64,000 nucleotides of DNA, taken from positions 3,344,606 through 3,408,605 of the forward strand of contig MU271144.1 in NCBI GenBank assembly GCA_021432605.1, given 5' to 3'. Shown here piece by piece: positions 1 through 64,000 of this stretch. Position 1 is the stretch's first letter. Every line of letters begins with the position of its first letter. This DNA comes from Coniochaeta sp. PMI_546 (Eukaryota; Ascomycota; Sordariomycetes; Coniochaetales; Coniochaetaceae). A model generated the notes under the pieces. It saw nothing but the letters and a program-made list of their open reading frames with translations, did no database searches and was not told the origin of the DNA. A program made the translations under genes and the position numbers.

Positions 1-773
1 CCAAGTGAGACTGAGGCCCCGTCACCGGGACTTCTATTCAGAAGGGGCTTCTCGACTACCTCTTCAGGTAGTCCTGAGTCCACCCGCCGCTCATCCGTAC
101 CCATCTACACTCGCCCACGGCCTTCCCATCCCCGTATGGCTTACAAGAGAGGTCGCACCCCCTGCCATAGCTGCCGACGATGCTGCTCCTATCATAATTT
201 GGCGGGCTCTGACAGTTGCAACCACTATGTACTATTCTAAGCTCAAACCGTGCAGGACGCGCATCTTATCGGGCCGCCACGGCCTGGATGACTTGTGGAC
301 TCTCAGCTAGAAGCGGTCCTTCTACTACTGTCCTTGGTCTTGCACTTTTGCCTTCGCTGGAAGGTGAGTGTCTGCCACCCATATGCATCTGCTTTGCTCG
401 CTGGAAGTCCAGCATCGCCCTTGCTGGGGTCTGAGAGTCGGAGAGGGGCAACGAGGACAAAGGCTCACGTTGTGCAGCTGACTGGAAAGTAGATACACGG
501 TGTACCATATATACGAGAGGACGACGTAATATATACAACAAGCTGGTGCCGCGACTGCTCCTGGGTAGCAATATGTACAGGAATAGCTGAATATGTACAG
601 CAAAAGATGAATGTGGATGGAGGGCTAGGCAGTAAAAAACACAAAATCCACCACATGTGATCGTCAAAGAGCATGATGCCATATGTACATACGTATGCAA
701 GGTAAAATAAGTACGAGAAGTGAAGTATGTTCGGTGCTATGCACGCGAAGTGAGGCATGGCAATGTCCACCTC
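1..773. other. Intergenic, left edge
   Basis: No convincing gene. The open frames here are short, overlap one another on both strands, and lack family motifs or a plausible splice structure. The right end is the 3' flank of the minus-strand glucanase. Confidence 0.5.
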
Positions 774-1691
774 TTAAGTGGACTGGTAGTGAGCGACATA
801 GCCGACCTCCATCATGCTACCGTAGCCGTCCTGGGTGCTGCCATCTGGGTATCCGGGCTGTGTTATGCGGTTAGCGAGGAGAACTATGATACTCAAAAGG
901 GGAGAGAGGCAACTCACCCAGCTGCCACCGACAGCCACGTTGAGGATGAAGTATTCGGCGCTGTGAGCCAGGGAGTTCCAGACGTTCTGGTTACCAATAC
1001 GGCTGCCAGTGATCTGGTGGAACTGTTTGCCGTCCATGTACCAGGTGATGCTCTCGCTCTGCCAGCTCGAGGGAGTGCGGTCCCAGACGATGCGCCAGGT
1101 GTGCCAGCTCTGGTCCGGGATGGCAATGCTGCTGCCGATGCCATTGCCCTCGTTGCAGATACCGCCGGGATACACGTCGCAGTGGACGGTACCGTAGCCG
1201 GTCAGCTGACCGTTGATGGTCTCGAGCACGTCGAGCTCGCCGCAGGAGGGCCAGCTGCCGCCGTGTCGGAGCACGTCGCCCAGCAGCCAGAAGGCGGGCC
1301 AGATGCCCTTCTTGTTGTTGACCGAGTTGGTGCCGAAGCGGATCTGCGACTCGCCCATGGTCCGCTTTCCGGCAGCGGGGGTAAAGGTATACTTGGACTC
1401 GAGGCGGCCGGATGTCCAGCCTCCGGAGACAGAGCTGTCGCGCCAGGGCACGAGCTGGAGCGTACCGCCGCCGCTGTTCTGCACATTCTTGGTTGAGGAA
1501 GTGTAAGTCTCTAGCTCGGCATTGACGCCCAAGTTGCCGGTGATGATGTTCCACTGGCTCGTGTCCGGCAGGGTGCCGGATCCCCCAGGGAATGTGGACT
1601 GCCACACCCGGTTGTATCCCGAGTACTGGGGAGCGTCCCAAGCAAAGGCCACAGAGGCGAAGAGAGAAATGAGTGAGGCGTGAGTACGCAT
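774..1691 (-). CDS. Secreted GH16 family glucanase
   Basis: Glycoside hydrolase family 16 enzyme, by family expected to cleave beta-1,3 or mixed beta-1,3/1,4-glucans outside the cell. The start at 1691 gives a signal peptide (about residues 1-17, cut after AFA). The catalytic signature GELDVLETI follows the family ExDxxE rule, with Glu152 as nucleophile, Asp154 as helper and Glu157 as acid/base. The WPAFWLLG segment just before it is also typical. The spliced product is 285 residues. One intron, 917..858, has a GTGAGT donor and ACAG acceptor. It is exactly 60 nt and contains no stop, so an unspliced message stays open and gains 20 hydrophobic residues. Splicing restores the family sequence GGSW-PGYP. 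An in-frame ATG at 1760 exists but would bury the signal peptide. Exact substrate (laminarin, lichenin or wall glucan) cannot be read from sequence. Confidence 0.9.
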   Translation of the reverse strand: MRTHASLISLFASVAFAWDAPQYSGYNRVWQSTFPGGSGTLPDTSQWNIITGNLGVNAELETYTSSTKNVQNSGGGTLQLVPWRDSSVSGGWTSGRLESKYTFTPAAGKRTMGESQIRFGTNSVNNKKGIWPAFWLLGDVLRHGGSWPSCGELDVLETINGQLTGYGTVHCDVYPGGICNEGNGIGSSIAIPDQSWHTWRIVWDRTPSSWQSESITWYMDGKQFHQITGSRIGNQNVWNSLAHSAEYFILNVAVGGSWVSCLSPLLSIIVLLANRITQPGYPDGSTQDGYGSMMEVGYVAHYQST

Positions 1692-1722
1692 GGTGTCAAG
1701 GATAGACTTAGTAGTGAAGTCG

Positions 1723-1732
1723 GTATATATAC
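1723..1732 (-). promoter_or_regulatory. TATA-like element of the GH16 gene
   Basis: GTATATATAC lies about 32 nt upstream of the glucanase ATG on the coding strand. Both sequence and spacing suit a TATA box with a very short 5' UTR, but the transcription start is not known. Confidence 0.35.
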
Positions 1733-4700
1733 AGGGGTAATGTATATGCACACGAAACAAATAAGGAATGTACAGAAGCAGAAGGTAGGGACCGTGAAAG
1801 GCTTGTGATCGACGTAGCTGAAGAGCAAGATCAACGACGCTTGATGAGAAAAGAGAGATAGGAGATGGGGATCTGCAGCGGACTTATATACAGCTCGCGA
1901 TACACACTGGCCCCTGGTGTCTTCATCCCATGGACGGCCAAAACGGCAGGTGAAAGACAAGCGTGGACCTCATCTACTACATGCCGGAGAGTCTGGGGTA
2001 GGGAGAGACACCACGCGGTAGGATCTACAACCAGCAGCACTCCACATGCAGTTCCCCTATCCCACGTTCCCCACCACTGCAGGGACGAGGGTAGAAAGGC
2101 CGACATGAGAGCGCTTCTGCACGAATGTGTGCAGAATAGATGCTGCCTAACCCTAGTGTGCGGACATCTCTCAGTCGCCAAGACCATCTTGCCATGGGAG
2201 GTCAGAGGGAGAGACGGCGGTGGACGGTCATGTCATATGCTGCCCAGAGTCGCGATGTCTCGGTAGAGTTAAGAGGGTAGACACCACTAGAGCAGCATCA
2301 ACCAACCCAGTCTTGTGACCAAGTTGGCAGGAGACCATTTGCCAATGAGAAATAAAGTCTCTCAGATCGCGCCAGGCCAAAGCTGTGTCTTTGATCAATA
2401 ATGCGGATGGCATTGGTATCCCAATGCCGGAGACGTGTACTACTAGCGGCAAGCGTGCGAGATGCGGGAACGGGGGGGAGCTCGTCGTCTATCTCTTGGC
2501 GCTTCGGCACCGTTCCTGTTCCTGGACCGGGGGAGACGTTACAGCCACTCGTTGCAGGGGCAGCAAGGCATCAGCATAGTGTACCGGTACTAGTATGTAC
2601 GGGAATGAACCATACGATAAGATGCGATGCGATGAGATACACTAGATGCTCGATATCGGAAGCGTGGGACGGAGATGGAATTCTGCAGGAACGCGGCAGG
2701 TGGAGTCACTAGCATCGCCGCCATTGCGGGTGGGGCCGCACCCCAGAACAACTTTGAATCCATCGGGCGCCTTCATTGTCTTACTCCTACTACCATTGGG
2801 TAGTCAGTAAGAGAGGGTAGTATTACTAGCGCAGGGAGTGTATCACTGGGCCTTTTCCTCCCACGCGCCGTTTGTGCTCCTGAAGGCACCAAAAATGATC
2901 GAAGTAGTGCCGAGACTAGGACGGTCCGGACTTGGCCCCATGGAACTGTAACGTGTCCAGGCATCGAGAACTCAGGGGCAGACGGCGCTTCGAATACTGC
3001 GCACACAGCAAAATCTTCGAGAAGGAAAGGCGGCGGTCAATGTGTTCTTTTCTGTTTCAGCGGAGGTGCTGGATCTGCTGTTCAGGTAAAGGGATATCTG
3101 ACTGTCGTCATGTGAGTATGTCTCTGGTGAATGTCACCAGTCAGCGCCGGCGGATCAGGAGCGACTCACGCGCCGGGCCGTAGGATATTGGACATGGCAG
3201 GTGGTACTACTGACAGTCCCAATGTTCAATTCGGTGCGATTTCGACTCAAGAGGGCGTTCTGTTCGGAGGGCACATGTTCCAGGCCAGTCAGGCCTAGCA
3301 ATTGAGGAGGGATGCGACCCTGCGATGAAAAGCTGCAATTTCCAGTGACCGGGTCGTCGAGCGTTTTCAGTCATTGGACCGAAGGCTACCTCTACGTGCA
3401 ACCGGTCACGGCATGTCCGTCTATTGGCTGCTTCGCTATTGCGTCAAAGTTTCTGAGCATGGTCACACAGATCCGCCTCCCTGGACACCTTCGGTCCGGG
3501 CTTCGAGCGTGCGACGGGGAGGAGAACTGAGAACCAACAGACACGCCGATTGAAATCTACACTTTGTGTCGGGGCAGCTTAGTCAGTGACTGCCGGCAGG
3601 GGACCCACTCGACTAGACTACATAGTACATCGGCCCCGCCTGATCTGGCTGATCTTCAACGACTGGTTTGAACTTTGCTCCGGCAGCGATCTCGGGATCT
3701 TCCCGGATCATCGCTGAGCAGCAGCCGCAATCGCCGTCCAGACATAATATCAAAGCTTCTTCTGCATGACTTGTCTTTGGGCGCATACATAGCGACTTGA
3801 TTACGCAAGCCTATCGACACGTGCCTCGCAGTCGACACAAAATATCACTTGATTTACAGACAATTTGGCTGTTGGAATCCGACCGGGCTGACTGACAATT
3901 CACTTCACGGTCGTCGACATACTGCACTAGATACAACACATCTGCTTAAGAATGAAAATATCTCCTATCCCGGGATGGTGATACGTTTAGTAGCTCGTCA
4001 CTCGGCATTCTGTTTCCGGATCACCAAGCCTTTCTGAGAGAAGCTGCCTTGATCCAGTTTTACTATATTTCGAAATTTTGTGTCTATTAAGCTTCGTCTA
4101 ACCCCACTGGATTCCAGGTTACAACATTTGCAGAGTGGCGATGGCTTCTGTAACTGTTTCCTCTTCGTCATGCGGCAACCGAGGAACGATCTGGACGGGC
4201 CGAAATGTTGGGACGGTTGCTCATAACGTCGACAGCCTTTTAATCCATCCTTCACCCTCTCGCTACTATCATGTTTCAGACTTCGTACAAATGGAGCAGA
4301 AGATGAAATACGAGTACATTCAGTTCCATTCTTGATGTTTGTGATAAAACCGCTACACGTTCATCTTGTGGTGTATGCCTATCGTCGAGTGAATAAGCTT
4401 TTCTCGGATACAAAGTACAACCTCTGCAGTGCTTCACCCCTATGGCAATGGGGCCCAAGTGTCTTGCTCGGGCATCGATATTCACTGCCGAGCAGGGTGA
4501 AAACATAATGGTAATTCAGCCACGGCTCCTACGAAACCTTTAAATAGTGCAGTCCCCTATCCTTAACTTCCAAGAGGGCATTGCTAGTTGCTAAATCTGG
4601 CATTTGTTGGCACTTTAGAGTCACTCTACAGACTGAACAAGCGCTCGGATTTCTGTTGAATGCGTTCCTCGACTTACATTAACCTTGATAACATCATTGA

Positions 4701-4757
4701 GACAGACAGCGTACTCCAAATTCTATCCATACCCGATCTCCGATCAGGCAAACATGG
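1733..4757. other. Intergenic, 3.0 kb
   Basis: No supported gene on either strand. Open frames are under about 135 codons, overlapping and without motifs or consistent splice sites. It probably holds the promoter of the minus-strand glucanase and the promoter or 5' UTR of the gene at 4758. Confidence 0.45.
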
Positions 4758-5694
4758 ATGCCTCCAACGATACCAGTTCTCGTCGGTATGTTCGATTCTA
4801 TAACTCTGTGACATGCCGGCCCAATCACTGACCCAGAGATGTATAGCCTCTTCGACGCCCGACATGGTACGAATGGAGCTTCCTTCGATAGTCCGATCAG
4901 TCTGCGAATGCCTGCTGACATATTTTGATCATCCTTCCAGACTACCTTCAACGACGCGGCAGCCTGGCCGACGAGGCCGAGCGAGCCATTATACTGCGCT
5001 TGGTGGACGGTGTACCCCAGAATTACATGGTATTGATGGGTACCGGCTGGCGCGGTTCAATCTCAAGCAACGAACGAAAAGAACCCACGGTGAAGCTCTG
5101 GTATGAGGCTGTCGAGGCCATGGTGAAGAATGAGAATTTCATGAACCAGCGTTGGTCTTTTCCCAGATTCCTTGACAGGTCGTTGCGTTGCTAACGAGAA
5201 GCGCTGTCACAGGCAAATTCTTAGCGGACTTCTACCGCGAAACATGGAAGAGCTTGTCGGAAGTGGAGCGCAAGGGTCTAAGCCGGACCGAGTGGATTAC
5301 TCTTCATCTGTCCAAGCAGTCTCATGAGGACGCCGAGCTAGCAGACCTGGGAGTTCAAGACAGCTTTCCAGTCTCTCAGGAGCTGAGATCGCAATACTAT
5401 GAGTTCGAACGCCGGTATGTTAAGGAGAATCCGTTCAGGAAAGCGGCTCAGCAGACTCATTTCGAGCACACACAGCCAGAGGCTGCGGAGCGTCTGCGGA
5501 AGGAAGATGCCGAGAAGATGGTCCTGACAGCGGTAGACTGGGCCATAATCGAAGACTTGGCTGCGAATGGAAAGGGCAAGACACCTTTCTTCTGGAACTG
5601 GGAGGATGATTTCGATGAAGACATAGAAGGTTACGGCATGACGGACGTCGAAGAGTCTACAGGGTCTACGACTCCAAGACAACACTATTGGTAG
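4758..5694 (+). CDS. Hypothetical protein, three exons
   Basis: Unrecognised protein, 239 residues in my model: exons 4758..4785, 4941..5150 and 5213..5694. Intron 1 has a GTATGT donor and a TTCCAG acceptor after CTGAC. Intron 2 has a weak GTTGGT donor but a good GCTAAC branch site and CACAG acceptor. Other donors near 5179 break the frame. The product is soluble, rich in Glu, Lys and Arg, and ends in an acidic, Trp/Phe-rich tail (FFWNWEDDFDEDIEGYG). There is no signal peptide, membrane segment or known catalytic motif. The last exon is the best supported. The first exon is short and could be wrong; a different frame starting at 4660 also reaches the first donor. No function is proposed. Confidence 0.5.
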
Positions 5695-6304
5695 AGTGCT
5701 TACAACAAGCGGCTTCTTGGCTGGTGGAACAGGCTATGGATACAATTGTGGATTAGACTCAATCTCATCAAAGTCAGAGGCTTCAAAATCTCGGCTTGAT
5801 CACCTCATCGGGCGGTGAAAGACGAGTATAGGGCTCTTGATAGATACGACACAGCCAGATTTGCTTCTTCCGGCATCCCAGCGCAGACCATAGGCTCCTA
5901 CCAAGAAAACAAAAACAAAACAGCTCTAACAGCCCCTACAATGCTCGGGTCGTAGTTCGCTTTGCTCGTTCGGTCTAGCTTCAAGTTTTGCCTCAGTGTT
6001 ACCGGATAATTAGGCCGTCGGTGCCGGGTGCTTCCGTGTCGACATACCGGGCAGCCTAAAGGGCTTTCCGTGCAACTTGACTACATGTGCCAAGTCCATG
6101 AAGTTCGTATTCATTTGACGAATCCCACGCGAGCGAGACAGAGTAAGGACCGGTGCTGGCATATTCTAGGGTGGACTCGGGGTTCGACTGCTGGTATAAC
6201 ACACCAATGTCCCGTCAACTTGCCGTTGTAGACTAAGCATATTGTGGTCAAGAACTCTCCCGCTTGTTCTTACAACTGCCCTTCGATCAAACTTCGCAAC
6301 GCCC
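5695..6304. other. Intergenic, 0.6 kb
   Basis: Nothing supported. This is the 3' flank of the hypothetical gene and the probable promoter of the small secreted protein gene. Confidence 0.45.
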
Positions 6305-6888
6305 ATGATGTTTTTCTCAGCTACCACGGGCTGGCTCATGACTTTGTCTTTTGTAGTGGGGTAGGTGAGAGCAAAATGTCCACGATTGTAACATTCAGCT
6401 GATACTTACTTTACACTTTAGCGCTACATCGGCCGTGATCGAGCAAGGCGAGGTGAACGAGTGTTCGCCAGATCAACCTAGCGCCATATGGACAACGACG
6501 ACGAGGACATCTATTCCTAGCACCAGCACCAAAATTAGTACCACAACGACCACAACTACTCTGCCGGCAAGTTGCACTTATAGGCCAACGCAAACAGACT
6601 GGGCCACAACTGGATGCGCCATCCCATGCCATCCGACTGGTTACTGTTATGCAGATTGTAAGTCGAATCAGATTTCAAGTCAGATGTGATATAACCAGGT
6701 CTGGGTGGTTTCTGATACGTACAGTTGCTCTTACTCTCCGGTGCGGGTGCCCTCGAATGCAGGTTCAGCCAACAACTACGACAATATGTCCTACCCAAAC
6801 ATCGTGTGTGCAATGCACAACCGGATGGGGCATAGCAATCATCACTGAATCGCCATGTCCCACGGTTTCTGCCACCGTATCTGCCTGA
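6305..6888 (+). CDS. Small secreted cysteine- and threonine-rich protein
   Basis: Spliced 151-residue protein from exons 6305..6360, 6422..6657 and 6725..6888. Intron 1 is GTAGGT...TTTAG (61 nt) and intron 2 is GTAAGT...TACAG (67 nt). All three exons join in one frame, although no single frame shows the whole gene. The N-terminus has a hydrophobic core (WLMTLSFVVG) fitting a signal peptide cut near residue 20-24. The mature part begins with a Cys, has a Thr/Ser-rich linker (about residues 40-60, likely O-glycosylated), then about ten Cys in CxxxC, CxC and CxxC spacings. The size, secretion signal and Cys content suit a wall-associated protein or an effector candidate; the sequence does not say which. 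A second ATG at 6308 is equally possible as the start. Confidence 0.65.
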
Positions 6889-8502
6889 AAGAAGAGTCAT
6901 GCGAAGCCATACAGGACATAGTAGGGAATGAGATACGGTTACAAAGTGAATAAGCAATTGACTATCTGTGACACTTACCCAACCCTGTGGCCCTAATTCT
7001 ACAAGACCTCGGCTTTATACGTAGGTTTTTGGTTGATATTTGAACATTATTCTCCTTCATGAAACATATACCAGTCTGCTGAGGCCTCTCAGTTGAGATG
7101 CAGGAAGTTCTTTCTCTACAACTCCTAATCTGAGTGCTTCCGTTACTAGGATGTGCCTTTGTCCTTAGAAGGTCCAAGACACAAGGATATACTGAAACTT
7201 CCCACGCCCATCGAAATCACATAACTTTTCAAAGGCTAGAGCTCGAACTGAGGAGGGGACAGAAGGGCCTCTTTCAGAGGTTGTTATATGATTCGGACCT
7301 TCTATCCCAAGACTTGGCAAGCTCTTCGTGTATGTCTAAGTCGCATGGAGTCGTCAGTACATAAGTCACGCGAACAAAAGTCACAGACTGCAAGACACTG
7401 ACCAGTGATTTGCAGGCCCTCTAATGTCGACTAGGGCCTCACCATTGACCGCTAACCCTCTGCCGCCTGCCGGCCCTCCTGTCGACCGCCAGATCTCCGG
7501 TCGGCCGCGCAAGCCCGATCTGGAACTTGGACCCCTCGCTTTCTGTACCGCGCCCCTCGTTTTCGTGACCATCGAACCCTCACGGGAACTTGCTAGCCTC
7601 ACCCGTTGCTTGTTGAGTAAGGTGGTCGATCCAAAGACCCACGCCTCTGGTTTCTTCCACAAACTTCAACTCACCTGAATCGATTTCTTTCTCCCCAACC
7701 CATAAAAGGTTTTGGTGAACAGGCAAGTGACTGCCCAGCTTATAATATTCTGGCAGCGGCTTAGACGCAGCCTCGCAGGAAGATCTATTTCTCTTGCCTG
7801 CCTTCTCAAGTTGTGCGAAGCTTCGCCATCTCCTTGCTGCATCTCCTTTGACGTCGTCACGACTCTGCCAGTTTCTGATTATCCCAGTACTGGAAGTTAT
7901 CATTCCCTCTCATCCTCAGTCGACACTTGTTGACGTTAAAAGCCGAAACCGGCCAGGCGAGATTAGAATTCGGCTGACAATCCGGACAGAGAGTGAGAAG
8001 CGGACTTTACTTCATTGTTGACATTCTCCGCCATTGAACCTGACTCTAACTGAAAAAGAACTCGCAGACTGTGTCTCTGACTCTTTGGAGTCATTCTGAA
8101 CGCGGGTTCCTCCTTCTGTTGTCAATCACCAAGGGAGTTGAGCTGCGATAGTCAAGACATCACCAGAAGGCTTGAATGTGAGTGCCCCCCATCTACATTT
8201 CAAGACACTTGGGCCAAGTGATATTGACGACAAGGAGCAGACACTACAGACAAAGAGGACGCTGTAGCGCTGGTAGTCTGAAGGAGATACTTCATTTCCG
8301 CCTGAGCCAGCCATTACTGGAATCAAGGCTAAGAAGAAGTGAGCAAGTAAGGCAGCAGTGTTGATCGTAAGTATTCCATCTCTAGCTCATTTTCTGGAAT
8401 AGCTCTCACTGGGACTGACTCTTGGAAGCTGGAAGCAACAGAGGTGACCAAACAGCAGTCAAAGATCGCCACCCCCTTTGAACTCATGAGCAAGCAATCA
8501 TC
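6889..8502. other. Intergenic, 1.6 kb
   Basis: No supported gene. Short open frames on both strands overlap without motifs. The right part may hold the 5' UTR of the gene at 8503, including GTAAGT-like sites near 8367 that could belong to a leader intron. Confidence 0.4.
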
Positions 8503-9693
8503 ATGTCCTGCCAACCTGGGCTGAAGGGCCTCTTTGCTGGCTTTCAGAAGAAGCCACAGGACATAGCTACAGGCCAGTACCGCTCAGAAGATACCGAAAA
8601 TCTCACAGCCGACTTCAAACCGAAGTTGTCATCCGGAGCCGGTACACCAGCCGATCCCATCATCCTAGAGAATGAAACCTTGCCTATCCGTACGCTGAAG
8701 CGCAAGCAGACCATAATCTTCAAGCCGATCCTCTCGAAGGACAAGGGAGTAGCTATGGACACTCCAACCAGCCCTTCTCACTCCGTTGGCGCCGCAAGCA
8801 CCTCTAGCACTGCCAGCACGATTCCTGCCAGCAAGGCCAACCGACCTGAAGTCCACTACTTCTGTTATGAGAGTAGGGCCTTGCACGGGAAACCCATACC
8901 TGGCAAGGACAAAAACGAGATCATCCTGGTCGGCTTCAACGACGATACCACGTTTGACCATCTCATCGAGACCGACCCTGGCACTATGTACAAGGTCCCA
9001 CGCCTCCACATCGCCAGCAAGGAAACGATACGTGAAGATGGTGACGTTACGGCCCGCATGGCCTCGGGTTACATCCAGCAGATCAAGCGCGGCATTCCCG
9101 CCGGTGCCACGAGCGGTGCCGACTCTCAGCTTGGCGACATGCCCCGTCTGACGATGGGCAAGATGAACACCAAGAACGGCGAAGAGTTCTTCATGCTCGG
9201 CGCCGATGACCTCATTGTCCTCGAACCTATCGATCCTCCGGGCTGGGGTGATGGCGGAGTCCCTTGGTCGGCGGATGGACACAACATATACCCATTCGCT
9301 CACATTGATCACTTTGACCGCACGCCGCTGAAGCACTTTGCCTGGGAGTGGCTCAAGTTCACTGACGTTCCCGTCTCGAGACCCCCTCCTGCCATTGCCG
9401 GCGTCCACATCTGGCTCATAGACTATGAGCTGAGGCGCAGTTCTGAACACCGCCAGAAGACCGAGGTTCAGGGCCACCGCCAGATCTTCTACGGTCGCGG
9501 CGTGCGCTTTGTCGAGGTGCGCAGGGAGGACAAGGAGTGGAAGGACGACAGGCATCCACGTGACTTCAGCCCCCTCAAGCAGGTCAGGCTCTGGAAGCAG
9601 CGTGTGAAGCTGGACGCGATCTGCGAGGTGGAGTACCAGTTCTACCACTGGCCGACGGTTGGCGTGCTTGCTTGCGAGATTGGGGACTACTGA
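8503..9693 (+). CDS. Hypothetical protein, single exon, 396 residues
   Basis: Uninterrupted frame of 396 codons with fungal codon preference (C or G at many third positions), so very likely real. I do not recognise the family. Residues 1-110 are low complexity, Ser/Thr/Ala/Pro-rich and probably disordered. From about residue 115 to the end it looks folded, with aromatic- and Asp-rich segments such as WGDGGVPW and HFAWEWLKF, and a basic stretch near residue 335-365. There is no signal peptide or membrane segment, so a cytosolic or nuclear location is likely. The opposite strand also holds a 352-codon frame, but its protein is Val/Leu/Arg-rich and featureless, as expected of a shadow. It converges with the protease gene at 9988. 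Confidence 0.7.
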   Translation: MSCQPGLKGLFAGFQKKPQDIATGQYRSEDTENLTADFKPKLSSGAGTPADPIILENETLPIRTLKRKQTIIFKPILSKDKGVAMDTPTSPSHSVGAASTSSTASTIPASKANRPEVHYFCYESRALHGKPIPGKDKNEIILVGFNDDTTFDHLIETDPGTMYKVPRLHIASKETIREDGDVTARMASGYIQQIKRGIPAGATSGADSQLGDMPRLTMGKMNTKNGEEFFMLGADDLIVLEPIDPPGWGDGGVPWSADGHNIYPFAHIDHFDRTPLKHFAWEWLKFTDVPVSRPPPAIAGVHIWLIDYELRRSSEHRQKTEVQGHRQIFYGRGVRFVEVRREDKEWKDDRHPRDFSPLKQVRLWKQRVKLDAICEVEYQFYHWPTVGVLACEIGDY

Positions 9694-9987
9694 ATAACAA
9701 GCGGGGACGGTAAAAAGTAGCAAGACGGCTTCGCTTGACTAGCCTTTGTTAACAAATGGCCTACGGTTGTTTCCAGGGACTGGGTTTTGGAGCGTTGTGC
9801 GCTGCTTGTTGCAGTGGTTTTGAGGGGACCCAGAGATGCCGTCGGGTGGATTCCTACATAGGCCTACGGGTAGACTAGACATCCCGAATAAGTGCTTTCC
9901 TCACATTTTCCTCGATCACAGCTGTAGACTGTTGCGGTATGCCTACATAAATCATAGGGAGTTTGTCGTTATCGTATGCTGTAACTA

Positions 9988-10920
9988 TCATGCATTCTCG
10001 TTCAAAAATGCAGCAATTGCCTCAAACGCAACCCCCCTACGCATCGCCGTCTCATCGTCCCACGATGAGTGTAAGCCGACCAACTTTCCGCTCCGTCGAT
10101 CGAACAGAGGGGCGCCACTGTGGCCCCAATATGTCCAACAGTCGTGCTGTAGCGCGCCGATCTCCGAGTTGTCCTGCAGATCCTGCCCCTCGGCATATCC
10201 TCTAAAAGTCCCCGTGCTCATATGGAGGACGTCGTATCCTGTCTTGATGCCGGGTTCGGCAGCTTCGAAATCCTCGCTCCCTGGATGACCAACGCATACC
10301 AGCTTCGCCCCCAGCAAAGGGCCAGCCTCCGCAAGCTGCACAGACGGCAAGGTCCCTACTGTGTCGCCCCGTGCGGGCTCAGCCTGAGCAGCAACAACCC
10401 TCAGCAGGGCCAGATCCCGCCTCTGGTCCCAAGCCACACACCGTGCTACAACCGCTTGCCCCGATGCGAAGAGCAACCAGTACAAAGACTCTGGGTTTGG
10501 TTTCTCCTCGTCTTCGGCGACACAGTGTGCGCATGTTAACAGCAACCCTTCGGGCGACACGCACACGGCCGTGCCGGCTTCTTCCTGGGCGAAAACTAGG
10601 GTGGCTTGCACCGCTATGTCTTTGCTACGAAAGTCTCTCGGCAGCTCGATAGAGTGCTTCTGGAGATGAGCTTGCTTGCGGAGAAGAAGCTGATGGTCGT
10701 CATGGCTTAGCTTCGTCAGTGCGCTTGTGAGTCGAGATGGCAGGGCCTGGATTTTCGTGACAGTTTGTGTGGCATCACCAACAGACTTTGGGGGAGCTGC
10801 TGACCCTGTTGAGACCAGTAATGTTGGTTCGATAGCAGCAGGGACATTACTGAGCGTGGTCTGTTTTCTGGCACGGAGTCTTGTCCGTGGAGGGGACATA
10901 TTCGAGGCAGAGGAAATCAA
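9988..10920 (-). CDS. Trypsin-like serine protease, intracellular (S1 fold)
   Basis: 310-residue protein whose second half is a chymotrypsin-fold peptidase of the trypsin-like Peptidase_S1/DegP type. The triad is visible in order: His132 in LLTCAHCV, Asp169 in RRDLALL, and Ser268 in GHSGAPLF. The motif GHPGS near residue 211 is typical of this group. The first 100 residues carry no signal peptide. They begin with a basic patch (PPRTRLRARK) that might be a nuclear signal or an AT-hook-like element, followed by Ser/Ala-rich sequence. Single exon. The second Met (residue 8) is an alternative start. It is divergent from the Ada2 gene across 750 bp and convergent with the gene at 8503. There is no PDZ domain, unlike HtrA proteins. 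Substrate unknown. Confidence 0.82.
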   Translation of the reverse strand: MISSASNMSPPRTRLRARKQTTLSNVPAAIEPTLLVSTGSAAPPKSVGDATQTVTKIQALPSRLTSALTKLSHDDHQLLLRKQAHLQKHSIELPRDFRSKDIAVQATLVFAQEEAGTAVCVSPEGLLLTCAHCVAEDEEKPNPESLYWLLFASGQAVVARCVAWDQRRDLALLRVVAAQAEPARGDTVGTLPSVQLAEAGPLLGAKLVCVGHPGSEDFEAAEPGIKTGYDVLHMSTGTFRGYAEGQDLQDNSEIGALQHDCWTYWGHSGAPLFDRRSGKLVGLHSSWDDETAMRRGVAFEAIAAFLNENA

Positions 10921-11670
10921 GTAAGTGAAGTTGAGGGAATCCTTGTCCTCCAGTCTTGCTATGTAGGTTCTTGTCCAGCCTTTATACGCTCCAGGACGCG
11001 TCTAAGCTCCGTTGGGCAGGCAGAGAGGTGTATTGGCTCGCCTCTGGGGGCGGTCAATGACTGGTTGTCATCAATGCCACTGTCCAAATAGAGAGCCAAG
11101 GACCAGATTACTACCGTGAGGGTCCCACGTTCGGTGGTGATAGTATTTGGCAAACTTTATGCCTCGCATAATAAACAAAGCCTCAAAGTGTAGTAGAGGT
11201 CACTTTTTACCCCATCCAGCTTGTTGATGCCTGTGCTAGTGTCTGTCAGGCCTGTCGTGCCTGAAGGTGCCGTTGAAGCCGCCGTACCGAAACCGGCTAG
11301 CGCTATATTGGATGCTGCTGACCGGGTAAATATCGGTAAATCCAAGGAAGGCGACCACCTCTCCAAATGGTCCGAGTGTATCCCCGCAAAAGGTCACGAT
11401 TCCGTAATCAAGGGATCGGCGAAACAACACCCGCGACGAGACGACCAGAAAACAACATGTAGGTAGTTCCATCGAACTTGATACCACGACATCGATATTC
11501 ATCTGGAAACACGCACCGCTGGCTCCGCTGCATCATGGGCTCTTGAATGGACCCCATAAATACTAGCCAGAGCGCCGATTAGACCTTGGTCATTTGGCAC
11601 TCCTTAGAATCCCCACCCCAGTCTTCACCCGACAGCGGCAGGCTTTGGCGGTCCAGACGCGGCCGACGCG
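10921..11670. other. Shared divergent promoter region
   Basis: About 750 bp between the start of the minus-strand protease and the start of ada2. No gene is supported. Presumably it contains both promoters. Confidence 0.5.
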
Positions 11671-13415
11671 ATGGGAGTGATACGGAAGAAGATCGCCGCG
11701 AGAGGCGGCGAAGGAGGAGTGAAGTACGTCTGCGACGTCTGCTCAGCTGATATAACTTCTACGGTACGTGTTGCTTTTTTGTGTCCCCCGTCTTTGTCGC
11801 GCTGATATCTCGGGATTCTCCGTCTGGCGGACCGAGGTCGCTGCCTAGTCAATGAGCGACAGGCCCATACAATCACACCCCCGACTTTCTGTGTGCCCCT
11901 CCCTTCAGAGATCGATTTCATCTAACAATTATGCGCAAATAGGTACGCATTAGATGTGCGAGCCCTGCCTGCAACGAGTATGACCTCTGCGTACAATGCT
12001 TCGCCAGCGGCGCCTCCAGCAATGCTCACCAGCCCGCAACACATCCCTTCCGCGTCATCGAGCAAAACTCCTTCCCCATATTCGACCGAGAATGGGGTGC
12101 AGACGAAGAGCTATTACTCCTCGAAGGAGCCGAGATCTACGGACTGGGCTCTTGGGCAGACATAGCGGACCACATCGGAGGGTACCGGCACAAGGATGAG
12201 GTTCGCGACCACTACCTGAAAGTCTATGTGGAGTCGTCGCGATTCCCTCTCCCCGAACGATGCAGTCCCCACGACATGGGGCTAATGAACGAGATCTCGC
12301 GTGATGAGTTTCAAGCGCGCAAGAAGAGGAGGATCGAGGAGCGGAGAGAGGCTGCCAAGAATGCTCCCACCCTCCAGGCGAAGACGAAGCCGACAGCTAG
12401 TGTTCCGGCTTGTCACGAGATTCAAGGCTACATGCCTGGTCGGTTGGAGTTTGAGACAGAGTATGCGAACGAGGCTGAAGAAGCTGTGCAGCTCATGCAG
12501 TTTGAGCCCGGCGACGGCATCAACCCGCGGACCGGCGAGCTCGACCCGGAAATGGAGCTGAAGCTTACCGTCATGGAGATCTACAACTGCCGCCTTACTC
12601 AGAGAGTCGAGAGGAAGAAGGTCATATTTGAACACAACCTGCTCGACTATAGGGAGAATACCAAGTTGGAGAAGAAACGTTCAAAGGAAGAGAGGGATCT
12701 CCTCAACAAGGCCAAGCCTTTTGCTCGCATGATGAACCGCGATGACTTTGAGTCGTTCTGTCAAGGGCTGATCGACGAATTAAACCTTCGGCAGGCCATC
12801 GCTCAGCTACAGGAGTGGCGGAGCCTGCGCATTGGTGATCTCCGAAGCGGCGAGAAGTTCGAGCAGGAGAAGGCGCAGAGGTTGCAGAAGGCCGTGCCAC
12901 TGGGATCGATGGATCGCGAACGTCTGGCGACGGGCCAACGGGGCAAGCAGGCACCGGCGCCAGATCCACCGAGCGGTGCAGCTCTGCTGGTGGCGCCGGA
13001 GTTGCCGGTACGTCTGGCCTCAAAGCCTGCGACTGCCAACGGCGCGAATGCGAGCGGCGACGTGGAAGGCGACCACGTCAACGGCGGAAGCGTGGTTGTC
13101 GCCAACGGTGCTCCTTCGGCGGCGAAGCAGAAGTTCGTTCCCCAGGCTATACCTGGTGTACAGCCATTGTCGCTCAGCTCCGAGAATGCGCCGGATCTGC
13201 ATCTTCTCACCAAGGACGAGGTCAAGCTGTGCGAAGTGCTGCGACTGCAGCCCAAGCCGTACCTGATGATCAAGGAGCAGATTCTCAAGGAGGCGTTGAA
13301 GGGCAATGGAGCTCTGAAGAAGAAGCAGGCCAGGGAGATATGTCATCTGGACTCGCAGAAGGGTGGCAGGATATTTGACTTTTTTGTTCATGCTGGTTGG
13401 GTTGCCAAGGCTTAG
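11671..13415 (+). CDS. ada2: Transcriptional adapter Ada2 (SAGA complex)
   Basis: Ada2 partners the Gcn5 acetyltransferase in the nuclear SAGA/ADA complexes. The product is 521 residues from exons 11671..11763 and 11943..13415. The intron (179 nt) is GTACGT...CAAATAG with a CTAAC branch site. A ZZ zinc finger (residues about 18-68) shows VCDVC, a C-x4-C pair (CASPAC), YDLCVQC and the closing His pair AHQPATH. A SANT/Myb domain follows (about 79-128, [12 protein letters not shown] through [12 protein letters not shown]). A charged linker ([13 protein letters not shown]) leads to the conserved middle region, and a SWIRM domain sits at the C-terminus (about 425-521). The zinc finger is split by the intron, so the 31-residue first exon is easily missed. 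Domain order and length match fungal Ada2. Confidence 0.95.
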
Positions 13416-14081
13416 GCAGCCAAGGCGGCCTGATCCGGCACGCGAGACGGGAGAGTTTTGTTAAACGTACTGGCTGGCTCGGTCTGTGTTTCGGTATGAT
13501 ATACGAGGGATAGCATGCTGGCGTTTCGGTCATTTGGCGGATTATACCACGTGCAGAGGCATGTTGATGTTATACGTTGTGTCGGTCTGTTTACGAATAG
13601 GAGTTGGACGGATGGACCGTTATGAAGAGGGACTTTTGCATTACAGAGGTCGACTGTGGCACCAGGGATTGCATACTCCGGCATTGCAGAGGCTTGTGCC
13701 ACAAAGAGTATCTGTAACCGTAGCTGGCAGTGACGGTGCATTGGATTACCGGGGTTGCAGCCTGAACTACGTTGTGACACCGTGGTGTCTCACGCAACTC
13801 AGGAGAGTCAACATGCTACCAAGCAGACGAGGGCTTTGCGCGATCCGCCACCTTCCAGTTCCGTCCAAGACTCAGCTTTGGGCTGAGGAATTACATAGCG
13901 ACTCTATTGGCTGTAGATCTAATGCAACTTCGAGGCGTACACAAAACTCCCCCTTTTCAATTCACTTTCTCTCTATCTTCTTCCCCTCTTCTTCTTTTTT
14001 TGTGTATTTGTCGAGAGATGAAATCCTGATTTTCTGCTGCTACCCCTGTTCGATTCTTCAAAGACTTACATTATCACCATC
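13416..14081. other. Intergenic, 0.67 kb
   Basis: 3' flank of ada2 and promoter of the dehydrogenase gene. A pyrimidine-rich tract at about 13950-14010 sits shortly before the dehydrogenase ATG, as often seen in fungal 5' leaders. A long open frame crossing this region enters the dehydrogenase gene in the wrong frame and is spurious. Confidence 0.5.
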
Positions 14082-15053
14082 ATGTCTGACAACACAATCT
14101 ACCTCGTCACAGGTGCGAACAAAGGTAAGTTTTTCCTCTGACCCCTATTTTCAGCCGAGCGCTGTACTCACCACTCCGCCCCAGGCATCGGTCTCGCCCT
14201 CGTTGAGCACCTACTCCAACGCCCAAACACAATCGTCATCGCCACCTACCGCGCCTCATCCGCAACCTCCACCAGCCCCTTTTCCGGCCTCAAACCCGAC
14301 CCCTCAAGCACACTCATTTCCCTTCCCCTTACCACCCTTCCCATCCCCTCCACCTCCGCGCTTGGGTCTCTCCTGCCCCTTTCCATCACGCATCTCGACA
14401 CAATCATCGCTAATGCAGGCGGCACGTCCGGGTTCCGGGATGTCCCATCCACATCAGCCGAGGACATGATGTACGACTTCGAGGTTAACGCCGTCGGCAC
14501 CGCGGAGCTGTTCCGGGTGTGCTGGCCGCTGCTGGAGAAGAGCGAGAAGGACACGAAGAAGTTCGTCATGGTGAGCAGCAGTGTCGCTAGTATTGCGACG
14601 CTGGCCGAGGAGAATTTCCCCGCGACGGCGTACGGGATGAGCAAGGCTGCTGCGAATTGGTGGGCGAGGAAGGTTAGTCTGGACTATAGGGAGAAGGGGC
14701 TGGCGGTGGGAATTTTGCATCCGGGGTGAGTTTAACCCGCCATTCCTTGGTCTGTTCGATCGAGTATTGGGGTTGAGACTGATGTGTGGTGTTGCTGGGC
14801 AGTTGGGTGAAGACTGGTATGGGCCGAGGAATTGCGGATGCGCTTGGTATCAAGGGGGTCGGTCCGGGTATGACGGCCTCGGACAGCGCCCGGGCTTTGC
14901 TTGAGCAGGTGGGTTTGCCCGGCATGCTTGTGTTTCGGTTCTCGTGGTTCTTGCAGGCAGCAGACGCTGACTTGATGCCTCCAGATCGATAATCTCACGC
15001 TGCAAAACTCGGGAGAGTTCAAGTCGTACGATGGGAAGCCGCTGCCGTGGTAG
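14082..15053 (+). CDS. Short-chain dehydrogenase/reductase
   Basis: Classical SDR with a Rossmann fold, expected to use NAD(P)(H) on a small carbonyl or alcohol substrate in the cytosol. Four exons: 14082..14124, 14185..14725, 14803..14908 and 14985..15053, giving 252 residues. The cofactor motif TGANKGIG spans the first splice junction. The NAG motif lies in IIANAGG, the catalytic Ser in VSSSVAS, and Tyr/Lys in YGMSK (the YxxxK signature). The introns have GTAAGT, GTGAGT and GTGGGT donors. The 14 residues before the first intron hold half the nucleotide-binding loop, so models starting downstream lose it. Nothing in the sequence identifies the substrate. It ends 291 bp before the convergent chitin deacetylase gene. 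Confidence 0.88.
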
Positions 15054-15344
15054 GAGGGAGTATCGAGCAAGCCGAAAGAAGTAGCGTTTCAAGGATTCCG
15101 GCTTGCCAAATTCTATGCGTGCAGCCATGCCGCAGGTATCATCTGTCGGTCATGCAGGAGGAATACTGGAACTTGAGGTATGAAATAGCCATTGTCTCGC
15201 CGTCGATTCTGACGCCTGGTTCGCTCTGTATCTTGGAACTCGCAAGTCAAAATGACGCTGGTACGGCTTCAGGTGTGTAGTCTCGCCTTAGTATTCGCTT
15301 CAGCTTGTAGCTGTAGTGAACAGTGTTTTGTTTCCCAGCCAACT

Positions 15345-16789
15345 TCAAAACAGAAGTATCAGTGAGAAGCAGCAGGTTACTGTCAGAAGCCAGGAAATGG
15401 AGGTCGAGATACGGACTGCGTAGGATCTCAGGGGCGCGTCAGGAGGCTTGCTCGTCGCGGCCGCGGGTGCGGGTGTCGAGGATGAAGAGCCGACCTTGGA
15501 ATACCCCGGTCTGTCTTTAGGTGACGTCCCTGCCCCGAAGTTCACGTTGGGAACCGGCGTTGGTGATGGCTCTACGGACAGGGAAGAAATTGTCGATACA
15601 GCTGCGGACGGGGATCCAGAAGGCTCAGAGACTGATGAAGGCGTATTCGAGGAGGATGAGAACGACTGTAGGGCGGACGAGCTCGTAGACGCATTCGTTC
15701 CGGCGACACCGGAGCCCACGTAAGGTCCGCCGGTAAGCGGATCGCGGTACCAGTTGACGGGTGGATCACTGAGACACTCGCCCAGGGTTACGAGTTGGTA
15801 TCCCAGGCTCCGAGCTTGGTCGATCAGGAACTGGGCGAACCAGGACACTGTCTGCTCTTGTATGTCATGTTCGAGGGATATCCACGATGAGGACGATGGG
15901 CTGTGTTGAGAAAGAATGGACGTGTAAACGCTCTGAGCGTAGCCGTAGTCCCCTGCCCAATCTCGGGTGTCGATGTCATAATTGAACTTGATCGCATACG
16001 TCAGTTGCGAGCCGAACAGCATTAGGTGGAAATGATAAAGCCTACGACATGATATCCTAGCGCCCCAAGTTCCTGCAAGGTGTCCGCGTTCCAGCTTGTA
16101 TAGGGAGGCCGCATATAAGTGGGAAAGAAGCCGAGTATCTCCACAAGCGCTATCTCATTCAGGAGGATCTGGTCTCTGCGTTGTTGCGCTGTGAGCGTGG
16201 CAAGATCTTGGTGGCCCCATGTGTGAGAACCGATCATATGGCCTTCCGCAATCATACGCCTGATGATGGCAGGGTAGCCTGTACTTGGGTCCTGTATCTG
16301 ACCTTTGCCTCCATTGTCACCAACCACGAAAAAGGTCGCCTTGACATTATTCCTTGCTAAGATATCGAGTAGAGCGGGCGTGTATATGTACGGTCCGTCG
16401 TCAAAGGTCAAGGCTATCATACCATTGAGTGTGCAGTGGTACAGATCAACTCCGTACGGCACGTTCCCGAAAAGTGGTCGTGGAGTCGCCGAGGTGTCAC
16501 CACCCGTCGTAGGAGCCTGGTTCCCGTCACAAGATGGGCCAAAGGACAGTTGACACCCAGGGGCTGCACAGAAACTAGTGCCGGTCCCGCATATGCCCTC
16601 AATTTGCAGTCAGTTCTTATGCTTGCCCTATGGTCAAGTTGTTCTTGGTGCACTCACTCCCTCAGAGCAACATAGCCCTGCATCACACACAGCGTCACCC
16701 GTGAGCACGCCACAGATGCCTCCGTCTGGAACTGCTCGAGTTAGGGACACAAATGCTAGGAAACTGCTCGCCAGCCTCGCAAACGACAT
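15345..16789 (-). CDS. GPI-anchored chitin deacetylase with chitin-binding module
   Basis: Carbohydrate esterase 4 (NodB) enzyme expected to deacetylate chitin to chitosan at the cell wall. 441 residues from exons 16789..16658, 16597..16046 and 15986..15345; the introns are 60 and 59 nt. Order: signal peptide (about 1-19); a Cys-rich CBM18-like chitin-binding module (about 24-68, GLCCSEGGICGTG ... GCQLSFG) split by intron 1; and the NodB domain from about residue 100. Catalytic Asp110 and metal ligand Asp111 lie in TFDDGP, ligands His169 and His173 in SHTWGH, and the MRPPY motif at 206-210. A Ser/Thr/Pro-rich stretch follows, then a C-terminal hydrophobic tail (SISWLLTVTCCFSLILLF) of GPI-signal type. 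Intron 2 removes an in-frame stop and joins GYHV to FNYDIDT. This architecture is well known in fungi. Confidence 0.9.
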
Positions 16790-19700
16790 AGTGAGGCAGT
16801 GATGTGCTTCAAAGGTTTACCCCCAGCGACTTGCGCGATTCATCAGTCTAGACGTCACGAGTGAAGGAGAAGAACAACGAGAACAATTGGCCCGTCGTGA
16901 GATAGATAGCTCTAGATTTCGCAAAAGCACGGCCTTCGAACTCAACCCAGGGTGCTGAACCGCGTGTGTATACGGATAGTACTAATATCTCTATTTGGGG
17001 TCATCCCTGCCCGAGTCCGAGGTGTCGAGAACGACCGAAGCCAAACACACCTATTGCTGTGTGCATAAATTTCGCTGCAGTCATGCGTTGGTCAATATCG
17101 AAAGTCAGGAGGTTGGGGCACTCCAACCGGGAGCTTGTCAGGATTCAGCCAGCCAAGACGACAACCGCCATCATCAAGTGCCGGCATACTACGAGTACAA
17201 GGTCGAATAGTCTCTTTACCTTGGTCTCGTTGGTGATCATCAATAGTTATCATCTGCTAAGCGTCAGCCCCGCGCTCTGCATGCGTGCTGATTACCGGAG
17301 TAAGACAGCTTAAGTGGACCGTGTAAAGAGAGTTGTATGCGATGAGGAAGATAAGAGTGCTGGCAGTACTTGCTGCCATTCTTCCCATATATCTATTCCC
17401 TCCAATAATTTGAGCTACTTGCGCCCATTTTCAACCGCTGCAAGGTATCTCACCACCCAGAATGGTCTACACCACCCTGACCACAAGCCTTCGAGCATCC
17501 CACTCACATCGCAGAACATAGAATCAAGATGGAACCCAGTCAAGGACAAGAACTTACGAGGTCATGTGATGAGACATGTGACCGGCCGATACAGTCAGCC
17601 CCTAGCAATGACAATTGGCTCAGGGCAAAAGGTGTCTCAGCTGCCGCCACACATCTGTTGCCCTCGGTGCAAGACGTTCTGATAGGATAGGATCTGCTAG
17701 GGGGTGGCCCGGGATGTTTGATGGTTGGATCAAACCACAACGACCCTGTATCTTGTCTGTTTAACCGGGGGCCGCTAAAGTTCAGGAGCTGTGAGGTTCA
17801 GCGGCCGCCGCCCAGAAGCCAAACCAGGTTCTCTCTCAGTTAGGCCGGGGAGGCCATTGGCCGAAGAACAAGACACATGAGGAGCGAGCCTCAGTTTGTG
17901 TTGGTAACTGCTTTGAATGTCATACGCGTACACTACACTATGTGTAGAGTGCATCGAAAGCGCAGGTAAAGCGCAGATTTTTATCGAGGAAAAAAGACCA
18001 AGGCAGTCTTGAAGTCTTGTTTTCCGTGGACCCTGGCCCATTCCCCAGCTGGCTGTTCCAGAGCCAAATGCCGCCAGCCAATCAGTCTTGAGCAAGAGCG
18101 CAAATCCCCTGTAATTCTGGGCAAAATTGACATCATCCTACGACCAGCCGGGGAAGGAACGACGATCACCGCCAGAGTGACCCGTGCAAGTTCATGTTGA
18201 ATGACGATTTCAAGCATACAGAACTACACGTAGTACACTATCTACCGCCTTTCGCAACTTCGATTTGGATAGGGACCCTTCGTGGCAAACTGTCGCAAGC
18301 ATCTTGAACACAGCCTCAGCGGGGTCGAGGAATTGGCTCGTCGTGGTGTGTGTCAAACCAGCAGCTTTTGGCTTGTGAAACGCGCAAGTGGACCGAGCTG
18401 TTTCTCTGTCTTACTCTCACATGTGTATCGCTCTACCTTAGGCTTTATACGTAGTGTACAGTGTACTTCAGCATATCTCTCTCTCATAACAAGATGACTG
18501 CCTCCAACTGCGTATGTGTAGAGAAGGCTGTCCTAGAGGTAAAGGAAACCTTGCAAATCTCCCGGTGCGCCTGTGACAACACGATGTACACCTCATGCAA
18601 GCTATACCAAGTTTTTTCCCGTGGTCACTTACTTCACGTATGTGTATCAATTAGCGTGACAGGTCTAGAACGCAGCGATTAAAGCAGCTGGGACAGAAGG
18701 GGGAGCCAGCTGCACGCTGGTGGGGTTAGTGCCTCTCTAGTGAACTGCAGTGCTGCGCAGCTGGAACAAGCGTTCACCAGATAAGGCTCATCCCAGCTGT
18801 TAAGAGGGAACAGCGGAGCCCCAGCAACCAAAATAGCTACAAGGGGTGCTTATTCGCATTCCCAACATTCGTGCCGTCTCTCCTCCCACTTTCGTTCCTC
18901 CTTGTAACAAACCATCCTATCCGACCCTTTAGCGTTCTCCTTCACAGAAACTGCAGTCTTCACTGTTGGGAGCATCTCACTTTATACTTTGGACCCCTTG
19001 GATTTTACGAAATTGATCTTGCGCCTCGACATTGGCCGTCCGATATCCTGTGACGTTCGCTTTGGGTGGCTGAGTTTCTCAATGTGTGTGTTTCACTGTT
19101 TGGCTACAGATTGAACCCCTGGATCGCTGTTTTGCCGCAACAACAAACGTCTCAAGCCGGGACACACTCCCCTATACAACGCTTGCCACCTGCCTGGTTC
19201 GACGGTCTTGTTGTTTGGGCGGCCCGTCTACTCGAACCAGTTTCCGTCCTCCCCTGGCCTGCTGGCCTTACAGTCGCAAGGGCGTCTCGAGCCGAATTGC
19301 GAGTCGTGGACCCGGGCCTGATATACCACCAAATATAGTCCCAAACATTTCATGTACCACACCTTGTCGACTGCCAGGCCGCGCATATCCCCGACCCCAG
19401 GCGTTGCCGAGCATCAGAGCATCGCATCGAACGTCAAAGGCCTGAGCACCCGCAGCGTCTAGAACAACCGCACCACTCCGAACCCATACCTCCCTCTCGA
19501 ACAGATCTTCAGCCCATATACCCTGAATACTCCCCGGACAGTTTGCATAGAGGACCAAAGAAGCAGAGTTTATGCCGTCTTCGAGCCGATTACCGCTCTT
19601 CCACGAAAACTGTATCGCTTCCACTTGCCCTCGGCCGGAGAACCTACCCCAAAGAGACTATATCCACAACATTGGCAGCATATACGATAACGGAGTGCTG

Positions 19701-19793
19701 AGTTTTCGGCTCTCTGCGCGAGAAGCGAAGGACGAAGCGAGGGCGGCGACGTCTTCGTCGTCGGCACACACGTGCCCGAACGCCTTGTAGACG
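16790..19793. other. Intergenic, 3.0 kb, divergent promoters
   Basis: Lies between the divergent chitin deacetylase (-) and Mg transporter (+) genes. No gene is supported; the open frames at 19066-19624 overlap on both strands and lack motifs. A pyrimidine-rich tract at about 18870-18960 and numerous splice-like sites suggest that part of it is a long 5' leader of the transporter gene. Confidence 0.4.
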
Positions 19794-22205
19794 ATGGACG
19801 CAACCATGGATCACGTAGGCCACATGCTTGTGGCGGCCAACGAAATATACGCGCGCAATGCGACCAATGGTACCAGTTCGACCGGCTCACCAGCGACACA
19901 AGAACGGCCGCCGGCATTCAAAGTCATCGGAATATGTCTAGCTATCGGCTCAGGCGCATTTATCGGAACGTCGTTCGTGCTGAAGAAGGTCGGGCTGCTG
20001 AAGGCCAACGAAAAATACAACGAGGTCGCGGGCGAGGGATACGGTTACCTCAAGAACGCATTCTGGTGGTCGGGCATGACCCTGATGATCCTGGGTGAGG
20101 TGCTCAATTTCGTCGCCTATGCCTTCACCGATGCCATCCTCGTCACCCCGCTGGGCGCGCTGTCGGTCGTCATCACGACGGTGCTGTCCGCAATCTTTCT
20201 CAAGGAGAGGCTGAGTATGGTCGGCAAGGTCGCTTGTTTTCTGTGCATCGTCGGGTCCGTCGTCATCGTCATGAACGCGCCCCAGGAGTCCTCGGTCGCG
20301 AACATCCAGCAGATGCAGTCTTTCGTCATTGCGCCTGGCTTTCTCAGCTACACGGGTGTCATCCTGATCGGCTCTGCAATTACCGCCTTCTACGCTGGGC
20401 CGCGGTGGGGAAAGAGGAACATGCTCGTCTACATTTCGATTTGCAGCTGGGTGGGAGGACTCAGTGTCGTGGCCACCCAGGGACTGGGCTCTGCCATTGT
20501 CGCTCAAGCTCAAGGAACGCCACAGTTCAACCAGTGGTTCCTATACGTGCTCTTGGTGTTCGTCATTGGGACGTTGTTGACAGAGATAATATTTCTGAAC
20601 GTGAGTGCCACCCACATATCCTCCAACGCAAGGGATTCGTCGCGTCACCGTGGAACCCTTTCCAATCCTGCTCGGTACTAACCGAAACTCTATCTGCAGA
20701 AAGCTCTCAACCTCTTCAATGCTGCCATGGTTACCCCTACCTACTATGTCTACTTTACCAGCACTACCATTATCACCTCGGCCGTCCTGTTTCGTGGATT
20801 CAAGGGGACGGCTGGCTCGATTGTCACCGTTGTTATGGGCTTCCTGACCATCTGCTCCGGAGTTGTGTTACTACAGCTGTCCAAGTCAGCGAAAGATGTA
20901 CCGGATACCGCCGTCTTTGCAGGCGATCTGGACCAAATACACACCATTGCCGAGCAGGAACAGCCCGAGACCGAGCCCAAGGCTGACGCCATCAGAGGCA
21001 CCGCTGCTCTATTACGGCGGTTCTCAGTCGCACGACAGAAGATGGAGGTGGAGGAGCTGAAGCGCTTACACGAGGAGAAGATGAGAGAGCAATTAGAGCC
21101 TGTGAGTGAGGACGGGCCGGTCTACGAATGGGACGGGTTGAGGAGGAGGAAGACGATACTCGGGAGCCAGCGTTCGCGGGCTATATCTTCACCATCACCG
21201 AACCCCTTCACTCTCCCCAGGACACCCACGCTGGGGCAGGTGCAACAAGCCCACCCACCGTTGGGCATGTCACATTTTCCTACCGAGGAAGAACTCGCCG
21301 AGCACGACAGACCGGGCTCCCCGGGTGCCCTCTCTAGTATCGTGGGTACCATACGGAGCCGCGCTAGAAGCGTGCTCTTGCCCGGCCATCCAGACTTCGA
21401 GCAGGGCCGGCACGACGCGGGCATGAACCCCAAGGTGCAGAGTCCAATGCACCCGGTCCAACTAACCGAGATCTCCGTTCCGGCGCAAAAGGCAGGGGAA
21501 GGATCGTCAAGTCCGTACGGCATCTACGGCCTTCCACCAAAGACCGCGTACGAAGGTGCCGCTGGCGTGGCTAGTTCCACCGTCAGCGTGAATAGCAGTG
21601 GGCGGAGGGTGCAATTCGGTGGAGACAATCGGAAAGCTTCTGAGGCTAGCGACGGGAGCAGTCTTGGTCCGCCACCGACACCGCCTCCTCACACTACGCG
21701 CCGCCAGTTCTCTTTTCAGAATGTCTTCAAGCGTCATCAGCAGCACGCTCAGGGCGATGCTGCTCACGACTCTGGGACCGGCCATCACTTCTTCCCCGCG
21801 GTGAATCCAGCGAGAGCGACTCGGCCGTTGTCATCTCGTGGATACTCGAATCCGGTGGTGAAAGGGGCGACGGAGGAGGAGAGACTGGGCCTGGTGAAAG
21901 GCGACTCGAATATCTCGCAGTCCACGCCGGCATTGCAGCATTACGAGGAGCTGGAAGAGGTGGACGACCTGGAGGACACGGACACGTCCGGGTTCTACAC
22001 GGACGACAAGGAGTCACGGTATGGGCGGGGCATCACTGCGTACAGTCCGCCGAGGAGAGGCAGCAACGAGAAGTCGGGGTCCGCGGGTGGCGGCTCGGAT
22101 GAGGAGAGCAATAGGCGGAAGAGGTTCCAGACGCCTCCGCCTCCTCCGCATGGGCAAAGGAGACATACGCCTCCCGAAGGCGGGAACGGCGGGGCGTTTA
22201 TATGA
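19794..22205 (+). CDS. NIPA-type magnesium transporter with long C-terminal tail
   Basis: Membrane protein of the NIPA/DUF803 family (drug/metabolite transporter superfamily), in eukaryotes linked to Mg2+ transport. Exons 19794..20600 and 20700..22205 give 770 residues. The intron is GTGAGT...CTGCAG with a CTAAC branch site. The first roughly 370 residues hold about nine hydrophobic segments, including FIGTSFVLKK, the conserved VAYAFTDAILVTPLGALSV segment, and MVTPTYYVYFTSTTI after the intron. The remaining 400 residues are hydrophilic, rich in Ser, Pro, Gly and charge, and probably a disordered cytosolic tail; human NIPA proteins largely lack such a tail. A second in-frame ATG at 19806 is an alternative start. 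Transport substrate is inferred from family only. Confidence 0.88.
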
Positions 22206-23802
22206 ATGTTCCGCCAGTTTTCGATTTGGAATTAGCAAGCGAACAATCGGTATCCCATGTTTATGTAGCACGAACAGTGATGGTGCATTGTAACATTACT
22301 CTCTCATGGGGCTTCGGGGGACGGGGCCTTTGGTAACAGGCATCTTGGTAAATCGCATTGGGAGATGGTGGTTAGAGGCTTGCTTGGTTGCATGACGACC
22401 ACGAGGAATGAGAAACATGATTGCATCGTGCCTTTGCATTCCGTTGAGTCTGTAACAATAGGAGAGGGCAGCAAGTCAGACAGTAAGAAGTTCCCAAACA
22501 ACTGAAGACTAGGTAGGTACCTAAGGTACATTATCAATGTCATCGATGCGGCGGTTGCTCCTTCCAGTTACTTGTCTTCAACCACCTCCCGTGGTCACTT
22601 CCTTCCAATATGCGTCTTGGAGACCAATTCTGCCGGCCACACCAACAAGGCGGTCTAGAAATGTCTTACAAAAACAATCAACCATGCACGGACCAGTTTC
22701 GCCACCTATATATTCTGGTACTCTCCACCTTCTTTTCAACTGTCTTTTCTTCTCTTTTTCTTCTTCATACTTACCTTGATTGGGCGATCTGAGATCAAGA
22801 ACACAGATCGCCAGAACGGGAAGCCTGCATTGCACATCGTGGAGCTGACCGTTCTGAATTGTCCTTCGGGGCCGTTCCGGTCGGAATTTTTGATGCCGTC
22901 AATATTTGTCTCCTGACAAACTCTTCGTTTTTCATTGTGATCATCGTCTTGCGCGGTGACATGAGGAAGAATATTGTGTAACTGGTGTAGCCCGACTAAG
23001 GCAGCTGGGCACTGGTCGACGGGCAACTTGGCTTGACTGATTTGGTGCCTTAGTCTGTACGGTATGTCAACGTCGGTTGCGTACACTGATGTCCATGCCC
23101 TCCGGAAAATGCAAGAACATCCCTTTGTAAACATGTGACACTTTCCCCAGACGCGTCCTGTATGTTACGAAGTACGGCCACCCTGACCAGATGTGAGCCT
23201 GTTACAGATAGACGGACGCAAGTTATCGTTGCTTCTACGTTTGATCTGTTCCGCATCAGAAACAGTTAGTATGAGTATCAAGGACACAACATGAAGCTTG
23301 ACTTTAGCCTATGATTCTAGGTTTGGGTTCCGTCATGTATCCAGCCCACAGCACGATTCGCCGTCAATGCCGTCGTTTGCCCCCACTGTTGTCAAAATCG
23401 CCATGGAGTCAGAAGAGACTGACAGATGAGGTGGCTTTCAGAAGTCTACCAACCACGAGATGTTGTACTCTGCTAAATGCCAAGTGATCTGAGGGAATGA
23501 AGAGCCTGCATTTAAGTAGATATATACAAGGCTGTCCTGGGCTGTCTTCTGCTTCTGGCACCGCGGCCGATCATGGTGAACGGTTCTAGGTCACCCCGGC
23601 TGATCGCCCTTCAAGCCATGGTCTTCAAACCCGTCAATGCGGTTGATTACTGGCCTTCCAAGTGTACTTCTACCTTGGATGACCCCTAGCTCATTGTTCC
23701 TTGGTCCATAACCGCAGTCGGGATCGACTACCGTCTTGACTTGACGACTTGCTAAGCTGCTGATAACACAGCCTCGTTCTTTGTAGGATCTGGACCGACA
23801 AC
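22206..23802. other. Intergenic, 1.6 kb
   Basis: 3' flank of the transporter gene and promoter of the Ras-like gene. No gene supported. A palindromic run TAGGTACCTAAGGTA occurs near 22512. Confidence 0.45.
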
Positions 23803-26047
23803 ATGGGACGACACGAGTCCAAGCCGACCATCAGGATACTAATGCTCGGCGCACCGGGAGTAGGAAAGAACTGCCTCGAGTCCCGGGTAAGCCAAACGTT
23901 GCTAAGAAATGAACCACAGCCTGACATACGGACGGTTAACCTCCTCACAGTTCACGACAACCACCTATCCGCCCCTCTACGACCCAGCTCTCACTTTGAA
24001 CAGCAGACGCTACTTCACCCTCTCTCCGCGCCCCTCGTCCCCGCCAGAGCCAACCACCCGTCCACTAGACACCTCCTACGGACTCCCCAAACTCCGCCAG
24101 ACGTCCTTTGAGGATGAGTTATTGACTACCGGCGAGAGAGTAGGCGACGAGGAAGATAATCGTCCACGTACGGCTTCGTCAACCTTCTCCAACCCTGCTT
24201 CTCTCTCCAGACGGAGCAACGGGCACACCGCGGCCAAGGCCGCAGGGCCCAGCAAAACGCCCTCGGAGAATCCTCCCGCAGCCGTCGCGTCAGACCATGA
24301 GCAACACCAACCCTGTGCCGAATGCCAGCGCGAAGCAAGGACGTACCTGGTGGAGCTGACGAACCACCCGGCCCTTCGACTGGACAACGTCCGCGCCACG
24401 GTCCTCGCCAAGGGCGAGTATGACGCCGTGCTGCTGATATACGACGTTGGATCCCGCGCTAGTTTCGACGCTGTACCTGGTCTCGCGGCCGAAGTCCCTC
24501 TGTATAGCCGCGGACGGAAGAAGATGCTTCGACGCGGGAGTGTGAGTGAGGGGCTTGATGGGATGGCGGGCGATGAGAGTGGCAGAGCCGAGGCCGGAGC
24601 TGGATGGAAGCAAGGGAGGATAAAGTTGAAAAGGCGGAGGAGTAGTGTCGTAGTCGGGATGAACGATGGAGCATACAACAGAGCCAGCTCGTCAATGAGC
24701 TTCGGGAGCAGCCGTGGCCCTGGCCACGGCAGTGGAGGACCGGTCGTGGTGTTAGTTGGCAATAAAGCTGACTTCGATGCCGACTGCGCCAGTGTCGATC
24801 TCGGATTCGAAGCTAAACGGGCGGCGCTGGAGGAGGTGGATGTCGAGGAGAGGGGCCTGATGCATCCTCTTTATCGACAAAGTCAGCTTTATCGGGCCAG
24901 CGTTGACGTCAAAGACGGCATGGGAGTGGCCATTGGGCTGCCTGAGCTCAGGTCGATGATCGCAGCGAAACCAAGGCTGTTGAAAAGCGATACAACTGCC
25001 AGTAGCGTCAGGCCACTACTCTCTCGGTACTCGGGAAGGAGTTTCGCGTCAGAAGTCCCAGTTCAAGAAGAGAGACGACCAGGAGCGACCGGCAATGTGG
25101 CTGAGAGTGAGGAGTGGCCCCTGACGGGGAAGATCAGTGAAATCGAAGACATCAAGCTGAAGAAACAAGACACGGAGAATGTCCTCGCGAAGTTCAATCT
25201 AAACGCAGCCACGGCAACGGCATCCCGAATACACAATCGTAGTGCCAACCTCGACTCAATTGTCCGGCGGTCGGCAATGAGCGCTGACTACCATTCCCCC
25301 AACAACCGCACGTCCATTCTATCTAAACGCTCCGTCCGCACCATGCAAGAAGGCAGCAAGCCCCTCGTCCTCACCAAACTGCCGAAGTCGGAAGCGATCG
25401 AGAACTGGATTCGTACCGGCAGCCCTACGACCGCCGAACACCCGGACAACGAGAGTCACGATCTCAAGGACAGTGGCGTTCGTCAGACGGCGAATGAAGG
25501 AAATGAGTACCACAGCCGCAACCACGCCAGCTCTGAGGGCCGTGATCGTAGCTACTCGAATACCACGACGACAGCGGCCTCGAGGAGACAGGTCTCGCGG
25601 CTCGAAGGCGAGATACTAGCCCGGACGTTGATGTTGAATGTACCCTTCTACGAGACGAGCGCCAAGACGGGCGAGAACGTTGAGGAAATGTTTGAGGCTG
25701 TGTTGCGCGAGGTGCTCGGGGGGAGGGATGCGCTGCCTGATGAAGGAGCTCTCTTAGTGGAATGCAGGCGAAAACACGGCACCAAGATCGGCCGGAAAAC
25801 GATGGAGGAGACGAGGAGGAAGAGAGGCAAGGATTGCGCCGGAATCACATCGCCGAAAACTAGCGGCGGCAACAATGAGAAGCCTGCGATCGACGCCGAA
25901 ACCCGCGACATGGCAATTGATATCTCAGAGGACGGTCCGGCACCTCCCCAGGTTGGCCACAGGCGCCGACGAGCAAGCATGCTGGACAGGTTCCGCAAGG
26001 TGTTTACCAGGAAGTCGGCTGTTATGGTGGATGATGTTGCTAGCTGA
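23803..26047 (+). CDS. Large atypical Ras-like GTPase-fold protein
   Basis: Ras-superfamily fold in a 726-residue protein, about 3.5 times normal length. Exons 23803..23886 and 23951..26047; the intron is GTAAGC...CACAG (64 nt) and cuts directly after the P-loop. Visible elements: G1 GAPGVGKN (residues 16-23), G4 NKAD (299-302) and G5 ETSAK (596-600), with core strands such as AVLLIYDV and VVVLVGNKAD. Two features are abnormal. The residue after the P-loop Lys is Asn23 where Ras has Ser17, and the G3 DxxG motif is absent (the aligned stretch reads VELTNHP, about 162-168). Large, Ser/Arg/Glu-rich insertions separate G1 from G3 and G4 from G5. The C-terminus is basic and lacks a CAAX box. GTP hydrolysis is doubtful; it may be a scaffold or dominant-inactive type. 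Partner unknown. Confidence 0.8.
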
Positions 26048-26280
26048 TAGCCTTGCCTTGACCAGCATTGCCTTTTCACACGGATGATTCATTCTACGCC
26101 CTAGTTGTTAAACTCAACGCCGAAACCTAATACGCCGCTATGCCCGTCGTCACTATAGTGCACCCTGGACCTCCTGACGCCATGCTATGCAAATACGTCG
26201 TAGGTCCCTCCAAGTCATATATTAGTAGAAATCGTCATCAGTCGTTCTCGTCCGGCTTGACAGATGGACGGCAGGGACTT

Positions 26281-27350
26281 CTACCAGTCAACTGCCCAGC
26301 CGTTCTCGTCCAGAAACTCCGCGCATGCTTCCTTCAATGCCAGATTGGGCCGTAGGTCCGCCGGGAAGAGCGGTTCGCGCGTGAGGGGGTCGGTGGGATG
26401 CCTCCTGAGGTGTTCCATGATCGAAGCACGTTCGTAGGACTTGCCTGTCTTGGTCTGGTCGCGATCGGAAATATGTGTCAGTTACCGGAACAGATACACC
26501 AGGGGATTGATGGCAGAACTCACAACAACCGGATCGACCATGACCCCGAAGCTGATGTCGTCGATAGCCCAGTCCGGCACCTTGCGGCGCCTCTCTTCAG
26601 CGGAGCGGGCTTTCTCAAAGACCATCTTCATGTGTGCAATCTTTTCCTGCCACTCGGCCTCAACCTCACTCTTCTCCACGTTGTCTGTTGTTTCTCGTAG
26701 GACCTCGTCCCGTTCCCTCTCCATCATGGCCAGTACCTCGCTCTCGAGTTCGGTGCCCTCCCGCTTTCGCCGGCGATCCATGTCTTCCCAACGTTCCTTC
26801 TTGCACTTCAGTACCTGGCTGGTGATAGCGGAGAGAGACTTGTCGCCTGTGGATATGCACAACTCGTGAGCGCGCATTGCGTGATCCAGGGCATCGTTGT
26901 AGTCGTGGAGGGCGAGGTAGGCTTGAGAGAGGTAGTAGTGGGCTTTCATGTTGTCCGGGGCAAGCTCAAGGCACTGGTTGCAGTCGGTTATGACGGAGTC
27001 CCACAGACTCATCTTCAGTCTCGCCATGGCGCGGTTGGTGTACAGTGCAGGGTTTTTGGGATCGGCTATTATTCTGTAGAGGGAACAGCGCATGGCACAC
27101 TGATTAGCTTGGCTGAACATGGCGAGTCCGTGGGACCTCAAGTCCGCCCAAAGGCAGACCTACCGTATCTGACAGAGATATGCCGATACGGAAAGTAAAG
27201 AGAGCGCAACAAGACAAAGCACACAAAAGTAGCAGAAGTACAGAAAAGGGTGCAGGCTCACGCTTTCGAGTAGAGCGCCTCGGCACTAACGAAGTCACCA
27301 GCTTGGAAGTGCCGGTTACCCTCCTCCTTCAGCATCGTTGACTTGGACAT
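26281..27350 (-). CDS. CHIP-type TPR/U-box E3 ubiquitin ligase
   Basis: Orthologous in architecture to animal CHIP/STUB1: an N-terminal TPR domain that binds Hsp70/Hsp90 tails and a C-terminal U-box that recruits E2 enzymes to ubiquitinate misfolded clients in the cytosol. 270 residues from exons 27350..27262, 27073..26524 and 26454..26281. TPR repeats occupy about residues 3-110 (EEGNRHFQAGDF, ALYTNRAMARLKM, MKAHYYLSQAYLALHDY). A charged coiled coil follows (about 130-190). The U-box runs from PDWAIDDISFGVMVDPVV to the C-terminal LDENGWAVDW. Intron 1 splits the first TPR; intron 2 splits the U-box exactly after PVV. Both are needed to recover a full protein, since reading through either meets stops. 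It is convergent with the Ras-like gene (233 bp). Confidence 0.92.
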
Positions 27351-28518
27351 ATCTATGGGACAATCACTCTGACAAGTGAAGCAATGAAACTGAGTTCACG
27401 CGATCAGGGCCAAATGAGGGACAAGTCCACGTTCGAAAGCGCTGCGCGCAAGGCTGGAACCGTATGGTTGTACTAAGGTAGGCGATGGTGGTAGCACCTC
27501 TTTGGTCGATAAGATATCCGATAACGGGTCGGTAGCTGTGACAAGGTAGGAATGACGCAAAGTTAAACACCACTGCTTATACAGTAATACACAGGATGGC
27601 GGCTAATTCAAAGCACACATATAAAACAAACATAAGCAAAAACAATCCAAGATCTGGCAAGGGACAGCAGACGAAGGGCTGAACGGCATATAAAGTGAAG
27701 CGCGAGAGACAATGTGATGATTCGTCTCAGAAGGACATCGAAGCCCGAAGATCGAACTGGACCCTGAATTTAGATGGTGGGGCCAATGGACCTCCTGATT
27801 TGTCAGGCTACTTATGGTCCCGTGAATCTGGGCCACTGGTACCACGTATCTTCGATCTTCCAGAACATATCACCGCGAGAAACCAACAAAATACCAGGTC
27901 TTCGCCTCCATCTTTTGCCTTTCAAAGTCGGTTTCAAGACACTCTAGCCAGAAGCAGTCAGCATCTTATGCTCTCTACTGAGCTATAGCGATAATCGCAC
28001 CGCGTACAGGCAGCCTAGAAATGGCAGTTGCGCCTGGGCATAACGCTATCCAGCGTCGTGAGCAAAGTGGTGTCTCCCGTCCTTGTCTATAGACACTGTC
28101 ACCGGGCTACCGACTTGGATCCGAGGCTTGTTTACTGGCCCCTGATCTCGACTGCTATGTATTACTTGATCACTGCCAGATTCGTATCAAAGGGGAGAAT
28201 CACCAACTCACAGCTCTCAATTTTGAAGAGGAAGTTCTTTAAATTCAGTTGGTAGCACCTACACGTGTGGTACCAAGTCTACAAAACAAACACAACGCAC
28301 GGCCCAGAGACGCGATGCGATGCCACATGCCAATGCATTGGGTTAGCCACTTTCTCCGAACGCCGATGATATCGCAGTAGAAAATGTCGACATAATAAAC
28401 CAAAACGCCGTCTATCCCACCCTGGCAGATGCCGAGATCTGCCAACCTTGTGTCATGATCACATACGAAAAGAAGAATAAATCCACCCATAAACCTCCCA
28501 AACTAACGACGAAGATTT
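27351..28518. other. Intergenic, 1.2 kb
   Basis: Promoter side of the CHIP-type gene and 3' flank of the mannitol dehydrogenase gene. No gene supported. Confidence 0.45.
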
Positions 28519-29838
28519 TTAGTCGTCATTGTCCGAATTGTCGGCCTGCACCCGCCTCACCACGTCGACAACCATGGGGTACAGCTTCTCATTCTCCTGC
28601 AGGCCGCACACCTTGGAGACAACGTCCTCGGGTTCGTGCTCAGCCATGATCTGCGCCAGTTCCTTGCTCTCCTCGTCCTCGTCAACGTTCTGGAAGCGGA
28701 AGGCCATTTCAGCGGCGTCAAGCAGTGCGTTGCAGTCCTCGCCGCGCTCAGCCAGCTCGGCAGCAGGCCCGATGAACCGCTCCTTCCTGCTCAACTTACG
28801 GAGAGGAGCCCGCCCGACGCGCTCCACCGCGTCCTCGAGGTGAGGGTTGCTGATGCGCGTCATGATCTTCTTGACGTACGCCTTCTGCTCCTCTTCTGGG
28901 ATCTCGTGCTTGTCCGTGATGAGCTGCGCGGTGTTCTGCAGCGCCTTCTCAACCTCGGACCGAATTTGACGGTCCTGCAAGGCGTCGTACACGGTGCGCT
29001 TCTTGCGGTTGTAGCCGTGGTACGCCGCCGTTGCGTGCCCGGTGTTGACCGTGTAGAGCTTGCGCTCGATGAATGGTTCTAGGTTGTCTACCCAGTTGAT
29101 GCCCTTGATCTCCGGGACACCGATGTCTGCGAACGGCGTCCGATCGACGACCCACTCGTAGAACTTCTCAAGTGTGACATCCAGGCCGGCGTCAGGGTCT
29201 TGCGCAGGGACAATGCGGTCAATGGCCGAGTTAGCGTACCGTGCACGCTTGTCGTGATCTGCGAGGCGGTGCGGTGGTGTGTTGTTGGGGTCCTTGATGA
29301 ACTCGGCTAGTGTGTCCGTAGCGCCGATGGCATTCTCGCAGGCAATGACGGCTAGCGGCTTGAGATTTTCCGGCCGAGCATCGATACCCTTCGCAATGAC
29401 GGGAGCGATGAACTTGAGGATTCTCGGGCCGACGGAGCAGGTAACTACGTCGGCAGTCGCTATCTCTTCTACCAGTTCGGCCTCATGCGTCTTGGAGTTG
29501 ATGGCCCGGTAGTTGGTAATGATGGACTCGGTCGTGCCTTCCGCGCCGACCTCGATCACTTTGTACGACTTTTGCGCATTGAGCTTGTCAACCAACGCAT
29601 CGGTCACGTCGGCGAAAACAACCTCGTATCCCGAGTTGTGCAGGAAGCAGGCCACAAAGCCACGGCCTAGTTCGTTCCGTCAGTATGATATTCTAGCATG
29701 ATCTCCGGGCCGAAGGCCAGACGGCCAGACCGTGAGTCCGGAAAAGTGGGCCTTCGGCTCCAGCGGACCGGGACAGCACTTACCGATGTTGCCAGCTCCA
29801 AAATGGACAGCTTTCTTATTGGTAACCCCGACTGCCAT
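28519..29838 (-). CDS. Mannitol-1-phosphate 5-dehydrogenase
   Basis: Catalyses interconversion of fructose 6-phosphate and mannitol 1-phosphate with NAD(H), the entry step to mannitol storage in fungi; cytosolic. 400 residues from exons 29838..29784 and 29666..28519; the intron (117 nt) is GTAAGT...CTAG and lies within the dinucleotide-binding loop. The N-terminal GAGNIGRGF (residues 14-22) is the Rossmann motif, completed only by splicing. The long-chain mannitol dehydrogenase core follows, including [10 protein letters not shown], a conserved [19 protein letters not shown] segment and the [11 protein letters not shown] helix. Length is close to the fungal family norm (about 390), with a slightly extended acidic tail. 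The unspliced frame begins only at 29655 and would lose the cofactor loop. Confidence 0.94.
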
Positions 29839-32800
29839 ACTGACGGGTAGGGAGGAAGATGATGATGGTTTGAAGTGAAGGACGGAAAGAAGTGAAATTT
29901 AGAGATGCAGATTCCTTGATGTTGCGTACTTCTATGTGGTAGTAGCTGAGTTCACCTTAGATACACGTGTAGAGACGTAGATCTAGAATGGTGTAGTGTA
30001 GGGGTATCGAGACCAAGAGTGTCGATCAGAAAGCCCTCGAGGAAATATATGGAGACGATGAGAGAAGAAGGATAACCTTCGAGGCGAAAGCGCCTCCTTA
30101 TATCTCTGACCTTCACGATGGAGGCATGGTCATGGAAGATTTGGTGCAGAAGGCTAATATGTGGGTATGATGTCGCCCCTGACACTGGCTTGGTACCACA
30201 AACTCAGAGGTACCGACCGGAAAGAGATACGGCCTTGTAGACAGCGATGACCCGCACAGTTACTCACCCGGCAGAGATTTTGCGGCAGACCACTGGTCGT
30301 GGCCAGTGTTGATCCTCCAGGTAGGTACTGTGGTGTACATTCTAACTGCGTCAACGATAGAATTTGGTGCAGCTGATTCACTGTAGAGGTACCAATAGAA
30401 GGTCCCGGAAAGATACGGCGGTCCACCGCCGATGTCATGACTCCGTTTTGTCAATCCCTTACCCTATGAAGAAAAACCAAAAGACCTCGGCGTCACCAGG
30501 TAGGTCCTCTACCAAGGTTTCAAGTCCTGCAAGTCAAATGAAGTATGCAATGATACGCATCATAGTACTGTGCGGGGTTTTGACGCCGTTTGGCGTCCTG
30601 AGGTACGCCCTGTTATGATAACCATACCTAAGGTAGGTATTTCTAAAAGGTTTCGTAACGTGGCCTCTCACTTTTCAGTCTGTCACGGGCAATAAGGTCA
30701 GGTAGCCCAGGGTTTCATTGTTCGTCCTTAGTACACGAACGTACGCAAAGGTGTACCCAGTTCATCGTGCATTTACGATGGCACAGGCTAAGGCCGTGCG
30801 TCGTCATGATGCGTTCATGATACTGCCTACGATAATAGTCGAGTAGATAGAGGCTTCAGCAAACAGCAAACCGAATAAAGAATGGAGGTGTAACCACAGC
30901 CAATGTTGTAATGAGCAATCGTTAGGGGTGAGGGGTCCCTACACTACACAGTTCAGGGTCCTTTCTAGGGTGGTCCAGGCGGTTACACGTGCATCGTAGT
31001 GCATGCATATCCACCACAGTATTCGTAAGGACCCACGTGCGTGGAGTGTAGTGTAGGTCGTCCAATCGCGCAAAGTACAGTCCCAGGATTGGTGATGCGC
31101 ATGGTTGCTTGGCTTCGGTTTACTGTATTCGATCACTGGCTGCCAACCTATCAACCCTGCCCCCATGTCGTTGGCCGCCTCTTTTAAGCCGCAACTCAAC
31201 GTCAAGAATAAAATAGCCGTTCGTGCACCACAGCTGCGCGTGTAGAGGAATGGACACCAGCGAGAGAGCACCCGACTTTCGACGACGATTGTTTACTGTG
31301 TGCAGATGCGACCGGAAACGGTTGGGCTTGTCTGTCGCCGTAAACTGAAAATTCCGTATCTGCGATGACGTATTTTCGACGGAGAAACAGCGCATTCAAC
31401 GAGAGTGGCAACGACGGCAAATGCCACTTTCGCCAAGGCCGATAGATGCCCCACCATCACTCTCGAACATCCACCTCGACAAAGGCGATAAGAACAGCGC
31501 GGAGTCAATTGCTCTGTGTCGTCATAAGCCTCCATCTCGGCCAACTTCGCCGAGAAGAACTCCATCCAGCCACCGTATACACCCATCTACACGCTTCCTG
31601 CTATGGTATGCATAGTGTATTGTCACAAGCCACGGCATCCTGCAGTCGATACCCATGTGTGTACACTACACTACATACATGTATGGAGAAAAAAGCAGTG
31701 AGCCCGCTAGTAAGGAGGAACTCAGCGCAGCCCAATGAGCAGGTCGCCTTCGAGTTGGCCGCTCCCCAGAGTTCCTGCAGCGAGGGTTCCGACACCATGA
31801 CGACATCTCCCTCATTTCTCCCTGTAATCTCCTACACTAGCCCGCTCATTGAAGCAGTGGAACGGCTTTGATGAACAGCATCTATCTGTCCAAGTCCAAA
31901 TAAGACCTTCCAACGGTAGCTTATCCAGTCACAGCTCGATCTTGGAACGGAAGCGTATCGCGTATCGTCCTTTCCTTCATGTTTGGCTAGGCTCACACCG
32001 GCATGACCATCTGTCGTGGTTTGGCGTCGTCTCTCGAGCCTACGAGACTTGAAAGCGCTCACCACGACGGAGGACGACGGAAGAGGGCTGTGTATACCTA
32101 CCTTTTACTTCTTGGGATGATCCAGTGTAGAATATCGTGGTGTGACCTACACGTATATCTGCACGCAGCAAGCTACAAGCTTTGGTGACACATTTTGGCC
32201 GCAGGTTTACCATACCCTAACAGCTTTCGGCTACTACGGCGTTCAAGCTGAAACGACCTTATACTAAGCGTGTACCCACAATCTTACGTCCCCCACGGAA
32301 GGATCCCTGCATATCGAAGTCAGGGCCCTCGCAATTCACATGCTTCTCATTCCGTACGTGTGTGTACACGTGTAGTATACACAATCAGTGTCTGGGCACC
32401 GAGGGGATTTTCCACATCGTCCCGCATCGGATTCCAAGGTCAGGCGCGAAGATCTATACTAGATCTTATCTACCGGGTCGCATCTGCTCCGCTTATCTGG
32501 CCACACATACTATTGCTGGGGAGGGTACGTGTTGTGCCAAGGCACCAGTCGACTCTACACTAGTGGTGAGGGCATCACCGCTTCTTTAATCTCTCGGATT
32601 TGGGCCCCTATCAAGCGATTGGGATGGCGATCAGCTATCCGTAGAACCTGCCCTGTACACGTGTACTAGGACCGGAGCAGGCAACTGTGATGATCGGCTT
32701 CTCAAGCGCGAAGGCGGCTGTCTCCTGTCTATCCACCTTTTGGCCTGGTAACAGGTCTATATGCTCCAGTCCGGACGATAGAGATACCAGTGGTAAGAAT

Positions 32801-33626
32801 TTTCTACGGTGCTTAAGGTGAATCTCCTTTCTTTGCTAGTCCTCCGTCGGCAGCTTTGGACCCTCTAAGGGCATAGGCTTCCTAATAGCCTCGCAAGCAA
32901 TTACTATGAAAAGAATGCATATACCAGCAGCCGTAGACCTTGGGTTTATTCCTGGATCTAATGATTTTCGGGTTCTGCTACAGTAAGTCGGGCACGTTTT
33001 CTGTTTACCAGCAAAGATATACCAGCTAGATGCCGCGGAAAGCGAGGAAAACTCGTCTGAGGCAGGTCTCCGCATCGCCAAGACACGTCCCCTATCAGAT
33101 GATTCAGATCTTGCTATCTAGGGGTGCTGGTCAGCGATCGTCGGCGTAAACGATCCCTGAATAACGCAAACCGGTTTCACGATGGAGCAACGGCTATCCG
33201 GCACCTACACGTACATATGTGGACCACGGTCCCAAAGTTGAGATAGCCAGTCTACATCTAGCATGGACAGGAACGATGTTTAGCGACGGATTCTGTGCTT
33301 TCGTACATGAAACGGAGACTATCACCACATAGGATAACATCAGGCATTCGTCGTTTATACCTTGGGCCAGGAGTATGAGACCCCTCTGGCTGGAATCATA
33401 ATAAGACATAACGGATACGGTATCATCAATATATATGGCCGCATTTCTATTGATGAATAATCGTCCTAGAAACATTGACTCATATGCTTGTATTTTAATT
33501 TGTACAAAGAAGATGGAGCCTTCTTATTTCGTTCCTTCTTTCATTTGTCGTCGCGCCTCGTTCTTCAAGGGATAGTGAATCTTTTCGGAGATCAGGTAAG
33601 CTCAAATGCAGTCAGCACCTACTAAA
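29839..33626. other. Gene-poor stretch, 3.8 kb
   Basis: No gene could be supported in 3.8 kb; open frames are all under 145 codons, overlapping and without motifs. Short runs such as CCTAAGGTAGGT (near 30628) recur in other spacers of this window. No terminal repeats, transposase motifs or obvious AT-rich decay were seen. It flanks the HET-domain gene, and together with 35472-37502 makes that gene sit in a sparse region. Confidence 0.4.
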
Positions 33627-35471
33627 CTATTTAATCACAAAGTCTGATGACAATTCATGGTCGCTTAACGCCTCGCCATACATAATACCCCGAACATAGG
33701 CATTGCCAACGAAGCGGAAGAAATCCTGGCAAGGACGCAGCACGACAGGCATAGAGTAGCCCGCTACAAGGCATAGTATATCTCCGACGTCACAGTCAGG
33801 CGGCCCAAGTCCTATATTGAGAGTTCCAAACAACAAGAGTCGACGACAAGGGCAATCTGACCAATGCTGAACCGTATGTATCATTACCTCCTGGAAGGGG
33901 TTCATTTCCTGGTGACGAGAGTCCTCTTCGTCACTACGTTCCAATACCTCCGTGTAGTAACGGGTATATTCCGAGGCACAGCATGCATCGTCCGTTAGCG
34001 ACCGGTCACTAGTAAGCGTTCGGCATAGCGTGTCGTCCAGCTCTGTATATCCACCCTGTGAGGGACTTGCCGTTCCTTGTCCGCTTCTTAAGTTATGTGA
34101 GAGAACAGCCTGCCTAATCCGGCGCAAGGCAGCTGTTGTCGTCCCCTCAATATCCACCACCGCCACAACACGATCAACAATGGCACCCTTGACGAGTAGG
34201 ACGGAGGCATCCAGTCCGGAGACGGACGGATAGCCATGATTATCTGCTCGTCTAAGAGGCCCAGAAGCTTCCCACTTGTGCCAAGAGACAGAAGAATTTG
34301 GAGGATAGATGACACCAGAGGGGCGAGACCATAATGTATAATCGGGTACCCAGGACGGTAGCCCCGGCCGAAAAAGATGTGAGCATCGAAAGTTTAAGAA
34401 CTCCAATGTGCCTTCGTTCTCAATGAACATCTTGGAAGCATTAGAGAACGCCCAGGCGACTGTTTTATCGTAATTAGGAACCATAATCCTAGCTGGAAAG
34501 CCTTCCATCGTTTTTACAAGACCAAGTAAAGAGTACACATGGTCTCGAGGATCTGTTGCCAAGCTATACTTTGACATGTCGAAGAGGTTATATAGATTCG
34601 TTTTTGGCTCCCCAACCCCCTGTTCTTGACGTAGTTCTGAATCTCGACCGTGATAGGACATCCTGATAGAATCGGGATTGAAGAAGGCGACAAAAGGTGG
34701 CGACACACCAGGAAAGCTAACCGTTGTTCCATGAATTCGAAGGTGCCGAAGACCCAAGGCGAAAGAACGCCAGATAATCTTACGAGTCCCGCAAATGATC
34801 ATAGGATCCGAATGCGGAACGGCAATCTCCTGCCTAATCCAAGCTCTGTACCAGTACGGTCTGAGGAGGATGTGTGAAACTGCCACTGCAGCCACCACTT
34901 GAGAAAACGACAGTCTACCTATAGGTAGTACGGTGGCATCTTCGGCGCTCCTCGCCAGCTCCTGGATGAGGTTCATTCCTGAATCGCTGCCCTTCCCTTC
35001 CGGGCCCAGCCAAGCTAAAACCAACGAAGCTCCTTGGTAGATCTGTCGCATGAGCTGGACCTGGTGTCGCCGTTCGACCTTGTCTGTCTGATTGATGCAA
35101 ACGGAATCTATCCACAACCGACGACTGGCCACTGGTGAGCGTAGATGCCGTAGGGCACAATCCAGTGACGCGGTAATCCATTGTTCATGGTGGTCAGTTG
35201 TGATTCTGCATTTCTGACTAGCGTCGCCCCATGTATATGACAGTGCTTCGTAGCTGCCCGGTTCATTCAACGGCACAGTTTGCAATGTGCATTCGAGCGG
35301 TTCCTCGCTGCGTCCGGCCAACAAAGTAACGATGCGGATCTCGCAAGTAGTCTCGTCTAGCGACCGATACAGAGAGGTTGGACTAGTCGCGTTTAAGTTG
35401 CCCTGACTTGTACAAAGCGACCCGCGATTATGAGGAGAAGATCGTGAAGTCATAACTGGCGTTCGTTCCAT
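33627..35471 (-). CDS. HET-domain protein (heterokaryon incompatibility)
   Basis: 614-residue intronless protein with an N-terminal HET domain, the TIR-related effector module that triggers cell death or allorecognition in filamentous ascomycetes. The domain's three signature blocks are present: YEALSYTWG (residues 74-82), RLWIDSVCINQ (118-128) and MRQIYQGA with the following ASLVLAWLG (141-156). The WIRQE motif follows near residue 210. The C-terminal part is the usual poorly conserved region of HET proteins, ending with GDILCLVAGYSMPVVLRP and FRFVGNAYVRGIMYGEAL, which recur in this class. There is no NACHT, WD40 or ankyrin repeat, so this is a stand-alone HET protein of standard size. The frame is intact. 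It lies 18 kb from the subtilase/NLR region, with housekeeping genes between. Confidence 0.93.
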   Translation of the reverse strand: MERTPVMTSRSSPHNRGSLCTSQGNLNATSPTSLYRSLDETTCEIRIVTLLAGRSEEPLECTLQTVPLNEPGSYEALSYTWGDASQKCRITTDHHEQWITASLDCALRHLRSPVASRRLWIDSVCINQTDKVERRHQVQLMRQIYQGASLVLAWLGPEGKGSDSGMNLIQELARSAEDATVLPIGRLSFSQVVAAVAVSHILLRPYWYRAWIRQEIAVPHSDPMIICGTRKIIWRSFALGLRHLRIHGTTVSFPGVSPPFVAFFNPDSIRMSYHGRDSELRQEQGVGEPKTNLYNLFDMSKYSLATDPRDHVYSLLGLVKTMEGFPARIMVPNYDKTVAWAFSNASKMFIENEGTLEFLNFRCSHLFRPGLPSWVPDYTLWSRPSGVIYPPNSSVSWHKWEASGPLRRADNHGYPSVSGLDASVLLVKGAIVDRVVAVVDIEGTTTAALRRIRQAVLSHNLRSGQGTASPSQGGYTELDDTLCRTLTSDRSLTDDACCASEYTRYYTEVLERSDEEDSRHQEMNPFQEVMIHTVQHWSDCPCRRLLLFGTLNIGLGPPDCDVGDILCLVAGYSMPVVLRPCQDFFRFVGNAYVRGIMYGEALSDHELSSDFVIK

Positions 35472-37502
35472 GGGACTTCATGTCTTTTCATGATACCTGA
35501 GCAACAACAAGATGGCTATTTCACCTCGGGTACGTTTTTCCAAACATGCTCTCCGGTCCCTATGTATGATAAGGTGGCAATATAATCCTGACCAGTCATC
35601 ACAACCTATCGCCTACCACAACAATGGTTTCTGTTGCACACCTAAGATTGTTGCATAGTCCTTGGAACAAAAGCCTATCGAAAATGGTCTGATGATCACA
35701 TTGTGTAACAGGCTCAAGCTCCTGTACTCGGTGTTCGGTAACATCTGGGCTCACTGGGGCCTGGGCATTCATTAGAGGGGTTAACATTGGCACCATCAAA
35801 CACAACGACCTCGGCGAGGCTATAGCGTCACTTTGTCCGAATCCTCTCATCTCACTAGCTCTGAAGGGGTGTTTTGAGTATGTCACTGAACTTCCTCTGT
35901 GGCTGCTGCCCGCTGTGTACGTCAGGCGCTCGATCTGAGTACGTCGTCTAGTAAAGGCACAGTAGTTGCTCTGTGGATGTACAGTGATGCTAAAAGGTGA
36001 AGGGAAGCATACCCGACAAGGAACTCGAATACTCTGTTTGTGTGACATCTGGATGACTCTTTTATGATAGGTAATTAGCGCTGTTCTAGCATGAGCTTTC
36101 AAATGTAAGTGACGCACCATCATTTCACATCATGTATTCATTCGTAGCGGAATTACGTGTGATGGGTTCTAGGAAACATAACAGTCACTAGTTTGATTCT
36201 CATCTGGCATGACGACTTCTCCGCCCCCAACCTCCGGGGTTTATAGCACATCTTGGGTTAATAGGATGAACAGCGGCTTTGGCTCACACCTTGTGGGAAA
36301 ACGATGTGGTGATTATCCGTAAGTGTACAATGGCGCGGATGGACGGCGTACCATATGGAAGTAGTTCATCGCTTCTACGTGTACTATTAGTAACTGTAGA
36401 TAAATGTCGTCTGTAGTCATTACCATCAACCACCATGAGACACAGGCACTTGTCGGATCGTCTTCAATCTCTGGCAAGACGGCATTCATAAGTGTCACTG
36501 AATATGAAACCATCTCTACAACATGGGCGCAGATGAACCTTCCGTTGCTGGCATTGACGACTTCTTCCAACACCCTTATAAGGCTCCCTACCCGGCACTG
36601 ATCTGCTTCAAGGTCGCCAACACATAGTCGCGTTTGGGCCCAGATTACAGAGCTGGAGGGGTTGCCCCTGCCCAGGCCTCCTGCTGTCTTCGAGCGTGAT
36701 GTGTTCACCTTGGCTATTTTCGTTTTCATTATCTCCGCTGTGACTTTAGTGCTTGGATGGCATGGTCGAAGCATCACAACGGGGAGGTAAAAAGTCGATG
36801 GCATTGGTGTAAGCACTCCAAAACTGCCCATACGAAGTAGATTATAGGTCACCTGCCCAACGGCTAACAGCGCCGCCATTTGCGCGTCAGCATATGAAGA
36901 GAGTTGCACATCATTGAATAAGTATATTGAGTGGACCTAATACCTGCCAGGTGCAGTGGAAGCAAGAAGTGGCTGAAGTTTGAGCTATCGTCATCTTTAT
37001 GATTCTGCTCGTGCAGCAATCGTCTCACTGCCATGGTATCAAGTAAGTCAGTAAGTACCCCTGAAGGTCAAACGCCCACGCAAAGCTTCGAAGGTGAGTT
37101 TGTCTTTGCAGTGTCGAGACCAAGTGTGCAGGACAGGGAACGGATCGGCCCCTCCCGGTTTAACACCATGTAGATTCGCAGCCGATCCAAGTAACCGCCG
37201 GATCCTGTGAACTGAGGTCATGTTCGGCTCAAATGACTGGAGATATTTGGCTCTAGGTAGTGAATAGGTCAGATTAGGTGAGTGTAGCAAATCAAGTTGT
37301 GGAGCAGGTCAAATGAGCACTAGTCTGAAGACGTGAATAGATGTAAAGGGAGACATCTCCAGTGACCAGACATGTCGAGACATGTGAATCGACACATCAA
37401 GTGAACGTCAATCTGATGACCAAGCATGATAGATTAAGGTCTGTTGCCTGCCTTATGGGAGGCATCTCCTCCTTCACCTCCATGTAATGATACCTTGTGT
37501 TG
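35472..37502. other. Gene-poor stretch, 2.0 kb
   Basis: No firmly supported gene. A 198-codon open frame on the minus strand (36313..36909) lacks a good start, motif or splice partner, and a 65-codon frame also runs on the opposite strand within it. A 174-codon minus-strand frame (35599..36123) looks random. Either could be chance. Confidence 0.35.
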
Positions 37503-38211
37503 ATGCGCGAGCTTCCTGAGATCCGAAACTCGAGTCTCGTCAAGGTCATCACGATGTCATGGCACAGTCCTAATCCTAAATTTATCTGCGAGTCATGTAC
37601 TGAAAGTGTCTCTCATGCTATTGTTTCCGGGATGTGTGACGGCAAGATTTTTGCCCGCTGCGCGCCTTTGGGGTTCGATGACTCGCCCATGCCTCTTAAT
37701 TCTTACACTGTTGCCCCAGAACACAACCGATCCGAGATCATAAGGCATCTTTTAGAGCTTATGAAGGAGGCATGCCCACGCCATCCACATATCAGGGAAC
37801 GCTGTTGGCACATCACTATGCTAAGTAGCGTAGGTACCTATGTCGACTTCCAGGGGTTTCAGATTGTCGTGTTCAAAGGTTCAGTCACTCTCACAGAGGC
37901 AGAACTCATTGCACGTCGCTGCTGGGCCATCGCGAATCACTGTCGGTAGGTTGTCGGTAGGTTGTCGGCAGTACCCATGCTCCATCGTGTAGAGTGAGAG
38001 ATCGCCTAAGCTCTGACTATGCTTTAGCATGAGCAGTGAAAAGAACTACGACGGTATCGTGATCGAGATCCTCGAAGGTGACGCCATCGGCCAAGTACTG
38101 CGACCAGACTCGATGCCCAGCTCCAACAGATATCCGACAGAGCAGCAAATCGAAGCAAACAAGTTAGCGAGAGAGGTTTTGACGCCTTGCTGTCTGAAGA
38201 AGCACGACTAG
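37503..38211 (+). CDS. Small hypothetical protein, two exons
   Basis: Two frames that look separate join cleanly: exon 37503..37945 ends in CG, and exon 38028..38211 begins with C then ATG in frame, giving 208 residues. The intron (82 nt) has a GTAGGT donor, a CTGAC branch site and a TTTAG acceptor. The protein has no signal peptide. It contains Cys pairs (FICESCTES, ARCAP) and a mixed alpha/beta-looking core (YVDFQGFQIVVFKGSVTLTE). The first ATG is preceded in frame by GTG TTG at 37497. I recognise no family. The donor lies in an 11-bp tandem repeat that duplicates the splice site. The evidence is the splice fit plus 208 open codons, so existence is likelier than not. Confidence 0.5.
37941..37967 (+). 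repeat. 11-bp tandem repeat duplicating a 5' splice site
   Basis: The unit GTAGGTTGTCG occurs twice in tandem (37946-37956 and 37957-37967), preceded by a partial TGTCG. Each unit begins with the donor consensus GTAGGT. Use of the first unit gives an in-frame product. Use of the second would add 11 nt and meet the TAG at the exon edge. Confidence 0.8.
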
Positions 38212-38886
38212 AGCCACAAGTCAGCTAGAGCTTGGGGTGCCCGATGCTGGGACAAGGGTGGCGGAAGTTGAGAACGCTTATTAGGCCGCGGAACCGCCTC
38301 TAGACACACTGATCATGAAGCCGTTCGGCAATTTTAAGATATCGCCGGGGAGACTACAGTTGGGCAACCCCTCTTCGGTGCACACCTATCAGGCATGGAA
38401 ACGTTGATTTGTAGTGCTTATCTAGTTGGCCAGAAAGTTGGTGTTGTCTGAGAACGAGAACTATTCTTGCAGCCAGAAACTGGCGAAATGGACCCCAGTG
38501 TGAGTGGCGTGTCCACAATTCGGCCAATCACGAACATCCTCCCTCTGTATTACGTAAGGAAGGCATCGGTGAGAGACCACATCTCGAAATTGTGGAAATC
38601 ACGAAGGGGGCCGTTCAGCTACGTGGCAGACGGCGACTTTCGAGCTTCGTCAACCGCGCCTTCTAGCATTCATTCCTCCGCAACAGCGTCCCTGTCTACA
38701 CGATAAGACTCCGGCATCAGTTTGCCCAAGACACGATCACCAGAAATCCCGCCGTGGGAGTCTGATGTGGCTCTATCCGCGCTACGACCCCACATCGACC
38801 TCGATCGCGACGCCTTGCAGCTAGAGCTTCGTCGCCAGCTCCTCGACCCGTGTTTTTCTTTTCCCAGGGTCCCAGGTCAAGTCAAC
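38212..38886. other. Intergenic, 0.68 kb
   Basis: Promoter and 5' leader of the COPI subunit gene; no gene supported. Confidence 0.45.
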
Positions 38887-41861
38887 ATGCGTTTGGATGT
38901 GAAGGTAATGCTACCCTGACTTGGTGCTTGCGGTAGGAACGAGCTTCGAGAGAGCTCGGTACGGGCGAGACTCCCCCGGAGCACATGCCAGCCCCTCCGA
39001 GCCTGCCACCCTGTGCTGCTGGCCAGCGCCCTTCATCTCCTCTCTATGTTTGCTTGCTAACGCAATTGGTGTCTAACAGAGACAGCTTTTCGCTCGCAGC
39101 GAGCGAGTGAAAGGTATCGACTTCCATCCGCAAGAGCCATGGATTCTTACCACTCTCTACAGCGGTATGTCGACGCAGCTGCCTCTATTGTACGAGAGCT
39201 GGAACTGACGCGTTATTCAACCAGGCCATGTGTATATCTGGTCATACGAGACACAACAGATTGTCAAGACCTTCGAGTTAACAGACGTCCCCGTCCGAGC
39301 TGGTCGATTTGTGGCAAGGAAGAACTGGATTGTGTGCGGTAGCGACGACTTCCAGCTTCGGGTCTACAACTATAACACATCAGAGAAGATCACGTCCTTT
39401 GAGGCACATCCGGACTATATTCGAGCGATCGTCGTCCATCCTACGCAGCCCTTCGTTCTGACTGCCTCGGATGATATGACGATCAAGCTCTGGGATTGGG
39501 AGAAGGGCTGGAAGTGCGTCCAAGTCTTCGAAGGCCACAGCCACTATGTGATGGGTTTGGCCATCAACCCCAAGGACACAAACACCTTTGCGTCAGCATG
39601 TTTGGATCGGACCGTCAAGATCTGGAGCCTTGGGTCCTCAACAGCCAATTTCACACTCGAGGCACACGAGACGAAGGGCGTGAACCACGTGGACTACTAC
39701 CCCCACTCCGACAAGCCCTACCTTCTAACGACCTCCGACGACCGCACAGTCAAGATTTGGGACTACACGACGAAGTCGCTGATCGCCACTCTCGAGGGAC
39801 ATACGAACAACGTCTCGTTTGCCTGCTATCACCCCGAGCTCCCCATCATCATCTCCGGCTCAGAAGACGGCACAGTGAGGATATGGCACGCCAACACATA
39901 CCGGTTCGAGCAGTCTCTGAACTACGGTCTGGAGCGAGCATGGTGTGTTTCGTACCAAAAGGGCAAGCAAGGCGTCGCTGTCGGCTTTGACGACGGTGCG
40001 GTGGTGGTCAAGTTGGGTCGTGAGGAGCCAGCTGTGTCTATGGACGCTTCAGGAAAGCTGATCTGGGCCCGACACAACGAGGTCGTTTCTGCGATTATCA
40101 AGGGTGGCGGTAAGCTCCTCTAATTGTTTCCCTGCGGCCACACAAACGGCAAATTGCTAACACAGCCATATTAGATGCGTCTATCAAGGATAACGCCCCG
40201 ATAAGTCTCCCCACCAAGGACCTTGGTACCTGCGAGGTCTATCCTCAGACGCTCATTCACTCTCCAAATGGACGCTTCGTTGCCGTGTGCGGAGACGGTG
40301 AGTATATCATCTACACTGCTCTGGCCTGGAGGAACAAGGCCTTCGGATCAGCCCTCGACTTCGTGTGGGCATCGAAAGAGAACAGCAATGATTTTGCGAT
40401 CCGCGAGTCGTCGACTAGCGTCAAGGTCTACAAGAACTTCGTTGAGAAAAGTGGTGGCTTGGACGTGGGCTTCCAGGCCGAGGGCTTGACCGGGGGTGTT
40501 CTTCTTGGTGTCAAGGGCCAGGGAGGTGTTTCCTTCTTCGACTGGGCGACTGGCGCCTTGGTGAGGAGAATCGAGGTTGAACCGAGACAGGTAAGTTTGC
40601 CTGAACGGAAGACCACCATGATATAAGCGTCTGACATGTGCGCAGGTCTACTGGTCGGAGAGCGGCGAACTCGTTGCTATAGCTTGCGAAGACACTTTCT
40701 ACATCTTGAGATTTTCGCGAGAGAACTTCGTCGCCGCTGTTCAGGCTGGTGAAGTCGAGGACGATGGCGTCGAGTCGGCCTTTGAAGTCATCACAGACAT
40801 TAGCGAGAGGTAAGGTCTCATGGATACCAACGTGTCTGGCAATAAGCTGACATATGTCCAACAGTGTACGGACTGGCGAGTGGGTTGGCGACTGCTTCAT
40901 CTACACAAACAGCACCAACCGGCTCAACTACCTGGTCGGCGACCAAACCTACACCGTATCGCACTTTGACCAGCCGATGTATATCCTAGGCTACATCCAG
41001 CGAGACAGCCGGATCTACCTAGCGGACAAGGAGGTCAACGTCACCTCCTTTGCTCTGTCTCTGCCAGTCTTGGAATATCAGACGCTCGTGCTTCGCGAGG
41101 ACATGGAGACCGCAGCCGAACTCCTTCCAAGCATCCCCGAGGACCAACTCAACAAGATTGCCCGCTTCCTCGAGGGCCAAGGCCACAAGGAGCTCGCTCT
41201 CGAAGTAGCTACGGACCCCGAACACAAGTTTGAACTAGCGCTGGCTCTCAACCAGTTGGACATCGCGCTCGAGTTGGCCAAGGAAGCGGATGTGGACCAC
41301 AAGTGGAAGACGGTTGGCGACGCCGCACTGACAGCTTGGGACGTTGGTCTTGCGGCCGAGTGTTTTGCTCACGCCAAGGACCTGGGTTCGCTACTACTTG
41401 TCTACAGCTCGACATCCGACCGGGACGGACTTGTGTCGCTCGCGACACAGGCTGGCGAGGCTGGTGCGCACAACGTCGCCTTCACATGCAATTGGTTGCT
41501 CGGCGATGTAGAGGGTTGCGTTGACATCCTCACCAAGACCAACCGGCTGGCGGAGGCCGCCTTGTTCGCCCAGACGTACAAGCCATCTCTTGCCCCGACT
41601 GTGGTCAAGGCTTGGAAGGAGAGCCTGGAGAAGAACAAGAAGGCTCGGATCGCACGTATCATTGGCGCTCCGGACGAGGATGAGGAGCTCTTCCCGGAGT
41701 GGGACGAGTGGTTGAAGCTCGAGACCGCGGGTCCCGGTCCCATGGCGGGCATCGTTAACGGCGGCGAACAAGTGGCAGAAGCAGCCGAACCCGAAGCAGA
41801 AGCAGAGGCCGACTCAGCGGAGGAGCCGGCCGCGCAGGAGGACGAGGCGGAGGATGAGTAG
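38887..41861 (+). CDS. sec27: Coatomer subunit beta' (COPI, Sec27/COPB2)
   Basis: Essential COPI coat subunit for Golgi-to-ER and intra-Golgi vesicles, binding dilysine cargo tails. Six exons: 38887..38904, 39080..39164, 39225..40109, 40175..40590, 40646..40809 and 40865..41861, giving 854 residues, the normal family size. All five introns keep frame. The first exon encodes only six residues (MRLDVK). Two WD40 propellers fill about residues 1-600, with clear repeats ending in IWSYE, LWDWE, IWSLG, IWDYT and IWHAN. An alpha-solenoid follows (from about 610, [22 protein letters not shown]). The tail after the conserved [12 protein letters not shown] is Ala/Glu-rich and acidic, ending in EDEAEDE. 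Length and organisation match yeast Sec27 closely; nothing unusual beyond the tiny first exon. Confidence 0.96.
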
Positions 41862-42795
41862 GACTTGTTGCCTTCTTCTGGTGGGATCTGACGCCGGGAT
41901 ACGACGTCGGGCTTCTGGTAGTTGGAGTCCGATGCGGGGGGGCGGACTAAAAAGTCGTTACTGCTACTAGAGATGCTGACGGGTCTGAAATAAGATGGTT
42001 ATTATTAGCAATGATTATGCATCTGTTTCCCAAGGTCGATGTGGACTTGTACGTCGGTCGTTAAGAGGCCGGATTATCTTGCTCGTTCTTGGTGACAGCC
42101 ATCCGATAGCTTGGTTGCCTTCCTTCTCTTCTTCTGGGGTGACATGTCGCCTACATATGCGACCATTGTGGACATGTTTCTCTCGCGCTGGACTGCAGTA
42201 TACACTTGGGATCCACATGTGTTCGAATAGTACCTACCTTACCTATCTATATACTTCCAAGCCAAGATGGCCAGGCATCACATCACTTCACATTGACCTG
42301 AATGGTGTAAGGTAGTCTAAATATTCATTGGCTCGATTGGCGACTTAGCCCCACTACTCTGGCCGAGGGTTCAGGCTGCCGATCAAGAATGGATGCCCTA
42401 TCGAGCTGCTTCCAATCTACTCCTCCTTTCTACAAAGTCAGAACAAGAATCGGCCTTATCCTACTCGCACCATGGTGGTAACATGCGGAGCCTCGGTCTA
42501 TTCGAGTAATGAATCAAATGTCTCCATTGTGGATTGGAAACATTCGTCTTTCTATGGACGCTTCTTCCCATGCGGCAGCCTCGGGGCGTTTCTGTCTCAT
42601 GTTCTCTCTACCTTCCGCGTTATGGACCCAAGGTCTTGGGATGCGGCAGACTCAAGGCCTCTGTTCTGCCGAATGGAACACTCACATACAACCTCGTGCC
42701 ACACGGACAACTAGCGGTGAACAACGCAAGAATCGGGAAAGCTGGTGCGGCAGGATGGGGCATTTGTGGTGTGGACGCAATGCAGCATAGAAACG
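41862..42795. other. Intergenic, 0.93 kb
   Basis: 3' flank of the coatomer gene. Reading frames at 42388-42795 might be the remains of the 5' end of the decayed gene to the right, but cannot be joined convincingly. Confidence 0.35.
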
Positions 42796-43960
42796 ATGGT
42801 GTGTGTGCCACCTGCATTGGAGGAGTTACACAATGCCCTAATTCCGGGTCGGCTCGCCCAAAGTTGAGGGGGAAGCTCAACAGCGATGGGCCGGATTCGT
42901 CACCAGATACCTGGGTGTGATCCTTCTACTGTCCCGACAGTGAGTAGCTCGTTCCTTTGTCCCATCTTCCGTCTCCTTGTCGTCCACTTGGTGTTTCTGA
43001 CGTGCTCTCATCATGGGAAGAGCAGTTCGAGAGTGCGTTCAGCATGGCATGTACGAGTTTCCCATCGAAGGAGAGACTTGCCACCCCCGCGTCGGCATGC
43101 TCGGATTTCCGAATAATGCAGTTCGATGGTAATGTATGCGCTGTCCTCTGCCGCACGGGTCTATCCTTTGGTCATATCTCTCCAGCATCGAGCCTGGACC
43201 AGAAGCGCAATCCCTCACTCGATCCGTCGCATTGCAGCAAGGTCTTCCGGTGAAGATCCAGGCGGGTTGACGTTCGATCCCCCCGTCATTTATTTCACTG
43301 CCCAAGACGGGGGAGTGTATCCGGGCGAATAGCAAGTGTGAAGCAATGCCTCTCAGATGTCAAAGTAAGATTATCTTTCTCTGCCTGCATCTCTGATAGT
43401 CTCAAGGTGACTTCGTACTAATCAGAAAGTAGGCACATCGCCGGTGTCGTGGCGTCGTCGTGACATTCTGGCGAGTGGTGTTGGTCCGTTGGACCCGACC
43501 ATCTGGATGAGCGCATCCTGGCCCCTGCGCCGGGGTGGAATTTTGGACTTGTTTCCGTCCCATGGCCGCGATTTCCCTCACTCGTGCAGCATATGCGGCA
43601 TCAAGACAAGCGTCTTATGCCGAGACTTGACCCGGACGCCCCAACCGACGACCTCGTCCGGTCCCCAATCCTGTTCGTCCGAGAAGGAGATACTCAGCTG
43701 CAGGCCTGTTGGCCCGCGTGCATGGCGCATGATTGTCAGTTCTTGCTAGCTTCAAAGGTCCCAAGTGGGAATACACGTCCTGGACAAATGAGGGACAACC
43801 CACGACTGCAGCCGTCTCCATAGACATACATAATCATACATTCGTCGGCGACCACGTCAGTCACCTTGCTGCACTTGGCACTTTACCGTCTTCCCGTATT
43901 CCTGTTTCATTTTCGCGTCAGGACTATCAGCGGGGACTGTTGCTCCCCGTTATCCTGTCA
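42796..43960 (+). pseudogene. Decayed multi-exon gene of unknown family
   Basis: Protein-like segments follow one another on the plus strand but change frame repeatedly. PALEELHNALIPGRLAQ (about 42808-42865) is in one frame. RWAGFVTRYLGVILLLSR (42884-42939) is in another and joins, through a clean intron 42940..43020 (GTGAGT, CTGAC, GGAAG), to a segment running to 43267. That segment contains an in-frame TAA at 43130-43132. Near 43262-43268 the frame shifts again to GLTFDPPVIYFTAQDGG. An intron-like stretch follows, then DPTIWMSASWPL, DPDAPTDDLVRSPILFVREG and FKGPKWEYTSWTNEG in different frames. This pattern is expected of a once-functional gene with several indels and a nonsense change. The family is unrecognised. 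It sits directly upstream of the terpene synthase in the same orientation. Some breaks could instead be unrecognised introns or assembly errors. Confidence 0.5.
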
Positions 43961-44636
43961 TTTCTATCGTGCGCCGCAGCGAGGAGTAACTCGACACCAC
44001 CGAGGTAACGTGCATGTGGGGGCAACTCCTCCCCTTGGGTAGCCATTGCTACTCAACACCTACCCTATTGAGTCCCGAGAGATGTCGCTCTTCTGGATAA
44101 GGCCGAACTTGGGGGCTGTTTCTGAATCCAATTCGCGAAGAGCCTCGCTCCTGCATATCAAGCGATGCTGGACAACGTGTTGCTGTCTACTGGTCTCGTC
44201 ATTCTCGTCCCTTTTTAGCCTCTCGTCCGTTGCGCGCACCACCCTAATCCGCCCTAGTCTCCTGCGCCCACTATGGCCGCCGGCCGTACAGCAGTCGAGG
44301 TGAAGATGGGGCCCGAACTGATCTAACAAATACTCTCCGGATAGTGATAGCCAGCAGCCTGATGGAGAATGGTTCACCCTCCGTGGGTCGGACTCCTGAG
44401 ATTCTTTCGCGTAGATGCTTAAATGGAGCCAGACCTCCTCCAGCCATTGTTTCTCTCCATATCTTACAGTCCATCTGACATTTCTTGGTTGTATACTTCT
44501 TCGTTTCTTTATGAATATAGAACTGGGCGGATACCCATATTGCCACTTGATACACAATTCAGCTAGGATTCTCCAATAGCAAACATTGTAACCCGGGACT
44601 TTTGGCACAATCAGCCCCTATACGCCGCCGACAAAT
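43961..44636. other. Intergenic, 0.68 kb
   Basis: Presumed promoter of the terpene synthase. A 182-codon minus-strand frame (44060..44608) has no motif and is treated as chance. Confidence 0.45.
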
Positions 44637-46241
44637 ATGGAGGTCTCCCAGCTTTTCCTCTCACTCACGCCTGTCTTGTCCTATGAGAAAGATACGCACA
44701 TTAGGTACGATGATAAGAGCATCCCTAGAACCTTCGAGCTCCCGCTCGAGCTCCCCAGTACGCCGGTGGACCCCAATGAGGCACTGGTAGAGGAGTTGAA
44801 GGGAAGGGTCATGCACATTCCCAACATGCTGGACTACATGGAGGGCTGGCCAGTCAGGGAGCTCAACCAGTACCACGACCGCATAAGGACTCTATTCAAC
44901 GAGGCCCTAGACCGGTAAGGTGGCCCAAATTTACACCTACCTGTCAATGACTGACACAGTCAAGTGTTATTCCGGACGCAAGACGACGGCAGAAGTTTAA
45001 GGACTGCGATTTTGCATACTTTTGTGCACTGTAGGTCACGTTTCCCCTGTCTCTTCTTTGCCGGGTTCTCACTAAGCCTCGGTATCAGCTGGTGGCCTCA
45101 CGGCGAGTGGGAAGACTTCTACTCCGCTTCCTTCTTCGCGCTATGGATCTTCGTCTGGGATGACACCATCGATGCCAACGATCACGATCTCTCCGAGAAT
45201 TTCCAGAAGGCTTGTCACTTCCGGAGCCAGACCTTGAAGTACTGCAAGTACTACCTGGGCCTTTCCGAGGACAGCGAGGAGCCTGAGCTTCCCAGTCTTG
45301 CCTGTAGCTTGTTCAAGGAGTTCGCAGGAAGAATTGTCGAGAAATTCCAGAAACGTAGGCACCTTGAGTGAATGATACTCGCTGCGAGCCCGCATCTGCT
45401 AACGAGCCCTATTCTTAACAGACAGGGTACAGCGAATCTATGACGAGATTGTGCGCTATATCACAGAATGTGAAAACGAACAGGCCGAACGCCTGGCCGG
45501 ACGGATCCCAACCCTTGACGAGTACATTGAGAACCGTCTGGGTACCGCTGCTGTCTTTATCCTTTGCGGCATCAATGAGTAAGGCTTATACGTTCCATCC
45601 AGCTGTCCCTGGTGACGAGCGAGCTAAGACGAGAAATGTAGGCTGTTTATAGAACAAGCACTTCCAGACTGGATGATGGATTCGCCAGAAATGGAAGTCA
45701 TATGGCGAGAGACCAACTTGGGAATCATCATGTACGTGCTGTTAGTGTCAAACAAGGGTCGAACCGCGGGAACTAACTTGGCGCTTCCAGATCCAACGAC
45801 GTGCTGTCTCTCAAGAAAGAGATTGTAAGTGCCTGATCAGATATGTGTCGCTCAAGCGCGAAAACTGACAGGACCAGGTTACCGGCTGTTTGCTGAGCCT
45901 CGTCCCGGTACTCTACCGCCAGGGCATCGAATGGGATGACATTGTTCCCGAGCTGATGGAGGAGCTGCTCCACGTTTGTAGAAGATTCGATGAAGCTGCC
46001 GAAACTCTCGAGGCAGCTGCTGCGGACGACCCGCAGCTCCTGAAGGATCTGAAGACATACCTGGACGTCTGTCGTACGAACAACACGGGTACCTACATTT
46101 ACACGTAAGTTGGTTGCATCGCATGGTACGTGCCACAGTTCTGCAGGGAAGTAGCTGACGAAAAGGGAAAGCATCGAGTCCAAGAGATACAAGATTGCGG
46201 ACCTGGTGCGGGAAGACTTGTCTCTGACCGTCGTGCTTTGA
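44637..46241 (+). CDS. Class I terpene cyclase (sesquiterpene synthase type)
   Basis: Ionises a prenyl diphosphate, by family size most likely farnesyl diphosphate, with three Mg2+ to make a cyclic terpene. Eight exons: 44637..44914, 44965..45030, 45089..45354, 45422..45578, 45642..45731, 45791..45824, 45872..46104 and 46172..46241, giving 397 residues. Introns are 47-67 nt and all junctions preserve frame. The Asp-rich motif is DDTID (139-143) in FVWDDTID, the second Mg site is NDVLSLKKE (288-296), and the C-terminal Arg-Tyr pair (R380-Y381) follows. This N-(D/E)xxSxxKE plus RY set marks fungal and bacterial class I cyclases. Exon 7 could also begin 6 nt later. No prenyltransferase, P450 or transporter is next to it; the only neighbour is a decayed gene. 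Product not predictable. Confidence 0.92.
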
Positions 46242-47564
46242 GCTCGCCCGTTTGTCCGGGTCACTGGCCTGTGTTGCACAACATATACAGGCGGTGTAAC
46301 CCAACGTGCCCCACGAGCCAACGTGCTTCGCCAGTTTCATTCCGTACAGGTGTTACTACAGGTGGAATGCTATTTTCAAAGCACGAGTACGGCACATGCA
46401 GTGATGGCAGATCCCAGGCGGGTGGCAGCCTATCACTCTATCCCGCACATTGCCATTCATACTGAGCTGTCGGCCGGGAAGGGAAAGGTGTCTGTTGGTC
46501 TTCTTCCCACATATCTCCTAGGGCAAGTCTACAGCTCGTCCGCTCCATTTCAGTCGCGGGACTGCGGGCATATAGAGTCTATATAGACATGAATAAGGAC
46601 CTCGTTTATTGAGCACATGATTATGGGGCTCTGGTGCATCTTGTATAGCGGCAAGCATTTTGCTACGTTGCAAAGCTCCTCGTAGGTGGTTCGAATTGGT
46701 TCTACCTATCAATAACAGACGCGGTATTTGTTTCGTACGTCTTGCCTGATATACCGTAATGATGCCAGTCAGTCATAGATTCCGCCGTCATCGGCGGAGT
46801 ATAAGCACTTTGTAGACATCGGACAGCTGTCGTATAGCCAATCTATTTGATATAGTCAAAATAATAGAAAGAAACAAATAAAAGAGAGAAACAACGATAA
46901 AAAGAAAGGATATATGGTATTACTAATATTTCTGGGTCTATAGACCTTGACTCGGGACAAATATTGAGTCAGAGACAAGACTTAGCCTGGTCCCTTATAC
47001 CTCTAGCATTTGTTTTGTCTTGGATTATAGTCTGCTATACAAACCGGCGTGATAATACTGTCCCACGTGGATCTGGTTTACAGACACGTCCTTAAAGAGT
47101 TGCCTCAGGTTCCTTTTACGATGTATTGCAGAGACACGGCAGCCTCGGACACTGACGTCATTGAAGCCTTCGCGCGCGCTTGTGAATCTACACGTGTAGA
47201 TCGGGCGGGAGCAGTGGAGGATTCGCGCCATCGGGAAGAAGATCAGTGGGGTCACTCGGGGTCAATCTCACTCAAATCTCGGAATTTCGCATTGTATTTG
47301 TGACAAGGATCCGTCTCGACTCTTTTGACTCCCTACGATCCCAGCAATAAATCCTTGCGACTTTATTGCTGACTGCAGCAGGGAGACTATAATTTCGAGC
47401 AGCCTTTGGATACCCTGGCTAGACTTAACAGCATACCGAAAAGAAAGGAGGCGACACGTCGGAGTAGAGAATAGAGTTTCTGGGTTGCCGTCACAAGCGC
47501 TACAGACACAAAGCATATTTCTCGGGCCCTCGATCATCGCGATCGATTACTGGCAGCTGCTGCC
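46242..47564. other. Intergenic, 1.3 kb, partly AT-rich
   Basis: No gene supported. The stretch about 46840-46960 is markedly A-rich on the plus strand compared with its surroundings. The right end is the promoter of the Sec14-like gene. Confidence 0.45.
46781..46798. repeat. Perfect 7-bp inverted repeat, 4-nt loop
   Basis: TCCGCCG and CGGCGGA flank TCAT. The short GC-rich hairpin stands out beside an A-rich spacer. It could be a transcription-factor site pair (CGG-type half-sites as bound by zinc cluster factors) or chance. Confidence 0.5.
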
Positions 47565-49074
47565 ATGTCGGTCAATTCTGCGACTTCGGACCCCGCCCAG
47601 AAGGTCGCTTCACATGGCACCGCCAGCGTCGGAGGCCACGAGATTGGATACCCTCACGGCCACCTTGGACATCTGAGCGCTGACGAAGAGAACGCCTTTC
47701 GGAACTTTAAGCTCTTCCTCCAGGAGAAAGGCCTGTACAACCCGGGCCCTCCGGCTTCGCACGACGACCAGACGCTCATGTAAGTACCGTCGATGTCGCG
47801 GCTCTCTTTGGGCTGTCTTTTGCACTCATTGATTGCTGATTCCCTCCGCGCTTCGTTGCAGTCGTTTTCTCCGCGCCCGTCGATGGGTTGTGCAAGATGC
47901 ATACAAACAGTTCAGCGAGACCGAAGAATGGCGAACAGCAAACCACCTCGACGTACTGTACGACACGATAGATATCGATGCATACGAACAGACACGAAGA
48001 CTGGTGGGCACACCTGACAGCCAAAGCAAGCTATGATTCAAACTCTGACCCCCATGGCCGTTATAGTACCCCCAATGGACCGGCAGGAGAGACAAGAGGG
48101 GCATTCCCCTGTACCTCTTTGAGATCCGACACCTCGACTCCAAGACCGTCTCTACCTACGAGAAGTCGGCAGCCAATTCATTCACGAGCAAGGCCGAGAC
48201 CGACGGCAACACCCCCCCGAAGCTCCTGCGCCTCTTCGCCCTGTACGAGAATCTCACCAGATTCGCCCAGCCGCTATGCACCAACCTCCCCGATCGACCG
48301 CACCTCGAGACCCCAATCACCCTTAGCACGAATATCGTCGACGTCTCAGGCGTCAGCCTGCGCCAGTTCTGGAACTTGAAGGCGCACATGCAGGCCGCCA
48401 GCACGCTGGCCACAGCCCACTACCCAGAGACCCTCGACCGCATCTTCATCATCGGCGCGCCCATGTTCTTCAGCACGGTCTGGGGCTGGATCAAGCGCTG
48501 GTTCGACCCCATCACCGTCTCCAAGATATTCATCCTGGGCTCGCACGAGGTGAAGTCGACGTTGGAGTCGTTTGTCGACCTGAAGAACATCCCGAAGCAG
48601 TACGGCGGCGAGCTAGAGTTCAACTGGGGCGAGATGCCGAATCTTGACCCAATCATTCACGAGACGGTGACGTGGGAGAATGGGCACACCGCCTTTCCCA
48701 AGGGGCCCATGTACTGGAGACCCATAGGGGATGGCGAGACGCTAGAATGTGTGGCGATTGGGACGGCCGGCCCCAACCACGAGCCGCGTCTTGAACGGGT
48801 GTGCACGATGCCGAGGCTTTTCAAGCCTCTGTCGGAGGAAACACCAGCTCCGGCGGCTGGCGAGGAGGCGGGTGACAAGCCGGCTGTGACGACGGGAGTT
48901 GAGACGGCGGATGCGCCTGCTACCTCAACCAATTCGGACGCCACCTCCAGCACGGTCGTTGACGGCGTTCAGAAACTGTCCATCAACGGCGCTTCGGAGA
49001 ACAACGAACCGGTCGATCTTTCGGAGAAGAGAGCGCAAGATGATGCGCAGGCAGTCCAGACGACTGTTGCATGA
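47565..49074 (+). CDS. Sec14-like CRAL-TRIO lipid transfer protein
   Basis: Phosphatidylinositol/lipid transfer protein of the Sec14 superfamily, acting at membranes of the secretory pathway. Exons 47565..47779, 47862..48003 and 48067..49074 give 454 residues. The introns are GTAAGT...TTGCAG (82 nt) and GTGGGC...TATAG (63 nt). The CRAL-TRIO N-terminal helices are at about 45-100 (RFLRARRWVVQDAYKQF). The lipid-binding domain is at about 120-320, with RRDKRGIPLYLFEIRHLD, HYPETLDRIFIIGAP, the gate helix region WGWIKRWFDPITVSKIFIL and PKQYGGELEF. The last roughly 90 residues are Ala/Thr/Glu-rich and disordered, longer than yeast Sec14 (304 residues). The second and third exons read only when spliced; the unspliced frame stops at once. 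Lipid specificity is unknown. Confidence 0.92.
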
Positions 49075-49529
49075 ATGTTGATAGAGGCACAAGATGGCGT
49101 CTCATTTTAGATGTTGATCCATGTTTCTTCTCAGGCGCTCGGCGGGTTTACCTTCTTCACATATACAGACGTTGCTGTTTGGCGATATGCATTGTTGATT
49201 CAGGCGCGTTGTAGCTTTCAATACTAGTTGGGGCAAACTGACGCTAGCTCGTGGTCTAATGCCCCCCCCCTTTCTACTATTCTCTAATGATGTTCTAATG
49301 CTATTCCAAGTGGTATCGTCTCTATGTCTGAGATGTCGCTAGCTCGTCAGATCTATTTCTCACACCTTGCCATTCCACAGCGCCTTGCAACCACGACAGA
49401 AGCAATAGGATATCCCGAAACTCACTCGCAACTCAGTTGCCCGGCGGGGAAAGAAGAAAGAAAACAAACCATGACAAAACAGCGCAAAAAGGATGGTCTT
49501 GCCTACATTCAGGCAACATCAGGGATTGA
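49075..49529. other. Intergenic, with Pol III terminator candidate
   Basis: 3' flank of the Sec14-like gene. AAAAA at 49486-49490 is TTTTT on the minus strand, about 40 nt beyond the tRNA 3' end, and may be the Pol III terminator. A C9 run is found near 49262. Confidence 0.4.
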
Positions 49530-49615
49530 GCCCGATGCGGGGGTCGAACCCGCAACCTTGAGATCGCGCGGCTGCCCGTAAGAGTCTCACGCTCTACCGA
49601 TTGAGCTAACCGGGC
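49530..49615 (-). tRNA. tRNA-Lys (anticodon CTT), with intron
   Basis: 86 nt on the minus strand. The acceptor stem GCCCGGT/ATCGGGC pairs over 7 bp with one G-T. The D-arm (TAGCTCAATCGGTAGAGC) contains the A-box. The anticodon stem TGAGA/TCTCA encloses a loop CTCTTA + A, giving anticodon CTT for Lys. The T-arm GCGGG TTCGACC CCCGC contains the B-box. A 14-nt intron (CGGGCAGCCGCGCG) sits one base after the anticodon, the canonical eukaryotic position. CCA is not encoded. Removing the intron gives a standard 72-nt tRNA. Confidence 0.95.
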
Positions 49616-49812
49616 CTTAGAGCTGTTTGTTGTGGATCGCTGTGTCGAGGGGACGGTATCCTGACTCATGTTCGCCTGCGAGTGCGAAGGCCCGCCGGAA
49701 TAGTTGCCCATGAGGGAATCCTAACTCGCGATAGGAACATGTTTCGCGTTGATGAGCTGTCGCGGCCCCTGGAGCAAACGCCCACAGCGAGTGGAGTCCT
49801 GACCAATATTCA

Positions 49813-50496
49813 TCATCTGATCCCCCTCCTAGCCCTCCACTCCCGCACCCCATTCTCAACCTCTCTCCACGAAACCCCGTCGCGGACAAGATACATCGTG
49901 ACCCCCAACGTCTCAGTATCCCGATTTCGACTCTCGTCGTCAAAGAACAGAATGTCCTCGTACCGCACGCCATTTTTCTTGACCAAGGCCTCCATATGCC
50001 GTATCTTGCTGCTGGGATAGATCTCCAGCCCGCCATCAAACAGATCCAGCGCCCGCTTCGGCTTGAATTTGTCCGACTTCTTCTTGCCCTCTTCAGCGTC
50101 CTGCTGGCTCGGGGGGCCGACGTACAGGATCTTGAGCATCTCGCGCGCCAGGTCTGGTGCATGCGTGCGGCTTGCCACGCCGACACGGGTCTTTGATGTA
50201 AGGCTGAGGGCGTAGAGGATGTGTGGCACGTCGGAGTAGAACTTGAAGGTGTCGCCTGTGCGGTCTGTTGCCGCCGTGGTGTATGACGAGGACGAGACTG
50301 CTTTGATGGGTGGTGTCACGTGGGTGTCGACCCAGAAGGGCCAGAGGGTGTAGTCCAGGTCGAAGACGAAGAGGCTTGGGAGGGGGAGGCCATCGGTCAG
50401 GATGGTTGGGAGGGATGCGCCAGACGATGTTGTCGACGAGGTTGTGGTGGCGGTTGTTGACACGGAGCCGGTGGTTTTGGATATTTTCTTTGGCAT
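49813..50496 (-). CDS. MDP-1 type HAD phosphatase
   Basis: Magnesium-dependent phosphatase-1 family, a HAD-superfamily enzyme reported to act on phosphotyrosine and sugar or protein phosphates in the cytosol. 227 residues, single exon. The nucleophile motif is DLDYTLWPFW (Asp46, with Asp48 as acid/base). The Thr/Ser of motif II lies in VGVASRTH, and the acidic motif IV is ILFFDDESRN. SKIRHMEALVKKNGVRYEDI precedes motif IV as in family members. The first 30 residues are Ser/Thr-rich and probably disordered. An insertion (about 125-145, rich in Gln, Glu, Lys) lengthens it compared with the roughly 165-residue animal enzyme. It is divergent from the dioxygenase gene across 1.1 kb. The physiological substrate is unknown. 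Confidence 0.92.
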   Translation of the reverse strand: MPKKISKTTGSVSTTATTTSSTTSSGASLPTILTDGLPLPSLFVFDLDYTLWPFWVDTHVTPPIKAVSSSSYTTAATDRTGDTFKFYSDVPHILYALSLTSKTRVGVASRTHAPDLAREMLKILYVGPPSQQDAEEGKKKSDKFKPKRALDLFDGGLEIYPSSKIRHMEALVKKNGVRYEDILFFDDESRNRDTETLGVTMYLVRDGVSWREVENGVREWRARRGIR

Positions 50497-51581
50497 GGTG
50501 AGATAATCCTCGTACGCTATGCTGGGGAGGGCTTACGAGGGGCGACGGCTTGCGCAAACCTCGTATGCAGTACGGTGTTGAGGTTTGGACTGAGATGTCG
50601 TCGAAATTAGCACGGCTTGGAGCTGACTTCGTCAAAATGTTTGGTTCTGGAAGGAGCTGAGACGAGCGAGGCGCTCAAAGGAAGTTGCCCCGCTGACGTC
50701 GTCTTGCGCCCCTGGTCGTGCCTACCGCATCAGCTACCATAATAGGACGTTCGAACCACATCTGGCTGTGCAAAATGGCGGGGTCATTGTGGCGTCAAGA
50801 CGTCCTGCCGCAGGATTGCCCAGGGTACCTTCGGTCAGGTACTGTACCTTAGCTTCCCCAGATTTTCTTCCGGACTCCGAAATCTCAGGTACAGGTGCAG
50901 TGTAATCCGACGACAATGCTGTTCGACGCTGGAAATAGACCTCCGACCCCTTGAATGGCCGACACACCTATGAGAGCTGGTAGTCCTTAGTACAGAAATC
51001 TAGCTCTTCGGATTTCACCTCCCGCTGCTGCTAAACAGTGCGAATCTGCTGCTGACTGTCAGGGCTTACAATATCCCCTGGGACGATGCCCTGCCGTGGT
51101 GCCGTCCTCACCTCAGCCAGGATTCAACCGGGCAAATGGCAATCAACCCGCAATTAGACCGACGGTCACAAACAAAGGGGCAAGATTGCTACAAGTGTAA
51201 ATGCCGCTACCTGAATCAGGCGTTATTTCTAACTGCCGTCCCTACTCCTTGACGGGTCATTACCCCGATTTACCCCACCGGATTCCCCGCGCATCTGGGT
51301 CCCTTGGGGACAATCGACGGCCTCCAAGGTATTTCTTGGCATCTCACGTTGTCGGAGTCTGATAAAGGCCCGGAAGACTACCCGTCTTCGAAGACTGCGG
51401 CCGTCGCTTTTTCTACTCTCGGCCTCCTCTTGTGGTGCTTCTCGAGTATAACCTCTTCTGTCCTCCCAAAGGTCACAGGCAGCTGATTGATCAATCAAGT
51501 AATCTTTCCCTATTCAATTCCACTCACAGTACCCCATTAACGTCGTTCATAGCGAGAACCCCCTTTGCAGATATAGCAGCC
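50497..51581. other. Divergent promoter region, 1.1 kb
   Basis: Between the MDP-1 gene (-) and the dioxygenase gene (+). No gene supported. A GTACC-rich patch occurs near 50825-50850 (AGGGTACC, GGTACTGTACC). Confidence 0.45.
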
Positions 51582-52867
51582 ATGACGGTCGAAGACCACA
51601 CCATCACCCCGGTCTTCTTCACCCCACCGGCGAAGAAGATTCAGCTCGTACGCATAGCACATGTGTACTACAAGCACGCCGATATCGACAAGGCAAAGGA
51701 GTTCATGGACGATTTCGGCTTCTATGCAGCAAAACAAGTAGGAGAGCGCCTGTACTACCGCGGATATGGCACCGAGCCGTTCGTCATCTGCATAGAGAAG
51801 GCCGACAAGAACGAGTTCGGCGGTGCTGCCTTTGTTGTGGAGTCTGAGGAGGACCTTCACAATGCTGCCAAGATCCTCCCAGCAGAGACCAAGCCAACGG
51901 AGGTCTACGAGTTGAAGGATGCCCCGGGCGGCGGCAAGTGTGTGACATTCTATGATCCGGTGGATGGATTTCCATTCCACCTCGTCTACGGACAGACCCC
52001 GGTCGAGCGCATGGATCCGCACTTCCCTGAGGTCAAGATCAACTTCGTAAGTGGCGTCCTTACTCTGTTCCATGAGGGAACTGCACCAACCCGGCGAGAC
52101 ATGAACACGCTTGTAGACAATTCGATACTTACTATGAGTAGCCCACAGTGAAGGAACGCCCCAAGAACACTTTCCGCCGCTTCGAGAAGAGACCAGCACC
52201 AGTCCATAAGCTCGGGCATTTCGGCATGTGTGTTACGAACTATGCCAAATGCTACGAATTTTACAGCACATTCTTCAACTTCTATCCCAGCGAGGTGAGA
52301 ATTACGTCATACCACTATCACAGATTAAGCATTACAGCTGACACGGGTGATAGCTGGTTCATAATGACAAGGGCGTGGACGTAACCGTTTTCTTCAGACT
52401 CAATCGCGGGGAGGAGCTCGTGGACCACCACTGCTTTTTCTTCTTCGAAGGGCCAAGGGCGCCTCACGTACATCACTCATCGTTTGAGACGCACGACTAC
52501 GACGCACAGGTGCTGGGCCACGACTGGCTCCGGCATAAGGGCTGGGAGAACTGCTGGGGTGTCGGAAGGCATATCATGGGCAGCCAGATCTTCGACTATT
52601 GGTCAGTTACATGTGACTTGTGAGAGTTGCTGGTTCTGCTAGTCAGATTGCTAATGCGCAACAGGTTTGATCCCGCGGGATTCATCCTCGAGCACTACGT
52701 TGACGGAGATTTGCTGGACATGAGCGAGCCGATCCACAAGAACCCGGCCTCGCCTGACAATCTGCATGTGTGGGGTGAGTTGGTCTACTTTGGTATCTAT
52801 GTTTTGAAGTGTACTGGAAACTGACAAACCTCTAGGTCCTGACCTCCCGCCAACTTTCCTGACATAG
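51582..52867 (+). CDS. Extradiol-type ring-cleaving dioxygenase (VOC fold)
   Basis: Type I extradiol dioxygenase or close relative: two vicinal-oxygen-chelate domains, with the C-terminal one binding Fe(II). Exons 51582..52046, 52142..52294, 52354..52601, 52665..52774 and 52836..52867 give 335 residues; introns are 59-95 nt. Probable metal ligands are His181 (KLGHFGMC), His247 (PHVHHSSFE) and Glu298 (FILEHYVDGD). Their spacings, 66 and 51, match the 2-His-1-carboxylate set of bacterial biphenyl or catechol dioxygenases. His177 and His253 are nearby alternatives. The N-terminal VOC domain (about 20-135) opens with RIAHVYYKHADIDKAKEF. A longer in-frame start at 51432 exists, but the added sequence looks like leader. 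No other catabolic gene is adjacent, so the substrate (a catechol-like ring) is inference. Confidence 0.85.
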
Positions 52868-53553
52868 ATTTGTCCATGTTCGGTAGTACCAAGGCGTAAA
52901 GAGATGTGATAAGCTGACATGAGCACATGACTTTGGAAAAAAGCAAAATGTATAACAGAAATCGTGAACGAGTATAACGATTGTATGGTTCAATGTTACA
53001 TTAAAGTCCTCTTGGTGTGTCCAACCTTTGAGCCAGCACCCTTTTGAATATGCGGTCAGATACGGCGGCATAGCCATCGTAACCCCGGCTCTATGGACCT
53101 GTATGAGCTATGCGTCCATGACTTGGTAACAAACTTTATTTCACTTGCGTGGAATAGCTGCTGGCATCCACAGCCATAGCGTTACTAGGACTGGCCAATG
53201 CTGTCGTGGAATACAGGCTGTCCCATCGTTGCCACTTCGGTTCGAATACTGTCGTTTCGTGATTCAGTCCCTATGGCTTTGTCATAGATATAGTGTACAT
53301 ATTGTGGTATCACTGTTGACCTTGTATGCCATACGGAGCTGACACAAAGTCTGAAGTTCATGCCCGCATAGATCAGCAAACGATGTTATTATGACAGCAA
53401 AGGACGAGATTGATATCGCCAAATCGATGATAGGCGTTCAATTGATCAGCCCATTTGCCAATCAGCCGATGCTTCGTTCTATCGGTAAATCATCAAATTG
53501 AGGAGCCTATTCACCCGTCTCTTACACGTTCACGTACATTCGTCATACTCAGC
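52868..53553. other. Intergenic, 0.69 kb
   Basis: Convergent 3' flanks of the dioxygenase and subtilase genes. No gene supported. Confidence 0.5.
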
Positions 53554-56500
53554 TTACTCCTCCCTCATCAGCTCATCAGCCAATTCACGCATAAGCAGGA
53601 TCCATCGATCCTTGGTCTCCTTCTCCGACTTCTTGAGCGTGTTGTTCTTCCTCAGTCCAAAGCGGTTCCAGACTAGGATATACTTGTGCTCGCTGGCCTT
53701 GTCCAGCCCAATCCGCTGCAGGGCCTCCTTCATCCGCTCGTGCTTCTTCAGCGCCAGATACTCCTGGAAATACTGAGCCTCCTCTTTCTGGTTGCCGTCC
53801 GCCTTAACCACGCCGCCGAGTTGCACACAGTACAACACGATAGCGGCTAGGCCCGACGCGAGCGCCGTGGCCACGGAGGAGCCCGTCAGAGGTGTGAATT
53901 TGGTGACGTTTCGGTCGTCGTGGCGCTCCAGGACGACTTGGTGACCGGGCATGATGAAGTCGACGGCCGACTGGTCGCCTACCCACTTGTATGCCGCACC
54001 TGAGGCTTCGGCGGCGCCGATCTTGAAGATCTTCTTGGTTCCGCTCGCGGCTGGGTAGGTTCTGTCCCTGTAGGCGCCCTGGTCTGTTGCCGCACAAAAC
54101 ATCAAGATGTCCTTGCTTGCAGCCAGTTCAATGGCTTTTTCTAGCTCGTCGATGTCCGACTTGTTGAGTTCCGTCCGCTCAATTGTCCAAGACATTGAGA
54201 TGATATCGACGCCTTTGTCAATGGCGGCGCGGACGGCCTGCGAGCTTGTCAGATACCGCTGTGTATGAGCTCTAGTGTCAAATATACAGGTGACTCACCT
54301 TAGCCGCACTCTTAGCTGTGATGGTTCGGCCGCCCGATGCGTCCAGTTTGTCGTCCAGTTTCAGCACAAATAGCTTCACGTTGGGGCATAGCTTGCAAAT
54401 CAAGCCCGCCATGGCTGTGCCATGGCCGCCGCTCGACACGTAGTACGGCTGGTTTAGGTTCTGATCTTCGTTGCGATGACAGAAACTCCGTCCACCAATG
54501 ACGCGTGACTGAACGCTCGCCTCATTAATATCGACTCCGTCGTCGACAACCGCCACCAACACAGGCCGCGGAAGTGTGTAGGGTGGATCCGCATTTCTCT
54601 CGGCTGTCAACAGGAAATCCGAGAATTCCTCCATTGTAGCTATCCATTTGTGGCGCATGTAGGGGTCGTTGACCTCGTTCGGGGCGGCAGCGGTGGACTC
54701 TCCTGGAGCGCCCCTAATGCCATCGATGCGAACCTTGATCTGGTTCTCTGATCGCTCAGGGGCACCCTCAATACGCTGCTTGAAGGCAGTAGTGTACTGG
54801 GCGATCCTTTGGCGGGATTCAAGACCCTGTTTTGCAATCAGACTGTTATGTTCATTGTCAAACAGCACCACGAAGGGGGGGAACTAACCTGGTATGGGTG
54901 CAAGTGTATGGTTTCCAGCTTCTTGAGCTGCCTGAGCCCGTCAAGCTCGCTCCATCCGCGAAGTACAGTATGGTTGCCGCCCCAGTACAGGTGGATCTCC
55001 CGCACATCCGGAGCCACTTTCTTGATGACTTCTGGAGAGATATCCATCTTTCTCCAGTCCCAAATCTCCACACCCACGCCATCTAGGCACTCCTCAATGG
55101 CCTCGTCATGGTGAGCTGGCTCCTGTAGGTCATCAACTATAACCTTCAAGATCGTTTTGACTTTCTTCTGTTTGTCATCCTTCAGCCAGCTGAAGATCAG
55201 CTTCAGGTCGCTGCGACCCTTGGCGTCTGGCTTCGGCGGTGGCCTGTTTCCCTTGACGACCACCGGTTTGCCCTCTATCCGGACCTGAGGTATCGCTACA
55301 TACTGCAGAATATCTTCAAATTCCAGGTGTCGCAGACTGTCCTGCATCCGGGTCTGACTGAGGCTGGGGCTACAGCCGAAGAGGTCGAAATAGATTTGAC
55401 GGTCTACCAGATGGTGTTAGTTCTGCACTTGAAGTCTATCGTCGACTAACATGTTGCTGTGTCTAAGTTGTAGAACAAGGGGGAGCTTACCTTGCTGGAC
55501 TCCGTACAAGAACTCGATAGCATCGTCGTGGTTCTTTGTCCGCAAGCAGTACAGCTTCAGATACTTCTTGATATTCCTGGCGCTCTCTTCGGTAGGCACG
55601 ATCTTGGATACTCTCGACTTCTTCTTACCGTCCGAACTCTTCTTGGTTCTGGTACCGGACACCTTGCCATTGACGTCTGGTGCATTCTTGTCGCTTTTGC
55701 TTTCCAGCTTACTTCCAGTCTTGGTCTTAGACAGCTGGCCCGGCTTCGGAGCGGCGTCACCAGCGGCTGTTTTTGGGGCCGCCGACCCGAACTTTCCTGT
55801 TGGCGCTGCCTCGCTCTTGTTGGGCATCTTTGATCCAAGCTGGGAAGGCATCTGTTCCGCGGCAGTCTGCTGTCTTGGCCTGATTGGGGCTGCCTCTCTC
55901 AAGCTTTTGGCGTTCTGCTGGCCATTCGCCGATGAGCCTGCGTCCTTCTTCTCAAGCATCTTCTTTTTCGCATCTCTTGCAGCCTTTTCCATGCCTTCTT
56001 GATACGTGAGCTCGTGGTACCTATAGGCGGACAATAGGCCCATCTCCCTGTGCTCGTAGGTCTGGTCCATGGCCTGGGGACATCTCTCTACAATGCTCTT
56101 GACGATACCTAGTTGGGTATCGTCAGACCTCAGATAGTCGACAGCCAGATGGAGTGGAGTAAGTCCGCTCTCGTCCTTGGCACAGAGGGTCTCGGGGCTT
56201 GACTTGTCAATCATCAAGGTGATCAATTCGGCGTTGGTCGATATCTTCAGCTGAAGAGCCTTTTGTAGGGAGTTTGTTCGCTTAGACGGAAGTTTGATAA
56301 CACTGTCGATGTCCGGGTGCGCCTCGCACATTGCCTTGGCCAGTTTATGATCTTTGGTAGCTATGGCACAATACAGCGGCGTCTTATCGTCGGCATCCTG
56401 TTGCGCCAGCAGGTCCCCTTCAGGCCACGAAGTCGTAATGAGAGCCTTGACAAGTTTTTTGGTCTTCTTGTACCAGTCCTTCGAGCCGGCGGACTCAGCC

Positions 56501-56820
56501 AGTAGATGCAGCAGGTTTTGGTTCTTGCTCGTTCTCTTCCCCAAGATATTCTCGTGCTCTGCAAGAAAAGCATCGAGGTTGGCTTGATTGTCGAGCGTCA
56601 GCTCGTTGTCCTTGATCTTCCTGATGAAGCGGTCGAAAGTGTCTCCTAGATCCTCTTCTTCGTCATCGGACCCAGATTCACTATTATTGACCTCATCTGC
56701 CGACTCTTCCCCGTCGTCGTCGGAGACGTCGGCCACACCGCGAGACGAAGCCTCCTCCGGGCTCATGATTCGTGTGGGCGAAGAGTTGTTTGAAGCAAGT
56801 TTTGTTGCCGTGGCATGCAC
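53554..56820 (-). CDS. Intracellular ankyrin-subtilisin (S8) protease
   Basis: 1018-residue protein from exons 56820..55491, 55403..54889, 54826..54299 and 54237..53554; introns are 87, 62 and 61 nt, all in frame. The N-terminus is acidic with no signal or pro-peptide. Degenerate ankyrin repeats lie at about 90-280 (DKTPLYCAIA, SGLTPLHLAVDY). A Lys/Ala/Gln/Pro-rich linker follows (about 290-410), then a conserved alpha/beta region (about 410-615), and the subtilase domain from about 690. Triad: Asp710 (VAVVDDGVD), His750 (GGHGTAMAG) and Ser912 (TGSSVATALASG). The oxyanion position, normally Asn in AAGN, reads AATD (Asp843). DIISMSW and the Pro-containing GxYPAASG-like loop are typical. Met19 (56766) is an alternative start. 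Fungal subtilases of this intracellular, repeat-bearing kind act in cell-death and allorecognition systems; here that role is inferred. Confidence 0.88.
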
Positions 56821-57808
56821 CGCCTTGTTCAGGGTGTACAGTATACAGACGTATAAGTCGGACAGCAGAACAAAACGACAGAGTTACGAACTTGGCGATA
56901 CGTTGCGATAAAGTGTCAGTTTGGCTGGAGAGCTCAGCACAGGCGGGAAAGGGTCCCGACTAAGGCTTCTGGCCCCCACCACACCCATAACGGCTGGCAC
57001 CCACACCGTTGGTGCTCCTGGTGCTCCATGGTGCATCCATGATCATTCTTGCAACTCGCTACTGTGGTACACATAACTCCGCAGTTCCCGCAATCCCTTG
57101 ATCCATGTCACGCCCCGGCCCGCAGGATCCAGGACCCTGTTCAGCCCCGCTGGGGACGCTGGGAATTTGGAGCGAGAAGCCCTCGACACGATGGACACGA
57201 ACCACCGTATGTATCGTAGTAGCGCATAATTTCCGTGCTGACTGCATGAACAACTCTGTGACTGGTCCTCTGCAGCCTGGAGCCTGCAGCACACTGCTGA
57301 CTGCATAAAGCGCGAAGCTGATCAATCCGTCCAACTGGCCGTGGTGAAGTAAGCCTGAAGCCTGGTAGTAACCAAAAGAGATGACGAGTTACTTTAACAG
57401 CAACCTTTTAACAATGATACGTAGAGCTTGAATACGAATGAAGGTTTGCAGTGTAAGAACGACAAATTTGTTGATTGCGTGCTGAATACAGAAAGGGCCT
57501 AGCGTATATCGCAAGCTGTGGAGAAAGGTACGAGTAACGTGTACACGTACACTACATGATCGCTGCCGAATTTTCAAAATGGACATTGCAACGCTTGGCC
57601 CCCATAAGCTCTACCTTACCACAGTCCTCTCCCTGACCAGTCGTACCATACATCCTCAGGTTCAAAAAGAGAGTGCAATAGTGGCCGCAGAGTTGCCCGG
57701 TCACCCAATCAAGTCATCCGGCCGATAAGTCGTCTCATCCTTCCGTCTTCTCATCTTCTCGTCGTCTCGTTGTCGTCTTGTCGTCTCCTAGTCGCCTGAT
57801 CGTGCCCG
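56821..57808. other. Spacer between protease and small partner gene
   Basis: About 990 bp between two minus-strand genes. It holds the protease promoter and the 3' flank of the 57809 gene. No gene supported. Confidence 0.5.
57729..57794. repeat. Imperfect GTC/TCT simple repeat
   Basis: A run of imperfect GTCGTCTC / TCTTCTC units, pyrimidine-rich on the plus strand and purine-rich on the minus strand. It lies immediately downstream of the minus-strand gene ending at 57809. Related TCGTCT words recur at about 59160-59220 before the NLR gene. Confidence 0.6.
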
Positions 57809-58735
57809 CTATTTCTCAGAAGGGTTCGTAAATGTGACCAGGTTTAGCTCCTGAAGGTCGATTTCTCCGAGATTGTCCGTGTCGTATTTCCGCAACTTGT
57901 TTGTCGGTGGCATGCTCGGATCGTAGATGATCGGATCATCTATAGGCGTTTTGCCGAAGAGACTGGCAAAGCGGCTGACCATATCCGCCGAGACCTTGAT
58001 GTCGAAGCTGCTCTCAAACTCACTGTCATCTTCACGCTTGAGTAGGACAGCCGTCCGGAAGAATGCGGGCACTCCAGTGTGGGTGGACTTGTTCTCCATC
58101 AAGGTCCAAGAGACCGCATTAGGCGCACCGTAATTGCGACCTTTCGTGTCGATGGTTCCGACAATGGTTGTGGCATCCGTCGTCTCGCGGCTTATGGTCT
58201 TCTCCCACTTGACCGTTCCTCCCAGTTCGGCTCCAAACTGTGCTGCGCCCAGTTTGCCTTCCGCGCTGTTGGTAGTAGACTCTGTCTGCTTCGTCTGCAC
58301 CAGTGTCATTCTGCCCTTGGGAGCAATCTTGAGGACCTCGGGCTCGCTGCCGCCATTTCTCGGGGAGAAGAGAAATTTGGCATCGACAGAGATGATGCGC
58401 CTTCCAGGCTTGCGCGGATCAAACTGGAACTCGTAGATAATGAGCGTGGCCGGTTCCTCGCCGTCCTTCAGATATCCGTGGATGACATCTTTGCCAACAC
58501 ATCGAACATCAATCGCTCCTTTTCTTTCCGTGATGTTGTTTCGCTGTTGCGGTCTGGCAGGGTCATTCTGGAACCTGAAGCCGCTGCCATCGTCACCACC
58601 CTCCTCGAGCCCGACTTCGAACCCGAATAGGCCCTCGTCAACCTCCAGTTCACCAAGGCTACTGTCGGTGTTGTTGTCCGTCATCTGAGCGTTTGTCAAG
58701 ACCGACTTAGACCAAGTGTTTGGCAAGATGTTCAC
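57809..58735 (-). CDS. Unknown 308-residue protein, beta-rich, EF-hand-like C-terminus
   Basis: Single-exon protein of no family I can name. Residues 1-70 are acidic and Asn/Gln/Gly-rich, including EGLFGFEVGLEEGGDDG. Residues 70-250 look like alternating beta strands (PATLIIYEFQFD, RRIISVDAKFLFS, VSWTLMEN, RTAVLLKR), with no signal peptide or long hydrophobic helix. Near the C-terminus, DTDNLGEIDLQE (about residues 284-295) fits a 12-residue EF-hand loop at positions 1, 3, 6, 8 and 12, with Leu at position 5 where a ligand is expected; it may be coincidental. It lies 990 bp upstream of, and collinear with, the ankyrin-subtilase, and head-to-head with the NLR-like gene. That context suggests a substrate or effector in the same pathway, but the sequence alone proves no function. 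Met18 is a possible alternative start. Confidence 0.75.
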   Translation of the reverse strand: MNILPNTWSKSVLTNAQMTDNNTDSSLGELEVDEGLFGFEVGLEEGGDDGSGFRFQNDPARPQQRNNITERKGAIDVRCVGKDVIHGYLKDGEEPATLIIYEFQFDPRKPGRRIISVDAKFLFSPRNGGSEPEVLKIAPKGRMTLVQTKQTESTTNSAEGKLGAAQFGAELGGTVKWEKTISRETTDATTIVGTIDTKGRNYGAPNAVSWTLMENKSTHTGVPAFFRTAVLLKREDDSEFESSFDIKVSADMVSRFASLFGKTPIDDPIIYDPSMPPTNKLRKYDTDNLGEIDLQELNLVTFTNPSEK

Positions 58736-59483
58736 AGGACTCAGGTGAAGTAGAGGTGTATGAAGTCAGTTATCCTCCTCTTGCTTCATACGGTAGAACG
58801 GGGCCGCCCTCTCTTTTCAGCTTTCGTCGTCTCTTCTACCTCAAGTCTGTCTCGAGAAGTGCTCGTGCTCGGGCCTGCCGAGGGCTGGGACGAGAACATC
58901 AGCCCCGATCAGTCTACACGGCCCCCAATGCTACCCTCCTATCAGTCAGCTTGGGCCCTGTTGGGGTGGAAACACCATCTGTAACGGCAGGCTGCAGCAC
59001 TAGCGCTTACCTGAACTGCCCGACCATACCTCGTCGTCACTCGGCATATCATTCGTCTGCCAATGTGGGCGTCCAAGCTTCCGACGTGTGACACGGTCTT
59101 CTTGTCTTCCACTATGCGGACAACAAGTGGTGTAGTTCTTGGATTGCAATGTTCTCAGTGCGCCTATTCGTCCGTTCGTCTACCGCAGTAAGTCGTCTGG
59201 ATTCGTCTCTTCGTCCGGTGGTTGCATCGAGGTACCACGCTAACATGCATTATCATGCAAGAGAATCCTGCACGACACCCCAGCCGCAGACCCCACAGTC
59301 AGGTCTCTGTGAATCCTGCCACGCCTGACATGCCTGACAGGGTCAGAGGGCTGTAGTTCTGCGCAAGCGGACGACCTAAACAATCAACACAACACTGAGG
59401 CAAAGACTAACATGGCATAACTATCCGCAGTCGACCATCGCTTCACTTCGCCGACCTTTGTGGAACAGACCAATCTTGACAAG
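58736..59483. other. Divergent promoter of NLR-like gene and partner
   Basis: 750 bp between the start of the 57809-58735 gene (-) and the start of the NLR-like gene (+). No gene supported. A shared control region would allow co-regulation of both. Confidence 0.5.
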
Positions 59484-62400
59484 ATGTCTGACTCCTCCTC
59501 CAGCTCTTCGACAGCTACAGATCGAGATGCCAGCTCTTCTGCTGCTCCGGAGCCGGGCTCCCTTGCTGCCGAGTTAGATGGTTACGAGGAGTACATGGCG
59601 GATGACGCCAAACCCCCAGAGTATGGAGCAGAAGGCTTGACAGTCCTTTGGCAAGCCCAGGATGGAGACGATTCGTTCGCGCGAGAAAGGTTGCCAGTCC
59701 GTGACTTTGAGTAAGATGGTCGTGCATTCTTTCGTGGCTTCATCCCATGCCCTTGAAGAGACATTTGATCTGACCTCCTCAAAGCATTGTTGTCGTACAT
59801 GGTCTTCATGGCGCACGACGTCCGCCGTGGAAGAATCCCGGCTCCGGCGACAGTAGCTGGATTCATGAGCTCGGCCGTCAGAGTGGTAGAAAGGTCATGT
59901 CCTTTGGCTATGCCGCTCTTCACATACTGTCTGGGTTCAGAACCTGGGAGTCTATCCGTCGCACTTCCATCCGTCTCTTGGAGGACTTGAAGAAGGCGCG
60001 CGCGACTGCTGCCAAAGTGTGTAGTCAACCCTTCCAAGCATTCTGTTGCCACATCCTTCTTACCGTCTCGCCTTTTCCACCGCGTATGTCTAACATTGAC
60101 TCGGCAGGCTCGGCCGATAATGTTTGTAGCTCACGATATCGGCGGTATTATCGTGAAAGACGTAGGTCTTACGGCACCATCACGTTCTCGAAAATCATGG
60201 ATTCGAGGAATGCTCATGTTCTCTTTAGGCACTTACTTTTGCAGGCCTGTATCCCAGCTTGTACGGGGAGATATTCGACTACACTCGTGTCCTCGTGAGT
60301 GAAGATTAGAGTCTGCTTGCGTGAGCGTTTTGCGTGTTAATGCCCTTAAGGTCTTCTACGGCTGTCCGCACCAGAGTGTTGATCGCCTGGATATGGAGGA
60401 CAGGCTGTCTCGATTCATGCTGAGCCACTTCGACCGCAATGCGCCGCAGCTTCAAGGAACTTTAGCCTCTGCTAAGGGATTGACCACGGCCGTTCTTGAC
60501 ATCAACCACCTTTTCATCGATTCCAAGCATGTATATCGGTCTCATGTGATAAGTGTGTACAATGATGACGACAACAGCCAAATCGACAAGGTCGGACATA
60601 CATTCAAGCCTTCTGCTGTGGTAGTTAGTACTGACATCGGACGTACACAGGTATTTGACAGTTTTGCCGGGACCCTGAGAGTTCCGTTCGAAAGACGGAT
60701 CGCCGGCGGGGTCTCACAGTTGGAAGATATGGAAGTTATCGAACCTCATCTTGTCAAGATCCACTCACGTAAGTTCAATGTCCCAGTCTCGTGATTGCTG
60801 CTAGGACAACGACGTTGACCATTATGGGGCCTCAGAGATCTATCCTAATGACTCTATACTGGAGCAGGAGAGAACTCTACTCTCAATCGCTCGGCCAACG
60901 GCTGCGTTGGCAACAGCCGATCATGAGAACCATCCGTTTGCCTGGATTGCGGAGAACGAGACCTACAAATCTTGGTCCGGGCAAAAGGTTCCCCAACTGC
61001 TGTATCTCCATGGTTCGTCTGGCGTCAAGCGTGCCGCCGAGTTTGCATTCTATGACCTCGATAATAGCTTGCGCGGGAAGGACAACGTCAATGAAATGGT
61101 CTTGTACTTCACATTTGATCGTCATGACATACGACACGACACAACGGAGGACATGCTCACCACCTTCTTGGCTCAGATTATCTGCCATAACCCGAGTCTG
61201 TCCGAGTTCGTTGTCAATCAGTTCGAGCGGCTGGCTATCGACCGCAGTTGGTCAGATTATGACTTGCTCACGTGGTTTGAGTACTACCGCGTTCGTGGGC
61301 AAGTGGACGGAGTATCTTGCGTCATCAATTGCTTCGAGGAGTGCGAGGAAGAGTCGCGAAAGGAGTTCTTGAAGCTGGTTACTAAGCTCTCCAAGACCCA
61401 TGAGCGGCCCTGGAGAATCATTGTCACAAGCCGGCAACGTGGTGCCTTGTCTGAGGAACTGAAAGACTGGCCGTCGATCGATCTCGATGTCACGACGCGC
61501 CCAACCAAGAAAGCAACAATCGAGAGGTCCACTGACCTGTGGATAACTTCCAGCAAGCTTCTTCGCTTACGACCAGAACTCAGAGATAATCCATCAGTCG
61601 ATGCAGAGCTGAAGAAGATTTCACAGCTAGATGTTTCAGTCCGGACCTTGGCGCTGGCTCAAGTTAGTCGTCACAGTACATGGCCACGTGAAGAGACGGT
61701 CGAGTCGATCCTTGGACCAGGGGCGGATTGTTCCATCTCCTCGATCTTCGATCGTGTGGTTTCCGCAATTCCTGGGCCCGAACGTGACCTCGCACTTCGT
61801 GCCCTGTCCTGGATAGTCTGCGCACCGAGGCCGATGACCGCATGGGAACTCGGAATGGCCCTGTTTATTGGCAGTGAGGGAGATGATGGCCAAAGAGCCA
61901 CTACGCCTTACGGATTTGTTGAAGCCGTCATTCCGAAAATCGTCGACTGGTTCGCGGGGTTCGTTGTCTTGGAGATACATGAACTGCGGCTTACAAGCCC
62001 AGGTTACAGACAACTGCTGAAAGACAAGGCGGAGACCATTCCCAAGTGGCGCGGCATGTTCGTTGAGGCAGTTAACAAGGATATTGTCGAGACTAGCCTA
62101 AAGTTCTTGCTCCGACCTGCAGTCAAAAAGGTCCTGGAAGACGTCTACGGCAAGGGGAAGGAGAAGTCCGGTGTGATGGAGCTACCAAGCTTAAGCGATC
62201 GATCCAACTTTTGCAGCTACGCGGTGCTCTACTGGGTGGCTCATCTTCAACAAATTCCCGCTGATCTCAGGCCGAGCGGCCTCCTCCACGAATTCATCAA
62301 GTCCGACTCCGTTCCTATCTGGTCCAAGGCTTACTGGGCCCATGCGAATCCCATCAAGAGGAGCCCAGAGTTCTTCCCGTCTATCTATCCCATCCTAACC

Positions 62401-64000
62401 GGCCGTGGCCTTGGGGACTTGGCTGAGCCACTTCGCGAGAATGACGACGATATATCGGCTGGCTTGATAGAAGCGTGCCTGAACGGGTTGCCACTGGTCG
62501 TCAGTAACCTACTGAACCGCATTCAGCATAGCGAGAAGGCTCTTCAACAGGCACTGATTGCAGCTGGATCTAATGGTCACGAAATGATCTGGAAGCAAGT
62601 TATTCACCACGTGAGGGAACGCCATGACGACTTCGCCTGGCCTCCCTCTTTGTTGTCGCGAGCAGCTTGGCTCGGTCTCGAAGATATTGTTTCGGAGCTG
62701 CTTGAGGTTGGCTGTGATCCAAATCCACTAAATACCATTCAAGGAGCTACGCCGCTGCACCTCGCTGCTCGTAACGGTCACCGTGACGTTGTTAAGGTGC
62801 TGTTAGACCACAAAGCGGACGCGAAGCATACCGGACAGTACGGTCGAACAGTTATTCACGTTGCGACCGTTTTCGGCCATTCCGATGTCGTCGAGCTGCT
62901 GGCTAAGGAAAGCGACGTTGATATCAATGCGAGAGATGAGGATAACGTCACCGCGGTCTACGTTGGCAGCCTCTGGGGCAACTGGAAGGCCGTCGAGACA
63001 CTGTTGAAGCTTGGCGCTGACCCGGACATTGGCGACAGGGCACCCGGTCTGCCTCAGTGGAATCCCCTGGTCTCTGCCGTCGAAGAAGGTCATACTCTAT
63101 GTGTCCAAGCGCTACTAGAGGCAGGAGCGGAACCAAACTTCATCGGGCTTGACGGCACTCCTATTCGGTATGCGGTCAGCGCTGGGCGTCTCGACATGTG
63201 TCGCATGCTGATCGACAAGGGTGCCGATCTTCATCATCCCAACATAGACCCGCCAATTTTGATGTACGCGATCAACAGTCCACGCATGGAGGACGCCGAA
63301 ACCAGACTGGAAATTGTCAGGCTTCTTCTCAATCACGACGCAAAGCTCGATGTGGTCGATGAAGATGGCGAAACACCTCTGATTCGAGCTTGTTGCTCCG
63401 GAGACAAAGAGATTATTCCACTCGTGTCGTACCTCCTAGGTCGCGGGGCGGACATCAATGGACTCTCATCCAATGGGGAAACAGCATTGCGTCTTGCCGT
63501 GAGACAACGGAATCACGAACTTGTCAAATTCTTGATAGAGAAAGGCGCCAGTGTCAACCCTACGAACAAGGACGACATCGGTCCAGGTTCTCCCCTGCAT
63601 ATGGCTGTCTATAACACTGAGATGTTAAGACTGCTACTGGAACACAAAGCCGATGTGACAGTGAGCAGTGAGACGGTGCCATCAGCGCTAGTAATGGCAA
63701 CTATTGCGAACAGACTGGAGAGTATACAACTCCTGTTGGACCATAACGCACCGCTGGAGGACCTGGATCTCAAATTCGACAGATTCACGGCTCTCGCTTA
63801 TGCTGCTAATTACGGTTATGCGGATGCGTTCCGGCTGTTAGCTGATGCGGGAGCCAACATCAACCACACTGTCTCGAAGGGACGCACAATCCTCCACATA
63901 GCGGTCAACGAGGACTCTCTACCTGCCTGTCTCGAGTACCGCCCAGCTGTCGATGTTCAAGACGAGGAAGGGAATACACCACTGCACCTCATAGTGGGGT
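59484..64000 (+). CDS. NLR-like protein: alpha/beta-hydrolase, NACHT-like core, ankyrin array (partial)
   Basis: Runs off the window; at least 1387 residues are present. Exons 59484..59710, 59785..60016, 60108..60161, 60229..60294, 60351..60768 and 60836..>64000; introns are 56-91 nt, all in frame. Residues 1-50 are Ser-rich. An alpha/beta-hydrolase domain resembling the fungal SesB/lipase-like NLR effector covers about 70-260 (IVVVHGLHG; nucleophile elbow VAHDIGG with Asp163 in place of Ser; VLVFYGCPH). The NACHT-like core from about 375 has a P-loop region LYLHGSSGVKR (388-398) lacking the GK[S/T] end, a Walker B-like VINCFEECEEE (495-505) and sensor IIVTSR. Ankyrin repeats run from about residue 965 to the window edge (TPLHLAARNGHRDVVKVLL and about ten more). 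Two intervening exons are only 54 and 66 nt. Fungal NLRs of this plan mediate non-self recognition. Confidence 0.88.

What the first reader, a model, noticed from the sequence alone, without database searches (positions are those of the whole stretch)
53554..64000. Candidate immune or cell-death island: ANK-subtilase, unknown partner and NLR-like gene
Seen: three adjacent genes, with protease and 308-residue partner collinear and the NLR-like gene divergent from a shared 750-bp promoter. Known: in fungi, subtilases are found next to the cell-death effectors they cleave (the Podospora het-Q1/het-Q2 gasdermin-protease pair), and NLRs with hydrolase effectors control allorecognition. Inference: the protease cleaves the unknown neighbour, and the NLR-like protein senses or gates the pathway. 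No part of this trio's joint function is established by sequence.
Basis: partly seen in the sequence, partly recalled or inferred. Interest (0 to 1): 0.8.

Follow-up and report, generated by a model that had tools for sequence, protein, structure and literature searches.

The report
Fungal protease paired with hemolysin-like protein
A mould carries, side by side, an internal protein-cutting enzyme, a protein predicted to be shaped like bacterial pore-forming toxins, and an immune-receptor-like protein, which together look like a cell-suicide device of a kind not described in the papers searched.

Summary
The three genes are real and intact: an intracellular ankyrin-subtilase (1000 aa), a 291-aa partner (not 308), and a divergent hydrolase/NACHT-like/ankyrin gene (1828 aa, ending outside the window at 65391). 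The genome is close to Coniochaeta. The neighbourhood is not an accident. Homologues of the partner share a contig with the subtilase in 19 other cases and with the NLR-like protein in 6; in Diaporthe citri the three tags are consecutive. Two distant paralogues of the partner in this genome also sit beside proteases: one beside a related subtilase, one beside the only CHAT protease found. The partner shows no relation to gasdermins by sequence. Its model matches the alpha-hemolysin/leukocidin class of beta-pore formers, and Pfam Leukocidin scores weakly in 8 of 54 homologues. In this same genome, other subtilases stand beside gasdermin-like genes, so two unrelated small proteins appear in the same protease slot. 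The NLR-like family lacks the P-loop and the hydrolase serine in every homologue readable there. Best reading: the protease cleaves and releases a hemolysin-fold pore former that kills the fungus's own cell, with the pseudo-NLR as scaffold or brake. Pairing is well supported, the fold is a prediction, and cleavage, pores and death are inferred.

The parts
53554..56766 (-). ANK-subtilase gene, 1000 aa; exons 56766-55491, 55403-54889, 54826-54299, 54237-53554; Peptidase_S8 at residues 686-908 (about 54562-53833)
   Evidence: catalytic Asp/His/Ser kept in 57/56/54 of 60 aligned rows, the rest gaps except one Tyr and one Lys
57809..58684 (-). 291-aa partner with predicted hemolysin-type fold, single exon, no obvious signal peptide, no Pfam family over cut-off
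58148..58315 (-). residues 124-179 of the partner: long beta hairpin with a glycine-rich, low-confidence tip, the candidate membrane stem
   Evidence: strands 124-143 and 158-179; alternation at 152-161, little in the first strand; coordinates
58577..58684 (-). residues 1-36 of the partner: acidic, low-confidence tail (net charge -11), candidate pro-segment
57812..57952 (-). residues 245-291 of the partner: conserved C-terminal tail after a low-confidence linker (236-244), candidate inhibitory piece
58685..59483 (.). 799-bp interval between the divergent start codons of the partner and the NLR-like gene
59484..64000 (+). NLR-like gene, 1828 aa, continues to 65391 outside the window; exons 59484-59710, 59785-60016, 60108-60161, 60229-60294, 60351-60768, 60836-65061, 65128-65391; hydrolase-like, NPHP3_N/NACHT-like, ankyrin repeats, ZZ-like cysteine cluster
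   Evidence: Pfam of the Coniochaeta sp. 2T2.1 homologue P0128; PF24883 at C2:3405545-3406039
60132..60146 (+). nucleophile elbow of the hydrolase-like domain reads HDIGG (Asp where a serine hydrolase has Ser)
   Evidence: Asp in all 25 of 33 homologues that have letters there; coordinates
61012..61035 (+). degenerate P-loop (GSSGVKRA), no GK[ST]
   Evidence: GK[ST] absent in all 32 of 33 homologues that have letters there; coordinates

Best explanation
The cluster is a fungal protease-triggered pore-forming device, built like the known gasdermin/protease pairs but with a different executioner. The 291-aa protein is a cytosolic pro-form with the fold of alpha-hemolysin/leukocidin-type beta-pore formers. 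The ankyrin-subtilase is the sensor-activator: on sensing its trigger it cuts off one of the partner's tails (acidic N-terminal tail or C-terminal tail), so that the hairpin 124-179 can insert, subunits assemble into a beta-barrel, and the cell dies. The pseudo-NLR (no P-loop, no hydrolase serine, long ankyrin array) is a scaffold, decoy or brake that tunes the protease. Shown here: gene structures, conserved linkage, intact protease triad, absence of detectable gasdermin relationship, conserved loss of NLR motifs. Predicted: the fold. Inferred: cleavage, pore formation, cell death, and the NLR-like protein's role.
Against: No experiment. Foldseek TM-scores by query length are low (0.19-0.30) with large rmsd; the match rests on E-values, VIA Z and consistency. 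All PF07968 hits are below Pfam's cut-off (best 19.4 bits against 22.4), the window protein itself has none, and other, presumably chance families score about as well in some homologues (ECD in 4 of 54, best E 0.0013; DUF6414 in 5, best 0.0099). The profile finds no hemolysin among PDB sequences. The second model is weak (pLDDT 61.6), shares most of its alignment with the first, and Foldseek gives it one hemolysin row at E 0.001 followed by unrelated beta proteins. The first strand of the hairpin shows little polar/hydrophobic alternation, and core strands alternate too. In C9 the gene next to the partner is an NLR of an array and only distantly similar to the window's NLR-like protein, so only the protease/partner pair is clearly duplicated. 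In Coniochaeta pulveracea the two genes share a contig but their tags are 66 apart. No cleavage site is identified.
Confidence: 0.62

Rival explanations
1. The partner is a stored cytoplasmic anti-predator toxin (against nematodes or other fungivores), like the Coprinopsis hemolysin-like protein P450139; the subtilase processes it or controls self-protection, and the target is the predator, not the own cell.
For: P450139 is a cytoplasmic fungal protein with HHpred similarity to leukocidins over 75 residues, and toxic to nematodes (PMC6434838, passages read). The partner also lacks an obvious signal peptide.
Against: Recurrent linkage to an S8 or CHAT protease and to NLR-like genes is the layout of self-directed fungal death clusters, and in this genome the same protease type stands beside gasdermin-like genes.
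Confidence: 0.15
2. The partner is a very diverged fungal gasdermin, so the cluster is an ordinary het-Q1/het-Q2 type pair.
For: Same size class, beta-rich, beside S8/CHAT proteases; about 63% of fungal gasdermin genes lie beside S8 and 19% beside CHAT genes (PMC10197012, passages).
Against: Its profile and the profile of this genome's gasdermin-like genes do not match (probability 1%), while that gasdermin profile, of only three sequences, finds RCD-1 at 6.5e-10 and HET-Q1 at 3.4e-5. The partner's profile finds no gasdermin, and the first 50 fold rows are of the hemolysin class.
Confidence: 0.06
3. The partner is not a pore former but a regulator or substrate of the subtilase with a hemolysin-like beta-sandwich, for example a lipid- or protein-binding sensor.
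For: A shared fold shows no function; the hairpin tip is low confidence and its first strand is not clearly amphipathic.
Against: The hairpin region is as conserved as the core, and positions 152-161 alternate polar and hydrophobic; pairing with CHAT as well as S8 fits a cleaved effector better than a partner specific to one protease.
Confidence: 0.15
4. The genes are neighbours by chance in a gene-dense region.
For: Fungal genomes are compact.
Confidence: 0.02

Closest known systems
het-Q1/het-Q2 (Podospora anserina gasdermin and subtilisin-like protease)
   Same: Genes for an intracellular S8 protease and a small beta-rich protein at one place; the review reports that the protease removes a C-terminal fragment of about 5 kDa from HET-Q1 (PMC12881547, passages).
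   Different: The partner here shows no relation to gasdermins by sequence and a third, NLR-like gene is linked. het-Q1 and het-Q2 are idiomorphs at one locus; here the genes lie side by side.
CHAT protease / gasdermin pairs of fungi
   Same: The C15 copy: the partner's paralogue is divergent from a CHAT-domain gene.
   Different: The small protein belongs to the partner's family, not to the gasdermins.
Alpha-hemolysin/leukocidin superfamily (PF07968; staphylococcal, clostridial and Vibrio toxins)
   Same: Predicted fold, long stem-like hairpin; sub-threshold PF07968 in 8 of 54 homologues. Vibrio cytolysin is activated by proteolytic cleavage (stated in PMC6434838, passages).
   Different: Fungal, no obvious signal peptide, acidic N-tail, extra conserved C-tail, linked to its own protease; below the PF07968 cut-off.
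Coprinopsis cinerea P450139
   Same: A cytoplasmic fungal protein with similarity to leukocidins (PMC6434838, passages).
   Different: A basidiomycete anti-nematode protein; the passages read name no protease or NLR partner. Homology to the present family was not tested.
HET-S/NWD2 and related NLR/pore-former clusters
   Same: NLR gene clustered with a pore former (PMC12881547, PMC9815663, passages).
   Different: HeLo-domain effector and amyloid signalling there; here a beta fold, a protease and an NLR-like protein without a P-loop.

Membership tests
Fungal gasdermin/protease pair | Effector is a gasdermin homologue | tested here: not met
   by sequence: A1 versus own-genome gasdermin-like profile A4 gives probability 1%; no gasdermin among PDB sequence matches
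Fungal gasdermin/protease pair | Adjacent intracellular S8 (or CHAT) protease with catalytic residues | tested here: met
   CHAT at C15
Fungal gasdermin/protease pair | Protease cleaves and activates the effector | not testable with these tools
   needs protein work
Alpha-hemolysin/leukocidin superfamily | Fold: beta-sandwich cap, rim and stem hairpin | tested here: met
Alpha-hemolysin/leukocidin superfamily | PF07968 over its curated cut-off | tested here: not met
   8 of 54 homologues match at E up to 1, best E 0.001 = 19.4 bits against 22.4; window protein no match
Alpha-hemolysin/leukocidin superfamily | Secreted, with signal peptide | tested here: not met
   1 of 68 homologues has a hydrophobic start by a crude hydropathy test, the window protein does not
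Alpha-hemolysin/leukocidin superfamily | Oligomeric membrane pore | not testable with these tools
   needs liposome or electron microscopy work
Fungal NLR (NACHT/STAND with repeats) | Nucleotide-binding P-loop GxxxxGK[ST] | tested here: not met
   absent in the window protein and in 32 of 32 readable homologues of 33
Fungal NLR (NACHT/STAND with repeats) | NPHP3_N/NACHT-like region followed by C-terminal repeats | tested here: met
   PF24883 at 63.3 bits and ankyrin repeats in the homologue P0128; PF24883 over cut-off in the window's gene
Fungal NLR with alpha/beta-hydrolase effector | Serine nucleophile in the elbow | tested here: not met
   Asp in the window protein and in 25 of 25 readable homologues of 33
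HET-Q2-like (Q2L) proteases | S8 domain joined to ANK/TPR/WD40 repeats, intracellular | tested here: met
   definition from PMC10197012 passages

The most novel reading that the evidence does not exclude
Ascomycetes hold a second, gasdermin-independent lytic death pathway: an endogenous, cytosolic pore former of the bacterial alpha-hemolysin fold, kept as a pro-form and released by a dedicated S8 or CHAT protease, with a conserved P-loop-less pseudo-NLR as regulator. Executioners of unrelated fold are exchanged in the same protease slot within one genome.
Probability: 0.5. Interest if true: 0.92.

Novelty: new variant of a known kind. Interest (0 to 1): 0.83.

Why it matters
In the passages of fungal reviews and studies read here, the pore-forming executioners named are HeLo- and Goodbye-type domains and gasdermins. 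A hemolysin-fold executioner in the same protease-linked layout would mean that a protein class known from bacterial toxins is used inside fungal cells for regulated death, and that the protease module is a general switch for different pore formers. It gives a directly testable pair and a new receptor-like family without a P-loop. It also warns that an unknown protein next to an S8 or CHAT gene in fungi should be modelled rather than assumed to be a gasdermin.

Tried and rejected
Rejected: the 308-aa length; gasdermin identity of the partner by sequence; a broken NLR-like gene (all exons open, and the odd motifs are conserved in homologues); chance neighbourhood. DUF6414 and EF-hand hits on the partner are weak and ignored (E 0.022 and 0.11).

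Led nowhere: bacterial relatives of the partner, 3 pattern matches but none confirmed (one pattern only); PADLOC, no match. Literature searches for a leukocidin or hemolysin fold in fungal death clusters: none of the 8 to 20 rows listed per search names one, apart from the paper with the Coprinopsis anti-nematode protein (listed, passages); some of these searches matched far more papers than were listed. Three fungal texts searched for the words leukocidin, hemolysin and aerolysin have 0 occurrences (PMC9815663, PMC10197012, PMC12881547). The het-Q1/het-Q2 paper itself is not held, so it and its supplements were not seen. Gasdermins are not among the 50 rows shown for either model in the fold comparisons; absence from the list is not exclusion.

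Rows left out: for the profile alignment A1, 54 of 68 partner homologues were used; for the second model 40 of 68 plus two paralogues; for the distance comparison 14 of 19 linked pairs. Of 24 other S8 loci that I count, 18 were fetched as 10-kb stretches; six were seen only as short loci.
Full report
What is there. The window is contig C2, 3344606-3408605, of an unnamed 33.5-Mb genome. Among named sources the nearest partner homologue is from Coniochaeta ligniaria (92% identity), so this is a Coniochaeta or a near relative (inference). Three genes stand in the order subtilase (minus), partner (minus), NLR-like (plus). The subtilase is 1000 aa in four exons; Pfam finds ankyrin repeats and Peptidase_S8 at E 5.1e-24. 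The partner is one exon of 291 aa. The NLR-like gene has seven exons and 1828 aa and ends at 65391, outside the window. Start codons of partner and NLR-like gene are 799 bases apart. The partner's stop and the subtilase's start are 1042 bases apart.

Conservation in other fungi. A search of predicted proteins gave 68 rows for the partner (one of them the window's own), 59 for the subtilase and 33 for the NLR-like protein. No context is given, but each row carries the length of its longest contig. Identical lengths place partner and subtilase on one contig in 19 cases, partner and NLR-like in 6, subtilase and NLR-like in 6, and all three in 2 (Hypoxylon sp. NC0597 and Diaporthe citri). Lengths shifted by 1 to 1000 bases either way coincide 0.0045, 0.003 and 0.0015 times per offset. 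So 23 of 68 partner contigs are linked to at least one of the other two; many of the 68 are short, and two of the three searches scored only part of their candidates, so this is a lower bound. Same contig does not mean adjacent on large contigs, but tags are consecutive for partner and subtilase in six cases (Diaporthe citri, Pestalotiopsis fici, Xylaria curta, Nemania sp. FL0031, Nemania abortiva, Annulohypoxylon nitens), for partner and NLR-like in Diaporthe citri and Pyricularia grisea, and with one tag between subtilase and NLR-like in Conoideocrella luteorostrata and Apiospora kogelbergensis (names). Against this, in Coniochaeta pulveracea the tags are 66 apart. In 14 of the 19 linked pairs the distances between partners and between subtilases correlate at r 0.91; shared descent alone could give this.

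Copies in the same genome. A search with the partner finds two distant relatives, at C15 (E 2.7e-9) and C9 (E 0.004). The family profile, built without them, scores them at 1.7e-16 and 1.6e-14 among the six-frame translations of the fetched loci, and profile comparison gives probabilities of 97.3% (C15) and 97.9% (C9). The C9 gene lies about 0.6 kb from the nearest open frame of a gene whose pieces match Peptidase_S8 below the cut-off (E 0.005 and 0.009), which carries Asp, His and Ser motifs and matches the window's subtilase family also outside the catalytic domain (E 3.2e-7 for the piece at L015 1696-2247). With the subtilase homologue P0069 as query, the only matches at E up to 0.001 outside the window's gene are C16 and this C9 gene. 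On the other side at C9 stands a hydrolase-NACHT-ankyrin gene with HSLGG and GSGKST motifs. That gene belongs to an array (NACHT-like matches at 735330, 739430, 743644 and 762909). Its own hydrolase piece is not among the matches to the window's NLR-like protein at E up to 0.001, although a hydrolase piece about 5 kb further into the array, C9:738237, is the second-best match outside the window's gene (E 3.1e-9). So the NLR neighbour at C9 is weaker evidence than the protease. The C15 gene is divergent from a CHAT-domain gene; the search finds one CHAT match in the whole genome, and it is this one. Thus 3 of 3 partner-family genes found lie beside a protease. With about 27 protease loci (25 S8 loci as I merge the 35 matches, the C9 one, and CHAT), I estimate roughly a 1% chance for one random place; this is arithmetic of mine, not a tool result. 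In the 18 of 24 other S8 loci that were fetched as 10-kb stretches, no further family member scores below E 0.35.

Not a gasdermin by sequence, and a control. The S8 locus with the best single match to the subtilase, C16, has beside it a 313-aa frame whose only three PDB matches at E up to 10 are the fungal gasdermin RCD-1 (E 0.05 to 0.41). Related frames lie in the S8 stretches at C17 (E 4e-6) and C18 (E 0.015). Alone, the C17 frame finds no gasdermin in the PDB, and the C18 frame finds the HET-Q1 pore first at E 0.2 but also unrelated proteins. A profile of the three finds RCD-1 at 6.5e-10 and HET-Q1 at 3.4e-5. So this genome does have gasdermin-like genes in the S8 slot. A comparison between that profile and the partner family gives probability 1%. 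The same protease slot therefore holds two small proteins unrelated by sequence in one genome.

The NLR-like protein. Its homologue P0128 has NPHP3_N at 63.3 bits and ten Ank_2 stretches. Among 33 homologues, Asp replaces the serine of the hydrolase elbow in all 25 with letters there, and GK[ST] is missing from the P-loop in all 32 with letters there. A ZZ-like cysteine cluster (named from recall) closes the protein. The losses are conserved, so this is a family of pseudo-receptors rather than a decaying gene. A nucleophilic Asp in that position is known from other hydrolases (recalled), so enzymatic activity is not fully excluded.

Mechanism. From what is reported of het-Q1/het-Q2 and CHAT/gasdermin pairs (PMC12881547 and PMC10197012, passages only), the simplest reading is that the protease senses a trigger through its ankyrin region and cuts the partner. 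Candidate pieces are the N-terminal tail (residues 1-45, 4.8 kDa) and the C-terminal tail (245-291, 5.4 kDa). HET-Q1 loses about 5 kDa from its C-terminus, but here residues up to 261 align within the hemolysin fold, so a cut further on or at the N-terminus is as likely. Vibrio cytolysin is activated by cleavage too (PMC6434838, passages). The NLR-like protein, without a nucleotide switch, is more likely a scaffold or brake than a trigger. All of this paragraph is inference.

Novelty. Protease/gasdermin gene pairs are known in fungi and bacteria, and a cytoplasmic hemolysin-like anti-nematode protein is known in Coprinopsis. A hemolysin-fold protein tied to S8 or CHAT proteases in ascomycetes was not seen in the listings of the searches made or in the passages read; subscription papers and supplements were not searchable. 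I file it as a new variant of a known kind.

Noticed in passing
L014 (G000:C15:357300-367299), 563-4160 minus and 4513-5436 plus: The only CHAT-protease match of the genome is divergent from a distant paralogue of the partner: a CHAT/hemolysin-fold-family pair.
   Followed up: yes
L036 (G000:C16) 6051-6989 minus; L020 (C17) 8405-9388 plus; L022 (C18) 5699-6595 minus: Gasdermin-like frames near S8 protease genes in the same genome (joint profile hits RCD-1 at 6.5e-10, HET-Q1 at 3.4e-5).
   Followed up: partly
L015, L038 (G000:C9:727600-747599) and C9:762909: An array of NACHT-like genes with hydrolase and ankyrin parts next to the second subtilase/partner pair; P-loop and hydrolase serine are intact in the first of them.
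   Followed up: partly
window 33627-35477 minus: A HET-domain gene (PF06985, E 3.1e-31) about 18 kb from the trio; with another NACHT-like match at C2:3330483, about 14 kb left of the window, the region may be rich in non-self-recognition genes.
   Followed up: partly
G000:C5:982678-987000 (L034): A NACHT-like match and an S8 match lie about 3.4 kb apart; no partner-family gene was found there.
   Followed up: no
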